DNA of 64,000 bases from Mycolicibacterium sp. J2 (GTDB lineage Bacteria > Actinomycetota > Actinomycetes > Mycobacteriales > Mycobacteriaceae): positions 147,883 through 211,882 of the forward strand of contig NZ_JAPFPY010000004.1 in the NCBI RefSeq assembly GCF_026240945.1. The letters run 5' to 3'. Position 1 is the stretch's first letter. Each line of letters starts with the position of its first letter. Both the position numbers and the translations under genes were made by a program. Positions 1 to 64,000 of this stretch are shown here, in pieces. The notes beneath the pieces were generated by a model that saw only the letters and a list, made by a program, of their open reading frames with translations, did not search any database and had not been told where the DNA came from.

Positions 1-338
1 CGATGGACGAATTGGAGCCGGGCGGGCGGCCCGACGCCGCCGAGCCGGGTCCGTCGATGTTGGGCGATATCGTGTTGTGCCCGGAATTCGCCGCCAAACA
101 GGCCGAACAAGCCGGGCATTCGCTCGGTCAGGAGCTGGCGTTGTTGACGGTGCACGGAGTCTTGCACCTGCTCGGCTACGACCATGCCGAACCTGACGAG
201 GAGAAAGAGATGTTCGCCCTGCAGCGGCGCCTGCTCGAGGAGTGGGTGGCCGATCAGGTGCAGACCTATCGCCAGGATCGGCAGACCGAGAAGGATCGAC
301 GGCTGCTCGACAAGTCGCGATACTTCGACGCACCGTGA
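1..338 (+). CDS. ybeY: Endoribonuclease YbeY, 3' part (gene runs off the left edge)
   Basis: This is the C-terminal part of YbeY, a single-strand-specific zinc endoribonuclease involved in 16S rRNA 3'-end maturation and ribosome quality control. The diagnostic metal motif H-x3-H-x5-H is present as [11 protein letters not shown], about 60 codons before the stop. The visible frame is open to base 1, so the true start lies outside the window. The stop overlaps the GTG of the next gene by 4 bp (GTGA, 335-338), which points to translational coupling in the block ybeY, CBS protein, CDA-like, era, the order known for M. tuberculosis Rv2367c to Rv2364c. Confidence 0.95.
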
Positions 339-1624
339 CAGGGGTGGCCGCGCTGCTGGGTGCGATCTTCCTGGTCGGCCTGGGCGGGTTGTTCGCCGCG
401 GTGGATGCCGCCATCGGTACGGCGTCCATCGCCAGGGTCGACGAGATGGTGCGTGAGGAGCGGCCGGGTGCGACCCGGCTGGCTCAGGTCATGGCCGACC
501 GGCCCCGCTACATCAACCTCGTGGTGCTGTTGCGCATCGCCTGCGAGGTGAGCGCGACCGTGCTGCTGGTCTCGTATCTGGATGGCTACCTCGGTGTCGG
601 GTGGGGGTTGGTGGCCGCGGCCGCGATCATGGTGGTGGTCAGCTTCGTGGCCATCGGAGTGGGGCCGCGCACCGTCGGGCGACAGAACGCCTACAGCATC
701 GCGTTGGCCGCTGCCCTTCCGCTGCAGGCCATTTCGGTGCTGCTGACACCGATCAGCCGGCTGCTGGTGCTGATCGGCAACGCGCTCACCCCCGGCCGTG
801 GCTTCCGCAATGGCCCGTTCGCTTCCGAGATCGAGCTGCGTGAGGTCGTCGATCTTGCCCAGCAGCGCGGCGTGGTGGCCGACGACGAGCGCAAGATGAT
901 CCAGTCGGTGTTCGAACTCGGTGACACCCCGGCCCGTGAGGTGATGGTGCCCCGCACCGAGATGGTGTGGATCGAAGGCGACAAGACCGCCACCCAGGCC
1001 ACCTCGCTTGCGGTGCGCAGCGGGCACTCCCGGCTGCCGGTGATCGGCGAGAACGTCGACGACGTGGTGGGCGTGGTCTATCTGAAAGACCTGGTGCAGC
1101 ACTCGTATTCGTCGGGTGGGCGGTTCGACACCCGAGTGGGTGAGTTGATGCGGCCCGCGGTGTTCGTGCCCGACTCCAAGCCGTTGGACGCCCTGCTGCG
1201 TGAGATGCAGCGCGACCGTAACCATATGGCGCTGTTGGTCGACGAGTACGGCGCGATCGCCGGGCTGGTCACCATCGAGGACGTGTTGGAGGAGATCGTC
1301 GGCGAGATCAACGACGAATACGACGCCGGTGAGGTGGCGCCCTGGGAAGAAGTGGGCGACGGACAGTTCCGGGTGTCGGCGCGGTTGCCGATCGAAGATC
1401 TCGGTGAGCTGTACGAGGAGCTGGAGATCGGCGAGGACCTGGAGGTCGACACCGTCGGTGGGCTGCTCGCCCACGAATTGGGCCGGGTGCCGCTTCCCGG
1501 TGCCGAGGTGACCTGGGATGGTTTACGGTTGCGCGCCGAGGGCGGACCGGATCACCGCGGTCGGGTGCGGATCGGCACGGTGCTGATCAGTCCGGACAAG
1601 ACGGAAGAAGAGGAAGCGCAATGA
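335..1624 (+). CDS. CNNM/CorC-type membrane protein with DUF21, paired CBS and CorC_HlyC domains
   Basis: The 429-residue protein has the standard three-part layout: a DUF21 membrane region with four hydrophobic helices in roughly residues 1-150, two CBS domains at about 198-255 and 268-325, and a CorC_HlyC transporter-associated domain at about 332-418. It resembles M. tuberculosis Rv2366c. Family members are linked to Mg2+/Co2+ homeostasis, with CBS domains sensing adenine nucleotides; the substrate here is not shown. I chose GTG at 335 because it overlaps the ybeY stop and places the first transmembrane helix at the N terminus; an upstream ATG at 242 would add a non-homologous stretch read inside ybeY. 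The stop overlaps the next ATG (ATGA, 1621-1624). Confidence 0.9.
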
Positions 1625-1935
1625 GTCTGTCCGAGGAGGACGCCAAGCTGGTGGTGCTGGCCCGCGGTGCGATGGGCCGGGCCGAGGCCACCCAAGGTGC
1701 CGCGGTGCGCGATCAGGACGGTCGTACCTACGCCGGTGCCCCGGTCGCCCTGTCGGCGCTCACCCTGACCGCGCTGCAGGCCGCCGTGGCCGCGGCGGTG
1801 TCGAGCGGGGCCGTCGGCCTGGAAGCTGCAGTGCTGCTGGGTGGTTCGGCCGAGGACGCGGGTGTCGCGGCGGTGCGGGAGCTGTCGCCGGCGGCGGCCG
1901 TCATCGTCACCGACCGGGCGGGCAACCCCGCATGA
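1621..1935 (+). CDS. Cytidine deaminase-like small protein without the zinc motifs (Rv2365c-like)
   Basis: A 104-residue protein between the CBS gene and era, the place of Rv2365c. The layout (a [15 protein letters not shown] strand region, then an alanine-rich helix) resembles the core of the cytidine deaminase fold, and homologues are often labelled cytidine deaminase. I see no catalytic C/H-A-E motif and no P-C-x2-C zinc motif; there is no cysteine at all. It is therefore unlikely to deaminate by the usual mechanism and may have a structural role. Its ATGA overlaps on both sides suggest co-translation with the CBS protein and Era. Confidence 0.75.
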
Positions 1936-2834
1936 CAGCCGAATTCCGCTCCGGCTTCGTCTGTTTCGTCGGCCGGCCCAACACCGGTAAGTCGACGTTG
2001 ACCAACGCGCTGGTGGGGCAGAAGGTTGCCATCACCTCCAACCGGCCGCAGACCACCCGGCACACCATCCGCGGCATCGTGCACCGTGAGAACTTCCAGA
2101 TCATCCTGGTCGATACGCCGGGTTTGCACCGCCCGCGCACGCTGCTCGGACAGCGGCTCAACGATCTGGTCAAGGACACCTACTCCGAGGTCGACGTCAT
2201 CGGCCTGTGCATCCCGGCCGACGAGAAGATCGGCCCCGGCGACCGCTGGATCTACCAGCAGATCCGCGCCGTCGCTCCCAAGACGACGCTGATCGCCATC
2301 GTCACCAAGATCGACAAGGTCGCCAAGGACCGGGTGGCCGAGCAACTGCTGGCGGTCAGCGAATTGGTCGGGCCCGACGTCGAGATCGTGCCGGTGTCGG
2401 CCACCGCCGGTGAGCAGCTCGATGTGCTCACCGACGTGCTGGTGGCCAACCTGCCGCCCGGCCCGGCGTACTACCCCGACGGTGAACTCACCGACGAACC
2501 CGAAGAAGTCCTGATGGCCGAGCTGATCCGGGAGGCAGCGCTGGAGGGGGTGCGCGACGAACTACCGCACTCGCTGGCCGTGGTGATCGAGGACGTGGAG
2601 CAGCGCGAGGACCGCGACGACCTGATCGACGTGCACGCCGTGCTCTACGTCGAACGCGACAGCCAGAAGGGCATCGTGATCGGCAAGGGTGGCGCCCGAC
2701 TGCGTGAGGTCGGGACCGCGGCGCGTACCCAGATCGAGAAGCTGCTGGGCACCAAGGTGTACCTGGATCTACGCGTCAAGATCGCGAAGAACTGGCAGCG
2801 GGACCCGAAACAGCTTGGGCGGCTTGGCTTCTAG
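1932..2834 (+). CDS. era: GTPase Era, 30S ribosome assembly
   Basis: Era is a KH-domain GTPase that binds near the 3' end of 16S rRNA and checks late 30S maturation. In this 300-residue protein the P-loop GRPNTGKS is at residues 14-21, the G3 motif DTPG starts at 61, and G4 is TKID at 125-128. The KH motif VIGKGGARLREVG is near residue 250. The length fits the bacterial family. It is the last gene of the ybeY block, and sharing an operon with ybeY fits a joint role in 16S processing. Confidence 0.97.
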   Translation: MTAEFRSGFVCFVGRPNTGKSTLTNALVGQKVAITSNRPQTTRHTIRGIVHRENFQIILVDTPGLHRPRTLLGQRLNDLVKDTYSEVDVIGLCIPADEKIGPGDRWIYQQIRAVAPKTTLIAIVTKIDKVAKDRVAEQLLAVSELVGPDVEIVPVSATAGEQLDVLTDVLVANLPPGPAYYPDGELTDEPEEVLMAELIREAALEGVRDELPHSLAVVIEDVEQREDRDDLIDVHAVLYVERDSQKGIVIGKGGARLREVGTAARTQIEKLLGTKVYLDLRVKIAKNWQRDPKQLGRLGF

Positions 2835-2852
2835 GGGTTGCGCCAGCTGCCG

Positions 2853-3332
2853 TCAGCCCGGGATGCCGTAGACCGCCACGACGACGCTGCGGTCCAGACT
2901 GTTGAGCGACCACACGCCCATCTGGGTGTTGGCGCAGTTGCTCATGATCGCCATGTAGTCCGGGCGGTAGTACCACTGGTTCATGATCTCGATACCGTTG
3001 ATGGCCAGCGCCGGGTTGATCGCGACGGTCTGCGACACCGTGCCCTTGTAACCGGCGGCGTTGGCCCGCGACTGCGGGGTGGAACCGTCCGACCCCAGGT
3101 CCCCGTCCAGAGCCCGGTTGTTCAGCACGTCATTGGCGTGCCATTCGGCCGCCAGTTGCAGCTGCGGGTTCTTGGTCACGTCGTTGGTGCAGCCGGCCTG
3201 ATGCTGGATGGTGTAGACGTTGGCGATCACGCTGTTGTTGAGCCGGATGTTGTCGGCATGGGCGGCCGGCGCCGCGACGACCGCGCCGGCAACGACGGTG
3301 AGCACGGGCACGGCACGGCGGATCGCGATCAT
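2853..3332 (-). CDS. Secreted CAP/SCP-like protein
   Basis: A 159-residue exported protein: an N-terminal signal sequence (residues 1-26, ending ...AAPAAHA) is followed by a mature domain with N-N-S-V-I-A-N-V-Y near its start and a central AAEWHANDVLNN segment, a pattern typical of mycobacterial CAP/SCP (cysteine-rich secretory protein-like) domains. Two cysteines (in AGCTND and MSNCANT) could form a disulfide. It lies 12 bp downstream of the amidase gene on the same strand, so the two are probably co-transcribed. The biochemical function is unknown. Confidence 0.75.
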   Translation of the reverse strand: MIAIRRAVPVLTVVAGAVVAAPAAHADNIRLNNSVIANVYTIQHQAGCTNDVTKNPQLQLAAEWHANDVLNNRALDGDLGSDGSTPQSRANAAGYKGTVSQTVAINPALAINGIEIMNQWYYRPDYMAIMSNCANTQMGVWSLNSLDRSVVVAVYGIPG

Positions 3333-3344
3333 GGTCTGCAGAGA

Positions 3345-4802
3345 TTACTGCAGCTCGGTCGCCAGCCACCACGGTTCGGGTTGCTTGGTCATCCAGCCGC
3401 TGATGGCTTCCAGCGCGGCCGCCAGCGAAATCAACAAGGGCTCACTGCCCTGCGGACCCATGAGCTGCACCCCGATCGGTAAACCGTCGGACGTGAATCC
3501 GGCGGGCACGTTGATCGACGGCCAGCCCAGCAGATTCCACGGCCAGGTCAGCGGGCAGGCGCGGATCATGGCCCGGTCGGTGGCCAGGCTGCCCCGGTCG
3601 TCGTAGTCGTGCAGACGGGGCGGCGGCAGCGCGGTGGTGGGCGCCAGCACCACGTCGGCGATATTGAAGATCCAGCCGACCCGCCGTTGCGCCTCGGCCT
3701 CGGCAGCCCTGGCCTTGCGCAGTACGTGTTCGGAGAGCAACCGGCCCGTGCGCATATTGCTCACGGTGCGCTTATCCCACTGGATTCCGTCACCCAGCCG
3801 GTGCGACCACTCCAGCAGCCCGGACGTCGACCGGGACAGGAAGTTCCAGGACATCTTCAGGCCGTAGTCCGGGTCGGCGGCTGTGATGGTGTGCCCGAGC
3901 TGTTCCAGGTGCCCCGCCGTCTCGTGCAGCGCGGCTTCGATCTCCGGGTGCAGACGGGCCCGGAACACGGTGAACGGGAACTTGGCGGACACCGCGACGC
4001 GCAGCGCACCCGGAGCCCGGCCCACCCAGTCCGACGCCCGGATGGGGTCGGGTTTGTGCAGGTCGCCGTCGGCGTTGCCGGAGGCGGCGTCGAGCACGAT
4101 GGCGGCGTCGGTGACGGTGCGCGCCAGCACCCCGTTGACGGTGATGCCGTTGAACGCCTCGGGCAGCGGCCAGGTGGAGATGCGGCCGCGTTGCGGTTTG
4201 ATGCCGACCAGGTGCGTCCACGCCGCCGGGATCCGCACGCTGCCCGCGCCGTCGGAGCCGATGGCGGCCGGCACCAGCCCGGCGGCGACCGCGGCGGCGC
4301 TGCCACCGGAGGAACCGCCCGGGCTGTGCTCGCGTGACCAGGGATTGCGGGTGTGTCCGAAGCCGGGTCCGCTGGTGAAAGGCCACTGGCCGAGCTCGCA
4401 GGTGTTGGTCTTGCCGACGATCACCGCACCGGCCGCCCGCAACCGGCGCACCACCTCGGCGTCGGCGGTGGCTGGGGGTACCTCACCTCGGGTTCCGAAG
4501 CGGGTCGGGACACCGGCGACGTCGACGTCGTCCTTGACGGCAATGGGTATGCCGAGAAGCGGAAGATGTTGGCCCGCAGCACGTTTACGGTCAGCTTCGG
4601 CGGCTTCGGCAATCGCGCTGTCGGTCAGCACCACCCGGAACGCGTTGAGTGTGGGCTGGCTGGCCTCGATCGCGTCGAGGGATTGGCGGACCAGCTGTTG
4701 CGATGTGGTGGCGCCGCTGGCGAGGCGGTAGAGCTGCTGGGTGAGGGTGGGGAGCTTGGGGGTGGGGAACGAACTGCCGGGAAGTCCAAGAGTGAGAGCC
4801 AT
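3345..4802 (-). CDS. amiA2: Amidase, amidase-signature family (AmiA2-like)
   Basis: An amidase-signature hydrolase with a Ser-cisSer-Lys triad: the lysine is in GIPIAVKDD, and the serines lie in the glycine-rich signature PGGSSGGSAAAVAAG with GSDGAGSVRIPA following. The 485-residue length matches M. tuberculosis AmiA2 (Rv2363). I chose the ATG at 4800-4802, because longer versions run into the start of recO and add non-homologous sequence. The gene diverges from recO, with 66 bp between the starts. The natural amide substrate cannot be read from the sequence. Confidence 0.9.
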   Translation of the reverse strand: MALTLGLPGSSFPTPKLPTLTQQLYRLASGATTSQQLVRQSLDAIEASQPTLNAFRVVLTDSAIAEAAEADRKRAAGQHLPLLGIPIAVKDDVDVAGVPTRFGTRGEVPPATADAEVVRRLRAAGAVIVGKTNTCELGQWPFTSGPGFGHTRNPWSREHSPGGSSGGSAAAVAAGLVPAAIGSDGAGSVRIPAAWTHLVGIKPQRGRISTWPLPEAFNGITVNGVLARTVTDAAIVLDAASGNADGDLHKPDPIRASDWVGRAPGALRVAVSAKFPFTVFRARLHPEIEAALHETAGHLEQLGHTITAADPDYGLKMSWNFLSRSTSGLLEWSHRLGDGIQWDKRTVSNMRTGRLLSEHVLRKARAAEAEAQRRVGWIFNIADVVLAPTTALPPPRLHDYDDRGSLATDRAMIRACPLTWPWNLLGWPSINVPAGFTSDGLPIGVQLMGPQGSEPLLISLAAALEAISGWMTKQPEPWWLATELQ

Positions 4803-4868
4803 GCTGAATGTCAGGATATCCGGCGTTGCGGTGCGGCCGGTGTCGGCACGCGATGAGAGACTGACCCG

Positions 4869-5756
4869 ATGCGGTTGTACCGGGATCGAGCGGTGGTGCT
4901 GCGCCAGCACAAGCTCGGCGAGGCCGACCGGATCGTGACGCTACTCACCCGCGAGCATGGCGTGGTCCGCGCCGTCGCCAAGGGGGTGCGGCGTACCCGC
5001 AGCAAGTTCGGGGCCCGGTTGGAACCGTTCGCGCACATCGACGTTCAACTGCATCCCGGCCGGAATCTGGACATCGTCACCCAGGTGCAGTCCATCGACG
5101 CGTTCGCCACCGACATCGTCAACGACTACGGCCGTTACACGTGCGCGTGCGCCATGCTGGAGACCGCCGAACGGCTGGCCGGTGAGGAACACGCCCCGGT
5201 GCCCGAGCTGCACAGCCTGACGGTGGCGGCGCTGCGGGCCGTCGCGGCCGGCCGCCGGCCGCGGGAGCTGGTGCTGGACTCCTACCTGCTGCGGGCCATG
5301 GGGATCGCGGGCTGGGCCCCGGCATTGGCCGAATGCGCCCGGTGCGCCGCGCCGGGACCACACCGGGCCTTCCACATCGCCGCCGGCGGCAGCGTCTGCG
5401 TGCACTGCCGGCCGTCGGGTTCGGCGACACCGGCGCAGGCCGTGCTGGACCTGATGATCGCCCTGCACGACGGGGACTGGGAGTTCGCCGAGGCGTCCAC
5501 CTCGTCGCACCGCAGCCAGGCCAGCGGCCTGGTCGCGGCCCATCTGCAGTGGCACCTGGAACGTCAGTTGCGGACGTTGCCACTGGTCGAGAGGGGTGAC
5601 GAGCGGATGCGCGACGAGCAGATAGCCCGTTTCCGGGTCGATACCGTGGGCCTCGAACGCCGAGCGAGGGTGTTCGGGCAGGATATGGCGCATGGCATTG
5701 AACAGGGACGGCAAGCGGGGCAAGTCGACGTACCCACAGCTGCCCCCGGCGCCTGA
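4869..5756 (+). CDS. recO: DNA repair protein RecO
   Basis: RecO loads RecA onto SSB-coated single-stranded DNA and anneals strands in the RecFOR pathway. The N terminus ([19 protein letters not shown]) is the OB-fold signature, and a zinc site is visible as CARC near residue 155 and CVHC some 25 residues later. The 295-residue product is longer than usual: the last 30 or so codons overlap the next gene, uppS, by 65 bp. A GAGACT hexamer 6 bases before the ATG is a possible, weak leaderless -10 element. Confidence 0.93.
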
Positions 5757-6585
5757 CGACTATCCGGTCTTCCCGGACACGTCGACCTGGCCGGTGGTGT
5801 TCCCTGAGCTCCCGGCCCGCACCAACGGCCGGTTTTCCCGCCCGCCACAGCATCCGTCCAAGGCGGCCGCCCCGCAGATCCCCGCCGACCAGGTACCCAA
5901 CCATGTCGCGGTGGTGATGGACGGCAACGGCCGGTGGGCCACCCAGCGCGGCCTTGGCCGGACCGAGGGCCACAAGATGGGCGAGGCGGTGCTCATCGAC
6001 ATCACCTGTGGGGCCATCGAGCTCGGTATCAAGCACCTGTCGGTGTACGCCTTCTCCACCGAGAACTGGAAACGCAGCACCGAGGAGGTGCGATTCCTGA
6101 TGGGTTTCAACCGGGAGGTGGTGCGCCGCCGCCGGGAGAACCTGGATGCCATGGGCGTCAACATGCGCTGGGTCGGTTCCCGGCCGCGGATGTGGCGCAG
6201 CGTCATCAAGGAGTTCGACATCGCCGAGGAGATGACCGTCGGCAACGACGTCATCACCGTCAACTACTGCGTGAACTACGGCGGGCGCACCGAGATCGTC
6301 GAGGCGGCGCGCGCCCTGGCCGAGGAGGCCGCCGAGGGCAAGCTGAACCCGTCCCGCATCTCCGAGGCTTCCTTCGCCAAGCATCTGCACCGCCCGGACA
6401 TCCCCGATGTCGACTTGTTCATCCGGACATCGGGGGAGCAGCGCGCCAGCAACTTCATGCTGTGGCAGGCCGCGTATGCCGAGTACGTCTTCCAGGACAA
6501 GCTGTGGCCCGACTACGACCGGCGCGACCTGTGGGCGGCGTGCGAGGAGTACGTCAACCGCAACCGGCGCTTCGGCAGGGCCTGA
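5692..6585 (+). CDS. uppS: Decaprenyl diphosphate synthase (cis-prenyltransferase UppS)
   Basis: This cis-prenyltransferase extends an allylic diphosphate with isopentenyl units to make decaprenyl diphosphate, the lipid carrier for peptidoglycan, arabinogalactan and mannan precursors. Family motifs are clear: [11 protein letters not shown] (catalytic Asp and P-loop), [12 protein letters not shown], and [17 protein letters not shown] with YAEYVF near the end. The 297-residue length and the proline-rich N-terminal extension match M. tuberculosis Rv2361c. That extension supports the start at 5692, inside the 3' end of recO. Confidence 0.96.
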
Positions 6586-6601
6586 GCGGGCGGGCCTGAC
6601 G

Positions 6602-7021
6602 ATGTCGTTGGAGCAGCGGTTGGCCGTCGTCGCCGAGGCGATCCTGCCCACCACCCGGGAGGACGACGGGTCGCTGACGGTGCAGCATGACGGCACCTTC
6701 TCGTCGCTGCGGGTGGTGACCATCGCCGAGGGGCTCGACATGGTGGCGCTGACGCAGATGCTGGCCTGGGATCTGCCCCTGGACGCGAAACTGCGAGCCA
6801 CGGTCGGCGACCACGCGCACAACACCCTGTTGGGGACCGTGTCGTTGACCGAGAAGGGCGCCGGCTCAGCAGGCAACTCCCGCAAGCAGGCGTCGAAGAC
6901 AGCGGATGTGTTGCTGCGCTACAACTTTCCGGCCGCCGGGTTGACGGACGAGGCGCTGGGCACGCTCCTGTTGATGGTGTTGTCGACCGGCGCCGATGTA
7001 CGACGGGCGCTGTTGGCGTGA
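6602..7021 (+). CDS. Conserved mycobacterial hypothetical protein (Rv2360c-like)
   Basis: A 139-residue soluble protein in the position of Rv2360c, 16 bp after uppS. It starts MSLEQRLAVVAEAILPTT and contains no recognisable catalytic motif, signal peptide or membrane segment. The middle (residues 20-60) looks like a compact alpha/beta fold with many charged residues. Its stop overlaps the GTG of the NUDIX gene (GTGA, 7018-7021), which suggests co-translation. I do not recognise a function. Confidence 0.75.
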   Translation: MSLEQRLAVVAEAILPTTREDDGSLTVQHDGTFSSLRVVTIAEGLDMVALTQMLAWDLPLDAKLRATVGDHAHNTLLGTVSLTEKGAGSAGNSRKQASKTADVLLRYNFPAAGLTDEALGTLLLMVLSTGADVRRALLA

Positions 7022-7419
7022 CGGGTCCGGTGATTCGGATCGTCGCGGCCGTCGTGCTCGACGATCGCAACCACGTGCTGGTGGTGCGCAAGCGGGGCAC
7101 GACGGCGTTCATGCAACCCGGCGGGAAGCTCGAGCCCGGCGAGACGCCGGTGCAGGCCCTGCACCGCGAGATCCGGGAGGAGCTCGGTGTCGGCGTCGTC
7201 GAGGAGTCGGTTACGCCGCTGGGCCATCACGATGCCGCGGCCGCCAACGAACCGGGGCATCGGGTGGCCGCGGACCTGTTCCTGGTGCGTCTCGACGGTC
7301 CGCCACGGCCCGCTGCCGAGATCGCCGAGATGGCGTGGGTGGACCCGCATGCCCCGGGCGATATCGAACTGGCGCCGCTGACACTGGATCCCGTGCTGGA
7401 GTACGCCCGCGTCAGTTGA
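7018..7419 (+). CDS. NUDIX hydrolase
   Basis: A 133-residue NUDIX-fold hydrolase. The NUDIX box GX5EX7REUXEEXGU is complete: it begins GGKLEPGE and ends with REIREELGV, at about residues 38-60. These enzymes hydrolyse nucleoside diphosphates linked to another group; the short length fits a house-cleaning type, but the substrate is not shown. The gene overlaps the preceding one by 4 bp and converges on zur, whose stop it overlaps by 8 bp. Confidence 0.85.
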   Translation: MTGPVIRIVAAVVLDDRNHVLVVRKRGTTAFMQPGGKLEPGETPVQALHREIREELGVGVVEESVTPLGHHDAAAANEPGHRVAADLFLVRLDGPPRPAAEIAEMAWVDPHAPGDIELAPLTLDPVLEYARVS

Positions 7420-7804
7420 CGGCGCAGGAGCCGCACACCCCGAAGATCTCGATGGTGTGGCTGACATCGCTGAAACCGTGTTCGGCGGCCACGTTTTCGG
7501 CCCAGGCCTCGGCCGCGCCGCCCTCCACCTCGACGGTCGACCCGCAGGCTCGGCACACCAGGTGATGGTGGTGATGCTCGGAGCAGCGCCGGTAGACCGA
7601 TTCGCCGGTGTCGGTGCGCAGCGTGTCGACGAGCCCGGAGGTGGCCATCGACTGCAGCGTCCGATACACCGTGGTCAGTCCGATGTTCTCGCCGCGCTGG
7701 CGGAGTTCGTCGTGCAATTCCTGGGCCGAGCGGAAGTCGGCGATGTTCTCCAGCAGTGCCGAGATGGCGGCCCGCTGGCGGGTGGCCCGCACGGGTGTAC
7801 TCAT
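7412..7804 (-). CDS. zur: Zinc uptake regulator Zur (FurB)
   Basis: A Fur-family repressor that uses Zn2+ as corepressor to control zinc uptake genes and alternative ribosomal proteins. The winged helix occupies the N-terminal half (TTVYRTLQSMATSGLVDTLR), followed by the histidine run SEHHHHHLVCRACG and a C-terminal CGSC; the two CxxC pairs form the structural zinc site. The 130-residue length matches Rv2359. Its start overlaps the smtB stop (ATGA, 7801-7804), so the two zinc regulators are co-transcribed from the smtB promoter, as in M. tuberculosis. Confidence 0.95.
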   Translation of the reverse strand: MSTPVRATRQRAAISALLENIADFRSAQELHDELRQRGENIGLTTVYRTLQSMATSGLVDTLRTDTGESVYRRCSEHHHHHLVCRACGSTVEVEGGAAEAWAENVAAEHGFSDVSHTIEIFGVCGSCAVN

Positions 7805-8154
7805 GCGACGTCCTCCCCGGCGTGGGTGACCGCGGCCAGCACGATCTCGGCAAGGTGTTCGTCGACCAGGCGGTACAGCACCTCGCGGCCGCTGCGCTCG
7901 CCGGCGACCACACCGGCGGCCTTGAGGATGCGCAGATGCTGGCTGACCAGGGGCTGGGGCACTTGCAGCGCTTCGACGAGTTCGTGCACGCAGCGCGCGG
8001 ATTCGCGCAGTTGCAGCACCAGCGCGATGCGCACCGGCGCGGCCAGCGCGCGCAGCAGCTCACCTGCGGTGTCCAGGATCTCGCGATCGGGCAGGTCGGT
8101 CGAGGGCGCGCTGACGTGGTCGTGCTCGCCGACAGTACTGGAAACGGTTTTCAT
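7801..8154 (-). CDS. smtB: ArsR/SmtB-family zinc-responsive repressor
   Basis: An ArsR/SmtB winged-helix repressor of 117 residues: the recognition segment is VPQPLVSQHLRILKAAGVV, followed by the wing SGREVLYRLVDEHL. In mycobacteria SmtB (Rv2358) represses its own operon with zur and releases DNA when zinc rises, so it reads zinc sufficiency upstream of Zur. The C-terminal helix has Asp, Glu and His residues (VDEHLAEIVLAAVTHAGE) placed like the alpha5 metal site. A perfect palindrome lies 15-34 bases upstream of the start. Confidence 0.93.
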   Translation of the reverse strand: MKTVSSTVGEHDHVSAPSTDLPDREILDTAGELLRALAAPVRIALVLQLRESARCVHELVEALQVPQPLVSQHLRILKAAGVVAGERSGREVLYRLVDEHLAEIVLAAVTHAGEDVA

Positions 8155-8162
8155 TATGGAGT

Positions 8163-8188
8163 CAGATTACATGCACGTCTGTGCATGT
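8163..8188 (-). promoter_or_regulatory. smtB promoter and SmtB palindromic operator
   Basis: A perfect inverted repeat, ACATGCAC (8169-8176), 4-base spacer GTCT, GTGCATGT (8181-8188), sits just upstream of smtB. On the minus strand the -10-like TAATCT (8163-8168) follows at once and is 9 bases from the ATG, so a bound dimer would cover the -35/-10 region. Size and position fit an ArsR/SmtB operator, and hence autoregulation of smtB-zur. The binding assignment is inferred. Confidence 0.75.
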
Positions 8189-8237
8189 CAAGGGTGATCG
8201 CCGCCGTCCCGTTTTCGGGTTCGGGCCGGCCGATCGC

Positions 8238-8243
8238 TACGCT
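8238..8243 (+). promoter_or_regulatory. glyS -10 element, probably leaderless transcript
   Basis: TACGCT lies 8 bases before the GTG start of glyS. With the usual 6-8 base distance from the -10 to the start site, the transcript would begin at or next to the start codon. No Shine-Dalgarno sequence is visible. Confidence 0.45.
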
Positions 8244-8251
8244 GTCAACCC

Positions 8252-9637
8252 GTGGCATCCATCATCGACACCGTTGCGAACCTGGCGAAACGCCGTGGCC
8301 TTGTCTACCAATCGGGTGAGATCTACGGCGGCACCAAGTCGGCATGGGACTACGGGCCACTCGGTGTCGAGCTCAAGGAGAACATCAAGCGGCAGTGGTG
8401 GCGGTCGGTGGTCACCGGCCGCGACGATGTCGTCGGCCTGGACAGCGCGATCATCCTGCCCCGCCAGGTGTGGGTGGCCTCGGGTCACGTGGCCGTCTTC
8501 AACGACCCGCTGGTGGAATGCCTGAACTGCCATAAGCGGCACCGGCAGGACCACATGCAGGAGGCCTACGCGGCCAAGAAGGGGCTCGACGACCCTGATG
8601 CCGTGCCGATGAGCGAGATCGTCTGCCCGGACTGCGGCACCAAGGGGCAGTGGACCGAACCGCGCGACTTCAACATGATGCTCAAGACCTACCTCGGCCC
8701 GATCGAGTCCGAGGAAGGTCTGCACTATCTGCGGCCGGAGACCGCGCAGGGCATCTTCGTCAACTTCGCCAACGTGGTGACCACCGCGCGCAAGAAGCCG
8801 CCGTTCGGTATCGGCCAGATCGGCAAGAGCTTCCGCAACGAGATCACCCCCGGCAACTTCATCTTCCGGACCCGTGAGTTCGAGCAGATGGAGATGGAAT
8901 TCTTCGTCGAGCCGTCCACGGCGCCCGAGTGGCACAAGTACTGGATCGAGACGCGGCTGCAGTGGTACATCGACCTCGGCATCAACCCCGAGAATCTGCG
9001 GCTCTACGAGCACCCGCTGGAGAAGCTGTCGCATTACAGCGCGGGCACCACCGATATCGAGTACAAGTTCGGTTTCGCCGGCAACCCGTGGGGTGAGCTG
9101 GAGGGCATCGCCAATCGCACGAACTACGACTTGTCCACGCACGCAGAGCATTCCGGTGTCGACCTGTCGTTCTACGATCAGGGCACCGAAACCCGTTATG
9201 TGCCCTACGTGATCGAGCCCGCAGCCGGATTGACCCGTTCGCTGATGGCGTTCCTGGTGGACGCCTACCACGAGGACGAGGCCCCGAACGCCAAAGGTGG
9301 GGTGGACAAGCGCACGGTGCTGCGTCTGGACCCGCGGCTGGCCCCGGTCAAGGCGGCGGTACTTCCGTTGTCGCGCAACGCCGATCTGTCGCCCAAGGCC
9401 AAGGACCTGGCCGCCGAATTGCGTAAGTCGTGGAACATCGAATTCGACGATGCGGGCGCGATCGGCCGGCGCTATCGGCGCCAGGACGAAATCGGCACGC
9501 CGTTCTGCATCACGTTGGACTTCGACTCGCTGGAGGACCAGGCGGTCACCATCCGCGAGCGCGATGCCATGACCCAGGAACGGGTGGCCATCTCCGAGGT
9601 GTCGAACTACCTGGCGGTCCGGCTCAAGGGCGCCTGA
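8252..9637 (+). CDS. glyS: Glycyl-tRNA synthetase, single-chain type
   Basis: The class II synthetase that charges tRNA-Gly. At 461 residues it is the single-chain homodimeric (eukaryote/archaeal-like) type used by actinobacteria, not the bacterial alpha2beta2 form. Class II landmarks are visible: [18 protein letters not shown] near the N terminus, motif 2 around [23 protein letters not shown], and motif 3 near the glycine/arginine stretch GLTRSL. A cysteine pair, CLNCHKRH and then CPDCG, may bind zinc. The start is GTG at 8252, in the conserved N-terminal [15 protein letters not shown]. Confidence 0.97.
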
Positions 9638-9648
9638 CTTTTTCCCGC

Positions 9649-9704
9649 GAGCAGACGCAAAGGGCCGCAATTCCACCCAGAATTGCGGCCCTTTGCGTCT
9701 GCTC
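9649..9704. terminator. Perfect 25-bp inverted repeat after glyS
   Basis: Arms 9649-9673 and 9680-9704 are perfectly complementary (25 of 25) around a 6-base loop (CACCCA). The left arm starts GAGCAGACGCAAAGGGCC. It lies 11 bases after the glyS stop, so a transcription-termination or transcript-stabilising role is natural. There is no U-run after the right arm; a short T-run precedes the left arm, so an intrinsic terminator would fit minus-strand reading better. The exact pairing also allows a dispersed repeat element. Confidence 0.7.
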
Positions 9705-9796
9705 ACTCGTGGCTGTGGGCCTGACCGCCGCGAAATTGCCGCTCCTGAGGTGTCGCTGGCTCGCATAGGATTCGAGTCACGGGACCGAAGGGGGCG

Positions 9797-11017
9797 GTGA
9801 TCAGCGTTTTGACGGCATTTCTGGCCACCTGGGACAACGCCCGCGCGACGCTCGGCGCCGGGACGCCGGTCGATGGTTCACGGTTCGACATGGGAGCTCG
9901 GCTCGAACAGTTCCGTGACACGGTGCTCAGCACGGCGCCGGGGGAGCAGTGGACCGGTTCGGCCGCCGAGGCCTACACCGATCGCAACCAACGGCTGGCC
10001 GGGACCATCGGTCGGCTCGCCGAATTGGACCGCCGCCTCGGCACCGAGGTCGACCGGTCGGCCGACGTGGTCGCGGCGGGCCGGCGTGACCTGGATGCGG
10101 TCAAACAGTGGGTGCTCAGTGCCGCGGCCACCGTGCCGCCGAACGCAGCCGGCCAGCGAGCCCTGATGACCGTGGTCTCCAAGGGCGTCGCCGACATCGC
10201 CGACATCGTGCATAGGTCGAACGGCGATATGGCCGGTATCGCCAACCGGATCCGTGAAATCGGCACGGGGTACGAGGCGCTGACAGAACGGCAGGGCCGC
10301 GACGGAGACGCCGGTGACCCCGACGGCAAACCGACCGATCAGCCTCCGACTGGACACGGTGGCTCGGATATTCCTCCCCCACCGCCGTGGACCAAACACG
10401 ATGAAGGATCTGGCGAATGGGGCTCGCAGCCGTGGTACTCCCGCGGTGACGACGCAGCATTCAAGGCTGCCATCGAGGCCGGATTGCCGGTCATCGAGGA
10501 GAAATGGCCGCACGCCGCCGAGCTCCTCGACCACTACTTGGACAACACCGGTAGCCCGTACAACCTGGACGTCAACTCGATGATGGGGGACATCCCGCCG
10601 ATGCAGGCCCGTGCCGATGCCATGGTGAACGACCAAGTGAACCGGATCGTGGCTGATGCGGTGGCTAGTGGTCAGTACGGTCAACCTGTCCCGTTCCGGA
10701 CGCCGTGGCAGGGCTTTTACATGGACGCCGACGCAAATCCCGATTGGTATCGGGCGGTCGGCGGGGTGGACATGTCGGCCGGCGGCGTCGTCACTGTCTA
10801 CCCGCCGGATACGCCGGGTGGCCAACCCCGCGTGCACGTGGAGTCGCAAGTGAACGTCGCGGACCGGTACAACTGGGACGCTGGAAAGGAAACGAAGATC
10901 GGTCCCATTACTATTTCGGACTCACAAATGGCGGCCCTGCAGACCGCCGGCCTGGCACGCGAGTTCGACATCACGGGGGCTTCGTCGGTGTCGACGTACG
11001 ACGGAGTGCCGCGGTGA
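9797..11017 (+). CDS. EspA/EspE-like secreted protein with long C-terminal domain (possible polymorphic toxin)
   Basis: A 406-residue protein. Residues 1-135 resemble the helical EspA/EspE domain of ESX substrates: helix, a W-x-G turn (W52-T-G54, in EQWTGSAAEAY), helix. A proline-rich linker at about residues 175-205 leads to an unrelated C-terminal domain (about 215-406) that ends with a V-A-D-R-Y-N-W-D-x-G-K motif and a G-L-A-R-E-F-D-I-T-G segment, a tail I associate with a recurrent mycobacterial secreted-protein family. There is no Sec signal, which fits type VII export. GTG at 9797 is preceded by a good AAGGGGG ribosome-binding site. The gene overlaps the lipoprotein gene by 4 bp. No catalytic residues are recognised. 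Confidence 0.7.
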   Translation: MISVLTAFLATWDNARATLGAGTPVDGSRFDMGARLEQFRDTVLSTAPGEQWTGSAAEAYTDRNQRLAGTIGRLAELDRRLGTEVDRSADVVAAGRRDLDAVKQWVLSAAATVPPNAAGQRALMTVVSKGVADIADIVHRSNGDMAGIANRIREIGTGYEALTERQGRDGDAGDPDGKPTDQPPTGHGGSDIPPPPPWTKHDEGSGEWGSQPWYSRGDDAAFKAAIEAGLPVIEEKWPHAAELLDHYLDNTGSPYNLDVNSMMGDIPPMQARADAMVNDQVNRIVADAVASGQYGQPVPFRTPWQGFYMDADANPDWYRAVGGVDMSAGGVVTVYPPDTPGGQPRVHVESQVNVADRYNWDAGKETKIGPITISDSQMAALQTAGLAREFDITGASSVSTYDGVPR

Positions 11018-11463
11018 GAATCCTCGGATACCTGGCCGTCCTGCTGCTGGTTGTCCTGCCCGCCTGCTCGTCACATCAGGCGGCTCGTAACGAAGGAGAG
11101 CAGACCATGTCGGTATCGCCGGAGGCGGCTGCGAACTTCGGTCACGTGATACTGCCGCACGGTGTCCAGGTGCTGGGGGCGGACACCGATTCGGGTCGGG
11201 ACACCCGCTACCGCTTGGCATTACGCATGACCGACGCTCAGCTACGTGAGTTCCTGGCGCAGTTTCCTTGGGCTCCGAGCAAATCCGACATCCCGAAATC
11301 GATGCAGGTAATTGCCGGGCCACCGCTGAGCTCGGCGCCCGCTCCGTTGTACGGCCAGGACCAGATCACCACCAGCGACCACGGGACGGTCACCCGTGAA
11401 GTCGTCGTCGATCAGCGGGCGCCAGACGAGGTCTACGTGCATCTGTCAGTGTTCACCACCTGA
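11014..11463 (+). CDS. Putative lipoprotein coupled to the EspA/EspE-like gene
   Basis: A 149-residue protein with a lipoprotein signal: hydrophobic segment ILGYLAVLLLVVLPAC, the lipobox LPAC placing the acylated cysteine near residue 18. The mature part is hydrophilic and begins SSHQAARNEGEQ; I do not recognise a domain. The GTG overlaps the upstream stop (GTGA, 11014-11017), so the two products are probably made together. If the upstream protein is a toxin, this cell-surface partner would be the candidate immunity protein; that is inference from arrangement only. Confidence 0.75.
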   Translation: MRILGYLAVLLLVVLPACSSHQAARNEGEQTMSVSPEAAANFGHVILPHGVQVLGADTDSGRDTRYRLALRMTDAQLREFLAQFPWAPSKSDIPKSMQVIAGPPLSSAPAPLYGQDQITTSDHGTVTREVVVDQRAPDEVYVHLSVFTT

Positions 11464-11470
11464 ACCCCGG

Positions 11471-11965
11471 CTACCGCAGCTCGGCAGGAACCTCCCCGCC
11501 GAGCAGGTCGATGAGCGCGGCCAGCAGCCCGTCCAGCTCCACGCCCACCGCCGTGATCGCCGGGTTCCCGTAGCTGCCGAACAGCAGGCTGGGTTGGTCG
11601 ACGGCGAACACCGGCCCCGTGCCGCCGTCATACAGCAGGGTGCGCAGCGGCGCATGCAGCATGACACCCGGGTCGTAGCGGTACATCCGCTCGGCGATGG
11701 TGTGGTTGCCCATCAGGTATTCGGTGGCCGGCCACTGAGACCCCGACCCGAGCATCACCGGAGCAACATCACCCCGGTGATACCGCAGAAAGCCATGCGG
11801 TGCTTGGGCTTTGACTTCGGCCAAGACGTCATCCCAACTGCTCGCCTTTCCGAACGCGGGCAGGTCGACCGCGGGCACCAACGTCTCGTACCGGAGCCGC
11901 GCGTTCTCGAAGTCGTCGGGCAACGCCACCAGCAGGCGGCGGTTGAGATGTTCGACCGCGGTCAT
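11471..11965 (-). CDS. DUF302-like protein
   Basis: A 164-residue soluble protein. The segment DPGVMLHAPLRTLLYDGG followed by VFAVDQPSLLFGSYGNP resembles the DUF302 core (a non-polar strand, L-P-L-R-V-L-V-Y, then a tyrosine/aspartate turn). The role of DUF302 proteins is unknown, though they often lie next to redox genes. It overlaps the zinc alcohol dehydrogenase by 4 bp (11962-11965) and is the last gene of the SDR, ADH, DUF302 operon under the divergent HxlR regulator. Confidence 0.65.
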   Translation of the reverse strand: MTAVEHLNRRLLVALPDDFENARLRYETLVPAVDLPAFGKASSWDDVLAEVKAQAPHGFLRYHRGDVAPVMLGSGSQWPATEYLMGNHTIAERMYRYDPGVMLHAPLRTLLYDGGTGPVFAVDQPSLLFGSYGNPAITAVGVELDGLLAALIDLLGGEVPAELR

Positions 11966-12987
11966 GGTTGCTCACCCGCGATCTCCAGGACCACCCGGAA
12001 TCGAGCCTTACCGGACATCATCCGGTCGTAGGCCTGCGGCGCATCCTCGAAGGCCATCACCTCGATCATCGGTGCGATGCCGTTGGCCAGGCTGAACGCC
12101 AAGTTGTCCTCGTTCTCGATCGAGGAACCGGTGAGGCTGCCGACGACACTGCGGCCGCCGAAGATGAGATCGGTGGTGTTCAGGGCGATCGGATCGAAGG
12201 CAGCGCCGACCACCACCAGTTGCCCGCGCGGACGCAGGCCGGCCACCAGCGGGCCCATGGATGCGCCGCTGGCCGCGGTGGCCACCACGGCCGCCGCCCC
12301 GCCCAGTGCGGTCAAGGCCGCACCCGGATCCTCGGCGGCGCTGTCGATGTAGACATCGGCACCCAATTGTTTGGCCAGATCCGACTTCTCGGGACCACGA
12401 GCAATCGCTGCGACGCGAAAGCCCAGCGCCTTGGCGTATTGCACACCGAGGTGTCCCAGCCCGCCGAGTCCCTGGATGCCGACCAAGGCACCCGGCGTGG
12501 CCGACGTGTTGCGCAGCGCGTTGTACGTCGTGATGCCCGCGCACAGCAGGGGAGCGGCGAGATTGGGCGCCAGCCCGTCGGGCACCCGCACCAACCCGGT
12601 CGCCCGGGCATAGACGACTTCGGCATAACCGCCGTCGGCGCTGGTGCCGGGGGTGGGCTGATCGAGGCAGTTGACGAAGTCGCCGCGGCGGCAGTACTCG
12701 CATTCGTTGCACTGACCGCCGAGGAAGCCGATCCCGACCCGGTCGCCGGGCGCCCAGGCGTGCACACCGTCACCGACGGCGTCGATGACACCGACGATTT
12801 CGTGGCCGGGCACCACCGGTAGCTGCGGATCGGGCCGCTGGCCCTCGACGGCCAGCACGTCGCTGTGGCAGACGCCGCAGCTGTGTACCCGTACCCGCAC
12901 CTGGCCGGCCGGCGGTGCCACGACGTCACGTTCGACGAAGGCGAACTGGCGCTGGCCGGTGACCTGAAAAGCCTTGTAGGTAGCCAT
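11962..12987 (-). CDS. Zinc-dependent alcohol dehydrogenase
   Basis: A medium-chain dehydrogenase of 341 residues that oxidises alcohols or reduces aldehydes with NAD(P). Catalytic zinc ligands are C40 and H62, and the structural zinc cysteines are C93, C96, C99 and C107. The Rossmann motif GLGGLGHLGV follows around residue 172. The sequence looks like the AdhA/propanol-preferring group. It is 12 bp downstream of the SDR gene and overlaps the DUF302 gene, so the three form one operon, possibly for clearance of reactive carbonyls. The substrate is not determined. Confidence 0.92.
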   Translation of the reverse strand: MATYKAFQVTGQRQFAFVERDVVAPPAGQVRVRVHSCGVCHSDVLAVEGQRPDPQLPVVPGHEIVGVIDAVGDGVHAWAPGDRVGIGFLGGQCNECEYCRRGDFVNCLDQPTPGTSADGGYAEVVYARATGLVRVPDGLAPNLAAPLLCAGITTYNALRNTSATPGALVGIQGLGGLGHLGVQYAKALGFRVAAIARGPEKSDLAKQLGADVYIDSAAEDPGAALTALGGAAAVVATAASGASMGPLVAGLRPRGQLVVVGAAFDPIALNTTDLIFGGRSVVGSLTGSSIENEDNLAFSLANGIAPMIEVMAFEDAPQAYDRMMSGKARFRVVLEIAGEQP

Positions 12988-12999
12988 GTTCGGATGCTC

Positions 13000-13677
13000 C
13001 TAGGCGACCGGGTGCAGGGGTGCGTGCACCTGACGGGTGAGGTCGTCTGCCAGGACTTCCGGTGTGCCGGCGATGATCCCGTCCACGATCTGGCGGGCGA
13101 CATCGGCCGGATCGTTCTTGGGCACGTCGAAATCGGCGGCCATATCGGTGTCGGTGTAGCCGAGGTAGGCGCCGATGACCTGGGTGCCTTGCTGTTGCAG
13201 TTCCAGGCGTAGCGAATTGGTGGCCGACCACAGTGCGGCCTTCGAGACACCATAGGACCCGAATCCGGGCAGCCAGGACAGCACCGACGCGACGTTGACG
13301 ATGGTGCCGCCGCGCCCGGCCAGCAGCGGCGCGAACGCCCGGGTGACCCGCAGTGGCCCGTAGAGATTGGTCTCCAGCACGGACCGGACGTCGTCGAGGT
13401 CATCCTGCAGCAGCGATTGGCCGCCGAGCGTGCCCGCGTTGTTCACCACGATGGTGGCATCCCTTGCCGCTTTGGCCAGTTCGGCCACCGATGCATCATC
13501 GGTGACATCGGCTTGGATCACCACCACCCGCGGATCGACCGGGGCGCCCGGCCGCCGGCTGGTCGAATAGACCTTGGCCGCGCCGGCGTCGAGCAGTGCG
13601 GCGACGATCGCCTTCCCGAGGCCTTGCTGTCCGCCGGTCACCAGGACCGTCGCGCCGGCCACCTGAGTTCCTGTCAT
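13000..13677 (-). CDS. Short-chain dehydrogenase/reductase
   Basis: A classical SDR of 225 residues: TGGQQGLG cofactor motif at residues 14-21, NNAG around residue 80, and the active-site Ser plus YGVSK. I took ATG 13675-13677, which has a good AGGAG site 7 bases upstream; an in-frame extension upstream would run through the promoter. It leads the SDR, ADH, DUF302 operon and diverges from an HxlR regulator, so it is probably induced together with the ADH by an electrophile or redox signal. Confidence 0.88.
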   Translation of the reverse strand: MTGTQVAGATVLVTGGQQGLGKAIVAALLDAGAAKVYSTSRRPGAPVDPRVVVIQADVTDDASVAELAKAARDATIVVNNAGTLGGQSLLQDDLDDVRSVLETNLYGPLRVTRAFAPLLAGRGGTIVNVASVLSWLPGFGSYGVSKAALWSATNSLRLELQQQGTQVIGAYLGYTDTDMAADFDVPKNDPADVARQIVDGIIAGTPEVLADDLTRQVHAPLHPVA

Positions 13678-13707
13678 GGTCTTCTCCTGTCCGCTTGTGC
13701 TGCGGTC

Positions 13708-13749
13708 AACGTAGCAGTGCTGGATTGGAATTTCCAACTTAGGTAGAAT
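13708..13749. promoter_or_regulatory. Divergent promoters with HxlR-type palindrome
   Basis: The minus-strand promoter for the SDR operon reads -35 TTGGAA (complement of 13732-13737), an 18-base spacer, and -10 TACGTT (complement of 13708-13713). On the plus strand a -10 TAGAAT (13744-13749) is 6 bases before the HxlR ATG. The palindrome TTGGAA-T-TTCCAA (13725-13737) covers the minus-strand -35 and lies just upstream of the plus-strand -10, so one bound regulator could control both directions. Confidence 0.7.
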
Positions 13750-13755
13750 GTGACC

Positions 13756-14205
13756 ATGCGCACCGCTTCCTGGGTCGACGATCCCTGCCCGATCGCCCGC
13801 ACGATGGCCGTTCTGGGTCAACGGTGGGCGGTACTGATCATCCGGGAAGCGCTACTGGGCCGCACCAGGTTCTCCGAGTTCAAGCAGCGTCTGGGTCTGG
13901 CCTCCGATGTGCTGAGCACCCGGCTGTCGGAGCTGGTCGCCGCGGGAATCCTGGAGATGGTCGACTACCAGGAACCCGGCGATCGCACCCGCAGTCGGTA
14001 TGTGCTCACCGACGCAGGCCACGATCTGGTGCCGGTGCTGGCGGCCATCGGACAGTGGGGCCACACCCATCTGGCGCGACCGGACAGCAGCGCCTACCGG
14101 TTCGTCGAGGCCGACACCGGGGAGGCGGTGGGCATCGGCTTCCGCCGGCGCGATGGCAGCACGGTGCCGGCGCCCCGCGTCGCCCTGGTGGCGCCGGCCG
14201 TCTAG
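13756..14205 (+). CDS. HxlR-family transcriptional regulator
   Basis: A winged-helix regulator of 149 residues. The HxlR signature is clear: C-P-I-A-R-T near residue 12 (one cysteine close to the N terminus, in DDPCPIA), then VLGQRWAVLIIREALLG and RFSEFKQRLGLASDVLSTRLSEL. HxlR/YodB proteins often sense quinones, aldehydes or diamide through that N-terminal cysteine. I prefer ATG 13756 over GTG 13750 because TAGAAT ends at 13749, so the transcript should start at 13756, making it leaderless. The stop overlaps the convergent TPM gene by 4 bp. Confidence 0.88.
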   Translation: MRTASWVDDPCPIARTMAVLGQRWAVLIIREALLGRTRFSEFKQRLGLASDVLSTRLSELVAAGILEMVDYQEPGDRTRSRYVLTDAGHDLVPVLAAIGQWGHTHLARPDSSAYRFVEADTGEAVGIGFRRRDGSTVPAPRVALVAPAV

Positions 14206-16211
14206 AAGCGCCCGCCGCCCCCGCCGAACGAACCCCCGGAGCTGCCCGAGCCGCCGAATGAGGTGGGGCTCCAGCCGCCGCCGACACTGCCGCCCAACCC
14301 GCCCCGCAGCGCGCCGGACAAGATGTTGCCGATGATGATGCCGCCCAGCACGGCGCCGGTATTCGATCCACCGCCGCCGCCGTAACCGCCGTAGTGGCGC
14401 TGCGCGGCGGCGACGTCCTCGTTGGCCAAGGACTGCGCCTGGGCGGCCAGTGTCGCCGCCCCGTTGGCATATTGGATCGCCTCACCGAGATTGCTGGCCT
14501 GCCGATCCTGGGCGGCTTGTAACTGACGCACCGCCTCAGCCAGCTTGGTGCGCGCCTCCGGTCCGACGCTGCCCCGGCGGGTGTCGATGAAATCGGAGAC
14601 GCCGCGCACCCGGGACTGGGCGCTGAACAAGGCCTGGCCGTACGCGCGGCGTAACCGTTCGGTGGTCTCGCGCTCCTCGGTGACGGCGGCCAGCAGCCGG
14701 TCCAGGTCGGCGTCGGCGGCGCTCAGACTCGTGAAGGCGCTCAGCGGGTCGGTGCTGCCGGCGCCCTGCGCGGCCGACACCGCCTGTGCTGCGGCGTCCC
14801 GCGCGGCGGTCAGGGCCGCGGCCTGGGTGAGATTTCCTTGTGCCAGTTGGGCATCCGCGGCGGCGATACCGTTCTGGATATCGGCGATCGCGGCGGGCAG
14901 CGCGGCGATGGCGCGATTGATGTCGGTGGCCGCGCTGTCGACGGCATCCAGCAGGGTGCGGGCCTGGCCCAGGGCGGATTCGGCCGCGCGCATCGAATCG
15001 ACCAGGCCCGCTTGGCTGCCGGCCGGTCGGGCCACCAGATTGCGGGCGTTGGTGATGTTCTGGTCGGCGAATGCCACCCGCTGCTTGGCGGTTTCGACAT
15101 TGTCGGCGACGGAGGTCAACGCGGCATCGGCGAACTGCTGGTGCAGTCCGGCCAGGGTCTGCTCGGACGGTCCGATCCGCGCGCTGAGGTCGACCATCTG
15201 TTGGGTCAGCGTGTCCAGCCTGCCGGGCGCGTTGATCACCAGGTCGCGCAGCGCGGCGAACGCGGCACGCTGAGCGTCGAGTTCACGGTCGGCCTTGGCG
15301 GCGGCCACGACCACCCGGGTCAGCAGGTCGCGGCGCTGCGCGGGTGTCTCGGGCACGGTGTCGTCGAGGATCTGGCGCACGTTGAACGCCTGGCCCAGCG
15401 TCATTTTGGCGGCGTCAACCGCGGCAACGAACGGCGCGGTGTCCTTTTCGCCGAACTCTTCGACGGCCAGCGCCAGTTCGTTGTCGCTGGTGCGCACCGC
15501 ATTGTCCACGTCGACGACGATCGAGCGCGACAGGTCGTCGAGCGTGTCGAGCGGCATCGCGGCCAACGCGGTGGGATCGGTCGGGTCGGCGCGCTGGGCG
15601 GCCGCGAAATCCGCCGCCCGCCGCTTGCGTTTGCGCCACCGCTGCCACAGCACCAGGATCAGCACGGCCAGCACGATCACCGCGAGGATGGCCACCAGGC
15701 CGACCCAGTTCATCTCGGTGTCCGACGACGCGGCAGGGCTCGTCGAGGACGCGTTGGCGGTGAGATCCTCGGCGGCGGCGATGGCGGCCTGTGCCCAGTT
15801 CCCGTCGCGTAGGGCCGGCTCGATATCGTTGCGCCGCAAGGTGTTCGCTTCGGCGTTGCTGGCGGCCACCCCGCCGGCCAGGAAGGCGTAGGCCCGGTCG
15901 GTGGTCGCCACGGCCAGCAGCGCGTCATAGCTGCCCAGGTCGCTGGCCTCCTGGGTGGCCCGAGCCCACGGCTCGGCGTCCTGCCCGGAGAAGGTGTCCA
16001 CGTACACCACCCACAGCCGGACATGCCGGTCGGCGTAGAGCTTGTCGATGGCTTGGGTGACCTGATTCATGTCCTGGCCGCTGAGCGCGTTGGCGCTGTC
16101 CACGATCTGGCTGGGCAGCCGGAACGGCGGCTTGGCCTGCCCCGCGGGTGCCAGCAGCAGACCGACGGACAGCATCGCAAGGAACATGCTGAGCAGGCGG
16201 GCGAGGCGCAT
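14202..16211 (-). CDS. TPM-domain membrane protein with glycine-rich tail (Rv2345-like)
   Basis: A 669-residue exported protein resembling Rv2345. In order: signal peptide (1-27), a TPM domain at about 30-155 (FRLPSQIVDSANALSG...VRLWVVYVDTFSG), one transmembrane helix at about 178-200 (GLVAILAVIVLAVLILVLWQ), a long coiled-coil-rich, alanine/leucine/aspartate-rich cytoplasmic region, and a glycine/serine-rich tail with YGGYGGGGG and a short glycine-zipper-like helix. TPM domains are linked to photosystem repair in plants, but the role in mycobacteria is not known. The start is the ATG at 16209-16211, which begins the signal peptide. Confidence 0.85.
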   Translation of the reverse strand: MRLARLLSMFLAMLSVGLLLAPAGQAKPPFRLPSQIVDSANALSGQDMNQVTQAIDKLYADRHVRLWVVYVDTFSGQDAEPWARATQEASDLGSYDALLAVATTDRAYAFLAGGVAASNAEANTLRRNDIEPALRDGNWAQAAIAAAEDLTANASSTSPAASSDTEMNWVGLVAILAVIVLAVLILVLWQRWRKRKRRAADFAAAQRADPTDPTALAAMPLDTLDDLSRSIVVDVDNAVRTSDNELALAVEEFGEKDTAPFVAAVDAAKMTLGQAFNVRQILDDTVPETPAQRRDLLTRVVVAAAKADRELDAQRAAFAALRDLVINAPGRLDTLTQQMVDLSARIGPSEQTLAGLHQQFADAALTSVADNVETAKQRVAFADQNITNARNLVARPAGSQAGLVDSMRAAESALGQARTLLDAVDSAATDINRAIAALPAAIADIQNGIAAADAQLAQGNLTQAAALTAARDAAAQAVSAAQGAGSTDPLSAFTSLSAADADLDRLLAAVTEERETTERLRRAYGQALFSAQSRVRGVSDFIDTRRGSVGPEARTKLAEAVRQLQAAQDRQASNLGEAIQYANGAATLAAQAQSLANEDVAAAQRHYGGYGGGGGSNTGAVLGGIIIGNILSGALRGGLGGSVGGGWSPTSFGGSGSSGGSFGGGGGRF

Positions 16212-16243
16212 GACCGCAAATCTAGCTGGCAGACTGTCCGCCA

Positions 16244-17512
16244 GTGGGCACCGTGACCGATCTCTACACCGACCTCGACAGGCAGCGCCTGGTGATCGAG
16301 GCGCCCAAAGGTGCCGCGCTGCCCGGAACCGGGACCGAGCACCGCACCGATTTCGCCAGGGACCGGGCCCGGGTGTTGCACTGTGCGGCGCTGCGGCGGC
16401 TGGCCGACAAGACCCAGGTGGTCGGCCCGCGGCAGGGTGACACCCCACGCACCCGACTGACCCACTCGCTGGAGGTGGCCCAGATCGGCCGGGGAATGGC
16501 CGTCGGGTTGGGCTGCGACCCGGATCTGGTGGACCTGGCCGGACTGGCCCACGACATCGGCCATCCGCCCTACGGACACAACGGCGAACGGGCCCTCAAC
16601 GAGATCGCCAAGCCGTTCGGCGGGTTCGAGGGCAATGCCCAGAATTTCCGGATCCTGACCCGGGTGGAGCCGAAAATACTTGGCCCCGACGGTCGTTCCG
16701 CGGGGCTGAACCTCACCCGTGCGGCGCTGGACGCGGTGACGAAGTACCCCTGGTTCCGCGAGGGGGTGCGCAAGAAGTTCGGTTTCTACGACGACGACGC
16801 CGAGGCGGCCGCATGGATGCGGGCCGGCGCGCCCGCCGAGCGGACCTGCCTGGAAGCGCAGGTGATGGACTGGGCCGACGATGTCGCCTACTCGGTGCAC
16901 GACGTCGAGGACGGGGTGATCTCCGGACGTATCGATCTGCGGGTGCTCGCCGATGCCGATGCCGCCGACGCGCTGGCCCGCCTTGGTGCCGAGGCGTTCC
17001 CGGCGATCAGCCACGACGATCTGCTGGCCGCGGCGCAGCGGCTGTCGGAGGTGCCCGTGGTGGCCGCGGTCGGCAAGTTCGACGGCACCTTGGCGGCGTC
17101 GGTCGGGCTGAAGAACATGACCAGTGAATTGGTGGGCCGGTTCGCCAACGCCGCGATCACCCAGACCCGGGCCGTGGCCGGCGGCGGACCGCTGCACCGC
17201 TACGACACCGACCTGGCCGTGCCCGCCCTGGTGCGGGCCGAGGTGGCGGTGCTCAAGATGCTGGCCCTGCAGTTCATCATGTCCGACCACCAGCACCTGC
17301 AGATCCAGGCCGACCAGCGCACGCTGGTCGAGGAGGTCGCCCTGGTGTTGTGGGCGCAGGCGCCGGGCAGCCTGGACCCGCAGTTCGCCGCCGAGTTCGA
17401 GGCCGCCGACGACGACGGGTCGCGGCTGCGGGTGGTGGTCGACCAGATCGCGTCCTACACCGAGAGCCGGTTGGAACGGGTCTATGAGGCGCGTTCGCGC
17501 AAGCCCTTGTGA
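16244..17512 (+). CDS. dgt: Deoxyguanosinetriphosphate triphosphohydrolase-like protein (Dgt)
   Basis: An HD-domain dNTP triphosphohydrolase of 422 residues that cleaves dNTPs to nucleosides and tripolyphosphate and so helps set dNTP pools. Metal motifs are visible: [10 protein letters not shown] (H near residue 72), then [13 protein letters not shown] around residue 104, and [12 protein letters not shown] near 212. It matches Rv2344c in position and length. The GTG at 16244 has a CAGACT hexamer 8 bases upstream. It sits 20 bp before dnaG, a DNA-replication pairing conserved in mycobacteria. Confidence 0.93.
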
Positions 17513-17520
17513 CCGGCCTC

Positions 17521-17526
17521 TAGACT
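17521..17526 (+). promoter_or_regulatory. dnaG -10 element, leaderless start
   Basis: TAGACT ends 6 bases before the dnaG ATG, so transcription should begin at the start codon. It lies within the 20-bp dgt-dnaG gap, giving dnaG its own promoter besides read-through from dgt. Confidence 0.6.
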
Positions 17527-17532
17527 GATCCG

Positions 17533-19443
17533 ATGGCGTCGGGGCGTATTGCGGATCGCGATATCGCGGCCATTCGTGAACGCGTCCGCATCGAGGAAGT
17601 CGTCGGTGATTACGTCCAGCTGCGCCGGGCCGGGGTGGACTCGCTCAAGGGCCTGTGCCCTTTCCACGACGAGAAGTCACCGTCGTTCCACGTGCGGCCC
17701 AACCACGGCCACTTCCATTGCTTCGGGTGCGGGGAGGGCGGCGATGTCTACGCCTTCCTGCAGAAAATCGAACACGTCAGCTTCGTCGAGGCGGTCGAGC
17801 TGCTGGCCGACAAGGTCGGCTACACCGTCACCTACACCGGCGGCACCACCGCCAACGTGCAGCGCGACCGGGGTAGCCGCAGCAGGCTGATCGCGGCCAA
17901 CGCCGCCGCCCAGGAGTTCTACGCCGAGGCGTTGCAATCCGAGGACGCCGCCCCCGCCCGGCAGTACCTGATAGACCGGAACTTCGACGCCGAGGCAGCC
18001 AAGCGGTTCGGCTGTGGGTTCGCGCCCGCAGGCTGGGACACCCTGACAAAGCACCTGCTGCGCAAGGGGTTCGAGTTCAAGGAGCTGGAGGCCGCCGGGC
18101 TGTCCCGGCAGGGTCAGCGGGGCCCGATCGACCGGTTCCACCGGCGGTTGCTGTGGCCCATCCGGGCGTCGTCGGGAGAGACCATCGGCTTCGGGGCGCG
18201 CCGATTGTTCGACGACGACCGCATCGAGGCGAAGTACGTCAACACCTCAGAGACCGTGCTGTACAAGAAGTCCCAGGTGCTGTTCGGGTTGGATCTGGCC
18301 AAACGCGATATCGCGAAGGGCCATCAGGCCGTCGTGGTCGAGGGCTACACCGACGTGATGGCCATGCACCTGGCCGGGGTGACCACCGCCGTCGCCGCGT
18401 GCGGCACCGCCTTCGGTGACGATCACCTGGCCATGCTGCGCCGACTCATGATGGACGACAACTTCTTTCGCGGTGAACTCATCTACGTCTTCGACGGTGA
18501 CGCGGCCGGGCGGGCCGCCGCGGTGAAGGCGTTCGAGGGGGAACAGAACTTGGCCGGGCAGTCGTTCGTGGCGGTGGCCGCCGACGGCATGGACCCGTGC
18601 GATCTGCGGCTGCGCGCCGGCGACGGGGCGCTGCGCGATCTGGTGGCCCGCCGCGCGCCGCTGTTCGAATTCGCCATCCGCACCGCGCTGGCCGACCACA
18701 ACCTGGACAGCGCCGAGGGCCGGGTGGCCGCGCTGCGCCGCTGCGTGCCGATGGTCGCCGGGATCAAGGATCCGACGCTGCGCGACGAATACGCCCGCCA
18801 GTTGGCCGGCTGGGTGGGCTGGGACAACGTCGCCCAGGTGCTGGCTCGGGTGCGAGAGGAGGCCGGGCGCAAGGGACCCAAGGGCGGCGCCCGGCGCGAC
18901 AACCGGTCCGAGGCGCCCGCCCGCCCGCCGCGGCCCACCGTCACCCGGCCCGATCCGCGTGATCCGACGCTGCGCCCGCAACGCGAGGCCCTCAAGGCGG
19001 CGCTGCAGTACCCCGGGCTGGCCGGCCCGGTGTTCGATTCGCTGACCGTCGAGAGCTTCACCCATCCCGGCTATGCCGCCGTGCGGGCGGCCATTGCCAC
19101 CGCCGGCGGGACGGCGGCCGGGCTGTCGGGTGCCCAGTGGATCGAGGCGGTACGCGACCTGCAGGACAGCCCCGAAGGGGCGAACCTGGTCAACGAACTC
19201 GGTGTGGAGGCCATCCGGATCGAGGACGACGAGAAGTTGGTCCGGTATGTCACCGGGGTGCTGGCCCGGCTGCAGGAGGTGTCGGTGGGCCGGCAGATCG
19301 CCGAGGTGAAGTCCAAGCTGCAACGGATGTCCCCGGTGGACAACAGCGACGAATACCACGCGTTGTTCGGCGATCTGGTGGCCATGGAGACCTATCGCCG
19401 CAGCCTGCTGGAGCAGGCCAGCGGTGACGACATGACTGCGTGA
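17533..19443 (+). CDS. dnaG: DNA primase DnaG
   Basis: The replication primase of 636 residues. The N-terminal zinc-binding domain shows C-P-F-H-D-E-K at about residue 41 and CFGCGEGGD about 25 residues later (CHC2 finger). The TOPRIM catalytic core has VVEGYTDVMAMH near residue 270 and the metal-binding VFDGDAAG near 319. A basic, proline-rich linker (about 450-475) leads to the C-terminal helicase-binding domain. It matches Rv2343c in position and length. Confidence 0.97.
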   Translation: MASGRIADRDIAAIRERVRIEEVVGDYVQLRRAGVDSLKGLCPFHDEKSPSFHVRPNHGHFHCFGCGEGGDVYAFLQKIEHVSFVEAVELLADKVGYTVTYTGGTTANVQRDRGSRSRLIAANAAAQEFYAEALQSEDAAPARQYLIDRNFDAEAAKRFGCGFAPAGWDTLTKHLLRKGFEFKELEAAGLSRQGQRGPIDRFHRRLLWPIRASSGETIGFGARRLFDDDRIEAKYVNTSETVLYKKSQVLFGLDLAKRDIAKGHQAVVVEGYTDVMAMHLAGVTTAVAACGTAFGDDHLAMLRRLMMDDNFFRGELIYVFDGDAAGRAAAVKAFEGEQNLAGQSFVAVAADGMDPCDLRLRAGDGALRDLVARRAPLFEFAIRTALADHNLDSAEGRVAALRRCVPMVAGIKDPTLRDEYARQLAGWVGWDNVAQVLARVREEAGRKGPKGGARRDNRSEAPARPPRPTVTRPDPRDPTLRPQREALKAALQYPGLAGPVFDSLTVESFTHPGYAAVRAAIATAGGTAAGLSGAQWIEAVRDLQDSPEGANLVNELGVEAIRIEDDEKLVRYVTGVLARLQEVSVGRQIAEVKSKLQRMSPVDNSDEYHALFGDLVAMETYRRSLLEQASGDDMTA

Positions 19444-19499
19444 TCTGTCCTCGCACGTTATGGTGAGGTGTTCGACGAAGCCATCAGAGAGGCATCCCG

Positions 19500-19790
19500 G
19501 TGAACATTTCAGCTCGGCGTCTGGTTCTGGTGGGCGCGTTCGCAGTCGCGGCCGCGGCGGCACCGGTGGTGGCCCTGTCGGCCGCCGGCTCCCAGAGTTC
19601 GGTACAGGCTCAGCCGCCGTGCCTGGCGTGGTTCGGTAACAAAGAGGACGGCAAGTGCCTGTCCTACTCGAACTCCGGCAGCGGCGGCGGTGGTGTCGGC
19701 TTCGGCAGCCCGGGCATCTCGGTGGGCAGCAACGGCGTCAACTCGGGCCCGCTGCTGCCCGGTCAGACCTGGAACGTCCCGATCGGTTAA
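19500..19790 (+). CDS. Small secreted mycobacterial protein (Rv2342-like)
   Basis: A 96-residue exported protein with a signal sequence (residues 1-37, ...SQSSVQAQ) and a short mature part with two cysteines (PPCLAWFGNKEDGKCLSYS) that could form a disulfide, followed by a glycine/serine-rich stretch and a conserved end GPLLPGQTWN. It matches Rv2342 in position and tail motif. It is a known mycobacteria-restricted family of unknown function. It overlaps the convergent small membrane-protein gene by 4 bp. Confidence 0.8.
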   Translation: MNISARRLVLVGAFAVAAAAAPVVALSAAGSQSSVQAQPPCLAWFGNKEDGKCLSYSNSGSGGGGVGFGSPGISVGSNGVNSGPLLPGQTWNVPIG

Positions 19791-20038
19791 CGCTTCTCGG
19801 CGGTCTCGTCCAGGGGCTCGAGCACCGTCGTCTCGGCGTCGATCGCCGTCAATCGGACCATGGCCGGGTCGGGGGACACCCGATCGGCGATTTTGCGGCG
19901 CCCAGCATCCAGCACGGCCTTGGTGGCCGGATTCTCGGTGACGGCGCGATACGTGCCGGCGATCTGTTCGTACCGCCGGCGGCCGGCCTTGGCGCCGAGC
20001 ACATACCCGACCCCCAGCACGAAGACGAACCGGAACAC
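19787..20038 (-). CDS. Small YtxH-like membrane protein
   Basis: An 83-residue protein with one N-terminal hydrophobic segment (FRFVFVLGVGYVLGAKAG) followed by a basic GRRRYEQI turn and a charged helical region. The G-Y-V-L-G-A-K-A-G-R-x-R-Y motif is typical of small YtxH/YgaP-like single-pass proteins of actinobacteria. Function is unknown. Confidence 0.65.
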   Translation of the reverse strand: MFRFVFVLGVGYVLGAKAGRRRYEQIAGTYRAVTENPATKAVLDAGRRKIADRVSPDPAMVRLTAIDAETTVLEPLDETAEKR

Positions 20039-20184
20039 GTGTACTCCCTCCCCGGATCAGTGCAGAACGCTGTCCATCCTGCCTCACGACGCTGTGAGCG
20101 CGTGATCCCGCCATCCGAAAGTCGCTCTGACGTGCCGATTCGGGGCGTGCGGTCCCCATGCGCTAGAGTCTGTCTTCGGTTCAA

Positions 20185-20260
20185 TCCCCTGTAGCTCAAT
20201 TGGCAGAGCTTCCGACTGTTAATCGGACGGTTGATGGTTCGAGTCCATCCGGGGGAGCCA
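20185..20260 (+). tRNA. tRNA-Asn (anticodon GTT)
   Basis: The cloverleaf folds fully: acceptor TCCCCTG/CGGGGGA, D-arm GCTC...GAGC, anticodon stem TCCGA/TCGGA with loop CTGTTAA (anticodon GTT at 20218-20220), and T-arm GATGG-TTCGAGT-CCATC. The discriminator is G20257 and CCA (20258-20260) is encoded. It lies between the small membrane-protein gene and a convergently oriented cutinase gene. Confidence 0.97.
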
Positions 20261-20303
20261 GCAGGCCAGCGCGAGCGCGCTGGCCACAATGCTTTCTGGG
20301 CCG

Positions 20304-20975
20304 CTACAGCCGGCCGGCGGCCGCCGCTGCTGCGGCCGTCGCGAGTCCGTTGAACGGGTAGAGCACGTGAGCCAGCGGCGAGAGTGCCGAGGCTTGCGAA
20401 CCGTCGCAGATGGCGTCGCCGGGCGCGCAGAGATCCAGTGACTTGCCCGCGTACTGCGACCCGATATTCGCCGCCGGCGCACCGTAGTGAGCCAGCAGCG
20501 GCGCACTCGGCTTACCGAACAGCACCAGCCCGGCGACGTGGTCGGACACCCCGGCCGGCAGGTCGCCGGTGGCGTAGGCGGCCACCGCCGCGCCCTGGGA
20601 GAACCCGCCGACGATCATCTTGGTGTTGGGGCAGTTCGCGGCCGTCGCCTGGATGTGGGCGCCGGCGTCGTGCACACCGTCGAACATGGTGCCGGGAAAC
20701 ACGGCCTTGTTGTCGAAGTCGCCGGTGGCCGGATAGTTCACGGCGTACACGCCGATGGACTTACCCGCGGCTTGCGTGCGCAGGGCATCGATGAACGCCT
20801 GGCCGGTGACACCGACGCCGGGTGGCTCGTCGCTCCCGCGGGCGAACACGACCTCGGCGTCGGGGCACGGCTGCGCGGCGGCGGTCGGCGTGGCGACGGT
20901 TGCCAGCGTCGACGCGGTGAGCGTGCCCGCGACGACGAACCGACCGGCCAACCGGCGCAAATGGCGAGAACCCAT
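20304..20975 (-). CDS. Secreted cutinase-family esterase
   Basis: A 223-residue alpha/beta hydrolase of the mycobacterial cutinase-like group (as Cfp21/Rv1984c). A signal sequence (to about residue 36, ...TPTAAA) precedes the mature domain. The nucleophile elbow is GGFSQGA, the catalytic Asp/Cys region is LDLCAPGDAICDGS, and the catalytic His is in LAHVLYPFNG. The likely activity is on ester bonds of lipids. I chose ATG 20973-20975 as the first start giving a proper signal peptide; the frame stays open upstream by chance. Confidence 0.9.
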   Translation of the reverse strand: MGSRHLRRLAGRFVVAGTLTASTLATVATPTAAAQPCPDAEVVFARGSDEPPGVGVTGQAFIDALRTQAAGKSIGVYAVNYPATGDFDNKAVFPGTMFDGVHDAGAHIQATAANCPNTKMIVGGFSQGAAVAAYATGDLPAGVSDHVAGLVLFGKPSAPLLAHYGAPAANIGSQYAGKSLDLCAPGDAICDGSQASALSPLAHVLYPFNGLATAAAAAAAGRL

Positions 20976-21041
20976 GCGGGCGATGCTACCGGCAGCGTTC
21001 GCTGCGCGTGCCGCCCCGCAGTTTTCGGCCGGTACCGTCCG

Positions 21042-21047
21042 TAAGCT
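21042..21047 (+). promoter_or_regulatory. -10 element of the LppP/LprE-like gene
   Basis: TAAGCT lies 7 bases upstream of the ATG at 21055, consistent with a leaderless mRNA. It is in the space between the divergent cutinase gene and this lipoprotein gene. Confidence 0.45.
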
Positions 21048-21054
21048 CACACCC

Positions 21055-21534
21055 ATGCGGTTCTCGCGGGCCCTTCCGCTTCTCGCCTCGGTCACCCTGG
21101 TTGCCGCGTCGTGTGGCTGGAGCCCGCCCAATGCCGGGCCGCCCACCTCGAACGGATGTAAGACCGAGGACACCCCGAGCGCGGACACGGTCGCCAGTGC
21201 GGTGCAGGGGCTGGGCAGTGGGTGGCATCAAACCGCCAGCGGCCATACCGGTGACTGCCGGCTGCACTGGGTGGTGGTTGGCACCGGTGACACCGCGCTG
21301 GACGCCCCGGTGCAGGTGTTGTTCTTCGACCGCAACTCCCCGCTGGGGCCGCCGACGCCGCGCCCGCGGCCCTACACCACCGTCGTGCCGCTGGGCGACA
21401 AGATCGCGACGGTGCAATATCAGTGGCGCCAAGGCGCCGACAAGCCGTGCTGCCCCACCGGAATCGCCCAGGTGCGTTTCCAGATCGGCGACGACGGCAA
21501 GCTCAAGGCGCTGGATCCGATCCCGAACGCCTGA
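21055..21534 (+). CDS. LppP/LprE-family lipoprotein
   Basis: A 159-residue lipoprotein: signal MRFSRALPLLASVTLVAASC, with the acylated cysteine at about residue 20. The mature part ends with a segment typical of the LppP/LprE family: T-V-Q-Y-Q-W-R-Q-G-A-D-K, then CCPTGIAQVRFQI. Paired cysteines suggest disulfides. The molecular function is unknown. Confidence 0.85.
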   Translation: MRFSRALPLLASVTLVAASCGWSPPNAGPPTSNGCKTEDTPSADTVASAVQGLGSGWHQTASGHTGDCRLHWVVVGTGDTALDAPVQVLFFDRNSPLGPPTPRPRPYTTVVPLGDKIATVQYQWRQGADKPCCPTGIAQVRFQIGDDGKLKALDPIPNA

Positions 21535-21540
21535 CGCTGT

Positions 21541-21601
21541 CGCGAGATTGCGGTTAGCGCGCGTTGCACTCGAGTTTTGCCGCAACAACCGCAATGTCGC
21601 G
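21541..21601. terminator. Inverted repeat between convergent genes
   Basis: Arms CGCGAGATTGCGGTT (21541-21555) and AACCGCAATGTCGCG (21587-21601) pair with one mismatch around a 31-base interior that itself has short complementary stretches. It fills the 68-bp gap between the stops of the convergent lipoprotein and tetR genes, so it is likely a bidirectional terminator. Confidence 0.6.
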
Positions 21602-21602
21602 G

Positions 21603-22175
21603 TCACGTAGGTGGGGTGCGCGTCTTCATCAGGAACAACTCCACCAAACCGGCCTCGACCCGGCGTAGCGGTTCGTCGGATTTGGTGGCTTGGCACATCA
21701 CGATGGCGCCCTCGACGGCGGCCACGGTCATGGTGGCCAGTTCGGCGGCATCGGTGGAGGACAGCTGGGCGGCTTCCAGGTGACCGGTGAGGCGGCGCTC
21801 CCAGTCGGTGAACACCGCGCCGGCGGTGTCGGCGGCCGCGGCCGCTTCCGAGCGTCCGAGCGCGGCGGCCATGATCGGGCAGCCCGCGGTGAACTCGGAG
21901 GCCCGCAGCGCCTCGGCCCAGCCGGCGACGAAGCGTCGGATCACCGTCACGGGTTCGGCGTCGGCGGCCAGTCGGTCGATGGCCGCGCTGGTCACCTTGC
22001 CGGCCGCCGCGGTGGCGTCGGCGATCAGTTCGGCCTTGCCGCCGGGAAAATTCAGGTAGAGCGAGCGTCGCGCGGTCCCGCTCGCCTCGAGCAGCAGTGC
22101 GAGCCCGGTACCAGCGACGCCGTTGCGCCGGATCAGGTCGACGGCGCTGGCGATCAGCCGGTCACGGGCCTGCAT
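21603..22175 (-). CDS. TetR-family repressor of the MmpL gene
   Basis: A 190-residue TetR protein: the HTH lies in residues 1-55 (RDRLIASAVDLIRRNGVAGTGLALLLEASGTARRSLYLNFPGGKAEL in outline) and the rest is a helical ligand-binding domain. I prefer ATG 22173-22175; a GTG at 22238 would add 21 residues and abut the palindrome. It diverges from a large mmpL gene with a 9-bp-arm palindrome in between, the usual arrangement for a repressor of an efflux or lipid-export pump. Confidence 0.85.
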   Translation of the reverse strand: MQARDRLIASAVDLIRRNGVAGTGLALLLEASGTARRSLYLNFPGGKAELIADATAAAGKVTSAAIDRLAADAEPVTVIRRFVAGWAEALRASEFTAGCPIMAAALGRSEAAAAADTAGAVFTDWERRLTGHLEAAQLSSTDAAELATMTVAAVEGAIVMCQATKSDEPLRRVEAGLVELFLMKTRTPPT

Positions 22176-22239
22176 ATGAGATTTCCTGCCTGGGGGTGAT
22201 TGCGGTGCACCGATCAGTCTACTAACGTCTGACGCCACG

Positions 22240-22259
22240 AGTAGACCATTTGGTCTACT
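22240..22259. promoter_or_regulatory. TetR operator palindrome
   Basis: A perfect inverted repeat AGTAGACCA (22240-22248), spacer TT, TGGTCTACT (22251-22259) lies between the divergent tetR and mmpL starts. A related half-site, AGTCTACT, occurs 24 bases to the left (22216-22223). The arrangement fits binding of a TetR dimer controlling both genes. Confidence 0.75.
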
Positions 22260-22282
22260 TTGGGGCGCGAGGGGGACGACGT

Positions 22283-25200
22283 ATGGCGCACGGGGAAAGC
22301 AGGGTGTTCGGCCGGTTCAGCCGGTTCTGTGACCGGCACGCATGGTGGGTCATCGGCTTCTGGGTGGTGCTCGTCGGTGCGCTCAACGTGGCCATTCCGC
22401 AGCTGGAGCGCACCGTCGCCGAGCATTCGGCCCCGTTCATCCCGGGCAATATCGAAGCGGCGCAAACACTTCGGCATATGTCCCAGCAGTTCGGGGTACC
22501 GGCATCGTCGGCCATCGGCAGCGTGCTGCTGGTGAACGAGAACGGCATCGGCCCCGCCGACGTACAGGCCTACCACCAGTTGGTTGCCCAGTTGCGGGCC
22601 GACACCGACGACGTGGCCTACGTGCTGGACACCTACAGCAACCAGTCGCTGCGCAGCATCGCGCTCAGTCCCGACGGTAAGGCGATCAACCTCGTGGTCG
22701 CGGCCACCGGCGACGTCGGCTCCACCAAGGCGCACCAGAACACCGTCAACATCCGCAACACCATCGACGCGCTGGCCAAACCCGAGGGCCTGCAGTTGTA
22801 CTACACCGGGCCGTCGCCCACTCTGGCGGATCTGTTCAGCGCCATGGACTTCTCGCTGCTCATCATCACCGGCGTGTCGGTGCTGCTAATCACCGCCGTG
22901 CTGCTCGTGGTCTACCGCTCGGTGGTCACCGCCCTCATCCCACTGCTCACCATCGGCATCGGGCTCGGCGTGGCCCGGCCGGTGGTGTCGCTGCTCGGAG
23001 CGCACGGCGTGATGACCGTTTCCAACATGACCATCGCGTTGATGACGGCGATGCTGCTCGGCGCCATCACCGATTACGCAATCTTCATCCTGGCGGGCTA
23101 TCACGAGGGCAGGCGCGCGGGACTGGCCGTGCCCGATGCACTGGGACGAGCCGGACAGAAGGTCTCCGGCATCCTGATCGCCTCCATGCTCACCATCGCG
23201 GCCGCCGCCACCGCGATGGCCTTCGCCCAACTGGGCATGTTCCGCGCCGCCGGGCCGCCGATCGCCATCGCCATCGTGCTGGGCCTGGCCATCTCGATGA
23301 CACTGCCGTATGCACTGCTGTCGATCCTGGGCCGGCGTGGCTATGCCGAGCCGCGTCCACTCGACGAACGGCGTTGGCGCCGCATCGGCGCCACGATGAT
23401 CCGGCGTTCGGGGGCCCTGGCTGCCACCTCCCTGGTGCTGTTGCTGGCCGCGGCCTCGGTGTTACTCACCTTCCGGGTGAACTTCGACGAGAACGCCATG
23501 CAGTTGGGCCACACCGAGAGCGCGGCCGGATACGAGAAGGCCTATGCGCATTGGGGATTCAACGAGGTGGCACCGGAATACCTGATCGTGTCGGCCGATC
23601 ACGATATGCGCAACACCAACGACCTGGCCGCGCTGGATCGCGTCGCGGCGCGTATCGCGGGGCGATCCGACGTGGCATATGTGCGTGCCCTGACGCGGCC
23701 TTCGGGTAGTCAGCTGGAGCAGACCACCGTCGGCTACCAGGCCGGCGTCGTCGCCGACCGGCTCGGTGTGGCACGGGATCGCATCGACACGGCCACCCCT
23801 GACCTGCAGCGGCTGGCATCGGGTACCGCAGCGTTGCGCGACGGCGCCGCCACCGCCGATGCGCAACTGCCGCAGCTGGTCTCGGGTATCAAGACCGTCA
23901 CCGCGCTGGCGCGCCAGGTGCTCGGCGGTTACCAGGATGCCGGCAGCGCACTGCGCACCGTCACCGACGGCAGGCTCGACGTGCCCGCCGCGCTGGCCGA
24001 CCTCAACGCCGCGGTCGGTCTGCTCGATGTGGCTCTGCAAGCCATGACCGACAACGCCCAGATCGCCGACGGTGGCCGGCTGGTCAGTTCCGCGCTCGGT
24101 TCTGCGCTCGCCGCGGTGCCCGGGCCGGACTGCGTGGGCAACCCGGTGTGCATGCGGGCGCGCGCCGACCTGGCCGATCTGGATGCACTGTCCGAGGGGG
24201 CGGTCACCCGCACGCTGCGGCAGGTGCAGATGCTCACGGCGGTGCCGCAGGTGAGCATCGACAAGATTCGGGCGGCCCAACCCGGTATCCGCAACGCCGT
24301 CGCGCGGTTGCAGACGCTGGCCGCCATGCTGCCCGAGGGGTCAGCCGCGCAGGCCGACGCCCAACTCGCCGAACTGGTCCGCGGCGCGGACCGTCTGGAC
24401 GCGGGCATCAGCCGGCTGGCGGCGGGCCTCACCCAGGTCAAGGGCGGGGTCGACAAGGTGGTCGGGCTCACCGGCCAGCTCACCGACGGCCTCACCCAGG
24501 CCTCGGACTACCTGGCCACGTTGAGCGCGCACACCTCGACGGGCGCCGGCGCGGGGTTCTATCTCCCGGCACAAGGATTCTCCGACAGGTCTTTCCAAGA
24601 CGGCCAGAAGCTGCTGTTCGCCCCCGACGGCAAGACCGCGCGGATGCTGGTGGTGTGGCGGATCAACCCGTACAGTGACGCGGCCCTGAACGCCACCCGC
24701 GAACTCGCTCCGGCCGCTGCCGAGGCCGCCCACGGAAGCTCGCTGCAGGAGGCGCGTTTCGGCACCACCGGCCTGGCCTCGCTGTCGGCGGACATGCGCG
24801 ACCAGGTGTGGCGAGATTTCGCCGTCTACGGTGCGGTGGCGATCGTCGGTGTGTTGCTGGTGCTCATGGTGTTGCTGCGCAGCATCGCCGCGTCGGCCTT
24901 CATGGTGGCCGTCGTCGTGCTGTCCTTCGGTGCCGCCTCGGGCATCAGCGTGCTGGTGTGGCAGCACCTGATCGGTGTCGACCTCGACTGGTCGGTGCTC
25001 CCGGTGTCGTTCATGGCGCTGATCGCCGTCGGCGCCGACTACAGCATGCTGTTCGCCGCCCGGATCCGGGAGGAGTCCGCCGACGGCATGGTGCGGGGCA
25101 TCATCCGCGGGTTCGGCAGCACCGGCAGCGTCATCACCACGGCCGGAGTCGTCTTCGCGCTCACCATGTTCGCGTTGATGAGCGGCCGGGTGATCAACCT

Positions 25201-25333
25201 GCTGCAGATCGGGTTCACCGTGGGCGTCGGACTGCTCATCGACATCACCCTGGTGCGCACGATCCTGGTGCCGGCCGCCATGGCGCTGATCGGTGACCGG
25301 ATCTGGTGGCCGAGCCGGCCCCGGCGGGGCTAG
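22283..25333 (+). CDS. MmpL/RND-family transporter
   Basis: A 1016-residue RND membrane protein of the mycobacterial MmpL family, which export lipids, siderophores or drugs. It shows the typical repeat: TM1 near residues 22-42, a first periplasmic loop (about 45-195), a cluster of TM segments that includes GAITDYAIFILAGYHE (the MmpL proton-relay region), a second large periplasmic loop (about 405-840, with alanine-rich coiled-coil-like helices), and a second cluster with VGADYSMLFAARIREE. I start at ATG 22283; a start at 22250 would lie within the operator palindrome. No MmpS partner is nearby. The substrate is unknown. Confidence 0.9.
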   Translation: MAHGESRVFGRFSRFCDRHAWWVIGFWVVLVGALNVAIPQLERTVAEHSAPFIPGNIEAAQTLRHMSQQFGVPASSAIGSVLLVNENGIGPADVQAYHQLVAQLRADTDDVAYVLDTYSNQSLRSIALSPDGKAINLVVAATGDVGSTKAHQNTVNIRNTIDALAKPEGLQLYYTGPSPTLADLFSAMDFSLLIITGVSVLLITAVLLVVYRSVVTALIPLLTIGIGLGVARPVVSLLGAHGVMTVSNMTIALMTAMLLGAITDYAIFILAGYHEGRRAGLAVPDALGRAGQKVSGILIASMLTIAAAATAMAFAQLGMFRAAGPPIAIAIVLGLAISMTLPYALLSILGRRGYAEPRPLDERRWRRIGATMIRRSGALAATSLVLLLAAASVLLTFRVNFDENAMQLGHTESAAGYEKAYAHWGFNEVAPEYLIVSADHDMRNTNDLAALDRVAARIAGRSDVAYVRALTRPSGSQLEQTTVGYQAGVVADRLGVARDRIDTATPDLQRLASGTAALRDGAATADAQLPQLVSGIKTVTALARQVLGGYQDAGSALRTVTDGRLDVPAALADLNAAVGLLDVALQAMTDNAQIADGGRLVSSALGSALAAVPGPDCVGNPVCMRARADLADLDALSEGAVTRTLRQVQMLTAVPQVSIDKIRAAQPGIRNAVARLQTLAAMLPEGSAAQADAQLAELVRGADRLDAGISRLAAGLTQVKGGVDKVVGLTGQLTDGLTQASDYLATLSAHTSTGAGAGFYLPAQGFSDRSFQDGQKLLFAPDGKTARMLVVWRINPYSDAALNATRELAPAAAEAAHGSSLQEARFGTTGLASLSADMRDQVWRDFAVYGAVAIVGVLLVLMVLLRSIAASAFMVAVVVLSFGAASGISVLVWQHLIGVDLDWSVLPVSFMALIAVGADYSMLFAARIREESADGMVRGIIRGFGSTGSVITTAGVVFALTMFALMSGRVINLLQIGFTVGVGLLIDITLVRTILVPAAMALIGDRIWWPSRPRRG

Positions 25334-27304
25334 CTATTTGGGCTCGACGGTGCCGGAGCTGATGGCGTCCTTTTCCCGATGCTCGTCGGCATCCGGGATG
25401 TGCTCGGGGTGCAGCATCTCGGCATAGCGCAACTTCTCGGGGATGCCGAACCCGTCCACCAGTAGCTCGGCGTGCGGGCGCAGCTTGCGGCAGCGGTCGT
25501 TGATGGCCCGGGTGACGGCCTTGGCGCGCTCGGTGGACAGGAAGCGGTGCTCCACAAACCACGCCTTGTCCTCGTCGATGATGCTCAGCGCGTACAGGTC
25601 ACACACCAATTCCAGGATCTCGCGCGCGGTTGGGTCCTCGCAGGTGTCGATGCCGGCGACAAAGGCCTCCAGCACGATCCGGTCGATGTGCGCGGTCGCG
25701 GCGTGCAGCACGTGGTCCTGTACGGCGTTGAAGGCGTCGAACGGGCTCACCTCCTTGGCCTTGCCCTGCAGCCGGCGCGCCACCGTGGACAGCAGGTACT
25801 GCTCGCGGTCCTCAAACATCTGGACCTGGGTGCCGCGGTTGAACAGGCTGCCTTCCTCCTCGTTGTCCTGGCGGGTGTCGAGGATGGTCTGCATGATCGT
25901 CTCGGCGGCGGTCCGTTTCATCACCCGCTCGCCGGCGAAGTTCGCCGCGAACCGTACCCACTCCACCGGGCTCATGCCCTTGATGTCGTCGGCATAGGCG
26001 GTCAGCAGTTCCTTGGCCACCAGCTGGGTCAGCACATGGTTGTCACCCTCGAAGGTGGTGAACACGTCGATATCCCCGCGCAGTGCGATCAACCGGTTCT
26101 CGGCCAGATAACCTGCGCCGCCGCAGGCCTCACGAGCCTCGGAGATCGCCCGGCTGGCATGCCAGGTATTGGCCGCCTTGAGCCCGGCCGCCCGGGCTTC
26201 CAGCTCGCGCTGCTCCTCGGCATCGGGGAAGTCCGACGACTGCAGCTCGTGCAGCTTGGCCACCAGTTCGTTCTGCGCGAACTGCAGTGCATAGGACTTG
26301 GCGATCAGCGGGAACAACCGGCGCTGATGCACCAGGTAATCCATGATGAGCACCTCGCCGTCGTCGTCAGGTGCGCTGAACTGCCTGCGCTGCAGCGCAT
26401 ATCGCGTCGCGATGTCCAGTGCCACCCGTGCCGCGGCGGCGGCGCTGCCGCCGACGGTGACCCGGCCCCGGATCAGGGTGCCCAGCATGGTGAAAAACCG
26501 CCGGCCGGGGTTCTCGATGGGCGAGGAGTAGGTGCCGTCCTCGGCGACGTCGGCGTATTTGTTGAGCAGGTTCTCCCGCGGGATGCGGACCTGGTCGAAT
26601 TGGATGCGGCCGTTGTCGACGCCGGGCAGGCCGCCCTTGTAATGGCAGTCCGACGTCGTGACGCCGGGCAGGTCGTTGCCCTGCTCGTCACGGATCGGCA
26701 CCACGAAACAGTGCACACCGTGGCCCTCACCCTTGGTGATGAGCTGGGCGAAAACCGCTGCCACGCGCGCGGTTTCGGCCGCCCCGCCGATATAGTCCTT
26801 GCGGGCGCTCGGGGTGGGGGAGTCGATGACGAACTCCTGGGTGGCCGGGTCATAGGTGGCGGTGGTCTCCAGGGACTGCACATCGCTGCCGTGGCCGGTC
26901 TCGGTCATCGCGAAACAACCCAACAGGTCGAGGTCGATGATCTTGCGGACGTACGCCTTGTGATGTCGCTCGGTGCCCAGGTTCTCGATCGCGCCACCGA
27001 ACAGGCCCCACTGCACTCCGGCCTTGACCATCAGCGACAAGTCGCTCATGGCCAGCATCTCGATACGGGTGACCGCCGCGCCGACGTCTCCGGTGCCACC
27101 ATGCTCTTTTCGGAAGCCGTCCTCGGCGGCGCCCGCCGCGGCCATGATCTTGAGCTGTTCGCCCACCTTGGTCCGGGCGATGACGGTGTTCGGGGTGTAG
27201 TGCGGCCGGAAGATCTCGTTGGACAGGTCGGTGCGCACCGTGTTCTTCACGTCACGCCAGCGTCCGTCGAGGGTATTGCGCAGATGATCCGCGGTGGTGG
27301 TCAT
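25334..27304 (-). CDS. Acyl-CoA dehydrogenase/oxidase family protein, long form
   Basis: A 656-residue flavoprotein of the acyl-CoA dehydrogenase superfamily, with the extra C-terminal domain of acyl-CoA oxidases. FAD/substrate-binding motifs include CFAMTETGHGSDVQSLET (residues about 140-157), and EACGGAGYLAENRL with TTFEGDNHVLTQ further on; the glutamate in FEGDNHV lies where acyl-CoA oxidases keep the catalytic base. The length and C-terminal extension favour an acyl-CoA oxidase-like enzyme of fatty acid breakdown, but electron acceptor and chain length are not shown. ATG 27302-27304 is used; it converges on mmpL with no gap. Confidence 0.88.
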   Translation of the reverse strand: MTTTADHLRNTLDGRWRDVKNTVRTDLSNEIFRPHYTPNTVIARTKVGEQLKIMAAAGAAEDGFRKEHGGTGDVGAAVTRIEMLAMSDLSLMVKAGVQWGLFGGAIENLGTERHHKAYVRKIIDLDLLGCFAMTETGHGSDVQSLETTATYDPATQEFVIDSPTPSARKDYIGGAAETARVAAVFAQLITKGEGHGVHCFVVPIRDEQGNDLPGVTTSDCHYKGGLPGVDNGRIQFDQVRIPRENLLNKYADVAEDGTYSSPIENPGRRFFTMLGTLIRGRVTVGGSAAAAARVALDIATRYALQRRQFSAPDDDGEVLIMDYLVHQRRLFPLIAKSYALQFAQNELVAKLHELQSSDFPDAEEQRELEARAAGLKAANTWHASRAISEAREACGGAGYLAENRLIALRGDIDVFTTFEGDNHVLTQLVAKELLTAYADDIKGMSPVEWVRFAANFAGERVMKRTAAETIMQTILDTRQDNEEEGSLFNRGTQVQMFEDREQYLLSTVARRLQGKAKEVSPFDAFNAVQDHVLHAATAHIDRIVLEAFVAGIDTCEDPTAREILELVCDLYALSIIDEDKAWFVEHRFLSTERAKAVTRAINDRCRKLRPHAELLVDGFGIPEKLRYAEMLHPEHIPDADEHREKDAISSGTVEPK

Positions 27305-27404
27305 ACCCGAACTTAGCCCGTCGACGCGTTCCACAAACGTGACTCTGGCAACGCAGGTCCACCTGAGTTTCGAGATGTCACATCCGACGCGTTCAATATC
27401 TGCC

Positions 27405-28115
27405 ATGGCCGAGGTCGAGCTGCCCCACGACAGCGATCACACCCACCCCGACGTGAGCGGCGGCTGGTTGCGCGCGGCAACGTTCGGTGCGATGGACGGC
27501 TTGGTCTCCAACACCGCCCTGATCGCCGGGGTGGCCGCGGGTGCGAGCACGCATGCCGTGGTGCTGTCCGGGGTGGCCGGGCTGCTGGCCGGGGCGTTCT
27601 CGATGGCGCTGGGCGAGTACACGTCGGTGACCACAGCCAACGAGCAGATCGACGCAGAGGTCAACGTCGAGCGCCGGTCCTTCGCGCTGAATCCGCGGGC
27701 GGAGCGTGCCGAGCTGGTGGGCATGTTCGAGAACATGGGATTGTCGAGGGACACGGCCGAGCGTGCCACCGAGGAACTGCACGGCGACGAGACCAAGGCC
27801 ATCAACTTCCACCTGATCCAGGAACTGGGTGTCGACCCGTCGGAGAAACCGTCCCCGCGGGTGGCGGCCGTGTCGTCGTTCCTGATGTTCGCCATCGGCG
27901 CGATCATCCCGCTGATCCCATACCTGCTGGGTTTCGAGTCGTTGCCGGCCGGCCTGATCTGCGGCGGCATCGGGTTGTTGGTCGCCGGCGGGCTGGCCGC
28001 ATTCGTCACCAAACAGCGAGTCTGGTTCGGGTCCTTGCGCCAGTTGCTGTTTGGGGCCATCGCGATCGGTGCTACCTATGTCGTCGGGTCGGCAATCGGT
28101 ACCGTCATCGGGTGA
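27405..28115 (+). CDS. VIT1/CCC1-family Fe2+/Mn2+ transporter
   Basis: A 236-residue membrane protein of the vacuolar iron transporter family, which moves Fe2+ and/or Mn2+. The N-terminal motif FGAMDGLVSNTALIAGVAAG and SMALGEYTSV are the family signatures, a cytoplasmic acidic helical region with several Glu (about residues 85-140) matches the metal-binding domain, and the C-terminal half holds further TM helices (AAVSSFLMFAIGAIIPLIPY and later). The ATG at 27405 follows a CAATAT hexamer by 5 bases. It overlaps the next gene by 4 bp. Confidence 0.88.
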   Translation: MAEVELPHDSDHTHPDVSGGWLRAATFGAMDGLVSNTALIAGVAAGASTHAVVLSGVAGLLAGAFSMALGEYTSVTTANEQIDAEVNVERRSFALNPRAERAELVGMFENMGLSRDTAERATEELHGDETKAINFHLIQELGVDPSEKPSPRVAAVSSFLMFAIGAIIPLIPYLLGFESLPAGLICGGIGLLVAGGLAAFVTKQRVWFGSLRQLLFGAIAIGATYVVGSAIGTVIG

Positions 28116-29203
28116 CCGATCGTAAGCCTTTCGCTCTGCTCCTGACGGCGGTGCTGGTGCTCGCCGGTTGTACCGGCGCGCCGGCGCCGGCCTCGCAACT
28201 GGCGTTCCTGGGCAAGATCGAGCTGGCGCACGGTCTGTTGTTCGCCGACACCACGGTCGGTGGCCTTTCCGGTATCACCTACGACGCCGGCCGCGACCGG
28301 TACTACGTGATCAGCGATGACCGCTCGGAGAAGAACCCGGCCCGGTTCTACACCATGAGCATCGCGTTGTCCGGGGGCAATCTGGCGCGGGTGGACCTGC
28401 TGGGATCGACCTCGCTGCGCAACACCGACGGTCAGCCGTTCCCGCACCGGTCGGCCACCACCGTGCCGCCGGACCCCGAAGGCATCGCTTTCGACGCGCG
28501 CCGTCAGCAGCTGTACTGGTCCAGTGAAGGCGAGCGGATCGTCAAGCCGGACACCGCACCGGTGCTGCTCGATCCGTGGGTGCGCATCGCCGGCCTGGAC
28601 GGCTCCTTCCACGGCCAGTTCACCCTGCCACCGGAACTGCACATGTCGACCGCCGATGCGGGGCCACGCAAGAACCAGGCCTTGGAAGGGCTGACACTGG
28701 CTCCCGACGGGACCGCGCTGTGGGCCGGGATGGAGGAGCCGGGCTTCAACGACGGACCGGTGCCTACGGCCGATCACGGCGCGCTGACCAGGATCACCCG
28801 GCTCGATCCGGTGACGCGGCAGCCGACGGGACAGTATGCCTACCCGCTGGATCCGGTCACCTCCGGCGACGGCGGCGGCAACGGGCTGTCGGATCTGGTG
28901 GCGCTGGACGCCGAGGACTTCCTGGTGATCGAGCGCGGTCATGGCACCCGCACGTCGGTGCGGATCTTCCGGGCCAGCGTCGCGGGCGCCGACGACATCC
29001 TGGGCCGGCCGTCCTCGGCGGGCGCGGTTCCGATGCGCAAGACCCTGCTCGACGACCTCTCGGCGACGGTGCACTCGGTCGACAACGTCGAGGGAATCAC
29101 CTTGGGCCCCAAGCTGCCCGATGGCCGTCAGTCGGTGGTCATGGTGACCGACGACAATTTCTCGCCCGATCAGGTGACCCAGTTGTTGGCCTTCGCATTG
29201 TGA
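28112..29203 (+). CDS. Phytase-like beta-propeller lipoprotein
   Basis: A 363-residue exported lipoprotein: signal ALLLTAVLVLAGC with an LAGC lipobox (Cys about residue 19). The mature part matches the esterase-like/phytase-like domain: G-G-L-S-G-I-T-Y-D, YYVISDD, DPEGIAFD, LYWSSEGE, LEGLTLAPDG and NVEGITLGP repeats arranged as beta-propeller blades. Activity is unproven; a surface phosphoesterase or sugar/phosphate-binding role is possible. Its GTG overlaps the VIT gene stop, but no functional link is obvious. Confidence 0.8.
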   Translation: MTDRKPFALLLTAVLVLAGCTGAPAPASQLAFLGKIELAHGLLFADTTVGGLSGITYDAGRDRYYVISDDRSEKNPARFYTMSIALSGGNLARVDLLGSTSLRNTDGQPFPHRSATTVPPDPEGIAFDARRQQLYWSSEGERIVKPDTAPVLLDPWVRIAGLDGSFHGQFTLPPELHMSTADAGPRKNQALEGLTLAPDGTALWAGMEEPGFNDGPVPTADHGALTRITRLDPVTRQPTGQYAYPLDPVTSGDGGGNGLSDLVALDAEDFLVIERGHGTRTSVRIFRASVAGADDILGRPSSAGAVPMRKTLLDDLSATVHSVDNVEGITLGPKLPDGRQSVVMVTDDNFSPDQVTQLLAFAL

Positions 29204-29206
29204 GGC

Positions 29207-29815
29207 TCAGCTGTGCGATGGCGCGCGAAGCGCCGAACCTTCACCGGGGTGGGCGATGGCGAGCAGGGCGTGGGCGGGTGTGTCGTCGACCAGTAGCCAG
29301 CGGTGTGGCAGGTCGGCAGGGTGGCTCACCAGATCCCCTGGTTGGAGGCGAACGGTCGGATGCCCGGAGATCTCGACGTCCAATACACCGCTGATGAGAT
29401 AGACGGCCAGCTCGCCGGGAAGCTCGAACCATTCGGAAATGTATTGGCCTGGTTCGATGCGGTAGTCGATGACCTCCAGTGGATTGCCCGGCTGCATCAC
29501 CAACGCCCTGCCGATGGCGGCATCGGCCCGGTTGGCCACCGGGATGGGTCGGCCCTCACCGGCCCGGATCACCGAGACGCGAGACGCCGGGGGTGCGGGC
29601 AGTAGCGCTCCTGGCAGGACGTCGAGGGCATCCGCGAGGCGATAGGTGGTGATCATCGACGGTGCGCTGACGCCGCGCTCGATCTGGCTCAGGAAGGGTT
29701 GGCTGACGCCGGAGCGGCGCGCCAGTTCCCGCATTGATAGGCCTGACTTCTCACGAAGGCTTTTCACGGTGGCGCCGATCATGGCATTCAGTGCGCTTTC
29801 GTCCGGCTGTGTCAT
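29207..29815 (-). CDS. XRE-family regulator with C-terminal cupin
   Basis: A 202-residue regulator: an XRE HTH in residues 12-66 (SMRELARRSGVSQPFLSQIERG) and a cupin sensor in residues 120-190 (FELPGELAVYLISGVLDVEI, then LQPGDLVSHPADLPHRW). Such proteins typically sense small metabolites such as amines or nucleobase-derived compounds. It is divergent from an NCS1 permease, with a 10-bp-arm palindrome in between, so it is the likely local regulator of the permease/oxygenase genes. Confidence 0.87.
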   Translation of the reverse strand: MTQPDESALNAMIGATVKSLREKSGLSMRELARRSGVSQPFLSQIERGVSAPSMITTYRLADALDVLPGALLPAPPASRVSVIRAGEGRPIPVANRADAAIGRALVMQPGNPLEVIDYRIEPGQYISEWFELPGELAVYLISGVLDVEISGHPTVRLQPGDLVSHPADLPHRWLLVDDTPAHALLAIAHPGEGSALRAPSHS

Positions 29816-29870
29816 CCCGATTCCTCACATGCTCGTAACCTCAAGCGAACGTCCATGACATTCAAAACAG

Positions 29871-29901
29871 CCATATTGATCGCTCATAACAATCAATATG
29901 G
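29871..29901. promoter_or_regulatory. Palindromic operator of the NCS1/oxygenase cluster
   Basis: CCATATTGAT (29871-29880) and ATCAATATGG (29892-29901) are perfect inverted 10-bp arms 11 bases apart, between the divergent XRE-cupin and NCS1 genes. The centre-to-centre distance is about two helical turns, suited to a dimeric regulator. The position, 52 bases before the permease ATG, covers a plausible promoter. Confidence 0.7.
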
Positions 29902-29931
29902 AGTGCGCTGAGTCGAAGACCGAGCGCACTC
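29901..29931 (+). other. Hairpin in the leader of the NCS1 permease gene
   Basis: GAGTGCGCT (29901-29909) and AGCGCACTC (29923-29931) form a perfect 9-bp stem with a 13-base loop, 22 bases before the permease ATG and just upstream of its GGGAG ribosome-binding site (29941-29945). It could modulate translation or protect the transcript; function is inferred. Confidence 0.5.
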
Positions 29932-29952
29932 CCAGAGCTCGGGAGTGTGTCG

Positions 29953-31341
29953 ATGGCGATCGACCTGGAACGGACTGTATCCCAGGCCGGGGTAGGCGTG
30001 ATTGGTAAAGGCAGTCGTGTGATCGAGCAGCACGGCATTGACCGGATCCCGGACAGCGAACGCCGGGGCACCCCGCGCCAGGTCGGCCTGATGTGGAGCG
30101 GTGTCGTACTGAACGTCCAGGTGGTGGTCTACGGCGCGCTTCTGGTCACCTTCGGTCTCAATATCTGGCAATGCGTCGCCGCGATCGTCATCGGCAACCT
30201 CACGTGGATCGTCGCCGGACTGTGCAGCCTGGCCGGGCCGGCGGCCGGAACCACCACCTTCACCGTCAACCGGGTTCCCTTCGGCAGGCTCGGCAACCGC
30301 CCGCTGGCCTTCTTCAACTGGATCATGCAACTCGGATACGAGGTGCTCGACCTCGTGCTGATGACGCTCGCGGTGACCGCGTTGTTCGGGCTGGCGGGCA
30401 TCACTCTGTCGAATGCGGCGACCATCGCCATCGTGTTGGTGCTGGCGGTGATTCAGAGTGTGCTGCCGATCGTCGGACACGCCGCGATCACCCGGGTGCT
30501 GCGCACACTGATCGTCCCGTTCGGTGCGTTGTTCCTCATGCTGGCCTGGCTCACCGCCGGAAGGCTTCACCTGCAGGTCACACCGCCCGCGGACTGGGCG
30601 GTCTTCCTCGGCGGGGTCGCGCTCGCGGCCAGCGGCTCCGGTCTGGGCTGGGCACCCAACGCCGCGGACTACTCGCGGTATCTGCCCGCCGCGGTGTCCC
30701 GGCGCGGGGTGGTCGGGTGGGTGCTGATCGGTGGTGGGGTACCGCAATCCCTGTTGATGCTGCTCGGGGTCGCGGTCGCCAGCGTGGTTCCCTCGGCCAC
30801 CGATCCGGTCGGCGGCTTGCCCACCGCCTACCCCGTCTGGTTCGTGATCCCGTACCTGGTCCTGCTGGTCGTCCAGATGATCGCGCTCAACGCTGTCGAC
30901 CTCTACTCTTCCGGAGTCACGCTGCAGGCCATCGGGATTCGGGTCAGCCGGTGGCAGGCGGTGGCACTCGACGGGATCATCTGTGCCGTCGTGGGTCTGT
31001 TGGTCGTGTTGTCCGGATCGTTCATGGCCTTCGTGAGCAACTTTCTGCTGTTCATGATCGTGTGGTTGGCGCCGTGGGCCGGTGTGTTCGTCGTCGACCA
31101 CCTGCTGCGCAGGGGGCGCTATGACCCCGTCGTCCTCGAGGGCGGCGGACGGGCCTTCGCTCCGGCGGGAATCGCGGCGCAGGCCGCGGGCATGATCACC
31201 GCCCTGCTGTGGATCAACACCACCGTCTTCGTCGGGCCGTTGGCCAGCGCTGCCGGTGGTGCGGACCTGAGTGCGCCGGCCGGCTTCGCCGTGGCGGCCC
31301 TGGCTTACCTCCTGCTGGCCCGGCGCGACGCCAACCGTTGA
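29953..31341 (+). CDS. NCS1-family nucleobase/cation symporter
   Basis: A 462-residue permease with about 12 membrane segments, of the NCS1 family that takes up cytosine, uracil, allantoin, hydantoins or related heterocycles. Family features include the N-terminal G-I-D-R-I-P-D-S-E-R, FGRLGNRPLAFFNWIMQLGYE, and a W-A-P-N-A-A-D-Y-S-R-Y motif corresponding to the conserved TM6 region. ATG 29953 is preceded by GGGAG at 7 bases. It heads a tight cluster with two 2OG oxygenases (gaps 14 and 34 bp), so its substrate probably feeds those enzymes. Confidence 0.88.
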   Translation: MAIDLERTVSQAGVGVIGKGSRVIEQHGIDRIPDSERRGTPRQVGLMWSGVVLNVQVVVYGALLVTFGLNIWQCVAAIVIGNLTWIVAGLCSLAGPAAGTTTFTVNRVPFGRLGNRPLAFFNWIMQLGYEVLDLVLMTLAVTALFGLAGITLSNAATIAIVLVLAVIQSVLPIVGHAAITRVLRTLIVPFGALFLMLAWLTAGRLHLQVTPPADWAVFLGGVALAASGSGLGWAPNAADYSRYLPAAVSRRGVVGWVLIGGGVPQSLLMLLGVAVASVVPSATDPVGGLPTAYPVWFVIPYLVLLVVQMIALNAVDLYSSGVTLQAIGIRVSRWQAVALDGIICAVVGLLVVLSGSFMAFVSNFLLFMIVWLAPWAGVFVVDHLLRRGRYDPVVLEGGGRAFAPAGIAAQAAGMITALLWINTTVFVGPLASAAGGADLSAPAGFAVAALAYLLLARRDANR

Positions 31342-31355
31342 AAGGAACACGTCCC

Positions 31356-32318
31356 ATGACCATTCCCCTGATCGATCTGCAGTTGTGGCGCACCGGATCC
31401 GCATCGGAACGTGCGGCACTGGCCCGGCACGTGGACGCGGCGCTGCAGGACTCGGGCTTTCTGATGCTCGCGGGCCACGGTGTGAGTGCTGTTCTGCGCG
31501 AGGACATCCGGTCGGCGGCGCGCCGCTTCTTCGCCCTCTCCCCGGATGTCAAGGCCGGCTACGCCACCGCGGTGGGCGGTCGTGGCTGGGTCGGGCCGGG
31601 CCGGGAGGCCAACGGGTTCTACGGCGAGGATGTCGACGGCACCCGGCCGGACCTCAAGGAGAGCTACACCATGGGCCGCGATTTCCGTACCGGTGACCCA
31701 CATATCGACCAGGTGTGGTTCGCCGAAAATGTCTGGCCCGCCGAAGTTCCGGAGCTGCGCACCTTATGTGAGCGCTACGCGGCCGCGGTTCGCGAGGTCT
31801 ATGGCGACACCTTGCGATTGCTCGCCTCGGCTTTGGGCTTGCACCCGGACTGGTTCGTCGCCCAGACCCGCAAGTCGCCCCACACGTTCAACATCAACCG
31901 GTATCCGCCGTTGATGGAGACCGGTACGCCCGCACCGGGGCAGTATCGCATTGCCCCGCACACGGATTGGGGTGTGCTGACCATCCTGGACCGGCAGGCG
32001 GGGTACGGCGGCTTGGAGGTACAGAACACCGACGGCACCTGGCTGCCCGCTCCCTATGTGCCCGGCGCCTTCACGGTGAACATCGGTGATCTGATGGCGC
32101 GGTGGACGGGAGACCGGTGGCGCTCCACCCGGCACCGGGTGCTGCCACCGCGCGCCGACGCGCCGGGGGAGGAGTTGATCTCGCTGATCATGTTCCTCGA
32201 AGCGGACGCCGACGCCGTCATCAGGACGTTGCCCGCCCCGGTCGGCTCGGTCACCCATCCCGACGTCGTCGCGGGCGCATACCTCGACGAACGGGCCGCG
32301 GCAGCCACCGTCAGCTGA
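31356..32318 (+). CDS. 2-oxoglutarate/Fe(II)-dependent oxygenase, isopenicillin N synthase-like (1)
   Basis: A 320-residue non-haem iron oxygenase. The iron triad is H-T-D (in APHTDWG) with the distal His in the region STRHRVLPP; the N-terminal part (GFLMLAGHGVS) is the usual DIOX_N fold and the 2OG-binding R-x-S is replaced by an Arg near EELISLIMF. The ATG at 31356 has an AAAGGAA site 9 bases upstream. Family members hydroxylate small organic substrates using O2 and 2-oxoglutarate. Position after an NCS1 permease suggests a heterocyclic substrate such as a nucleobase or hydantoin; this is inferred. Confidence 0.87.
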   Translation: MTIPLIDLQLWRTGSASERAALARHVDAALQDSGFLMLAGHGVSAVLREDIRSAARRFFALSPDVKAGYATAVGGRGWVGPGREANGFYGEDVDGTRPDLKESYTMGRDFRTGDPHIDQVWFAENVWPAEVPELRTLCERYAAAVREVYGDTLRLLASALGLHPDWFVAQTRKSPHTFNINRYPPLMETGTPAPGQYRIAPHTDWGVLTILDRQAGYGGLEVQNTDGTWLPAPYVPGAFTVNIGDLMARWTGDRWRSTRHRVLPPRADAPGEELISLIMFLEADADAVIRTLPAPVGSVTHPDVVAGAYLDERAAAATVS

Positions 32319-32352
32319 TATCCCTGCACCATTCCCAGGAAGTGAATCACCC

Positions 32353-33387
32353 ATGAGCATTGTCGAATTCGACATCCCCACCATCGATATCGGTGCCTTC
32401 AACGATCCCGCGGCTGCTGAACCTCAGCGGGACGCGGTAGCCGCCCAGGTCGACCGCGCCGCCCGCACCGTCGGCTTCATGCAGATCGTCGGGCACGGCA
32501 TACCGGCCGCCACCCTGCACGCCTTCACCGCTGCCACCGATGCGTTCTTCGCCCTCGAGGCCGTCGTCAAAGGCGCCTATCGGTGTCCGCCGTCGGTCAA
32601 CCGCGGATACACACCGCCGAAGTCCGAAGCACTGGCCGCAAGCCTGGGGTTGGTGAGCGCGGCGGACCTGTTCGAGGCCTTCAACGTCGGCACCGAAGCC
32701 GCGCAGTATCCCGAACTCACGCTGCCGGCGACCGACTACGCCCCCAACGTCTGGCCTAGCGAGGTGCCGGGATTTGCGGTGGCCGTGGGTGATTGGTTCG
32801 CCGCGGCGGGCTCTGTCGCTCGCACCATGGTCCGGATCTTCGGACGCGCGCTGGGGCTCGGGGACGACGGTCTGGCCTCCGTCACCGACCATTCGTTGGA
32901 CGTGCTGCGGATGATCAACTATCGGCTGCCCGCACCGGAGGTGGTGCTCGAACCCGATCAGGTCGGCATGGGGGCGCATACCGACTACGGCATCGTCACG
33001 GTGCTCTGGGCCGATGCGGTACCCGGCCTGGAAGTGCTGGACGAGGACGGCCGGTGGCATCCGGTCCAGCCGGCACCCGGCGCGTTGTTGGTCAATCTCG
33101 GTGACGCACTGGCCAGATGGACCAATGACGAGTGGATATCGACGATGCACCGCGTCGCCGCTCCGCGGATCGGCGGAGTGCTGGTGCCGCGACGGTCTGC
33201 CGCGTACTTCCACGACGGCAACATCGACGCCGTGATCGCGCCGTTGTCCACCTGCGTCGGTCCCGGGCGGCCGGCCCGCTACGAGCCGGTGACCGTCGGT
33301 GAGCATCTGCGCGCGAAGCTCGCCGGTTCACGCAGCCGGGTGCTCAATCCCGGCGCGGAACGGGAGGCGGCCCGGCTGGTGCGCTGA
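32353..33387 (+). CDS. 2-oxoglutarate/Fe(II)-dependent oxygenase, isopenicillin N synthase-like (2)
   Basis: A 344-residue paralogue of the upstream enzyme: N-terminal IVEFDIPTIDIGAF and GFMQIVGHGIP, iron ligands in GAHTDYG and the distal His in STMHRVAAP, and a substrate/2OG-binding R in VPRRSAAYF. Overall layout matches the first oxygenase but the two are clearly diverged. It is 34 bp downstream, with an AGGAAG site before the ATG. Two successive oxygenations of a single imported molecule, as in thymine 7-hydroxylase chemistry, are a natural reading, but the substrate is unknown. Confidence 0.87.
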   Translation: MSIVEFDIPTIDIGAFNDPAAAEPQRDAVAAQVDRAARTVGFMQIVGHGIPAATLHAFTAATDAFFALEAVVKGAYRCPPSVNRGYTPPKSEALAASLGLVSAADLFEAFNVGTEAAQYPELTLPATDYAPNVWPSEVPGFAVAVGDWFAAAGSVARTMVRIFGRALGLGDDGLASVTDHSLDVLRMINYRLPAPEVVLEPDQVGMGAHTDYGIVTVLWADAVPGLEVLDEDGRWHPVQPAPGALLVNLGDALARWTNDEWISTMHRVAAPRIGGVLVPRRSAAYFHDGNIDAVIAPLSTCVGPGRPARYEPVTVGEHLRAKLAGSRSRVLNPGAEREAARLVR

Positions 33388-34593
33388 TCAGTCGCCGACG
33401 GTGATCGCGGCGGCCACATCCGTCAGCTCGTCGAGTTCGCTCTCCTCGGCGTCGACCCCGGTGAGGTGCCCGCGCGTGGAGAACATGACCACCGCCGCGG
33501 CCACGACGGCCGCCGCGCCCACCCAGAATGGCAGGTGCACGCTGACCTGTTCGCCGAGCACCCCGGCCAGCCACGGCGCTGCCGCCGCACCGCCGAACCG
33601 CAGGAAGCTGTATGCCGCCGACGCGACGCCTCGCTCTACCGGTGCGGCTTTCATCACCGTCTCGGTGATCAGCGTGTTGTTGATGCCGATGAACAACCCG
33701 GCCACCACCACGCCCGCGGCCAACACCGCCTTGTGGTCGGTCCACAGCGCCATCCCGACCAGCACCACGCTGAACCCCAACAGATTGAGGATCAGCACCC
33801 GCACCGTGCCGAACCGGTGCTGCAGCCGCGGGGCCACCACCACCGATGTGAACGCCAGCGCCAGACCCCAGCCGAAGAAGATCAGCCCGATCTCGCGGGC
33901 GCCCATGTCGAGCGGGAACGGCGTGAACGCCAGCAAGGTGAAGAAGCCGAAGTTGTAGAGCAGCGCGGTGACGGCCACGCCGAGCAGACCCCGGTGGCGC
34001 AGGGCGCGGAACGGGTCGGCCAGTGAGGTGGCACGTTCGGGTCGAGGTGTGGTGGGCAACAGGAAGATGGTGACCACCAGGGCGAGCGCCATCAGCGCCG
34101 ACACCCCGAAGAACGGGCCACGCCAGGAGATGCTGCCGAGCACGCCACCGACCAGCGGGCCCACCGCGATGCCCAGGCCGAGTGCCGCTTCGTAGAGGAT
34201 GATCGCTTGTGCCACCGAGCCTTTCGCGGAGCTGACGATGGTGGCCAAGGCTGTCGCGATGAACAGCGCGTTACCCAGACCCCACAGCGCTCGCCAGCCG
34301 ACGATGCCCATCACGGTGTCGCTCATCCCGGCCAGGCCGGCACCGGCGATGATGATGACCAACCCCACCAGCAGGGTGCGTTTGGGTCCGATCCGGCTCG
34401 ACACCACGCCGGTGATCAGCATGGCCACGCCCATCACCGCCATATAGCTGGTGAACAACAACGACACCTGCGACGGTGAGGCGTTCAGGTTGTCGGCGAT
34501 CGGCTTGAGGATGGGATCCACCAGACCGATACCCATGAACGCCACAACGGACGCGAAGGCGACGGCCCACACTGCTTTCGGTTGACGCCACAT
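33388..34593 (-). CDS. MFS drug/metabolite exporter, DHA type
   Basis: A 401-residue, 12-helix major facilitator protein. The conserved motif A region reads G-x-x-S-S-R-I-G-P-K-R-T after TM2 and the antiporter motif C-like LGLGIAVGPLVGGVLGS in TM5 supports a proton/drug antiporter. It is 14 bp downstream of a MarR gene on the same strand, which suggests a MarR-controlled efflux pump. The stop is immediately followed by the convergent oxygenase stop. Substrate unknown. Confidence 0.87.
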   Translation of the reverse strand: MWRQPKAVWAVAFASVVAFMGIGLVDPILKPIADNLNASPSQVSLLFTSYMAVMGVAMLITGVVSSRIGPKRTLLVGLVIIIAGAGLAGMSDTVMGIVGWRALWGLGNALFIATALATIVSSAKGSVAQAIILYEAALGLGIAVGPLVGGVLGSISWRGPFFGVSALMALALVVTIFLLPTTPRPERATSLADPFRALRHRGLLGVAVTALLYNFGFFTLLAFTPFPLDMGAREIGLIFFGWGLALAFTSVVVAPRLQHRFGTVRVLILNLLGFSVVLVGMALWTDHKAVLAAGVVVAGLFIGINNTLITETVMKAAPVERGVASAAYSFLRFGGAAAAPWLAGVLGEQVSVHLPFWVGAAAVVAAAVVMFSTRGHLTGVDAEESELDELTDVAAAITVGD

Positions 34594-34607
34594 GGCGAGC
34601 AGAACTC

Positions 34608-35057
34608 CTATTCGTCGGGGGATTGGCGTGCGAGCGCCAGCAGTTCGCGCACCACGACGACGGCGTCGGCCAACGTCTGCCGCTGGGTGTCGTCGAGGCG
34701 GGCCAGATACGGTTCGACGGCCGCGCCGCGGTCGGCGCGCACGCGGGCCAGGGTGGCCCTGCCCTCGTCGGTGATGCTGATCAGCACGGCCCGGGCATCG
34801 CCGGGGTCGCCGATCCGTGACACCAACCCGGCGTCCTCCAAGCGGCGCACCTGCGTGGTCATCGTGGGCTGCGAACAGTGGTCGATGGCGGCCAGATCGG
34901 AGATCCGGGCGGCGCCCTGGTCGTCGATCGTCGACAGCAATCGGGCCTGGGCGAAGGGCAGCGGTATCCGGACGCGCTGGTTGGCCAGCCGGTTCAACCG
35001 CGCCACCACCGACAGCAGGTCAGCGCCCAACGTGGTGCTTGTTTCCTGGCGAGTCAC
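34608..35057 (-). CDS. MarR-family repressor
   Basis: A 149-residue winged-helix regulator of the MarR type: [30 protein letters not shown] in outline and the wing [20 protein letters not shown]. It starts at GTG 35055-35057 with a GGAGAGG-type site. It is followed by an MFS transporter gene and preceded by a small palindrome (35071-35085) overlapping its promoter, the usual layout of autorepressed efflux operons. Confidence 0.87.
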
Positions 35058-35070
35058 CTCTCCATAATTA

Positions 35071-35085
35071 CATAGATTTTCTATG
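35071..35085. promoter_or_regulatory. MarR operator candidate
   Basis: CATAGA (35071-35076) and TCTATG (35080-35085) form a 6-bp inverted repeat with a 3-base spacer, 14 bases before the marR start. On the minus strand TAATTA, -10-like, follows. This suggests autoregulation; assignment is by position. Confidence 0.5.
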
Positions 35086-35149
35086 CGATGCTGGCGTCGG
35101 TGGTGGGGACCGTCACAGTGCGATGACGGGAGGCGCTCGCGGCGCCTGG

Positions 35150-35155
35150 CAGAAT
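35150..35155 (+). promoter_or_regulatory. -10 element of the ECF transporter operon
   Basis: CAGAAT lies 6 bases before the ATG at 35162, so the transcript may be leaderless. No clear Shine-Dalgarno is present. Confidence 0.4.
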
Positions 35156-35161
35156 CGTGAA

Positions 35162-37186
35162 ATGCCCGCTACCGGCCCGACCCGCACCCCTCGGCGGGCC
35201 GGATCGTTGAAACCGAATGAGCTGGCGCAGGCCGCGGTGATGGCGGCCCTGTGCGCGGCGATCGCGATCATCGCGGTGGCCGTCCCGTTCGCTGCGGGGC
35301 TGTCCGTGCTGGGCACCGTGCCGATGGGCTTGCTCGCCTACCGGTACCGCTTCAAGGTCCTCATCGCCGCCGCGATCGCCGGCGCCACCATCGCCTTCCT
35401 CATCGCCGGAATGGGGGGTCTGATGACGGTGCTGAACTGCGCCTACATCGGCGGACTGGTCGGCGCGGTGAAGCGCCGCGGCCGCGGATTGCCCACGGCG
35501 ATGCTGGTGTCTGTGGTCGCCGGTGCCGTCTTCGCCGTGCTCATCGTGGGCGCACTGGCCGTCGCGTCGCGGCTGCGTCAGTTGGTGTTCGACGCGATGA
35601 CGGCCAACGTCGAGGGCACGGCCCGGATTCTCGGCCGTGTCCCCGGAATGCACGACACCGCATCCCGGCTGACCGACCTGTTCGCCACCGCGCTGCGGTA
35701 CTGGCCGCTGCTCATCGGCGGCTACGGCGTCGTCATCATCGTGATCGTCAGCCTGATCGGTTGGTGGGCGCTGTCCCGGGTGCTGACCCGACTGGCGGGC
35801 GTTCCCGATGTGCACAAACTGGATGTGCCCGCCGAAACCGGATCCGTCGCGCCGGTGCCCTTGCGTTTGCACGACGTGGTGTTCCGCTATCCGGGGACCG
35901 AGCGCGACGCGCTGGGGCCGGTGTCGCTGACGGTGCAGTTGGGCGAACACGTGGCGATCACCGGTGCCAACGGCTCGGGAAAGACCACCCTGATGCTGGT
36001 GCTGGCCGGTCGCGAGCCGACCGCCGGCACTGTCGAACGTCCCGGTGCGGTCGGGCTCGGCGCGCCGGGTGGCACCGCGGTGATCATGCAGCACCCGGAG
36101 AGCCAGGTGTTGGGTACTCGGGTCGCCGACGACGTGGTGTGGGGTTTGCCTGCCGGCACCGAGATCGACGTGCCGCGGCTGCTCGCCGAGGTCGGCCTCG
36201 ACGGTCTGGCCGAACGGGACACCGGAGGCCTGTCCGGCGGTGAACTGCAACGCCTGGCCGTGGCCGCGGCGCTGGCCAGGGAGCCGGCGCTGATGATCGC
36301 CGACGAGATCACCAGCATGGTGGATCAGCATGGGCGCGACGGCCTGATGGCGGTGCTGTCCGGGCTGACCCGCCACCGGCAGATGTCCTTGGTGCACATC
36401 ACCCACTACAACGAAGAGGCCGAGGCCGCCGACCGTGCCGTCAACCTGGCCGGCGGTTCGGAGATGGTGCAGGCCGCGACGGTGCCCAGCGGTGCCGCGG
36501 CCCCCCACGGTGACACCCCGGTGCTGGAACTGCGCGGGGTGGGCCATCGGTATGCCGCCGGAACCCCCTGGGAGAACGGTGCTCTGCGGGATATCGACCT
36601 GGTGGTCAACGAGGGCGACGGCGTGCTGATCCACGGCCTCAACGGGTCCGGCAAATCGACGCTGGCCTGGATCATGGCCGGGCTGACGGTACCGACCACC
36701 GGCAGCGCCTTGCTCGACGGTCGCCCGGTGTCCGATCAGGTCGGCGCCGTGGCGTTGTCCTTCCAGGCCGCCAGGCTGCAGCTCATGCGCAGCCGTGTCG
36801 ATCGCGAGATCGCTTCGGCGGCAGGGTTTTCCGCACGTGACCGGGCCAGGGTGGAAGCGGCTCTGGCCGCGGTGGGCCTGGAAGCGGGTCTGGCGTCGCG
36901 ACGGATCGACCAGCTCTCGGGTGGTCAGATGCGCCGGGTGGTGTTGGCCGGGCTGCTGGCCCGATCCCCGCGCGCGATCATCCTCGACGAGCCGCTGGCC
37001 GGTCTCGACGCCGCCAGCGCCCGTGGACTGCTGCGCCTGCTCGAGCAGCTGCGTCGCGACGGTCTGACCGTCGTGGTCATCTCCCATGACTTCGACGGGC
37101 TGGAGGAGCTGTGCCCGCGGACGCTGCACCTGCGTGACGGACAACTGGTCCCCGCCGCGTCGCGAGCCTCAGGAGGTGCGGCATGA
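35162..37186 (+). CDS. ECF transporter: membrane domain fused to two ATPase domains (Rv2326c-like)
   Basis: A 674-residue fusion. Residues 1-220 are a multi-helix membrane domain ([26 protein letters not shown] and later helices) in the place of an S-component. Residues about 235-440 and 460-665 are two ABC domains with Walker A GANGSGKT and GLNGSGKS, signature LSGGELQ and LSGGQMR, and Walker B IADE and ILDEPLAG. The product resembles Rv2326c. I start at ATG 35162; the long upstream extension is an open frame within and beyond marR. It overlaps ecfT by 4 bp. The transported vitamin or metal is unknown. Confidence 0.85.
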
Positions 37187-38004
37187 GCGGTCCCCGCAGG
37201 CCGGTGGTGTTGCTGCGGCCGGTGCCCGGCGATTCGGTCATCCATCGGCTATGGGCCGGAACGAAACTCATCGCGGTGGCCGCGCTCGGTGTGCTGCTGA
37301 CCTTCTATCCCGGCTGGGTGCCCGTCGCGTTCGTCGCGCTGGTGGTCCTGGTGACCGCGGTCCTGGCGCGCATCCCGCGCGGCGCCGTGCCGTCCATTCC
37401 CGCCTGGCTGTGGCTGATCGTCGCCCTCGGCGGGATCACCGCGGCATTCGCGGCGGGCGAACCGTATCTCACCGTCGCCGGAACCGAAGTCGGTCTGGGC
37501 GGCCTGCTGAACTTCCTGCGCATCACGGCGGTGGCACTGGTGTTGCTGGGGCTCGGCGCGCTGGTGTCGTGGACCACCAATGTCGCCGAGATCGCCCCGG
37601 CGGTGTCGACCCTGGGCCGGCCGCTGCGACTGCTCCGGCTGCCGGTCGACGACTGGGCGGTCACCCTGGCCTTGGCGCTGCGGGCTTTTCCGATGTTGAT
37701 CGACGAGTTCAGCGTGCTGTACGCCGCCCGTCGGCTGCGGCCGCGGGAACGGCCCGACTCGCGGCGGGCCCGCCGCAAGCAGTGGGCCGCCGAGTTGGTC
37801 GACCTACTCGCCGCCGCGGTCACGGTGTCGCTGCGGCGCGCCGACGAGATGGGTGATGCCATCACCGCGCGCGGTGGCGCGGGCCAGATCTCGGCCTATC
37901 CGTCGGGGCCGCAGGCTGCCGACTATGTCGCCCTGGCGGCCATCGCGGTGGTCTGCGGGCTGGCCGGCTATGTGGAGGCCTTCACCTTCCTGGCCACCAG
38001 TTAG
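37183..38004 (+). CDS. ECF transporter T component (EcfT/CbiQ family)
   Basis: A 273-residue membrane protein of the CbiQ/EcfT family, which links the ATPases to the substrate-binding membrane subunit. It has about five TM segments and the two short cytoplasmic coupling motifs: [11 protein letters not shown] and [12 protein letters not shown] (the A-R-G motifs contacting the ATPases). It matches Rv2325c in position and length. The ATG overlaps the ATPase gene stop (ATGA). It converges on uspC with a 4-bp overlap. Confidence 0.87.
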
Positions 38005-39311
38005 CGCGCGGCGGCGGTGTTCGCCGCCTGCTCGGCCCGTCTCAGCGCGTCCGGCACGGCGAGCCGGCCCAAGAACATCTCGTCGAAGTACGGCTGCAGC
38101 GCTTGATAACCCGCCGCGAATCCGGCACCGCCGGGGGCCTCGATCCGCGGTCCTCGCAGTACCGAGAAGAACGGCTCCACGTCGACACCGCGGCGCCGCC
38201 AGTGATCGAAATACACCGGCTGTGCACTCTGTACGGCCGGGATCGCCGCACCGTCGGCGCCGAGAAAGGCGTTGCCGTCGCGGCTGCCCATCCAGGCCAG
38301 CACCTCGCGTACCGCCGCGGGATGGCGGCTGGCCGAGTTCGCGGCCGCGGCAATCCCGTTGGTCACGCTGACCCGCCCGGCCGGCCCGCTGGGCAGCATG
38401 GCCACGCCCCACCGGAACGGCGCCTGCGTCGCGATGGCCGCCAGGTTGTAGGTGCCGGACTGGAACAGCGCCATCCGCCCGGCCAGGAATTGGTTGCGGG
38501 AGAAGTCGCCGTTGCTGTTGGTGTCCGCGGCCGACGGCGCGACATGGTCGGTGTTGATCAGCCGCACCAGGTAGGCGAACGCCTGGGTGGCGCCGTCATT
38601 GGCGAAGGTGAACCGGTCCCCGTCGGCGAAGCTGCCGCCGGCGGACCCGATGAAGTTGAGGTAGATGCCTTGCATGTCGTTGGCGGCGTTGTACCCCCAT
38701 TGTCGGATCCGTTGTGGGTCGAACGCCGGACTGTCGGCCCGATGTCCGGACTGGTCGACGGCGAGGCGGGCCAACAACGGCCGCAACGTATCGTCAGCGC
38801 CGGGAGACCAGCGCAGGTTGTCCAGATCGGCGGGATCGATCCCGGCGGCGTGCAGCAGGTCGGCGTTGTAGTACACCGCGATTCCGGCATCGGTGAGTTG
38901 TGGTACCCCCCAGAGCGTTCCGTTGCGGGTGAATTGCGCGACGGTGGAGGCGTCCCAGTCGGGCGAGGGGGTGATCGGCACCAGCTTTGCGTTGTCCGCG
39001 TAGCCGGCGAAATAGGCGTTGGACAACCAGAAGATGTCGTCGGCCCCGCCGCCGGCGACATCGGTGCGCAGGGTGGTGAAGTAGTTCGCGTAGGCGACCA
39101 CGTTCACCCGCACCTCGATCTCGGGGTGGCGGCGGGAGAATTCGGCGAACGACGCCCGATAGGCGGCGGCCGCCTGCTCGTCCCACAGCCGCATGGTGAT
39201 CACCGTCTTCCCGGAATCGGCGGTCCGGCCCAGTAACAGTCCCGCGACCAGCAGCAGCACCCCGGTCACCGCGACGCCGGCGGCCACCCAGGTGGAGAAC
39301 CGCAGCCTCAT
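38001..39311 (-). CDS. uspC: Sugar ABC transporter substrate-binding protein UspC
   Basis: A 436-residue extracytoplasmic binding protein of the sugar type 1 family. An N-terminal membrane segment ([21 protein letters not shown]) without a clear lipobox precedes the mature lobes: [51 protein letters not shown] and [14 protein letters not shown]. It matches Rv2318 (UspC) in position and length. In M. tuberculosis the Usp system is linked to amino-sugar recovery; the substrate here is assumed to be similar. It is the last of three genes and overlaps uspB by 4 bp. Confidence 0.88.
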
Positions 39312-40120
39312 TTGAGCCCCGTCACCACGATCGAGCGCACCAGATGCCGGCCCAGCGCGATGAACAGCACCAGCAGCGGCACAATCGCCACCGTCGTCGC
39401 CGCCATCACCACCGTCCACTGCGCGTCGTAGCGGGACTGCAGGCCGGCGGTGGCAACCGTCAGCACCTGCCATCGTGGTCCGCTGGTGATCACCAGCGGC
39501 CACATGAAGTTGTTCCACTGCGACACCACCGTGATCATGGCCAGTGTCGCGAGGATCGGCCGGCTGGCCGGGACGACGACATGCACCAGCACGTCCAGGG
39601 TGGTGGCGCCGTCCAGGCGGGCCGCGTTGATCAGGTCGGCGGGGATGGTGCGGAAGTGCTCCCGCAACAGGAAGATCGCGTACGGGGAACCGAACAGAAA
39701 CGGTAGCACCAACGCCCAGAAGGTGTTCCGCAGTCCGGCCTCGGCCATCATCAGGTACAGCGGCACCACCGTGACGGTGGCCGGCACCATGAGGGTGGCC
39801 AGGTACACCCAGAACAAGGCGTCTCGGCCCGGAAAACTCAACCGCGCGAACGCATAGGCGGCCAGTACCGAGAACGTCAACTGGCCCAACAGCACCGTCG
39901 CGGTCACCAGCGCGGTGACCACCACGGCGCGGCCGAAGCCCGCATCCCCGAGGTCGGCGTAGTTGGCCAGGGTCGGCGGTGCCGGGAACGACAGGGGTGA
40001 ACCGGTGTTGAACTGCCGCGCCGAGGTGAAGGATGTCATCAGCCCGAGCAGGAACGGCACCAGGGTGATCAGCGCCCCCAGCGCCAGCCCGACATAGACC
40101 AGCGCGTTACGTGAGGTCAT
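39308..40120 (-). CDS. uspB: Sugar ABC transporter permease UspB
   Basis: A 270-residue MalG-type permease with six membrane helices. The EAA loop that docks the ATPase is visible as EHFRTIPADLINAARLDGATTL. It overlaps uspA by 14 bp and uspC by 4 bp. It matches Rv2317 (UspB). No ATPase gene accompanies the three usp genes here, so a shared sugar ATPase from elsewhere is likely to power transport. Confidence 0.9.
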   Translation of the reverse strand: MTSRNALVYVGLALGALITLVPFLLGLMTSFTSARQFNTGSPLSFPAPPTLANYADLGDAGFGRAVVVTALVTATVLLGQLTFSVLAAYAFARLSFPGRDALFWVYLATLMVPATVTVVPLYLMMAEAGLRNTFWALVLPFLFGSPYAIFLLREHFRTIPADLINAARLDGATTLDVLVHVVVPASRPILATLAMITVVSQWNNFMWPLVITSGPRWQVLTVATAGLQSRYDAQWTVVMAATTVAIVPLLVLFIALGRHLVRSIVVTGLK

Positions 40121-40991
40121 AGCTCACCCGGCGGCGGAAGTAAAGGTGCTGTGCCAGCGTCACGCCGACCAGCAGCACGAACAGGATGGCCGCCATCACC
40201 GCGGCCCGCCCCACGCCGGCCGCGCCGAAGGCCTCGGCGTAGATGCGATGTGCGACAAGGTCGGTGCGGCCCTGTGGACCTCCACCGGTCAGTGCGTACA
40301 CGGTGTCGAACACCTGCGCGGCGCTCACCACCCCCGTGACCGAGACGAAATAGAGGGTGGGCCGCAGCATCGGCAGCGTGATGTACCGGAACCGCTGCCA
40401 GTCGGTGGCGCCGTCGGTGCGCGCGGCGGCGTGCACATCCCGCGGGATGGCCAGGATGCCGGCCAGGAAGAACAGCGACACGTAACCGACGTTGGTCCAC
40501 ACCGTCACCGCCGAGACCACGGGCAACGCCAAGCCCGGGTCGGTGAGCCATTCGATACGGCGTCCGGTGAGGGTGCTGAGCACGCCGTCGGTGGGGGACA
40601 GGATCCACCGCCACAGCACCGCGATGGCCAGTGGCGCACAAATCCAGGGCAGCACGTAGAGGATGCGCAGGAACCCGGTGCCGGGCAGCCCGCGGGCGAG
40701 CATGGCGCCGGCGACCAGCCCCAGCAGCGTCTGGGTGGGCACCACCATCGCGATGAACGCCACCGTCACCGCCAGCGACGTCCCGAACGACGGATCGGTC
40801 AGCACCGACTGCCAATTGTCCAGCCCGACAAAGCGAATGGGTCCCAACAGATCCCAGTGGTACAGGCTCAGCCAGGCGACCACCAGCATCGGTAACAGCA
40901 GGAAGGTCAGCACGCCGAACAGGCTGGGCGCCACCAGGGCGTAACCCAAGACGGTGGAGCGCCGCGGCCGCCGCACTCCGGTTGTGCTCAT
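40107..40991 (-). CDS. uspA: Sugar ABC transporter permease UspA
   Basis: A 294-residue MalF-type permease with six membrane helices and an EAA-like loop, IPRDVHAAARTDGATDWQRFRYITLP in outline. It matches Rv2316 (UspA), starts the uspABC operon and diverges from a PucR-type regulator gene with 22 bp between the two starts, which suggests that overlapping promoters are shared. Confidence 0.9.
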   Translation of the reverse strand: MSTTGVRRPRRSTVLGYALVAPSLFGVLTFLLLPMLVVAWLSLYHWDLLGPIRFVGLDNWQSVLTDPSFGTSLAVTVAFIAMVVPTQTLLGLVAGAMLARGLPGTGFLRILYVLPWICAPLAIAVLWRWILSPTDGVLSTLTGRRIEWLTDPGLALPVVSAVTVWTNVGYVSLFFLAGILAIPRDVHAAARTDGATDWQRFRYITLPMLRPTLYFVSVTGVVSAAQVFDTVYALTGGGPQGRTDLVAHRIYAEAFGAAGVGRAAVMAAILFVLLVGVTLAQHLYFRRRVSYDLT

Positions 40992-41001
40992 GGCGTCAGC
41001 C

Positions 41002-41007
41002 TAAGCT
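41002..41007 (+). promoter_or_regulatory. -10 element of the PucR-type regulator, leaderless start
   Basis: TAAGCT lies 6 bases before GTG 41014. This supports the second of two adjacent GTG codons (41011, 41014) as the true start and a leaderless transcript. Confidence 0.5.
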
Positions 41008-41013
41008 GCGGTG

Positions 41014-42522
41014 GTGATCAGCTTGGATCGCCTGGTGAACGTGGTGGGCGGGTACGGCGTCGCGGCCCGGCTGTGCGGGGTGCCGCGGTCGACCGAGCTG
41101 CGCAGCGTCGTGGTGCCCGAAGCGGTGACCGGTGACGTGCTGCTGGCCCTGGGCGCCACCTCGGTGACCGAGGCGCTGGACTGGGCCGTCGCAGCCAGGG
41201 CGGCGGTGGTCCTGGTGCGGTCCGACCAGCCGGATGCCGGCGCCGAACTGCCCGACGGCATCGCGGTGCTGCTGGTGGACCCCGCGCTGCCGTGGAGCGA
41301 GCTGGCCGCCGTGGTGTACGGGCTGGTGCTGGAAGGCCGTGAGACCGAATCCGGGCGCGGCCCAACGGATCTGTTCGCTCTGGCGGACAGCCTGGCCGCG
41401 GCGATCGGTGGAGCCGTGGTGATCGAGGACCGGCACACCCAGTGCCTGGCGTACTCGCGGATGCAGCAGGACGCCGACGAGGCCCGGGTACAGACCATCC
41501 TGCGCAGGCAACAACCCGCCGAGTTGCAGGCCGCCCTGACCGGCCGGGGCGTGTTCGCACACCTCGCCGAAACCTCCGAGCCGCTGTTCATCGGGCCCGA
41601 TCCCGAGCATGGGATGACGGGGCGCATGGTGGCGGCGGCGCGGGTCGGGCGCGAATTGCTGGGGTCGGTGTGGGTGAGCTGCCCGGCGGAGTTGACCGGG
41701 CCGGCACGGGCAGCGCTGGTCGACGGCGCCCGGGTGGTCGCACTGCACCTGCTGCGCTCGCGTGCCAGCGCCGACCTGGAACGTCAGGTCGAGTCCGACT
41801 CGGTGCTGCGGCTGCTCGACGGCAGCACCGAGGCGACCACGGTGGCCAGCCGGGTCGGCCTGCCACCCGGGCCGTTGCGGGTCATCGCGCTGCGCGCCCG
41901 GCTGGAGCCGGACCGGCACACCGCCCTGCTGGTGGCCTTCGAGCAGGCGACCGCCGGGTTCGGTTGGTCGCGGCCGGGCCGCAGCGCGCTGGCCGACAAC
42001 ACCGTCTACACCGTGTTGCCGGGTGAGACGGTCGAGGTGGCACGGCACTGGTTGGCCGCGCTGCGGGCGTCGTTACCGGCGGGCAGCACGGTATGGGCCG
42101 GGATTAGCGGGCCTGCGGAAGCCACCGACCTGGCGGCGGCCCGGTCGGAGGCCGACGAGTGCCTGGCCCTGCACGAGGCCGATGCTGCCGGCGCAGAACC
42201 GCCCGCCTACGACGAATCATGGGACGCGCTGGTGCTGCAGCGGTTACGGACGGCAGCCGCCGCCGGACGTGGCCCCCGGCGCGGCCCCGTCGCCGAACTC
42301 ATCGATCACGACCGACTGCACGGCACCCCGTATATCGCCACGTTGCGGGCGTGGCTGGCGGCCCAGGGCGACCCGGCGCGCGCCGGGGCCGAGTTGGGGG
42401 TGCACGAGAACACCATCCGCTATCGGCTGCGCAAGATGGCCGAGGTGACCAGCGTCGACCTCGACGACCCGGGCAGGCGGCTGGCGATGATGATCGAGCT
42501 CGCGACCGCCGACCCGGCCTGA
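41014..42522 (+). CDS. PucR-family transcriptional regulator
   Basis: A 502-residue regulator of the PucR/CdaR type: an N-terminal purine catabolism regulator-like domain (about 1-125), a central GGDEF-like/GAF-like region, and a C-terminal PucR HTH with TLRAWLAAQGDPARAGAELG then VHENTIRYRLRKM (about 445-490). These proteins activate nucleobase or sugar-diacid genes in E. coli and Bacillus. It is divergent from uspABC, so it may control that transporter. Confidence 0.85.
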   Translation: MISLDRLVNVVGGYGVAARLCGVPRSTELRSVVVPEAVTGDVLLALGATSVTEALDWAVAARAAVVLVRSDQPDAGAELPDGIAVLLVDPALPWSELAAVVYGLVLEGRETESGRGPTDLFALADSLAAAIGGAVVIEDRHTQCLAYSRMQQDADEARVQTILRRQQPAELQAALTGRGVFAHLAETSEPLFIGPDPEHGMTGRMVAAARVGRELLGSVWVSCPAELTGPARAALVDGARVVALHLLRSRASADLERQVESDSVLRLLDGSTEATTVASRVGLPPGPLRVIALRARLEPDRHTALLVAFEQATAGFGWSRPGRSALADNTVYTVLPGETVEVARHWLAALRASLPAGSTVWAGISGPAEATDLAAARSEADECLALHEADAAGAEPPAYDESWDALVLQRLRTAAAAGRGPRRGPVAELIDHDRLHGTPYIATLRAWLAAQGDPARAGAELGVHENTIRYRLRKMAEVTSVDLDDPGRRLAMMIELATADPA

Positions 42523-42558
42523 TTGTTCCAAATCGACAAACCTGCGGCTTTCTTTTGT

Positions 42559-42697
42559 CGGATATCTCAGCGCTGGCCCCGCTGAAGCCCTCCATGATGG
42601 CCGTATGACCCCGGGGGGCCCACTTATCCCCGTCGTCAGGGGCGGAGAGCACTGACCCGCCCCTGACGACAAACACCGATGCAGGAGGAGATATCCG
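42559..42697 (+). promoter_or_regulatory. Structured leader before the GreA-like gene
   Basis: Two nested perfect inverted repeats lie upstream of the ATG at 42698. The outer arms CGGATATCTC (42559-42568) and GAGATATCCG (42688-42697) match exactly, and the right arm ends against the start codon, starting within the AGGAGGAG ribosome-binding site. The inner arms are 42632-42645 and 42657-42670 (14 bp, starting GTCGTCAGG) around an 11-base loop. If both form in RNA, the outer stem would sequester the ribosome-binding site. The rest of the 175-bp gap shows nothing else. Confidence 0.6.
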
Positions 42698-43165
42698 ATG
42701 ACCGTCGCCACGCCGGTGTGGCTCACACCGGAAGCCCACGAACGGCTGCTGCATGAGTTGGCCGTGCTGCGGGGGTGGAGCACCTTCGACGCCCTCGACG
42801 ACGACAGCGATGCCCCCGACAGCAATGCCGTAGCGGTGCGGCGCGCCCAGCAGGGACGCATCCAGCAGATCCACGACATGCTCTCCAACGCCGTCGTCGG
42901 GGTGGACCCGCCCGATGACGGCGTCGCCGAACTGGGCATGGTGCTCACCGTGCGCTACGAGGACAACGGCGAGACCGAGACCTTCCTGCTCGGGGTTCGG
43001 GGTGCCTACTACGGCGACATCGAGGTGTACTCCGCGAAATCACCGCTGGGGGAAGCGATCAGCGGTGCCCGGCCCGGTGAGCGCCGGGAGTACCAGCTGC
43101 CCACGGGGCACACCCAGGCGGTGACACTGCTGGCGGCGGTGCCCTACGGGTTACACATGGGCTGA
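42698..43165 (+). CDS. GreA/GreB-like RNA polymerase-binding protein (Rv3788-like)
   Basis: A 155-residue protein with the layout of GreA/GreB-like factors: an N-terminal helical region (LTPEAHERLLHELAVLRG, then RRAQQGRIQQIHDML) and a C-terminal FKBP-like domain (VLTVRYEDNGETETFLLG, VYSAKSPLGEAISGARPGE, where the SPLGxAI motif is typical). It looks like Rv3788, a proposed secondary-channel-binding regulator. The short N-terminal hairpin and the acidic DDDSDAPD stretch suggest a modulator rather than a full cleavage factor. Confidence 0.8.
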   Translation: MTVATPVWLTPEAHERLLHELAVLRGWSTFDALDDDSDAPDSNAVAVRRAQQGRIQQIHDMLSNAVVGVDPPDDGVAELGMVLTVRYEDNGETETFLLGVRGAYYGDIEVYSAKSPLGEAISGARPGERREYQLPTGHTQAVTLLAAVPYGLHMG

Positions 43166-43191
43166 CAGCCCTGCCGCTACGGTAGGAAGCC

Positions 43192-44709
43192 GTGACCGCT
43201 CGAAGTGTCGATCCGGACTTCCTGGCGTTGCCCCGGCAGGCGCTCGCCGATGCCGCCCTGACGGCGGCCCGCGCGGCCGGCGCCAGCTATGCCGACCTGC
43301 GCATCCATCGCATCACCACCGAGGACATCGCCCTGCGCGACGGGGAACTGGAATCCTCGGTGGTGCACCGCGACGTCGGGCTGGCGGTGCGGGTGATCGT
43401 GGACGGCACCTGGGGCTTCGCCTCCCATGCCGAACTCGACGCGCGCACCGCGGCCGACACCGCCCGCCGGGCGGTCGCGGTGGCGACCACACTGGCACCG
43501 CTGAACGCCGAACGCATCGAGCTGGCCGCCGAGCCGGTCTACGCCGACCTGCACTGGGTGTCCGACTATGTGATCGACCCGTTTGCGGTGTCGGCGTCGG
43601 ACAAGATCGCCCGGCTGGCCGACTACTCCCAGCGGCTGCTCGCGGCCGACGGCGTCGACCATGTCTCGGCGCACGTGGAGGCGGTCAAGGAGCAGAGCTT
43701 CTACGCCGACACCTTCGGAACCTCGACCACACAACAGCGGGTCCGGGTGCAACCGCAACTGGAGGCCGTCACCGTGGACACCGCGGCAGGCACCTTCGAG
43801 ACCATGCGGACGCTGGCGCCGCCGACGGCGCGCGGCTGGGAGGCACTGGTCGACGACGCGGTGTGGGACTGGACCACCGAGCTGGCCGAGCTGCCGGCGC
43901 TGCTGGCCGAGAAGGTGAAGGCGCCCAGCGTCACGGCAGGTCCCACGGACCTGGTGATCGACCCGTCCAACCTGTGGCTCACCATCCACGAATCGATCGG
44001 GCACGCCACCGAATACGACCGGGCGATCGGATACGAGGCGGCCTACGCGGGCACGTCGTTCGCCACTCCGGACAAGCTGGGCACCATGGCCTACGGCTCA
44101 CCGGTGATGAATGTGACCGCCGACCGCACGGTCGAACACGGTTTGGCCACCATCGGTTTCGACGACGAGGGGGTCCGCGCACAGAGCTGGGACCTGGTAC
44201 GTGACGGCATCTTCGTCGGCTACCAGCTGGACCGGGTGTTCGCGCCGCGCCTCGGTGTGGCGCGTTCCAACGGCTGCTCGTATGCGGATTCACCGCACCA
44301 TGTGCCGATCCAGCGGATGGCCAATGTGTCCCTGCAACCGGGCACCGAAGACCTGAGCACCGCCGATCTGATCGCCCGGGTGGACAACGGTATCTACGTC
44401 GTCGGCGACAAATCCTGGTCGATCGACATGCAGCGCTACAACTTCCAGTTCACCGGCCAACGGTTCTTCAAGATCACCGAGGGTCGGCTGGACGGCCAGC
44501 TGCGTGATGTCGCCTACCAGGCCACCACCACCGACTTCTGGGGTTCGATGGAGGCCGTGGGCGGCCCGTCGACGTGGCGGCTGGGCGGGGCGTTCAACTG
44601 CGGCAAGGCGCAGCCCGGACAGGTGGCCGCGGTCAGCCATGGCTGTCCGTCGGCCCTGTTCCGTGGCGTGAACGTGCTGAACACCCAAGCAGAAGGCGGC
44701 CGCGCATGA
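43192..44709 (+). CDS. tldD: TldD-family metalloprotease
   Basis: A 505-residue TldD subunit of the TldD/TldE (PmbA) protease, which in E. coli matures microcin B17 and removes toxins. The zinc motif H-E-x2-x-H is visible as HESIGH near residue 266; glycine/asparagine-rich signature segments follow, such as VARSNGCSYAD and AVSHGCPSALFRG. GTG 43192 follows an AGGAAG site. Its stop overlaps the tldE ATG (ATGA, 44706-44709), matching Rv2315c-Rv2314c. Confidence 0.93.
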   Translation: MTARSVDPDFLALPRQALADAALTAARAAGASYADLRIHRITTEDIALRDGELESSVVHRDVGLAVRVIVDGTWGFASHAELDARTAADTARRAVAVATTLAPLNAERIELAAEPVYADLHWVSDYVIDPFAVSASDKIARLADYSQRLLAADGVDHVSAHVEAVKEQSFYADTFGTSTTQQRVRVQPQLEAVTVDTAAGTFETMRTLAPPTARGWEALVDDAVWDWTTELAELPALLAEKVKAPSVTAGPTDLVIDPSNLWLTIHESIGHATEYDRAIGYEAAYAGTSFATPDKLGTMAYGSPVMNVTADRTVEHGLATIGFDDEGVRAQSWDLVRDGIFVGYQLDRVFAPRLGVARSNGCSYADSPHHVPIQRMANVSLQPGTEDLSTADLIARVDNGIYVVGDKSWSIDMQRYNFQFTGQRFFKITEGRLDGQLRDVAYQATTTDFWGSMEAVGGPSTWRLGGAFNCGKAQPGQVAAVSHGCPSALFRGVNVLNTQAEGGRA

Positions 44710-46076
44710 TCAGCCCGCAGCACGTCGTCGATGCGGTGCTGGCCGAGGCGGCCCAGCGCGGCAAGGCCGACGAGACCACCGTCATCGTCACCGACCGGTC
44801 AGACGCGTCGCTGCGGTGGGCCGGCAATTCCATGACCACCAACGGGGAATCCCGCGGACGCACCACCACGGTGATCTCGGTGGTGCGCCGCGGCAACGAC
44901 GCCCACGTGGGTTCGGTCACGTCGGCCGAGGTCGATCCGTCCGCCATCGCCGGATTGGTGGCGGCCTCCCAGGACGCAGCCCAGGCGGCACCGGCGGCCA
45001 GCGACGCGGCTCCGGCACTGCCCGCCGACGCCGGACCCGCCGACTGGGACGCCGACGTGCCGGTTACCGGGGCTGACGTGTTCGCCGATGTGGCAACGAG
45101 TTTGGGGCGTGGTTTTCGCGGGCCGGACACGTTGTACGGGTTCGCACGGCACGTGCTGGAGACCACGTTCGTCGCGACGTCGACCGGTCTGCGGCGCCGC
45201 TCCACCGAGCCGACCGGTTCGGTGGAGATCAATGCCAAGCGCGGTGGCGCTAGCTCGTGGGTCGGGGTGGGCACCGCCGACTACGTCGACGTCCCCACCG
45301 ATGCTCTGCTGGAAGAGCTTTCGCTTCGGCTGGGCTGGGCGGCCAAGACGGTCGAGCTGCCGGCCGGGCGGTACGAGACGCTGATGCCGCCGTCGACGGT
45401 GGCCGACATGCTGATCTATCTGGGCTGGAGCATGGATGGCCGCGGCGCGCAGGAGGGCCGCACCGCGCTGTCGGCGCCCGGCGGCACCCGGGTGGGGGAG
45501 AAGCTGACCGACCTGCCGCTGACGCTGTACTCCGACCCGCGCGCTGCCGGCCAGGAATGCCGGCCCTTCGTCGCGGTGCCGAGTTCCTCGGAGCGAGTCT
45601 CGGCCTTCGACAACGGGTTGGACATCGGCAGGGTGGACTGGCTGCGGGACGGCGTGATCAACGCGTTGTCCTACCCCCGTTCGGCCGCGGCCGAATTCGG
45701 TGTGCCGGTGACGGTTCCGGCGGAGAATCTGCTGATGACCGGCGGCACGGCGGAGCTGGCCGACATGATCGCCTCGACCGAGCGCGGCTTGCTGCTGACC
45801 ACGTTGTGGTACATCCGCACCGTCGACCCGGCGGTGCTGCTGCTGACCGGCCTCACCCGGGACGGGGTGTACCTCATCGAGGACGGTGAGGTGACGGCCG
45901 CCGTCAACAACTTCCGGTTCAACGAAAGCCCGCTGGACTTGCTGCGCAGGGCCACCGAGGCCGGGGTCAGCGAGCCCACCCTGCCACGCGAGTGGGGTGA
46001 CTGGGCCACCCGGGCCACCATGCCGTCGTTGCGGATACCGGATTTCCACATGTCCTCGGTGAGCCAGGCGCAATGA
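44706..46076 (+). CDS. tldE: TldE/PmbA-family protein
   Basis: A 456-residue PmbA/TldE partner of TldD that shares the fold but lacks the zinc motif; no HExxH is present. Family segments are GFARHVLETTFVATSTG, NAKRGGASSWVGVG, ALSAPGGTRVGEKL and ENLLMTGG. It is co-translated with tldD (ATGA overlap). The pair forms a heterodimeric protease acting on unstructured peptides; no ribosomal peptide gene is seen nearby, so a housekeeping role is likely. Confidence 0.9.
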   Translation: MISPQHVVDAVLAEAAQRGKADETTVIVTDRSDASLRWAGNSMTTNGESRGRTTTVISVVRRGNDAHVGSVTSAEVDPSAIAGLVAASQDAAQAAPAASDAAPALPADAGPADWDADVPVTGADVFADVATSLGRGFRGPDTLYGFARHVLETTFVATSTGLRRRSTEPTGSVEINAKRGGASSWVGVGTADYVDVPTDALLEELSLRLGWAAKTVELPAGRYETLMPPSTVADMLIYLGWSMDGRGAQEGRTALSAPGGTRVGEKLTDLPLTLYSDPRAAGQECRPFVAVPSSSERVSAFDNGLDIGRVDWLRDGVINALSYPRSAAAEFGVPVTVPAENLLMTGGTAELADMIASTERGLLLTTLWYIRTVDPAVLLLTGLTRDGVYLIEDGEVTAAVNNFRFNESPLDLLRRATEAGVSEPTLPREWGDWATRATMPSLRIPDFHMSSVSQAQ

Positions 46077-46104
46077 AGCCCCGCGATCGGATCTGCCGGT
46101 GGTC

Positions 46105-46110
46105 TAGGGT
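46105..46110 (+). promoter_or_regulatory. -10 element of the first IspD-like gene, leaderless start
   Basis: TAGGGT lies 6 bases before the GTG at 46117, consistent with a leaderless transcript and a promoter separate from tldDE. Confidence 0.45.
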
Positions 46111-46116
46111 GGATCG

Positions 46117-46848
46117 GTGGTAAGAACGTCGCGACCGGGCGCAGTGGCCGTCATCCTCGCGGCCGGTAGCGGCACCCGGATGGGCGCCGACCGCAACAAG
46201 GCCTATCTGCCCCTGGCGGGCCGCCGGATGCTGTCGTGGTCGTTGGGTTCGATCGCCGAGGTTCCCGAACTGGTGCGCACCATCCTGGTGATCCGGGCCG
46301 ACGATCGCGCACGCGCCACCGGCACCCTCGACCGTGAGGTGCCCGATCTGCCGGTGGAGATCATCGACGGCGGCTCGTCGCGGCACCAATCCGAGTACCG
46401 CGCTTTGCAATACCTGGCCGATGACATCGAATCGGGGGCGGTTGACATCGTCCTCATCCACGACGCTGCCCGCCCGTTGGCAGGGCCGGGCATGATGCGT
46501 TCGGCGATCACGGTGGCCCGTCAGTTCGGCGGCGCGGTGCCCGGGGTGGAGGTCCGCGATCTGGTGACCATGGACGAGGCCGGCAATCTCGGTGACCTGC
46601 GTCCCGAGGATCGCCATGTCCGGGTGCAGACACCGCAGGCGTTTCAGGCGCTGCCGCTGCTGCAGGCCTATCGCGATGCCGACGCCGAACAGTTCGAGGG
46701 CACCGACACCTCCTCGAGCGTCGAGAAGTTCTCCGACATCGAGGTGCGGTGTTTTCAGGGGGACCCGAGGAACATGAAGGTGACCTTCTCCCAGGATCTG
46801 TTTCTGGCCGAGCGGTTGCTCGCCGACGCCCATCACCGGCTCAAGTGA
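46117..46848 (+). CDS. IspD-like cytidylyltransferase (motifs intact)
   Basis: A 243-residue nucleotidyltransferase of the IspD/TarI group. It keeps the catalytic motifs: LAAGSGTRMG (CTP-binding loop), a lysine in NKAYLPL, IHDAARP, VQTPQAFQ, and MKVTFSQD near the C terminus, the last carrying the lysine that in IspD contacts the substrate phosphate. IspD makes CDP-methylerythritol from MEP and CTP; TarI-type relatives use ribitol phosphate. Mycobacteria already have an ispD (Rv3582c) elsewhere, so this may be a second MEP or polyol-phosphate enzyme. It lies convergent to a MEP-type operon. Confidence 0.8.
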   Translation: MVRTSRPGAVAVILAAGSGTRMGADRNKAYLPLAGRRMLSWSLGSIAEVPELVRTILVIRADDRARATGTLDREVPDLPVEIIDGGSSRHQSEYRALQYLADDIESGAVDIVLIHDAARPLAGPGMMRSAITVARQFGGAVPGVEVRDLVTMDEAGNLGDLRPEDRHVRVQTPQAFQALPLLQAYRDADAEQFEGTDTSSSVEKFSDIEVRCFQGDPRNMKVTFSQDLFLAERLLADAHHRLK

Positions 46849-46866
46849 CGAGTTGAAAGGTCACCG

Positions 46867-47178
46867 ATGGAGGGACGTGAGTTAGCGCAATTACGGTGCA
46901 GCGAGTGCGGTTTGGAATCCGAGCACACTTTGCGGTATGCCGGGCGGTTGCTGGTGTCAACCGAGTGCGGCAACTGTGGTGTGCAGCGGCATCATCCCGA
47001 ACATGACCTGCGGCACGCCTATATCCATGATCTGGAGTTGCGTGTGTTGTCGAAACCGGGCCGGTGGGTCAACCGGCTGCGCCGGCATCCCGTGCAGACG
47101 TTGGTGGCGCTGCCCGGCGCGGTGCTGAGTCAACCGGTGAAGATCCTCCGCGAGATCGTCACGGTGCTGCGGGGCTGA
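46867..47178 (+). CDS. Small zinc-ribbon protein
   Basis: A 103-residue protein with two CxxC knuckles, C-S-E-C near residue 10 and C-G-N-C near 34, followed by histidines (QRHHPEHDLRH). The C-terminal half is hydrophobic/amphipathic with arginine (VNRLRRHPVQTLVALPGAVL). It is 18 bp downstream of the IspD-like gene with an AAAGG site, so the two may share a transcript. It ends 5 bp before the convergent degenerate IspD gene. Function unknown. Confidence 0.7.
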   Translation: MEGRELAQLRCSECGLESEHTLRYAGRLLVSTECGNCGVQRHHPEHDLRHAYIHDLELRVLSKPGRWVNRLRRHPVQTLVALPGAVLSQPVKILREIVTVLRG

Positions 47179-47183
47179 ACCGC

Positions 47184-47969
47184 TCAGCGTTGCTGGGCCA
47201 GCCGGCAACCGAGGATCGCGTCGGCCAGCTCGATATCGCGCGGGATGTCGAGGATGAACGCATCGGGATCTCCGTCGATGACGGCGGGCGTCACCCCGGC
47301 GCGGCGTGCCAGGGTGAGTTCGTCGAAGTCATCGGTCGCCTCGACGCCGGCGAGCATGGCGGTCAGGTGCTCGCGGTGAAATCCGCGGGGGTACTGCGCC
47401 GACCGCAGGCGCGAGCGGTCGACGGTTTCGGTCACCGCGCCGGCCGCGTCCACGGTTTTGACGCTGTCGACCATCGCCAGCGCGGGAACGACCACATCGT
47501 TGCCTGCGCGCAATCCGTCCAACACCCGGTCGGCGAGGTCGGTGGACGCCAGCGGCCGCCGAATATCGTGCACCAGAACGTATTCCACCGCGTCGTCAAC
47601 CTGCGCCACGGCCGCCGACAGGCATTCTTCCCGCGTCGCCGCACCGGGTACCGAGGTCACCTTGACCGTCACGTCATGGGCCGCCAGCACGGCCTTGACG
47701 TCGGCGTGTAGCGCCTCGGCCACGGCGATGACGGCGTCGGCGTCGGAACATCCGGCCACGATCCGGCTCTGCAGGCATTGCACCAGCGGCACGGTATCGC
47801 CGAAGCGGGTGAACAGCAGCTCCCGGTTGGTGGTCAGTGCGGCCGGGATCGGCACGACGAGCGCCCAGTCCGCTCGCTGGCGGCCGTGGCTGCGGGAAGC
47901 GGTGGTGCTGTGCCACCGGGGCAGCCGCGCATGCGGCGACCCGACGTTGCCGATCTTTTGATTCGCCAC
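47184..47969 (-). CDS. Degenerate IspD-like protein (catalytic motifs lost)
   Basis: A 261-residue protein that aligns along its length with actinobacterial IspD: YVLVHDIRRPLASTDLADRV corresponds to the VHDAAR region, and the VVPALAMVDSVKTVDAAG and LRSAQYPRGFHREHL parts are recognisable. Key positions have changed: the glycine-rich CTP loop (LAAGxGxR) is missing, the lysine after it is not apparent, HDAARP is HDIRRP, TPQGF is YPRGF, and the C-terminal FKIT lysine region is FILDIP. It probably lacks transferase activity but may still bind the ligand. It is the last gene of the PTS/DRL operon, starts at GTG with a strong GGAGGAGG site, and follows HPr by 63 bp. Confidence 0.75.
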   Translation of the reverse strand: MANQKIGNVGSPHARLPRWHSTTASRSHGRQRADWALVVPIPAALTTNRELLFTRFGDTVPLVQCLQSRIVAGCSDADAVIAVAEALHADVKAVLAAHDVTVKVTSVPGAATREECLSAAVAQVDDAVEYVLVHDIRRPLASTDLADRVLDGLRAGNDVVVPALAMVDSVKTVDAAGAVTETVDRSRLRSAQYPRGFHREHLTAMLAGVEATDDFDELTLARRAGVTPAVIDGDPDAFILDIPRDIELADAILGCRLAQQR

Positions 47970-48032
47970 TGCGCACCTCCTCCCGCTCGCTCCGGTTCCA
48001 GCATGCTAGCGGAACGCGCGGGGGGTGCCCGG

Positions 48033-48290
48033 TCAGGCGTCGAGGTCGCGCGCCACCAGGTCGGCGATCAGGTTGACCGTGTCGTCGTCATCGGCGGTGA
48101 CGGTGACCTCGGTGCCGGGGCCGGCGCCCAAGGTCATGATCATCAGGGCCGAGCCCGCATCGACCGGGTCACCCCCGTCACGCGACAGGGTCACCGTGCC
48201 TCCGGCCTTGGCGGCTGCCTCGGCGATGATGGCCGCGGGCCTGGCGTGCAATCCGACCGATGAGCCGACGGAGACGGTTTTGTTCGGCAT
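48033..48290 (-). CDS. ptsH: HPr-type phosphocarrier protein of the PTS
   Basis: An 85-residue HPr. The phosphorylated histidine is H15 in VGLHARPA, and a serine (S47, in DAGSALMIM) is close to the regulatory Ser46 position. It is inside the minus-strand PTS operon, between lpd and the degenerate IspD gene, so this operon carries its own HPr for the glucitol-type EII; no enzyme I is present in the window. ATG 48288-48290 gives the normal HPr N terminus and has an AAAGGGA site. Confidence 0.9.
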   Translation of the reverse strand: MPNKTVSVGSSVGLHARPAAIIAEAAAKAGGTVTLSRDGGDPVDAGSALMIMTLGAGPGTEVTVTADDDDTVNLIADLVARDLDA

Positions 48291-48313
48291 GAAATCCCTT
48301 TCAGATGTGGTGA

Positions 48314-49714
48314 TCAACTATGGCTGTGCAGCGGTTTGCCCGCCAACGCCAGGTGCGCTTCCCCGACGGCCTCCGACAGGGTCGGATGGGCATGGATGTG
48401 TTGGGCCACCTCGTCGGGGCGGGCATCCCAGTTGACGATCAGCTGCGCTTCGGAGATCAGTTCCCCGACGCGTTTGCCCACCATGTGCACACCGAGCACG
48501 GGGCCGCCCTTGGCGGACACGACTTTCACGATCCCCGTCGATCCCAGGATCCGGGCTTTACCGTTGCCGGCCAGGTCGTACACGGCGTCCTGGACCTCGT
48601 AGCCGCGCTCGGTGGCCACGGCGCTGGTCATCCCCACCGATGCCACCTCCGGATGGGAGTAGGTGACCCGCGGGACGCCCAGGTAGTCGATCGGCGCCGG
48701 GTCCAGGCCGGCCAGCGTTTCGGCCACCATGATGCCTTCGGCGAACCCGACGTGCGCCAGCTGCAGGGTGGGAATCACATCGCCGACGGCGAAGATGGTC
48801 GGCACCGACGTGCGGCAGCGCTCGTCGACCTTGAGGTACCCGCGGTCGGTTTCCAGTCCGACGCTGTCCAGGCCGATGCCGTCGGTGACCGGTGCCCGGC
48901 CGATCGCCACCAGCACCAGATCGGCCGCCAGGGTGGATCCGTCGTCGAGGGTCACGGTGACCCCCTCGGCTGAGGGTGTGGCGGCGGTGACCTTGGCTCC
49001 CAGCCGCAGCGAAATGCCTTGGCGGGCGAACGCTTTCTCCAGCGCCGCGCTGGCGGCCTGATCTTCCAGCGGAACCAGATGCGGTAGGGCTTCGACGATC
49101 GCCACCTGCGCGCCGAACGAGTGCCACACCGTGGCGAATTCGCACCCGATGGCGCCGCCGCCGAGCACGATGGCGCTGCGCGGGATCGCGTCGAGAGTCA
49201 GTGCTTCGTCGCTGGTGACGATCCGTTGCCCGTCGGCGGATATCCCGGGGATGTGGCGGGGCACCGATCCGGTCGCGACGACGATATGGGCACCGGACAC
49301 GGTGCGCTGTGTACCGTCGGGCAACGTGACCGCCACCGCGGTCGGTGAGACCAGTCGACCGGTGCCGGTAATCAGTTCGATGCCGCGACCGGCGACCAGC
49401 CCGGACAGGCCACGGAACAGGGCGTTGACGACACCGTCGCGGTAGGTGGCCACTGCGCCGGTGTCGATGTGGTCCAGGCTCGCCTGCACGCCGAAACAGG
49501 CTGATTCCCGGACGGTCTCGACGACGTCGGCGGTCTGCAGCAGCGCCTTGGTGGGGATGCAGCCGCGGTGCAGGCAGGTGCCGCCGAGCTTGTCCTTCTC
49601 GATGACCGCCACGCGCATGCCGAGTTCGGCGGCGCGCAACGCGGCGGCGTAGCCGCCGCTGCCCCCGCCGAGCACGATCAGATCGACGTCGAACGTGTCG
49701 TCCAGGCCGGACAT
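48314..49714 (-). CDS. lpd: Dihydrolipoyl dehydrogenase (E3)
   Basis: A 466-residue flavoprotein disulfide reductase. FAD motif LGGGSGGYAAALRA, redox pair C47/C52 in GGTCLHRGCIPTK, and the C-terminal HAHPTLSEA with the catalytic His. It reoxidises the lipoyl group of E2. It is one of four adjacent genes encoding a complete 2-oxo-acid or acyloin dehydrogenase complex (E1alpha, E1beta, E2, E3). ATG 49712-49714 was chosen because the N-terminal extension further upstream is not conserved. Confidence 0.95.
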   Translation of the reverse strand: MSGLDDTFDVDLIVLGGGSGGYAAALRAAELGMRVAVIEKDKLGGTCLHRGCIPTKALLQTADVVETVRESACFGVQASLDHIDTGAVATYRDGVVNALFRGLSGLVAGRGIELITGTGRLVSPTAVAVTLPDGTQRTVSGAHIVVATGSVPRHIPGISADGQRIVTSDEALTLDAIPRSAIVLGGGAIGCEFATVWHSFGAQVAIVEALPHLVPLEDQAASAALEKAFARQGISLRLGAKVTAATPSAEGVTVTLDDGSTLAADLVLVAIGRAPVTDGIGLDSVGLETDRGYLKVDERCRTSVPTIFAVGDVIPTLQLAHVGFAEGIMVAETLAGLDPAPIDYLGVPRVTYSHPEVASVGMTSAVATERGYEVQDAVYDLAGNGKARILGSTGIVKVVSAKGGPVLGVHMVGKRVGELISEAQLIVNWDARPDEVAQHIHAHPTLSEAVGEAHLALAGKPLHSHS

Positions 49715-49757
49715 GGTGGTTCTCCTTGTCAAGGTTCTGAGCCGGGCCGGCGAAGGG

Positions 49758-51056
49758 TCAGAGCAGCAGGCGGCGCACGTCGGCGAGCAGGTGGCCCAGA
49801 TGGCTGGTGAACCGCGCCGCCAGGGCACCGTCGATGATGCGGTGGTCGTAGGACAGGCTCAACGGCAGCATCAGCCGGGGAACGAATTGTGCGCCGTCCC
49901 ATACCGGCTCGGTCCGGCTCTTGGACACCCCGAGGATCGCGGCTTCGGGACTGTTCACGATCGGGGTGAACGCGGTGCCGCCGATACCGCCGAGGCTGGA
50001 CACCGTGAATGTGGCCCCGCCGATGTCGTCAGCGGCGAGCTTTCCGTCCCGAGCCCGCCCCGACACGTCGGCCAGCTCCCGGCTCAACTCGGTGATGCCC
50101 TTGCGGTCGACGTCCCTGATCACCGGCACCACCAGTCCGTGCGGGGTATCGACCGCCACGCCCAGGTGGTAATAGTGCTTGAGCACCAACGCATCCTGCG
50201 TTGCCGTCAGCGAGCTGTTCACCCTCGGATGGGCTTTGAGGGCGCACACCACGGCCTTGAGCAGGAATGCCAGCAGGGTGACCCGGTTGCCGTCTAGCTT
50301 CGCCGCCGCATCGAGGTCGCGCCGGTAGGCGTCGAGGTCGGTGATATCGGCGGTGTTGTGCTGCGTGACGTGCGGGATCGTCGTCCAGGACTGGGTGAGT
50401 GCGGCCGCCGAGACCCTGTTGATGCGGCTGAGGCGTTCCGTTGTCGTTTCACCGAACGCGTCCTGGGCGCCGCTGTCGGCCAGTGCTGGCGGTGCCGCCG
50501 GTACGACGGGTGCCGGGGTGGCCGGGATTCCGCCGCCGGTGGTGGTGCGCGCCGCCGTCTCGACATCGCCGACGGTGATCAGACCGTCAGGGCCGGAACC
50601 GGCCACCGTGTCGATGTCCACGTGTAATTCGCTGGCCCTGCGCCGGGCGAACGGTACGGCCGGGCGCGGTCCGCGACGCGACGGGGGAGTGGCCGCCGGG
50701 GCCGCGGTGCGTGCGCTCACCAGTTCTGGTTGCGGCTCGGGTGCCGGGCCTTTGTCCAGCCCGTTGTCCAGCCCGTTGTCCAACCCGTCGAACAGCCCGT
50801 CGAGCAGATCGTCGGCGTCACTGGTGATGTAGGCCAGTGGCTCGCCGACACCCAGCACCTGGTCGGGTTGGGCGATCAGTCGGGACAGTGTGCCCTCGAC
50901 CGGTGACTCGACCTCCATGTCGACCTTGTCGCTGGCCACCTCGCACAGGACGTCGCCGACCTTGACGGCTTCGCCGGGTTCCCGGCGCCACACCAGGAAG
51001 GTGCCCTCCGTCATCGTCATCGACATCTTGGGCATCACCAGCGGAACTTCGCGCAT
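49758..51056 (-). CDS. Dihydrolipoamide acyltransferase (E2), AcoC/PDH type
   Basis: A 432-residue E2. Lipoyl domain in residues 1-80 with lipoylated K44 in ASDKVDME, a linker with a short tandem repeat (DGL/DNGL units, about residues 86-102), a peripheral subunit-binding domain at about 128-165 (FARRRASELHVDIDTVAGSG), and a catalytic domain with SYDHRIIDG near the C terminus (the DHRxxDG active site). It transfers the acyl group to CoA. ATG 51054-51056 overlaps the E1beta stop (ATGA), so the two are co-translated. Confidence 0.93.
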   Translation of the reverse strand: MREVPLVMPKMSMTMTEGTFLVWRREPGEAVKVGDVLCEVASDKVDMEVESPVEGTLSRLIAQPDQVLGVGEPLAYITSDADDLLDGLFDGLDNGLDNGLDKGPAPEPQPELVSARTAAPAATPPSRRGPRPAVPFARRRASELHVDIDTVAGSGPDGLITVGDVETAARTTTGGGIPATPAPVVPAAPPALADSGAQDAFGETTTERLSRINRVSAAALTQSWTTIPHVTQHNTADITDLDAYRRDLDAAAKLDGNRVTLLAFLLKAVVCALKAHPRVNSSLTATQDALVLKHYYHLGVAVDTPHGLVVPVIRDVDRKGITELSRELADVSGRARDGKLAADDIGGATFTVSSLGGIGGTAFTPIVNSPEAAILGVSKSRTEPVWDGAQFVPRLMLPLSLSYDHRIIDGALAARFTSHLGHLLADVRRLLL

Positions 51057-52087
51057 CAGCTCGTCCTCACGAGATCTCGTGCCGCGGCGATGATGTCGTC
51101 GACCTGCGGCACGCTGGCCTTCTCCAGCTCGGGTGCGTAGGGGATCGGCGCGTCCAGACCACACAGCCGCTTGATGGGCGCCAGCAGGCTGTAGATGGCG
51201 TCGGAGCCGGCGATCCGGGCGGCGATCTCCCCGACGAAGCCGCCTGTCATCGGCGCCTCCTGCACCAGGAGCACCCGGCCGGTGGCCCGCACCGCATCCA
51301 GCACGGTGTCCTCGTCGAACGGCACCAGGGTGCGTGGATCCACGACGGTGATCCCGATGCCCTCGGCGGCCAGCGTCCGGGCGGCCTGCACCGACTTGCC
51401 GACCATCACGCCGGTGGCCACGATCGTCAGGTCGTCGCCCTCGTGCCGAATCGCGGCCTTGCCCAACGGGACCCGCTCGTTTCCGGCGGGCACCGGGCCG
51501 CTGGTGCGATACAGCAGCTTGTGTTCGAGCACGATGACGGGATTCGGATCGTCGATCGCGGCCAGCAGCAGACCCTTGGCGTCGGCGGCAGTGGCGGGCA
51601 GCGCCACCTTCAGTCCGGGGACGTGGGCGAACCACGCTTCCAGGGACTGCGAATGTTGTGCTGCCGCACCGGTTCCGGATCCGGATGGGGCGCGCAGCAC
51701 CATGGGCACACTGGCCGCGCCGCCGAGCATGAAGTGGATCTTGGCTGCCTGGTTGACGATCTGGTCCATCGCCTGGTTGGTGAAGTCGGAGAACTGGATC
51801 TCCACCACCGGACGCATGCCGCACATGGCTGCGCCCACCGCCGCACCGACGATGCCGAGCTCGGAGATCGGGGTGTCGCGGACGCGTTCGGCCCCGAATT
51901 TCTCCAGCAGCCCCTTGGTGACACCGAAGGCCCCGCCGTAGATGCCGATGTCCTCACCCAGGATGAACACCCGTTCATCCTCGGTCATGGCGGTGCTCAG
52001 GGCGTCCCGGACGGCGTCGGAGTAGGACATCTCGGTGACACCCGCGCCGCCGGGGGCGTCGATCTCGATGGTGGTGGACGTGCTCAC
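51056..52087 (-). CDS. E1 beta subunit, acetoin/pyruvate dehydrogenase type
   Basis: A 343-residue transketolase-like beta subunit. Features: [37 protein letters not shown] and [20 protein letters not shown], the last carrying the catalytic Glu. With the alpha subunit it forms a thiamine-diphosphate E1 that can act on pyruvate or cleave acyloins such as acetoin. Similarity to AcoB is what I would expect; alternative substrates are discussed in the findings. GTG 52085-52087 overlaps the E1alpha stop. Confidence 0.92.
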
Positions 52088-53094
52088 GCTGACTCCTGCA
52101 CTGGTGCGTATACGCCGGAGAGCAACTCGTCGGCGCGGGATGGGGCGGCCTCGTTACCGGCTTTGATCGCCGCTCGTATGGCATCGCGGGCGTGGGTGCG
52201 CACGGCTTCGATATCGTCCTGGGACAGGGTGCCGTGTTCGAGCGCGGTGGCCTCGAACCGGCCGATCGGGTCCTTGGCCCGCCACGTGTCGATCTCCTCG
52301 CGGGTGCGGTAAAGGTTCTGATCGCTCTTTGAATGTCCCTTGTAGCGGTAGGTGACGGCCTCGACCAGCGTCGGCCCGCGGCCGGCCCGGGCGCGGGCGA
52401 CGGCCTCGCTGACGGCGTCGAAGACTTCTTGGACGTCGTTGCCGTCCACCGTGACCCCGGGCATCCCGTAGGCCGCTGCCCGGTCACTGACCCGCGGCAC
52501 GGCCATCGACCGCGCGCTCGACATGGACATGCCGTAACCGTTGTTCTCGCAGATGAACACCGCGGGTAGCGCCCACACCGCAGCCAGATTGAGGCCCTCG
52601 TGGAAGGCGCCCTCGTTGGTGGCGCCGTCGCCGAAGAAGCTGACGGCGACGTTGGTGGTGTTGCGCAGCTTCTGGGCCAGCGCTGCGCCGGCGGCGATGG
52701 GGATGCCGCCGCCGACGATGCCGTTGGCGCCCAGGTTGCCGGTGTCGACATCGGCGATGTGCATGGACCCGCCCCGGCCCCGGCAGTAGCCGGTTTCCTT
52801 GGCCAGCAGCTCGGCCATCATCCGGTCGAGCTTGGCGCCCTTGGCGATGCAGTGCCCGTGCCCGCGGTGGGTCGAGGTGATCAGGTCGTGGCGGGTCAGC
52901 GCCAAGCAGGCGCCGGTGGCGACGGCTTCCTGCCCGATCGACAGGTGCATGGTGCCGTGCATCAGGCCGCGGGCGAACAGGTCGTCGACGGCCTCTTCGA
53001 ACCGGCGGATCTCCCACATGGTGGTCAGCACCCGCCGCGCCAAGGCGGCGTCGTCGGCCAGTCGCGTTGCGGCGGTGCCTGATTCGGTGGTCAC
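52084..53094 (-). CDS. E1 alpha subunit, acetoin/pyruvate dehydrogenase type
   Basis: A 336-residue alpha subunit with the thiamine-diphosphate motif [13 protein letters not shown] ... CENN, and [29 protein letters not shown] and [10 protein letters not shown] as in AcoA/PdhA. I chose GTG 53092-53094, which has an AAAGG site 7 bases upstream and gives the usual family length; longer versions would run into the DRL-like gene's 3' end. It lies 31 bp after the DRL-like oxidoreductase. Confidence 0.9.
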
Positions 53095-53125
53095 GAGGTT
53101 GCCTTTCACATCGAGGGTCGAGGTG

Positions 53126-54448
53126 TCAGGCGACATGCGCGCCACCGGCGATCGCGATGGGCAGTGGAACACCGGCCAGCAGCTTGTCCTGCAACTGGCG
53201 CAGCGCGGCGATGGTGGTGCCGGGGCGCAGTTCGACGTCGTCGGCGGTGATCACGGCGTCGGCGGGGACGTCGCGCAGCAGCGTTGCTCCTTCGAGCAGG
53301 CCGAGCGGCACCAGGCCCTGATCCTTTGTTGCCTGCGCTGATTCGATGACGCCGTACACCGTGGTGCCGCCGATGCCGTCGATCGTGTCACCGGCTTTGA
53401 GGTCGCGTTTGGCGCCGGCGACAACTTCGGCGTTCCAATGCGACGGCGCCAGGCTGGGCTTGCGGTCCAGGATGGCCTCGGCGATGGTCAGGGGTGCTTC
53501 GATGCTGGCCAGGTGGTACGGCCGGTACAGGGTGAAGTACGGACCCGGTCCCATCTTGAGGTAGGTCATCTCGTCGGCGACGATGTCGTCCGGGGTCCGC
53601 ACGATGGCGAACACGCCCGGGGCGACGTCTCCGGTGCAGTAGTCGACGACGCCCGCCCGGTCCAGCACGCCGCCGTCGGCGGTGGTGCGGAACGTGGTGG
53701 ACAGCTCGTCGATGCTCGAACGCGGCCCGTACATTCCGCGGGTGCTGACCTCCAGGCCGGTGGCGTTGGCCAGCGCCGCCATCTCGATCATGGCCTTGGA
53801 GCCGTCGACGAAGCTGCACAGCATCTTCGGGTTCATGTGCTTGCTGTTGGCTTCGGCGGTCAATTCCTGGGGCGTGGCATGGGGATTCAACGGGTTGTTC
53901 TTGCCCTTGCCCGCGCACACCACCTCGAAAGCCAGGTCGCGGGCGAAGTCGACCAGCCGCTTCGCCTCGGCGGGTTCGTCACCGCGGCAGACACTGTAGA
54001 TGCGCCCGGTTTGCTTGGCGATCGAGGACAGCAGGTAGCCGATGGTGACATCGCATTCGACGTTGAGCAGCGCGATGTCCTTGCCGGCGAGCAGACCGCT
54101 GAAGGCGACCTGCGCCCCGACCTCGGGGACACCGGACGCGTCGACCACGATGTCGACGGGCAGTGCGGTCAGCAGCGCGGCGTCCTCGACGGCGACGGTG
54201 CCGCCGGCTTCGATGGCCTGCGCGAGTTGTGTTACCTCGCTTCCGGTTTGCGGGTCGGCGCCGGCTTTGCGGAGCGCGTCGGCGGCACGGCCGGGGACGA
54301 CATCGGCTACGGCGGCGATCTGCATACCGGCGATACGGCCCACCTGGGCGATGAAACCCAGACCCATCTGGCCGGCGCCGACCAGTCCGACGCGGATGGG
54401 GCGGCCCAGCTCGTCCTGGCGGGCGATGAGACGTTCGGTGTAACTCAC
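53126..54448 (-). CDS. DRL-family oxidoreductase with SAF domain (DXR-like)
   Basis: A 440-residue NAD(P)-dependent oxidoreductase: Rossmann motif GAGQMG at residues 24-29, a homoserine-dehydrogenase-like middle, and a C-terminal SAF domain (about 355-440). It shows hallmarks that I recall for the DRL (DXR-like) family, defined by the Brucella enzyme that converts 1-deoxyxylulose 5-phosphate to MEP: CAGKGKNNPLNPHATP near residue 178, DGSKAMIEMAALANATGL, MYGPRSSIDELS and GPYFTLYRPYHLASIE. Its place in a PTS operon suggests use of the same chemistry in catabolism, perhaps in reverse. GTG start with an AAAGGAG site. The reaction is inferred, not shown. Confidence 0.8.
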   Translation of the reverse strand: MSYTERLIARQDELGRPIRVGLVGAGQMGLGFIAQVGRIAGMQIAAVADVVPGRAADALRKAGADPQTGSEVTQLAQAIEAGGTVAVEDAALLTALPVDIVVDASGVPEVGAQVAFSGLLAGKDIALLNVECDVTIGYLLSSIAKQTGRIYSVCRGDEPAEAKRLVDFARDLAFEVVCAGKGKNNPLNPHATPQELTAEANSKHMNPKMLCSFVDGSKAMIEMAALANATGLEVSTRGMYGPRSSIDELSTTFRTTADGGVLDRAGVVDYCTGDVAPGVFAIVRTPDDIVADEMTYLKMGPGPYFTLYRPYHLASIEAPLTIAEAILDRKPSLAPSHWNAEVVAGAKRDLKAGDTIDGIGGTTVYGVIESAQATKDQGLVPLGLLEGATLLRDVPADAVITADDVELRPGTTIAALRQLQDKLLAGVPLPIAIAGGAHVA

Positions 54449-54471
54449 GGGAACTCCTTTGAGGGGGTGGT

Positions 54472-54867
54472 CTAGGCGGTGGGTGTTCGAGTCACCACAC
54501 GGAATGTGCTGCCGGGCAGCAATCTCGGCGGGGTGATGTTCGGCAGGCAGACGTCGCCACCCAAGGGTGGTGAGGTTTCACCGTTGAATTTCAGGTCGAT
54601 GTGCCCGAGGTTGACCAGGTTCTGGTTGGCGACATGACCGACGGCGAGGATGGGGAACTCGTGGTCGTCGAGGAGGAGCACGTCCCCGACGGTGAGCCCG
54701 CCGGTGGCGACCTCGGGTCGGTGCAGGACGCTCATATCGTGCAGTTCGACCGGAGCGTTCTCGCCGAAGAAGATCAGCATGCCCTGCTCGGCGAAATCCG
54801 GTACCAGGGAACCGATCTGGGTCACGGTGGTGGAGTAGCGCACGACCTGCGCCCGCACATCGGTCAC
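54472..54867 (-). CDS. PTS glucitol/sorbitol-family IIA component
   Basis: A 131-residue IIA of the Gut family; the sequence has the typical YSTTVTQIGSLVPDFAEQGMLIFFGENAPVELHD arrangement in outline, with H43 (VELHD) and H49 (SVLH) as candidate phosphorylation sites, and GDVLLLDDHEFPILAVGHVANQNL after. It passes phosphate from HPr to the IIB domain. It overlaps the IIB gene by 4 bp. Confidence 0.88.
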   Translation of the reverse strand: MTDVRAQVVRYSTTVTQIGSLVPDFAEQGMLIFFGENAPVELHDMSVLHRPEVATGGLTVGDVLLLDDHEFPILAVGHVANQNLVNLGHIDLKFNGETSPPLGGDVCLPNITPPRLLPGSTFRVVTRTPTA

Positions 54868-55241
54868 TGGTCGATCGCTTCGATCTCGCCGGTGCCGACG
54901 TGCGAGACGAAGTTGGTTTCCTTGATGAAGTTGGCCAGGGGTCCCGACGGGGTGGCGGCGTTGATATCGATGGTCAGGACGTTCTTCATCGGGTAGACCC
55001 CGATGCGGGCGGTGCCGCCACAGTCGATCACGGCAACGGCCACCTTGTCGAACGGGGCCGAGCTGCGGAACCCGTCGAAAGCCTCACCGCCGGTGAGTTC
55101 GGCGATGCGTTGGGCCACCGGGTGGATGCCGCCGCCGGTCACCGAGTAGATCAGCGGACGGTCGTCGGTGGGCTTGATGACCAGCGGGCCTCCCCATCCG
55201 TTGCGGCCTTTGGTGACCTTTACTGCTTTGTAATCGGTCAT
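54864..55241 (-). CDS. PTS glucitol/sorbitol-family IIB component (N-terminal part of SrlE)
   Basis: A 125-residue IIB: G-R-N-G-W-G-G-P-L near the start and the phosphocysteine C74 in VIDCGGTARIGVYP. In E. coli this domain is the N-terminal half of SrlE and is fused to a membrane domain; here the two halves are separate genes, 27 bp apart. ATG at 55239-55241. Confidence 0.88.
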   Translation of the reverse strand: MTDYKAVKVTKGRNGWGGPLVIKPTDDRPLIYSVTGGGIHPVAQRIAELTGGEAFDGFRSSAPFDKVAVAVIDCGGTARIGVYPMKNVLTIDINAATPSGPLANFIKETNFVSHVGTGEIEAIDQ

Positions 55242-55268
55242 AAGTCGTTTCCTTTCTGGCGGTGGGGG

Positions 55269-55877
55269 TTACGAGTACAGGCCGAAGCTGGCGAAGTACG
55301 CGATGACGACGGCCGCGGGGCCGGTGATCATGCGGGAGAACAGCACGGCAGGTACCCCGATCTCGACGGTCTCGGGTTCGGCCTCGCCCAGCGAGAGGCC
55401 GACCGGGATGAAGTCGCAGCCCACCTGGCCGTCGATGGCGAACAGAGCGGGCAGCGCATACTGCGGCGCGATGTTGCCGAGGCCGATCTGAACACCGAGC
55501 AGGGTGCCGATCACCTGGGCGATGACCGCGCCGGGGCCCAGTACCGGGGACAGGAACGGCAGACAGACGATGACCGAGATCAGCAGCAGGCCGGGAAGTC
55601 CCGACGCCAGCGGTGCCAGGTGTTTGGCGATGAAGTCACCGATCCCGGTGGCCTGGATAAAGCCGATGAGGAACGCAATGAAGGCGATGAACGGCAACAC
55701 GTTCTTGATGACGGTGTCGATGGTCTCGCGGCCGGACTGGTAGAACACGTTGACGACGTTGCCGACTGCCCGGCCGAGCCCGGTGAGTCCGCCGGCGATC
55801 TTGTCGAAGGCTCCCCGCGTCTTCGCGGAGGCCGTGGCTTTGCCCTGATCGGTGGCGTCTGCGGTGATTTCGCTCAT
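55269..55877 (-). CDS. PTS glucitol/sorbitol-family IIC (SrlE C-terminal) membrane protein
   Basis: A 202-residue membrane protein equal to the C-terminal, membrane half of Srl[47 protein letters not shown] and [19 protein letters not shown] are family motifs. It forms the sugar channel together with the SrlA-like protein. It lies 12 bp after the SrlA-like gene. Confidence 0.88.
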
Positions 55878-55889
55878 GGTCGTTGGTCC

Positions 55890-56525
55890 TTATGCCGGGG
55901 AAGGGGCGGCAGTAGTGGGGGAGCCGTGCTGGCGTTCCTTACGTCGGGTCAAGATGCCGACCATGAGGTCGGTCACGATGCCGCGCAGCAGGATGACGAT
56001 CAGGCCGACGTAGAAGTAGCGGACCGCGAGATCGGCCACCGGCAGGTTCAGTTTGGTGATGCCCGCGGCGATCCCGGCATAGACGAAGTACTCACCGGCG
56101 TTGGCGTGCGGGAAGATCGCGGTGATCGGATGGCAGAAGCTCACGGCCGCGTCGTAGAACGCCGCTTTCCGGCGCTCCGGCAGGAACCGTCCCATGGTGT
56201 AGGCCATCGGGTTGGTCAGGAAGAACATAGACAGGACGGGCAGCACCAGATAGCGCAAGGGAAGGTACTGGATGCCTGGCCGCCCGGCGATGACACCGAC
56301 TTTCTCGATCCGTTCGGTACCGATCAGTCGGATGAGGGCGTTGACGGCGGTGAGCAGGACGATCAGCAGCGGGATGATGCCGGTGACCAGCCCGACGAAC
56401 GTCTCGGCGCCCGCTTTGAAGATGCCGATGAATGCTTCGGCCCAACCCGCCAGCACTCCGTTGAAACCACTGGGTGGCGCCGGTGCTTCCTCTGCAAGCA
56501 GAGTCAGCCCAAGGGCAATGGACAT
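55890..56525 (-). CDS. PTS glucitol/sorbitol-family IIC (SrlA-like) membrane protein
   Basis: A 211-residue membrane protein of the SrlA family: AEAFIGIFKAGAETFVGLVTGIIPLLIVLLTAVNALIRLIG in outline (residues about 28-68) and PMAYTMGRFLPERRKAAFYDAAVSFCHPITAIFPH further on. It is the second membrane partner of the EII complex. The C-terminal tail is proline/alanine-rich. Gene order srlA, srlE halves, srlB follows the E. coli gut operon. Confidence 0.88.
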   Translation of the reverse strand: MSIALGLTLLAEEAPAPPSGFNGVLAGWAEAFIGIFKAGAETFVGLVTGIIPLLIVLLTAVNALIRLIGTERIEKVGVIAGRPGIQYLPLRYLVLPVLSMFFLTNPMAYTMGRFLPERRKAAFYDAAVSFCHPITAIFPHANAGEYFVYAGIAAGITKLNLPVADLAVRYFYVGLIVILLRGIVTDLMVGILTRRKERQHGSPTTAAPSPA

Positions 56526-56576
56526 GTCGTTCCTGTCTGAAAGTGATGGGTAGGGGGATAAGAGGAGTCGCCGGGT

Positions 56577-56969
56577 TCAGGCCGCGGCAGCTCTCCGCTT
56601 TCGGGCGTGGTGCTCGACGTACAGCGTTGCCGCGTGCGTCGCAGCCTGGGCGGTGCGGCGATCGAGCCCGCCGACGGTGCTTTCGGCCAGTTCGCCGACC
56701 GGCATCCCGATCAACTCGGGGCATGCCTTGGCGCGGGAGAACACCGTGTAGCCGTGCAGGATTCGCGAGTCGGTCACCACACCGTCGCGCAGCGCCAGTG
56801 CGGCGTAGGCGCGCAGCCCGCGCCGCTTGCCGCGACCGATGAACACGACGCCGTTGCTGCGCAGGGCGGCGATGTCGGTAAGGAATCGCTTGGACTGCCA
56901 CCAGCTCATCAGCATCTGGGTGGCCCAGAGGCCGGCGAAGATCAGGGTGAACGTCAGCATTGAGGTCAC
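56577..56969 (-). CDS. GutM-like operon activator
   Basis: A 130-residue protein resembling GutM (glucitol operon activator): an N-terminal hydrophobic segment (SMLTFTLIFAGLWATQMLMSWWQSKRF) and a charged remainder with GVVFIGRGKRRGLRAYAALALRDGVV. In E. coli GutM helps activate the glucitol operon. It is co-translated with the SorC-type gene (overlap 56966-56969). Confidence 0.78.
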   Translation of the reverse strand: MTSMLTFTLIFAGLWATQMLMSWWQSKRFLTDIAALRSNGVVFIGRGKRRGLRAYAALALRDGVVTDSRILHGYTVFSRAKACPELIGMPVGELAESTVGGLDRRTAQAATHAATLYVEHHARKRRAAAA

Positions 56970-57949
56970 ATTCCTTCCGTACCGAGTCGAGGGGTGGCGG
57001 CGTCGAGGGCCAGCGCCGCGCGGGCGGCGGCTTCGTCGCAGATCAAGACGTCGAGGTGACCACCGCGGAGCGCGCCGACCAAGCCGGGCGCCTTCACCCG
57101 CCCGGACGTCACGCCGACCACCATCGGCACCCGGCGTAAGTCGTCGAGGTCGACGGCGATGACGTGGTCGTGCACCGCGCGCGAGGGCACCGGCACCCCG
57201 TTGATGTCGTAGTAGCGGGCGCAGATATCGCCCGCGGGGGACATGGTGTCCAATTCGGCGCGATCTTCCGGGCTGAGCGCCATGGCGTCGATGATCGCCG
57301 CCGAGGAGCTGTCGCCGTAGGTGCCGACGCCGACGAAGGCGATATCGGCGGACTTTGCGGCGTCCAGGGCACCGGACACGGAGCGTTCACTGAGAAAGGC
57401 CTCGACCGCGGTGAGGTTGGCGACCAGTGCCGGCGCGTGCAGGTAGCGATACCGGGCGCCGAGCCGAGTCGCCAACTCCCGCACCAGTTCTTGGCCGGTG
57501 ACTCCGGCGTCGACCGCCGAAAGGCCGCCGACGAGTTGGACCACCTCCACGTCGTACTGCCGACTCGCGGTGATCGACCACACCATCGCCTGTAGGGCGG
57601 TGCCCCACGACAGGGCCAGGCGTTGGCCATCCTGAATGTTGTCCAGGAGCCATTGCGAGGACAGCTTCGAAACCGTTTGGGCGGGTGTGGAACCGGGGGT
57701 GTGCGCGGCCACCTGGCAGTCGTGCAGACCGAAGCGCTGTTTGAGTTCGGCTTCGAGGGTGTCGCGGCGCTCGGTGCCGTCGATGATGCGGATCTCGACG
57801 ATGCCCTGTTCCCGTGCGGCGGCCAGCATCCGGGAGACGTTGGACCGGCTGGTGCCGAGCACCGAGGCGATCTCCTGCTGCGAGGAACCGTCCACGAAGT
57901 ACATCCGAGCCGCTTTCACGAGGTCCTCGCGGACCCGCTCTGCAACCAT
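56966..57949 (-). CDS. SorC/DeoR-family sugar-phosphate-responsive regulator
   Basis: A 327-residue regulator: a short N-terminal HTH (GSSQQEIASVLGTSRSNVSRMLAAAREQG in outline, residues 20-50) and a SorC-type effector domain with LSWGTALQAMVWSI, VGVGTYGDSSSAAI and the Arg-rich PMVVGVTSGRVKAPGLVGALRGG. SorC proteins typically bind a phosphorylated polyol. I use ATG 57947-57949; a GTG at 57955 would add two residues. It heads the operon, so autogenous control by a phosphorylated substrate such as MEP is likely. Confidence 0.88.
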   Translation of the reverse strand: MVAERVREDLVKAARMYFVDGSSQQEIASVLGTSRSNVSRMLAAAREQGIVEIRIIDGTERRDTLEAELKQRFGLHDCQVAAHTPGSTPAQTVSKLSSQWLLDNIQDGQRLALSWGTALQAMVWSITASRQYDVEVVQLVGGLSAVDAGVTGQELVRELATRLGARYRYLHAPALVANLTAVEAFLSERSVSGALDAAKSADIAFVGVGTYGDSSSAAIIDAMALSPEDRAELDTMSPAGDICARYYDINGVPVPSRAVHDHVIAVDLDDLRRVPMVVGVTSGRVKAPGLVGALRGGHLDVLICDEAAARAALALDAATPRLGTEGM

Positions 57950-57950
57950 C

Positions 57951-58004
57951 GTCACATCCGTTCCATCACCGTCACATCTGACAGAGATGGTTCTATCATG
58001 TGAC
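57951..58004. promoter_or_regulatory. Repeated GTCACAT heptamers at the SorC promoter
   Basis: The heptamer GTCACAT occurs at 57951-57957 and 57971-57977, 20 bases apart in the same orientation, and its inverse ATGTGAC at 57998-58004. A -10-like TAGAAC lies between the outer two on the minus strand. Evenly spaced heptamers around the start of the operon are good candidates for SorC binding sites. Confidence 0.55.
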
Positions 58005-58219
58005 CCAGGCCATAAACAAGGGCTGCAGTGAACTGGATCATTGCGTCCCTGGTATCAATCCAGGCACAGGCGTGCACAAAGGTTCACGTTTGACAGTGTT
58101 TGACATGCGCACGAAGCCGCCGCGATGTCGGCCTTGTTTGCCGATGAGGGTGGTGAGTGCGGCGGACTGCCGCCGTGAGGTGGTGAGCTCTGCCGTTGGT
58201 TAGCCAACGGCAACCCGCG
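58005..58219. other. Gap upstream of the PTS operon
   Basis: This stretch holds no convincing gene. It contains two copies of GTTTGACA (around 58089-58106) and a possible small stem CCTGG...CCAGG around 58048-58064. The first may be regulatory; I see no other structure. Confidence 0.4.
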
Positions 58220-58813
58220 TCAGCGGTCCCGGTTAGCCCAACCGCCGTCGCTGACCCGTCGCCATTCCTGCTCCCACCCAGCGAGACGGCGACGGTCGAG
58301 CATGCGCCGCATCAGCAGGTAGAGGGCGGCGCAGGCGACGGTAATCGACAGCCAGATCGCGATGCCGTACGCGACGGCCTGGCCGGTGGCATCGGATGGC
58401 GACAACGGCGCCGCGGTCGGATCACCGTGCGCGTCCAGCCAAACGCGGATGTGATCACCGGGCCGGGCGATGGCACGAGTCTGCACATCGGCGGTTCGCT
58501 CGACGAAGGCGGATTTCCACTGCACGCGCACGACCCGCGCGGCGCTCGGTGTGCGTGACGGCGAAGCGGATGCAGCCGGCGGCAGCACGACGGCATCAAC
58601 GGGCCGCAGGGTGCGAAGCTGCGTTTCGCTGCGGCTGAGCACCTCAGCCTGATAGGCGCGGGCCGGGCTGACAGACATGGGGATCGCGACGAGGGTCATC
58701 ATGACGGCGAGTGCCAACATGCGCGCCTGGATGCGGTCGCTCCGGCGCGACAGCGGGTGACGGCCGACGAGGCATCGCAGCCATGCCGACACGGGGCGGT
58801 GTCGTGTGGTCAC
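58220..58813 (-). CDS. Rv1733c-family membrane protein
   Basis: A 197-residue protein with two membrane helices (about residues 31-52 and 145-170) separated by an extracytoplasmic loop that has the family's P-R-x-V-R-V-Q-W-K, G-D-H-I-R-V-W-L-D-A-H-G-D pattern. N-terminal basic residues (RRSDRIQAR) precede TM1. The family, after Rv1733c, is common in mycobacteria and linked to dormancy genes in some species, but function is unknown. GTG 58811-58813 is the start. Confidence 0.8.
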   Translation of the reverse strand: MTTRHRPVSAWLRCLVGRHPLSRRSDRIQARMLALAVMMTLVAIPMSVSPARAYQAEVLSRSETQLRTLRPVDAVVLPPAASASPSRTPSAARVVRVQWKSAFVERTADVQTRAIARPGDHIRVWLDAHGDPTAAPLSPSDATGQAVAYGIAIWLSITVACAALYLLMRRMLDRRRLAGWEQEWRRVSDGGWANRDR

Positions 58814-58906
58814 TGCTCAGGACCATTCCCATGTAACGGTCATGTAAACCAGTCTGGCATTGCCGCACGCGGACACCAGCATCAGAATCGTCGCCTGCGG
58901 GCAATC

Positions 58907-59782
58907 TCACACCGGCGCCGACATGTGTTGGGTGGCCGCCCACGACGCCAATAACGCGAGACCGTCCGCGGTCGGCGTGCCCGCGGCTGCGGTGTACACG
59001 TTGAGGTGCAGTGTGGGTTCGTCGGGCAGCTGGAGAGATTCGACGTCCAGGTCGAGTTGACCCACGACCGGATGGTGCAATCGCTTACGCCCGGACCGAA
59101 GCAGCCGGACGTCCTGCGATGCCCACCTATGCCGGAAAAGTTCACTGCACGTCGACAATTCGCCGATCAGGGCAATCAGGTCCTCGTCGTGCGGGTTGCG
59201 GCCGGCTTCCATCCGGAGCTTGGCGGCCGCGTCCCTGGCGATCTGGTGGTAGTCGACAAGAAACTTCTGGGCCGCCTCGGGACGCAGATAGACGAACCGA
59301 GCGGTGTTTGCGGGTCGTCGTGGGTCGGCCAGCATCGGTGCGTACAGTGCGCGAGCCAATCGATTCATCGCGAGCACGTCGTATCGGCTGTTACGAATCC
59401 AGGCCGGCGCGTCGGTGATGGCGTCGAGAAGCTGTTGCAACGGAGGGCGCACTGTCACGGCGGCCTTGTGCCGATGTCGCCGGCTGGGCCCCCCGGATTG
59501 GCGTGCCAGCTGGAAGAGGTGGTCGCGCTCGGCCTCGTCGAGCTGGAGGGCAGCGGCCAGCGCGTCGAGCACACCGTCGGAGGCGCCGGCGAGGCTGCCG
59601 CGCTCCATGCGCACGTAGTAGTCGACCGATATTCCTGCCAGCAGCGCCACCTCTTCGCGCCGCAGCCCTTTCACCCGACGGTGGCCGCCGTAGGCGTTCA
59701 GGCCCGCCTGTTCCGGTGTGATGCGGGCGCGACGTGAGGTGAGAAAGCTGCGGATCTCGGTGCGTAGATCCAGCGTGGCCAT
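58907..59782 (-). CDS. HTH regulator with MmyB-like ligand-binding domain
   Basis: A 291-residue regulator: an XRE-type HTH (residues about 30-90, with GGHRRVKGLRREEVALLAGISVDYYVRMERG in outline) followed by a MmyB-like PAS-type ligand-binding domain (LLDAITDAPAWIRNSRYDVLAMNRLARALY and later). Similar actinobacterial proteins control neighbouring oxidoreductases; the SDR 70 bp upstream on the same strand is a candidate target. Confidence 0.85.
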   Translation of the reverse strand: MATLDLRTEIRSFLTSRRARITPEQAGLNAYGGHRRVKGLRREEVALLAGISVDYYVRMERGSLAGASDGVLDALAAALQLDEAERDHLFQLARQSGGPSRRHRHKAAVTVRPPLQQLLDAITDAPAWIRNSRYDVLAMNRLARALYAPMLADPRRPANTARFVYLRPEAAQKFLVDYHQIARDAAAKLRMEAGRNPHDEDLIALIGELSTCSELFRHRWASQDVRLLRSGRKRLHHPVVGQLDLDVESLQLPDEPTLHLNVYTAAAGTPTADGLALLASWAATQHMSAPV

Positions 59783-59852
59783 GTCTTCACCGTAGGCGCG
59801 TCCAGCCGTTCGAGGGAGGCACTGCGGGTACCCCGACAGCTCTACGGCTCTC

Positions 59853-60659
59853 TCAGGGTGTGCCCGTTGCGGTCGTCGCTACGCCGCCGTCGACCGGGAT
59901 GATGGCGCCCGTGAGGTAGGACCCGGCCCGGCTGGCGAGAAAGACGGCGGTCCCTGCCATGTCGTCAGCACGGCCGAGCCGGCGCAGCGGTGCGGCCGCC
60001 GCGATCGTGTCGCCGATGGCATCGAGGGTGGACGACATCATCTGCGATGGGAACACTCCCGGCGCGACCGCGTTCACCGTGATGTGCTGCGGTCCCAGTT
60101 CTCTGGCCAGCACCCTGGTGAGTTGGTGCAGCGCCGCCTTGCTGCTGGCGTACGAGTAGTTGGGTGCTTGGGCGACGTGGATGGCGGCGATACTGCCAAT
60201 GTTGATGATCCGCGCGGGATCATCGGCGGTGCCGGCTTCACGAAGCGCGGGCAGCAGTGCCTGAACGAGCCAGAACGGCGACTTGAGGTTGAGTCCGAGC
60301 ACCGTGTCCCACGCCTCGTCCGGAAAGGTCGCCAGTGGCTCGCGCCACATCACTCCGGCATTGTTGACGAGGATGTGCAGTCGCTTCGAGCTGGACGTCA
60401 CGAGGTCGGCAAGGCGCAGACATTCGTCATGACGGGACAGGTCCGCGGGGATCGCGCGAACGTCGCCGAATCCCGACAAATGTTGCTGTGCTTGCGTACA
60501 CGCGTGCGTATCGCGTGAACTGATCACAACGCGGGCGCCCGCCTGCGCCAGTCCACGGGCGATCATCAGACCGATGCCCCTGGTGCCGCCCGTGACCAGT
60601 GCGTACTTCCCGCCCAGACCGAAAAGTTCGGTTTGGTCGGTGAATTCGTTGTCTCTCAT
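59853..60659 (-). CDS. Short-chain dehydrogenase/reductase, 3-oxoacyl reductase-like
   Basis: A 268-residue classical SDR: TGGTRGIG cofactor motif, NNAGVM, and the active-site S and YASSK. The C terminus ends GAIIPVDGGVATTATGTP, typical of the RhlG/FabG-like group, so reduction of a 3-oxoacyl or related ketone with NADP(H) is likely. ATG 60657-60659 was chosen; longer frames add non-conserved sequence. Confidence 0.87.
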   Translation of the reverse strand: MRDNEFTDQTELFGLGGKYALVTGGTRGIGLMIARGLAQAGARVVISSRDTHACTQAQQHLSGFGDVRAIPADLSRHDECLRLADLVTSSSKRLHILVNNAGVMWREPLATFPDEAWDTVLGLNLKSPFWLVQALLPALREAGTADDPARIINIGSIAAIHVAQAPNYSYASSKAALHQLTRVLARELGPQHITVNAVAPGVFPSQMMSSTLDAIGDTIAAAAPLRRLGRADDMAGTAVFLASRAGSYLTGAIIPVDGGVATTATGTP

Positions 60660-60743
60660 CGTGACCAGGCTGACAGGCGGGTCGGCTATCGGGGAGACCC
60701 TGACGGTACAGGTACTGCCAGAACCACCCTCGATCACCCGCTG

Positions 60744-61160
60744 TCAGGGACAACTGGGGTAGATCGACATGACGGTCGACACGAATACGTCGGCGACGGT
60801 GGTGTCGCCCTGGATCACCTGGGCGTAATCGCGTTTGGCCTGTTCGGCCGATTGGCCGTGTTGTAGACGCGCGCAGAGCAGATGCGCGTCGCGTGCCGTC
60901 ATGGGCGGGTTCTCGATGGCGAGACCCTTGGAGCGCAACGTGGTGATCAGGCGCTGGTCGTACTCGGCCAGCTGGGCAGGGGAGAGCTCGCCGGACGGTG
61001 TCGCTGCTGTCGTGGTGGGCGCTGACGTCGCGACGGTGGGGCGATCCTGCATCCGACGCACGCCGAACACCACCGCCGCGGCGATCACCGCCAGGCCCAC
61101 GGCGACGAGCACTGCGATGACGGGTGTGCGGGACGGCTTGTCACCGCGGGGCGCGCTCAT
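60744..61160 (-). CDS. DUF732-family membrane-anchored protein
   Basis: A 138-residue protein with one N-terminal membrane helix (TPVIAVLVAVGLAVIAAAVVFGV), a Ser/Thr/Pro-rich linker and a C-terminal domain with the DUF732 pattern L-L-C-A-R-L ... F-V-S-T-V-M-S-I-Y-P-S-C-P, two cysteines that could form a disulfide. The family is mycobacterial and of unknown function. Confidence 0.8.
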   Translation of the reverse strand: MSAPRGDKPSRTPVIAVLVAVGLAVIAAAVVFGVRRMQDRPTVATSAPTTTAATPSGELSPAQLAEYDQRLITTLRSKGLAIENPPMTARDAHLLCARLQHGQSAEQAKRDYAQVIQGDTTVADVFVSTVMSIYPSCP

Positions 61161-61256
61161 GAGCCGCAGTGTATGCGGGAATTCGATTGGTGTCGTTGAC
61201 CCTTCGCTTTCGGGCTATCGCTGGCGAGCCATCCCGGTGGCGCGCCGGTAACCGGC

Positions 61257-61262
61257 TAGGAT
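61257..61262 (+). promoter_or_regulatory. -10 element of the lipase-family gene, leaderless start
   Basis: TAGGAT ends 6 bases before the ATG at 61269, so the mRNA probably starts at the start codon. Confidence 0.5.
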
Positions 61263-61268
61263 GCCCGC

Positions 61269-62213
61269 ATGGCGCTGACGATCGATCCGCAGGTGCTCGA
61301 CGGTCTCAGCCGGTTCGTCGGCGCAGACGCGGTGCCGCCCCCGGTGGGCGATGTGGCCACGCGCCGCGCCAACAGCGCCGAACTGTTCCAGCGGCTCACC
61401 GATACCCGGACACCGCCGCCGGGGATCAAACGCACCGACTACACCGCGACTGGTCATGACGGCGCCGAGATCGGCATGGCCTGGTTCGCGGGCGCGTCAC
61501 CGTCCGGTGCTGCTGTGGTGTATCTCCACGGGGGCGGCATGATCCTGCCGATGCAGCCCGTGTACGACGTCGCGATGCGGGCGTACGCGGCCGACAGTGG
61601 TGCATCGATGTTGCTCGTCGATTACCGCGTGGCTCCGGAACATCCGCACCCCACGCCGGTCGAGGACTGCTACACGGGTTTGATGTGGCTGGCCGAGCAC
61701 TGCGCGGAACTGGGCGTCGATCCGGCGCGGATCGCGGTGATGGGGGACAGTGCCGGTGGCGGTTTGGCCGCCGGGGTCGCCCTGCTGGCCCGTGATCGGG
61801 GTGGCCCGGCGCTGGCTCAGCAGATCCTGATCTACCCGATGCTCGACGACCGGACGGTGGAACCGGATCCTCAACTGCCGCCGGAGTATCTGGTGTGGAA
61901 CTACGACGACAACCGGACCGGCTGGGGTGCACTGCTCGGTGCCGCGGCGGGCGGTCCTGACGTGTCGCCGTACGCGGCGCCGGCGCGGGCAACCGATCTG
62001 GCCGGGTTGCCCGACACCTACATCGATGTCGGCGATCTGGACATCTTCCGTAACGAGAACATCGACTATGCGCGCCGCCTGATCGACGCCGGTGTTCCCA
62101 CCGAACTGCGGGTGCTGCCGGGCTGCCCGCACGCATTCGAGGCTTTCGCCGAACAGGCGGCGGTATCGCAGCGGGTGATGGCCGACCGACTCGTCAGGTT
62201 GCGCAGCCTCTGA
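61269..62213 (+). CDS. Alpha/beta hydrolase, hormone-sensitive lipase family
   Basis: A 314-residue esterase of the Lip/HSL type. The oxyanion-hole motif HGGG is near residue 87 (YLHGGGMI), the nucleophile elbow GDSAGGG around 160, and the catalytic Asp and His appear in DVGDLDIF (about 257) and PHAFEAF (about 288). Mycobacterial relatives hydrolyse short acyl esters. It stands alone, divergent from the DUF732 gene. Confidence 0.88.
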   Translation: MALTIDPQVLDGLSRFVGADAVPPPVGDVATRRANSAELFQRLTDTRTPPPGIKRTDYTATGHDGAEIGMAWFAGASPSGAAVVYLHGGGMILPMQPVYDVAMRAYAADSGASMLLVDYRVAPEHPHPTPVEDCYTGLMWLAEHCAELGVDPARIAVMGDSAGGGLAAGVALLARDRGGPALAQQILIYPMLDDRTVEPDPQLPPEYLVWNYDDNRTGWGALLGAAAGGPDVSPYAAPARATDLAGLPDTYIDVGDLDIFRNENIDYARRLIDAGVPTELRVLPGCPHAFEAFAEQAAVSQRVMADRLVRLRSL

Positions 62214-62221
62214 CGCGGGGT

Positions 62222-62470
62222 TCACGCCGCGCGGGATCGGACCAACCGGAGCAGATCACGCAGGGCGCAGTGCAGTTCGCATTTGACCACCGATTCCGGC
62301 AGGCGAAGATCGTCGGCGATTTCCGCGGTGGTGCACCGGTCGAAGTGGGCGCGCCGGATCAGGTCTCGGTGCAAGGGTGGCAGTGACTTCAAGGCTGCGA
62401 CCACCGTGGCCCGGTCCGGCGGGTACGCGGCGCTGCCATGAGCAACGTCGGTGACGTGAATGGTGACCAC
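62222..62470 (-). CDS. Small sigma factor region-4-like DNA-binding protein
   Basis: An 82-residue protein containing only a sigma-70 region 4 helix-turn-helix: ALKSLPPLHRDLIRRAHFDRC, then TTAEIADDLRLPESVVKCEL. Region 2 is absent, so it is not a complete sigma factor and may bind DNA as an accessory regulator or be the remnant of an ECF sigma gene. GTG 62468-62470 starts 4 bases after the GntR stop, so the two are probably co-translated. The convergent hydrolase gene ends 8 bp away. Confidence 0.65.
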   Translation of the reverse strand: MVTIHVTDVAHGSAAYPPDRATVVAALKSLPPLHRDLIRRAHFDRCTTAEIADDLRLPESVVKCELHCALRDLLRLVRSRAA

Positions 62471-62474
62471 CTGA

Positions 62475-63167
62475 CTAGCTCTGTCGGCTGGGGCCGGTAG
62501 CGACGTCGGTGCCGTCAACGCCGGCGGCACCCTGTATCTCGAGCATGTGGGTGAGGATGAAGTCGTGTGAGGAGGACAGGTGCTCGCGGGTGAGCTGGCC
62601 TGCCAGAGGCCCGTCGCCGCGTTCGACGGCGTCCAGAATCTTCAGGTGTTCGGTGTCGAGGTGCTCGGTCTGGCCCACGATTTCGAGGTGGAAGTACATG
62701 TAACGGTCGGTCAGGCAGCGGAGCTGTTCGACGAGTTCGATCATCCGGGGTCGATTCGCCCGGCGGTACACCGACGCGTGGAAGGCGGTGTTGGCGTTCA
62801 GCCAGCGGCGGGCGTCGGTCTCCTTCCTCATGACGTCCAGGTGGTGGCGCATCGAAAGGATGTCTGCGCGGCCGACATTCGGCACGGCGAGCTCGGTGGC
62901 GACGGGCTCGACGGCCTGGCGTAATTCGTAGAGCTCTTGGAGTTCAGCGACGGACATGCCGGTGACCACGGCGGTGGCGTTGGTGCTCGGCTGGACCAGG
63001 CCCTCCCCGGCGAGGACGGCCAGGGCGTCCCGCACGGGGATGCGGCTGACGCCGAAGCGTTCGGCTGTGCACTGCTGGGATAGCCGCGCCCCCGGCGCCA
63101 GGTCGCCCTGCAGAATCTCGGCCCGCAGCACCGACGCCACCCGGCCTGCGGCGTTCTCATTTCCCAT
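62475..63167 (-). CDS. GntR-family regulator, FadR subgroup
   Basis: A 230-residue GntR regulator: winged helix in residues 1-70 (GRVASVLRAEILQGDLAPGARLSQ... SRIPVRDALAVLAGEGLV) and an all-helical FCD effector domain with D-x3-H-type metal-binding residues (MRHHLDVM, TAFHASVYRRA, DRYMYFHLE). I start at ATG 63165-63167, with AGGGAG upstream; a longer start is possible. It precedes the region-4-like gene and has a TGTATACA palindrome at its promoter, so it may regulate itself. Confidence 0.87.
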   Translation of the reverse strand: MGNENAAGRVASVLRAEILQGDLAPGARLSQQCTAERFGVSRIPVRDALAVLAGEGLVQPSTNATAVVTGMSVAELQELYELRQAVEPVATELAVPNVGRADILSMRHHLDVMRKETDARRWLNANTAFHASVYRRANRPRMIELVEQLRCLTDRYMYFHLEIVGQTEHLDTEHLKILDAVERGDGPLAGQLTREHLSSSHDFILTHMLEIQGAAGVDGTDVATGPSRQS

Positions 63168-63195
63168 AGCTGCTCCCTGGATACGATCTACGGAG

Positions 63196-63205
63196 ATTGT
63201 ATACA
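63196..63205 (-). promoter_or_regulatory. GntR operator/-10 overlap
   Basis: TGTATACA (63198-63205) is a perfect 8-bp palindrome of the kind bound by FadR-type GntR proteins. On the minus strand it overlaps a -10-like TACAAT (complement of 63196-63201), about 30 bases before the start codon. Confidence 0.55.
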
Positions 63206-63448
63206 GCGCGTTCGGCCGTGGAGGTCGCATTCCTTGCTGCTGACCGGCTTATATGGCATTGAACAGGCATAGTGTGAATGTGCTGTATTCGCCACGATCG
63301 CGCTGTTTTCGTGCTTTTGCGGGGCTATCGAGCTGCACGCGGAAGCCGACAGACGCCCGGCGTTGCCAATGACGTGGTCGGCGCGGAACCCACTCATCGC
63401 CCGTCGCCTCACCACGTGCGAAGATGCCTGTCGCGCCGATGCGCGACA
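63206..63448. other. Non-coding stretch before the tRNA
   Basis: About 240 bp with no gene I would support. It ends with an inverted repeat CTGTCGCGC/GCGCGACAG (63429-63437 and 63441-63449) just before the tRNA, possibly a terminator or processing structure. Confidence 0.4.
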
Positions 63449-63522
63449 GGGGCGGTAGCTCAGTTGGTTAGAGCCGGGGACTCATAATCCCTTGGTCGCG
63501 GGTTCGAGCCCCGCCCGCCCCA
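63449..63522 (+). tRNA. tRNA with CAT anticodon (Met, or Ile2 if lysidinylated)
   Basis: All arms fold: acceptor GGGGCGG/CCGCCCC, D-arm GCTC/GAGC, anticodon stem GGGGA/TCCCT (one G-U), loop CTCATAA with CAT at 63483-63485, T-arm GCGGG-TTCGAGC-CCCGC, and discriminator A63522. CCA is not encoded. The acceptor's first pair is G-C, so this is not the initiator type by that criterion; elongator Met or Ile2 cannot be told apart here. An integrase fragment downstream suggests that it served as an attachment site. Confidence 0.95.
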
Positions 63523-63554
63523 CTCTGAACAGCCCCACTCTGAACAGCCCCACT
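63517..63554. repeat. 15-bp tandem repeat starting in the tRNA 3' end
   Basis: The unit GCCCCACTCTGAACA occurs twice in tandem (63517-63531, 63532-63546), with a partial third copy GCCCCACT (63547-63554). The first copy begins inside the acceptor arm of the tRNA. Such repeats at a tRNA 3' end may be leftover attachment-site copies; slippage is the alternative. Confidence 0.6.
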
Positions 63555-63583
63555 TCGGAGGGTGTTTTGGCGATTGCTGGCGA

Positions 63584-63865
63584 TCATCCATCGCTTATGG
63601 CACGGTCCAGCAGGTCCGCGACCTGGATGTGGACCCGCCCGCGCGCCATGTAGCGATCCTCGGTCATCGATACCTTGGAGTGGCCGAGCTGATCCGCCCC
63701 TACCCGTGCCGACAGACCACCGTCGTCTATCAGGGTGGCGACAGTCCTGCGGAATGAGTGGGTGGTGACCTCGGGGACACCAAGCGCCTCGCGGACCCGA
63801 CGCCATTGCTTGCCGAAGTTATTCGGGTCGCGCCAGGTGCCCGTCTGGGATCGGGTCTGCTGCAC
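63584..63865 (-). pseudogene. C-terminal fragment of a tyrosine-recombinase integrase
   Basis: The 93-residue frame carries the C-terminal catalytic residues of a phage-type integrase: R in THSFRRT, LGHSK with the H/K, and the nucleophile Tyr in EDRYM. The N-terminal arm-binding, core-binding and first catalytic-Arg regions are missing. The open frame stops near 63866, close to where the IS element seems to begin. It faces the tRNA, the usual position of an integrase at its attachment site. Confidence 0.85.
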
Positions 63866-63922
63866 GAGTAGGTGACATCTGAGTTGGCTTGCCCTGCGTG
63901 GGCGGGCTGGAAGGATGTCCCC

Positions 63923-64000
63923 ATGGCAAGGCCCTATCCCCGTGAGTTCCGCGACGACGTCGTGCGCGTGGCCCGCAACCGCGATGACGGGGTGACGATC
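63923..64000 (+). mobile_element. Start of an IS3-type transposase OrfA (runs off the right edge)
   Basis: The ATG at 63923 begins MARPYPREFRDDVVRVAR and continues to the edge. This is typical of the N terminus of IS3-family OrfA (HTH) proteins in actinobacteria. The element's left end is likely close to TGACATCTGAGTT at about 63873-63885, but the terminal repeat cannot be confirmed because the other end is outside the window. Confidence 0.75.

What the first reader, a model, noticed from the sequence alone, without database searches (positions are those of the whole stretch)
47184..57949. Candidate catabolic operon for 2-C-methyl-D-erythritol (PTS, DRL, acyloin dehydrogenase, IspD-like)
Thirteen minus-strand genes join a SorC regulator, GutM, a glucitol-type PTS (four EII genes and an HPr), an oxidoreductase with DRL-family signatures, a complete E1alpha/E1beta/E2/E3 complex, and an IspD-like protein. 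Established knowledge: DRL enzymes interconvert 1-deoxyxylulose 5-phosphate (DXP) and methylerythritol 4-phosphate (MEP); the glucitol PTS phosphorylates a polyol during uptake; AcoAB-type complexes cleave methyl-ketone acyloins to acetyl-CoA plus an aldehyde. DXP is itself a methyl-ketone acyloin. Chained together: methylerythritol is imported and phosphorylated to MEP, MEP is oxidised and rearranged to DXP, and DXP is split to acetyl-CoA and glyceraldehyde 3-phosphate. The IspD-like member independently points to MEP. I know of no described pathway of this kind.
Basis: partly seen in the sequence, partly recalled or inferred. Interest (0 to 1): 0.93.

Follow-up and report, generated by a model that had tools for sequence, protein, structure and literature searches.

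The report
Methylerythritol-eating operon
This mycobacterial operon joins a sugar-alcohol importer, a DXR-II-family enzyme and a lipoate-dependent cleaving complex, and is predicted to feed on methylerythritol by likely running the first steps of isoprenoid synthesis backwards; the same core recurs in at least five phyla, including bacteria that appear to lack that synthesis pathway.

Summary
The operon is real and intact: 12 tightly spaced minus-strand genes (SorC regulator to HPr), plus a 13th co-directional IspD-like gene. The core recurs: of the 80 best DRL loci, 55 carry the glucitol PTS, 44 the E1 pair, 42 the PTS plus E1alpha. In the rhizobial plasmids opened, DRL-E1-E2 is paired with the PTS or with an ABC transporter plus kinase. 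DRL-linked E1s form one clade across phyla, apart from acetoin-type E1s, with GHS[K/R]SD where those have GHFEGD. In 18 of 50 genomes with IspD and IspH, DRL is the only DXR candidate, which points to DXP/MEP chemistry; 9 of 50 are mevalonate-only by the markers searched, yet all 9 keep DRL beside the PTS and 6 beside E1, which argues for catabolism. Two corrections: the IspD-like gene is the degenerate partner of a plus-strand ispD, a pair that stands in for canonical ispD in 25 of 98 genomes of the genus, so it is no evidence for the substrate; and this DRL lacks a threonine reported invariant in DXR-II.

The parts
56966..57955 (-). SorC-family regulator (sugar-phosphate-binding type), first gene
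   Evidence: PF04198 2e-57; best NCBIfam model is DeoR, 195 bits, far below its cut-off of 420; SorC homologue in 54 of 80 DRL loci
56577..56969 (-). GutM
   Evidence: PF06923 2.2e-16
55890..56525 (-). glucitol-type PTS EIIC
   Evidence: PF03608 2.5e-71; NF049923 over cut-off
55269..55877 (-). glucitol-type PTS EIIBC C-terminal part
   Evidence: PF07663 7.9e-48
54864..55241 (-). glucitol-type PTS EIIB N-terminal part
   Evidence: PF03612 1.2e-50; matches solved glucitol EIIB 9x2m
54472..54867 (-). glucitol-type PTS EIIA
   Evidence: PF03829 5.9e-32
53126..54448 (-). DRL / DXR-II-family oxidoreductase, predicted MEP to DXP
   Evidence: PF21135 4.5e-65 + SAF; solved Brucella enzyme 3upl E 4.7e-103; inside the clade that holds it; equal to it at 21 of 25 sites named in PMC3847144, K181, K183, R309, Y311 kept, Thr229 position is A219
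52084..53172 (-). E1 alpha (start uncertain)
   Evidence: PF00676 1.2e-90; DRL-linked E1 clade, motif GHSKSD with K282
51056..52087 (-). E1 beta
   Evidence: PF02779, PF02780; same clade
49758..51056 (-). E2 acyltransferase with lipoyl domain (Met start at 51056)
   Evidence: PF00198, PF00364, PF02817; start
48314..49714 (-). E3 dihydrolipoyl dehydrogenase (likely start 49714)
   Evidence: TIGR01350 474 bits over cut-off 409; start
48033..48317 (-). HPr phosphocarrier
   Evidence: PF00381 1.1e-19; TIGR01003 over cut-off; GLHARPA site in translation
47184..47969 (-). degenerate IspD-like protein; co-directional but assigned to the ispD pair, not to the catabolic core
   Evidence: PF01128 5.1e-28 over profile 44-219 only; nucleotide loop and lysines missing
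46117..46848 (+). intact IspD, convergent partner; best IspD hit of this genome
   Evidence: PF01128 147 bits; catalytic residues kept
46867..47178 (+). small four-cysteine protein (called 'bh' here), recurrent beside DRL and E1 loci
   Evidence: no Pfam or NCBIfam match; homologue in 21 of 80 DRL loci

Best explanation
This operon likely lets the cell live on 2-C-methyl-D-erythritol: the glucitol-type PTS would import it as methylerythritol 4-phosphate (MEP), the DRL enzyme is predicted to oxidise and rearrange MEP to 1-deoxyxylulose 5-phosphate (DXP), and the E1-E2-E3 complex would split DXP into acetyl-CoA and glyceraldehyde 3-phosphate. Shown here: the genes, their order, the recurrence of the core, the single E1 clade, and the distribution of MEP and mevalonate marker genes. 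Inferred: each reaction in this organism, the direction of the DRL step (uphill alone, pulled by the irreversible NAD- and CoA-dependent cleavage), the SorC effector (probably MEP or DXP), and the identity of the polyol. The degenerate IspD-like gene is not part of the mechanism.
For: (1) Recurrence: of the 80 best DRL loci, 55 have at least two glucitol PTS genes, 44 E1alpha+E1beta, 41 also E2, 42 the PTS plus E1alpha. (2) Modular import: DRL-E1alpha-E1beta-E2 lies next to an ABC transporter plus a sugar kinase in Rhizobium N324, S. meliloti Rm41 and A. tumefaciens, beside the glucitol PTS in Rhizobium B230/85 and Nitratireductor, and in one plasmid stretch with an FGGY kinase and an MFS transporter in Priestia; PTS and kinase both deliver a phosphate ester. 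(3) DRL-linked E1s form one clade, 44 rows plus 3 rows of 2 loci without DRL in the stretch, support 100/99, separate from six acetoin-type E1s, 100/99. E1alpha position 282 is Lys in 46 of 48 rows and Arg in the other two (L052, L062), against Glu in 6 of 6 acetoin-type rows. A positive charge in that loop suits a phosphorylated substrate (inference). (4) Substrate identity of the family: 18 of 50 DRL genomes have IspD and IspH, no DXR-I and no HMG-CoA reductase, 15 of the 18 with a single DRL; in 6 of the 18 the DRL locus carries PTS and E1. (5) Direction: 9 of 50 have HMG-CoA reductase and no DXR-I, IspH or IspD; all 9 have DRL beside the PTS and 6 beside E1. (6) The window's DRL sits inside the clade with the Brucella enzyme. 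(7) A cited title states that the sorbitol PTS transports methylerythritol into Salmonella (seen in reference lists only). (8) PDH, a relative, forms 1-deoxyxylulose from pyruvate and glyceraldehyde, and aceE mutants make DXP (passages).
Against: The residue equivalent to Thr229, reported absolutely conserved in DXR-II and a fosmidomycin anchor, is Ala here, with Glu174 to Arg, His250 to Tyr and Val351 to Asn; the same Ala is in L006, L016, L017, L018 and L036, and the four of these that were checked (all but L018) have DXR-I, so no Ala-type DRL is known here to be the sole DXR. 13 of 80 loci have the PTS without E1 and 21 have neither; some carry other downstream enzymes: class II aldolase, TIM-family and UPF0047 proteins, fructose-6-phosphate aldolase with transketolase, a tagatose-bisphosphate aldolase nearby. 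In Salmonella the phosphorylation of imported ME is attributed to an ATP-dependent kinase (passage). 6 of the 9 mevalonate-only genomes have more than one DRL-domain gene. Several genomes are incomplete metagenome bins, and only three MEP genes and one mevalonate gene were sought. No enzyme was assayed, and no report of growth on methylerythritol was found.
Confidence: 0.7

Rival explanations
1. Same chemistry, different polyol: the operon takes up another 2-C-methyl or 1-deoxy polyol (2-methylthreitol, or a C6 homologue giving erythrose 4-phosphate), DRL having shifted specificity through Ala219/Tyr240.
For: Ala at the Thr229 position and Tyr at His250; galactitol-type EIIC and zinc alcohol dehydrogenase genes beside E1 (L170) or DRL (L171) in other loci show that related pathways probably exist.
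Against: 74 of 80 fetched DRLs keep Thr229, and L049, L056 and L059, all with E1 in the locus, match Brucella at all 25 sites, so the pathway as a family most simply handles MEP/DXP.
Confidence: 0.17
2. Methylerythritol salvage into isoprenoids: the PTS makes MEP for IspD, and DRL only balances pools.
For: IspD homologue in 36 of 80 DRL loci; DRL clusters lie between carD and cysS in several actinobacteria.
Against: E1-E2-E3 has no place in salvage; 9 mevalonate-only genomes keep DRL plus PTS with no IspD found.
Confidence: 0.05
3. Ordinary sorbitol or acetoin operon with a mis-annotated dehydrogenase.
For: The PTS genes belong to glucitol families; E1 lies near acetoin-type E1s in the tree. 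A short-chain dehydrogenase gene of unknown substrate lies on the same strand about 1.9 kb upstream of SorC (59853-60737), behind two other genes.
Against: None of the 13 genes matches a polyol-phosphate dehydrogenase family other than DRL; DRL is in the DXR-II clade; E1 lacks the GHFEGD loop.
Confidence: 0.05
4. Alternative entry into isoprenoid synthesis: E1 makes DXP (DXS-like), DRL makes MEP, IspD continues.
For: aceE mutants make DXP; DRL, PTS, E1alpha and an IspD homologue occur in one locus in 24 of 80.
Against: E2, E3 and a PTS are not needed for that; mevalonate-only genomes keep the set; this genome has DXR-I.
Confidence: 0.03

Closest known systems
DXR-II (DRL), e.g. Brucella enzyme 3upl/3upy
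   Same: PF21135 + SAF, same clade, substrate lysines K191/K193 and R320, Y322 kept
   Different: Sits in a PTS/E1 operon with a SorC regulator; Thr229 is Ala; the genome has DXR-I as well
Acetoin dehydrogenase complex AcoABCL
   Same: Two-subunit E1, lipoyl E2 and E3; expected methyl-ketone acyloin cleavage to acetyl-CoA plus an aldehyde
   Different: Separate supported clade; GHS[K/R]SD instead of GHFEGD; linked to DRL, while the context-labelled acetoin references sit with butanediol dehydrogenase or an annotated acetoin E2
Glucitol/sorbitol PTS operon (srl/gut)
   Same: EIIC, EIIB, EIIA and GutM
   Different: No sorbitol-6-phosphate dehydrogenase among the 13 genes; EIIBC split in two genes; own HPr; SorC regulator
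Salmonella methylerythritol uptake by the sorbitol PTS (Testa, Cornish, Poulter 2004; title seen in reference lists only)
   Same: Same transporter family, same proposed solute
   Different: In the passages seen, ME restores isoprenoid synthesis of a dxr mutant and an ATP-dependent kinase is credited with phosphorylation (PMC3994034); no catabolism described there
Brucella-type erythritol catabolism (recalled, not tested)
   Same: C4 polyol phosphate route
   Different: Reductoisomerase plus E1 complex here instead of a dehydrogenase plus isomerases

Membership tests
DXR-II (DRL) | DRL catalytic domain plus SAF domain | tested here: met
   PF21135 219 bits, PF08666 37 bits
DXR-II (DRL) | Groups with a characterised DXR-II rather than with more distant homologues | tested here: met
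   in the 79-row clade with Brucella 3upl (SH-aLRT 99), apart from three mycobacterial homologues at 31-36%; that those three are DLO members was not tested
DXR-II (DRL) | Lys191, Lys193, Arg320, Tyr322 | tested here: met
DXR-II (DRL) | Thr229, reported absolutely conserved in DXR-II (PMC3847144) | tested here: not met
   Ala219 in the window; 74 of the 80 fetched DRLs have Thr at that column, 5 Ala, 1 Ser
DXR-II (DRL) | Interconverts DXP and MEP | not testable with these tools
   no assay; indirect support
Acetoin dehydrogenase E1 (AcoAB) | Falls inside the acetoin-type E1 clade | tested here: not met
   separate clades, each 100/99; the acetoin label rests on gene context for L136 and L137 and on tree position for the other four
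Acetoin dehydrogenase E1 (AcoAB) | GHFEGD loop | tested here: not met
   window GHSKSD; 6 of 6 acetoin-type rows GHFEGD
Acetoin dehydrogenase E1 (AcoAB) | Acyloin cleavage to acetyl-CoA | not testable with these tools
   -
Glucitol-type PTS | EIIC, EIIB and EIIA domains of the Gut family | tested here: met
IspD (gene 47184-47969) | Nucleotide-binding loop and catalytic lysines | tested here: not met
   loop gapped, the two Lys positions are Leu and Ile; TIGR00453 101 bits, cut-off 181
IspD (gene 46117-46848) | Nucleotide-binding loop and catalytic lysines | tested here: met
   but TIGR00453 165 bits, under its cut-off of 181

The most novel reading that the evidence does not exclude
A widespread, undescribed catabolic pathway for 2-C-methylerythritol, in which bacteria run the opening of the MEP isoprenoid pathway in reverse: MEP is oxidised to DXP by DXR-II and DXP is cleaved to acetyl-CoA and glyceraldehyde 3-phosphate by a dedicated, phosphate-recognising E1-E2-E3 'DXP dehydrogenase' complex. 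On this view DXR-II arose as a catabolic enzyme and was recruited repeatedly to isoprenoid synthesis, which would explain its patchy distribution and its presence in mevalonate-only bacteria.
Probability: 0.6. Interest if true: 0.93.

Novelty: new variant of a known kind. Interest (0 to 1): 0.85.

Why it matters
In the papers seen, DXR-II is read as an alternative isoprenoid enzyme. A published survey found it, with activity shown experimentally, in organisms classed as without the rest of the MEP pathway (Chloroflexus aurantiacus, Finegoldia magna; PMC3847144 section 7), and a 2026 review says no defining pattern of distribution has emerged apart from over-representation among certain pathogens (passage). 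A catabolic origin would explain both and can be tested with one growth experiment and two enzyme assays. It would add a pathway for a C5 polyol that, from general knowledge, is made by plants and is akin to the 2-methyltetrols of isoprene aerosol, and would give a new lipoate-dependent enzyme activity with a sequence signature for annotation.

Tried and rejected
Rejected: IspD-like gene as evidence for the substrate in this genome. Rejected: E1 as plain acetoin or pyruvate E1. Considered and left open: branched polyols with a hydroxymethyl group (apiitol-like) for the DRL loci that carry transketolase or FSA instead of E1, an inference only.

Led nowhere: paper searches for catabolism of methylerythritol or 2-methyltetrols (listings only, plus passages of the papers opened; one search listed 20 of 973 papers and 20 of 46). 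No described pathway was seen, but most subscription papers are not held, and the Salmonella transport paper and one other paper looked up by DOI (meant to be the original DRL report) were not held. GC content of the window is even, 0.65-0.71 in 4-kb steps, so it does not mark a recent insertion. A TldE homologue was not found in the 80 DRL loci, nor TldD or TldE in the ten ispD-pair regions fetched. No structure prediction was run.

Rows left out: the E1 trees hold only loci with both E1 genes, so L025 and L045 (E1alpha alone) are absent. further left out ten loci (seven copies of operon genes, the window's own among them, and three odd frames) and L056; one search included the window and left out seventeen loci (copies, near-duplicates, three odd frames) and L056. 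The DRL tree left out nine near-duplicates. Genome-level counts used the genomes of 50 of the 80 loci.
Full report
What is there. The window lies in a 5.96-Mb genome whose DRL protein is 97% identical to one named Mycolicibacterium cosmeticum. Twelve minus-strand genes from 57955 to 48033 form one run with gaps of at most 51 bp: SorC regulator, GutM, EIIC, EIIBC C-part, EIIB N-part, EIIA, DRL, E1alpha, E1beta, E2, E3, HPr. A thirteenth gene, IspD-like, follows after 63 bp. The HPr histidine motif (GLHARPA), the E3 cysteine pair (CLHRGC) and the E2 lipoyl-domain lysine (SDKVDME) are visible in the translations (their roles are recalled).

Recurrence. Of these 80, 55 carry at least two glucitol PTS genes, 46 E1alpha, 44 E1alpha and E1beta, 41 also E2, 42 the PTS and E1alpha, 13 the PTS without E1, 4 E1 without the PTS, 21 neither (maps). 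By record title, carriers of DRL plus E1 include Actinomycetota, Bacillota, Chloroflexota, Spirochaetota, Methylomirabilota and Aerophobetes, and one Bacteroidetes bin (L045) whose DRL is nearly the same as that of L047; plasmids add Pseudomonadota. Of ten annotated plasmid DRL regions that I opened, seven have E1 genes in the same stretch and three do not. Transport is exchangeable: ABC transporter plus sugar kinase or glucitol PTS with the same DRL-E1-E2 core; two of the ABC-type ones also carry lipA.

The DRL enzyme. It has the DRL catalytic and SAF domains and falls with the solved Brucella DXR-II, far from three mycobacterial homologues at 31-36% identity. At 25 sites named in PMC3847144 (sections 5-7 and 9 read), DRLs L049, L056 and L059, each with E1 in its locus, equal Brucella throughout; the window's DRL is equal at 21. 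It keeps K191, K193, R320, Y322 and G121 but has Ala for Thr229, Tyr for His250, Asn for Val351 and Arg for Glu174. Thr229 is described as absolutely conserved in DXR-II and replaced in the DLO families, four representatives of which failed to complement a DXR mutant, so activity of this particular protein is the weakest link. Of the 80 relatives 74 have Thr, 5 Ala and 1 Ser there.

What the family acts on. I searched the genomes of 50 of the 80 loci for DXR-I, IspD, IspH, DRL and HMG-CoA reductase. 18 of 50 have DXR-I. Another 18 have IspD (100 bits or more) and IspH, no DXR-I and no HMG-CoA reductase, so a DRL is the only DXR candidate seen; 15 of those have a single DRL, 9 have the PTS at the DRL locus and 6 have PTS and E1. 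9 are mevalonate-only by these markers (HMG-CoA reductase; no DXR-I, IspH or IspD); all 9 have the PTS at the DRL locus and 6 have E1. Five are unclear, most of them draft bins. The first group points to DXP/MEP as the substrate pair, the second to a use other than isoprenoid synthesis. Against it: 6 of the 9 mevalonate-only genomes have more than one DRL-domain gene, and many of the genomes are metagenome bins.

The E1 complex. In a tree of concatenated E1alpha and E1beta, 44 DRL-linked rows and three other rows form one clade (100/99), separate from six acetoin-type E1s (100/99) and from PDH/BCKDH-like ones (a mixture-model tree without the window, agrees with 46 linked rows and two others). 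The three other rows are two loci: a Bacillus xiamenensis operon with SorC, galactitol-type EIIC, zinc alcohol dehydrogenase and a small four-cysteine gene (two rows of one gene), and a Clostridioides plasmid locus with SorC and an MFS transporter. The Bacillus genome has its DRL and glucitol PTS elsewhere (L080). Twelve E1alpha positions are at least 93% conserved in the clade and absent from the acetoin-type rows; the clearest is S281-K282-S283 (GHSKSD) against F-E-G (GHFEGD). Position 282 is Lys in 46 of 48 and Arg in L052 and L062, Glu in 6 of 6 acetoin-type rows, Thr, Ser or Met in eight PDH/BCKDH-like ones, and Met in human E1alpha. That this loop borders the active site is recalled.

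Mechanism (inferred). PEP + methylerythritol gives MEP + pyruvate (PTS); MEP + NADP+ gives DXP + NADPH (DRL); DXP + CoA + NAD+ gives acetyl-CoA + glyceraldehyde 3-phosphate + NADH (E1-E2-E3). The DRL direction is unfavourable alone and would be pulled by the last step. [quoted passage not shown] and PMC3424233 (passages), where PDH makes 1-deoxyxylulose from pyruvate and glyceraldehyde and PDH E1 mutants give DXP.

The IspD gene. The genome has three IspD-domain hits: 46117-46848 plus (147 bits), 47184-47969 minus (99 bits) and a GlmU-like gene. Between carD and ispF, where related genomes have ispD, the gap is 14 bp. Of 98 genomes of the genus, 71 have a canonical IspD of 236 bits or more, one has it split in two frames beside ispF, one (87% complete) shows neither, and 25, this one included, have a convergent pair: a full-length IspD hit and a weaker one. 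In the ten other pair regions read, the weaker gene lacks the loop and lysines as here. In all 23 other pair genomes with an ispF locus the carD-ispF gap is 9-51 bp without ispD; in five genomes with ispD there, one of them split, it is 679-726 bp. An orthologous DRL was found in 1 of 198 genomes of the genus; three others have hits at 33-36%. So the pair is a replacement for canonical ispD, independent of this operon, and the IspD argument of the finding falls. Across other actinobacteria a DRL-IspD linkage does recur (36 of 80 loci have an IspD homologue), in several with carD and cysS on either side.

Verdict. No described pathway was seen in ten searches of the held library (capped listings), which does not hold most subscription journals. 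All reactions remain untested.

Noticed in passing
46117-46848 (+) and 47184-47969 (-); L120-L129: A convergent pair of an intact and a degenerate IspD stands in for canonical ispD in 25 of 98 genomes of the genus; carD and ispF are only 9-51 bp apart in each of the 24 that could be checked. Small-genome actinobacteria (L030, L033, L035, L037, L050) also have a degenerate IspD next to an intact one. It suggests a heteromeric IspD with an inactive subunit.
   Followed up: partly
46867-47178; L170 15245-15571; L171 8948-9283: A roughly 100-residue four-cysteine protein with no family match recurs beside DRL or E1 genes in actinobacteria and Bacillota (21 of 80 loci; further ones by eye).
   Followed up: partly
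L040, L043, L046; L133; L201; L171: DRL loci without E1 carry other downstream enzymes: class II aldolase plus TIM-family plus UPF0047 proteins; fructose-6-phosphate aldolase plus transketolase; a tagatose-bisphosphate aldolase nearby; an FSA-family protein with galactitol-type EIIC. Related branched polyols may have their own routes.
   Followed up: partly
L018, L022-L024, L026, L027, L030, L033, L037, L044: The DRL cluster or its parts lie between carD and cysS, the housekeeping ispD-ispF region, in several actinobacterial lineages (family check of one carD and one cysS).
   Followed up: partly
L029, L030, L032, L033, L039, L063: In small actinobacterial genomes (1.0-1.5 Mb held) without a detected DXR-I, DRL is directly followed by ispD, with no PTS or E1 found in the locus: a plain biosynthetic pair.
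   Followed up: partly
43192-46076 (+): TldD/TldE-like metallopeptidase genes directly upstream of the intact ispD; TldE not found in the 80 DRL loci, neither found in ten other ispD-pair regions.
   Followed up: partly
38001-42522: Sugar ABC transporter genes (minus strand) with a regulator gene (plus strand) nearby; judged from translations only.
   Followed up: no
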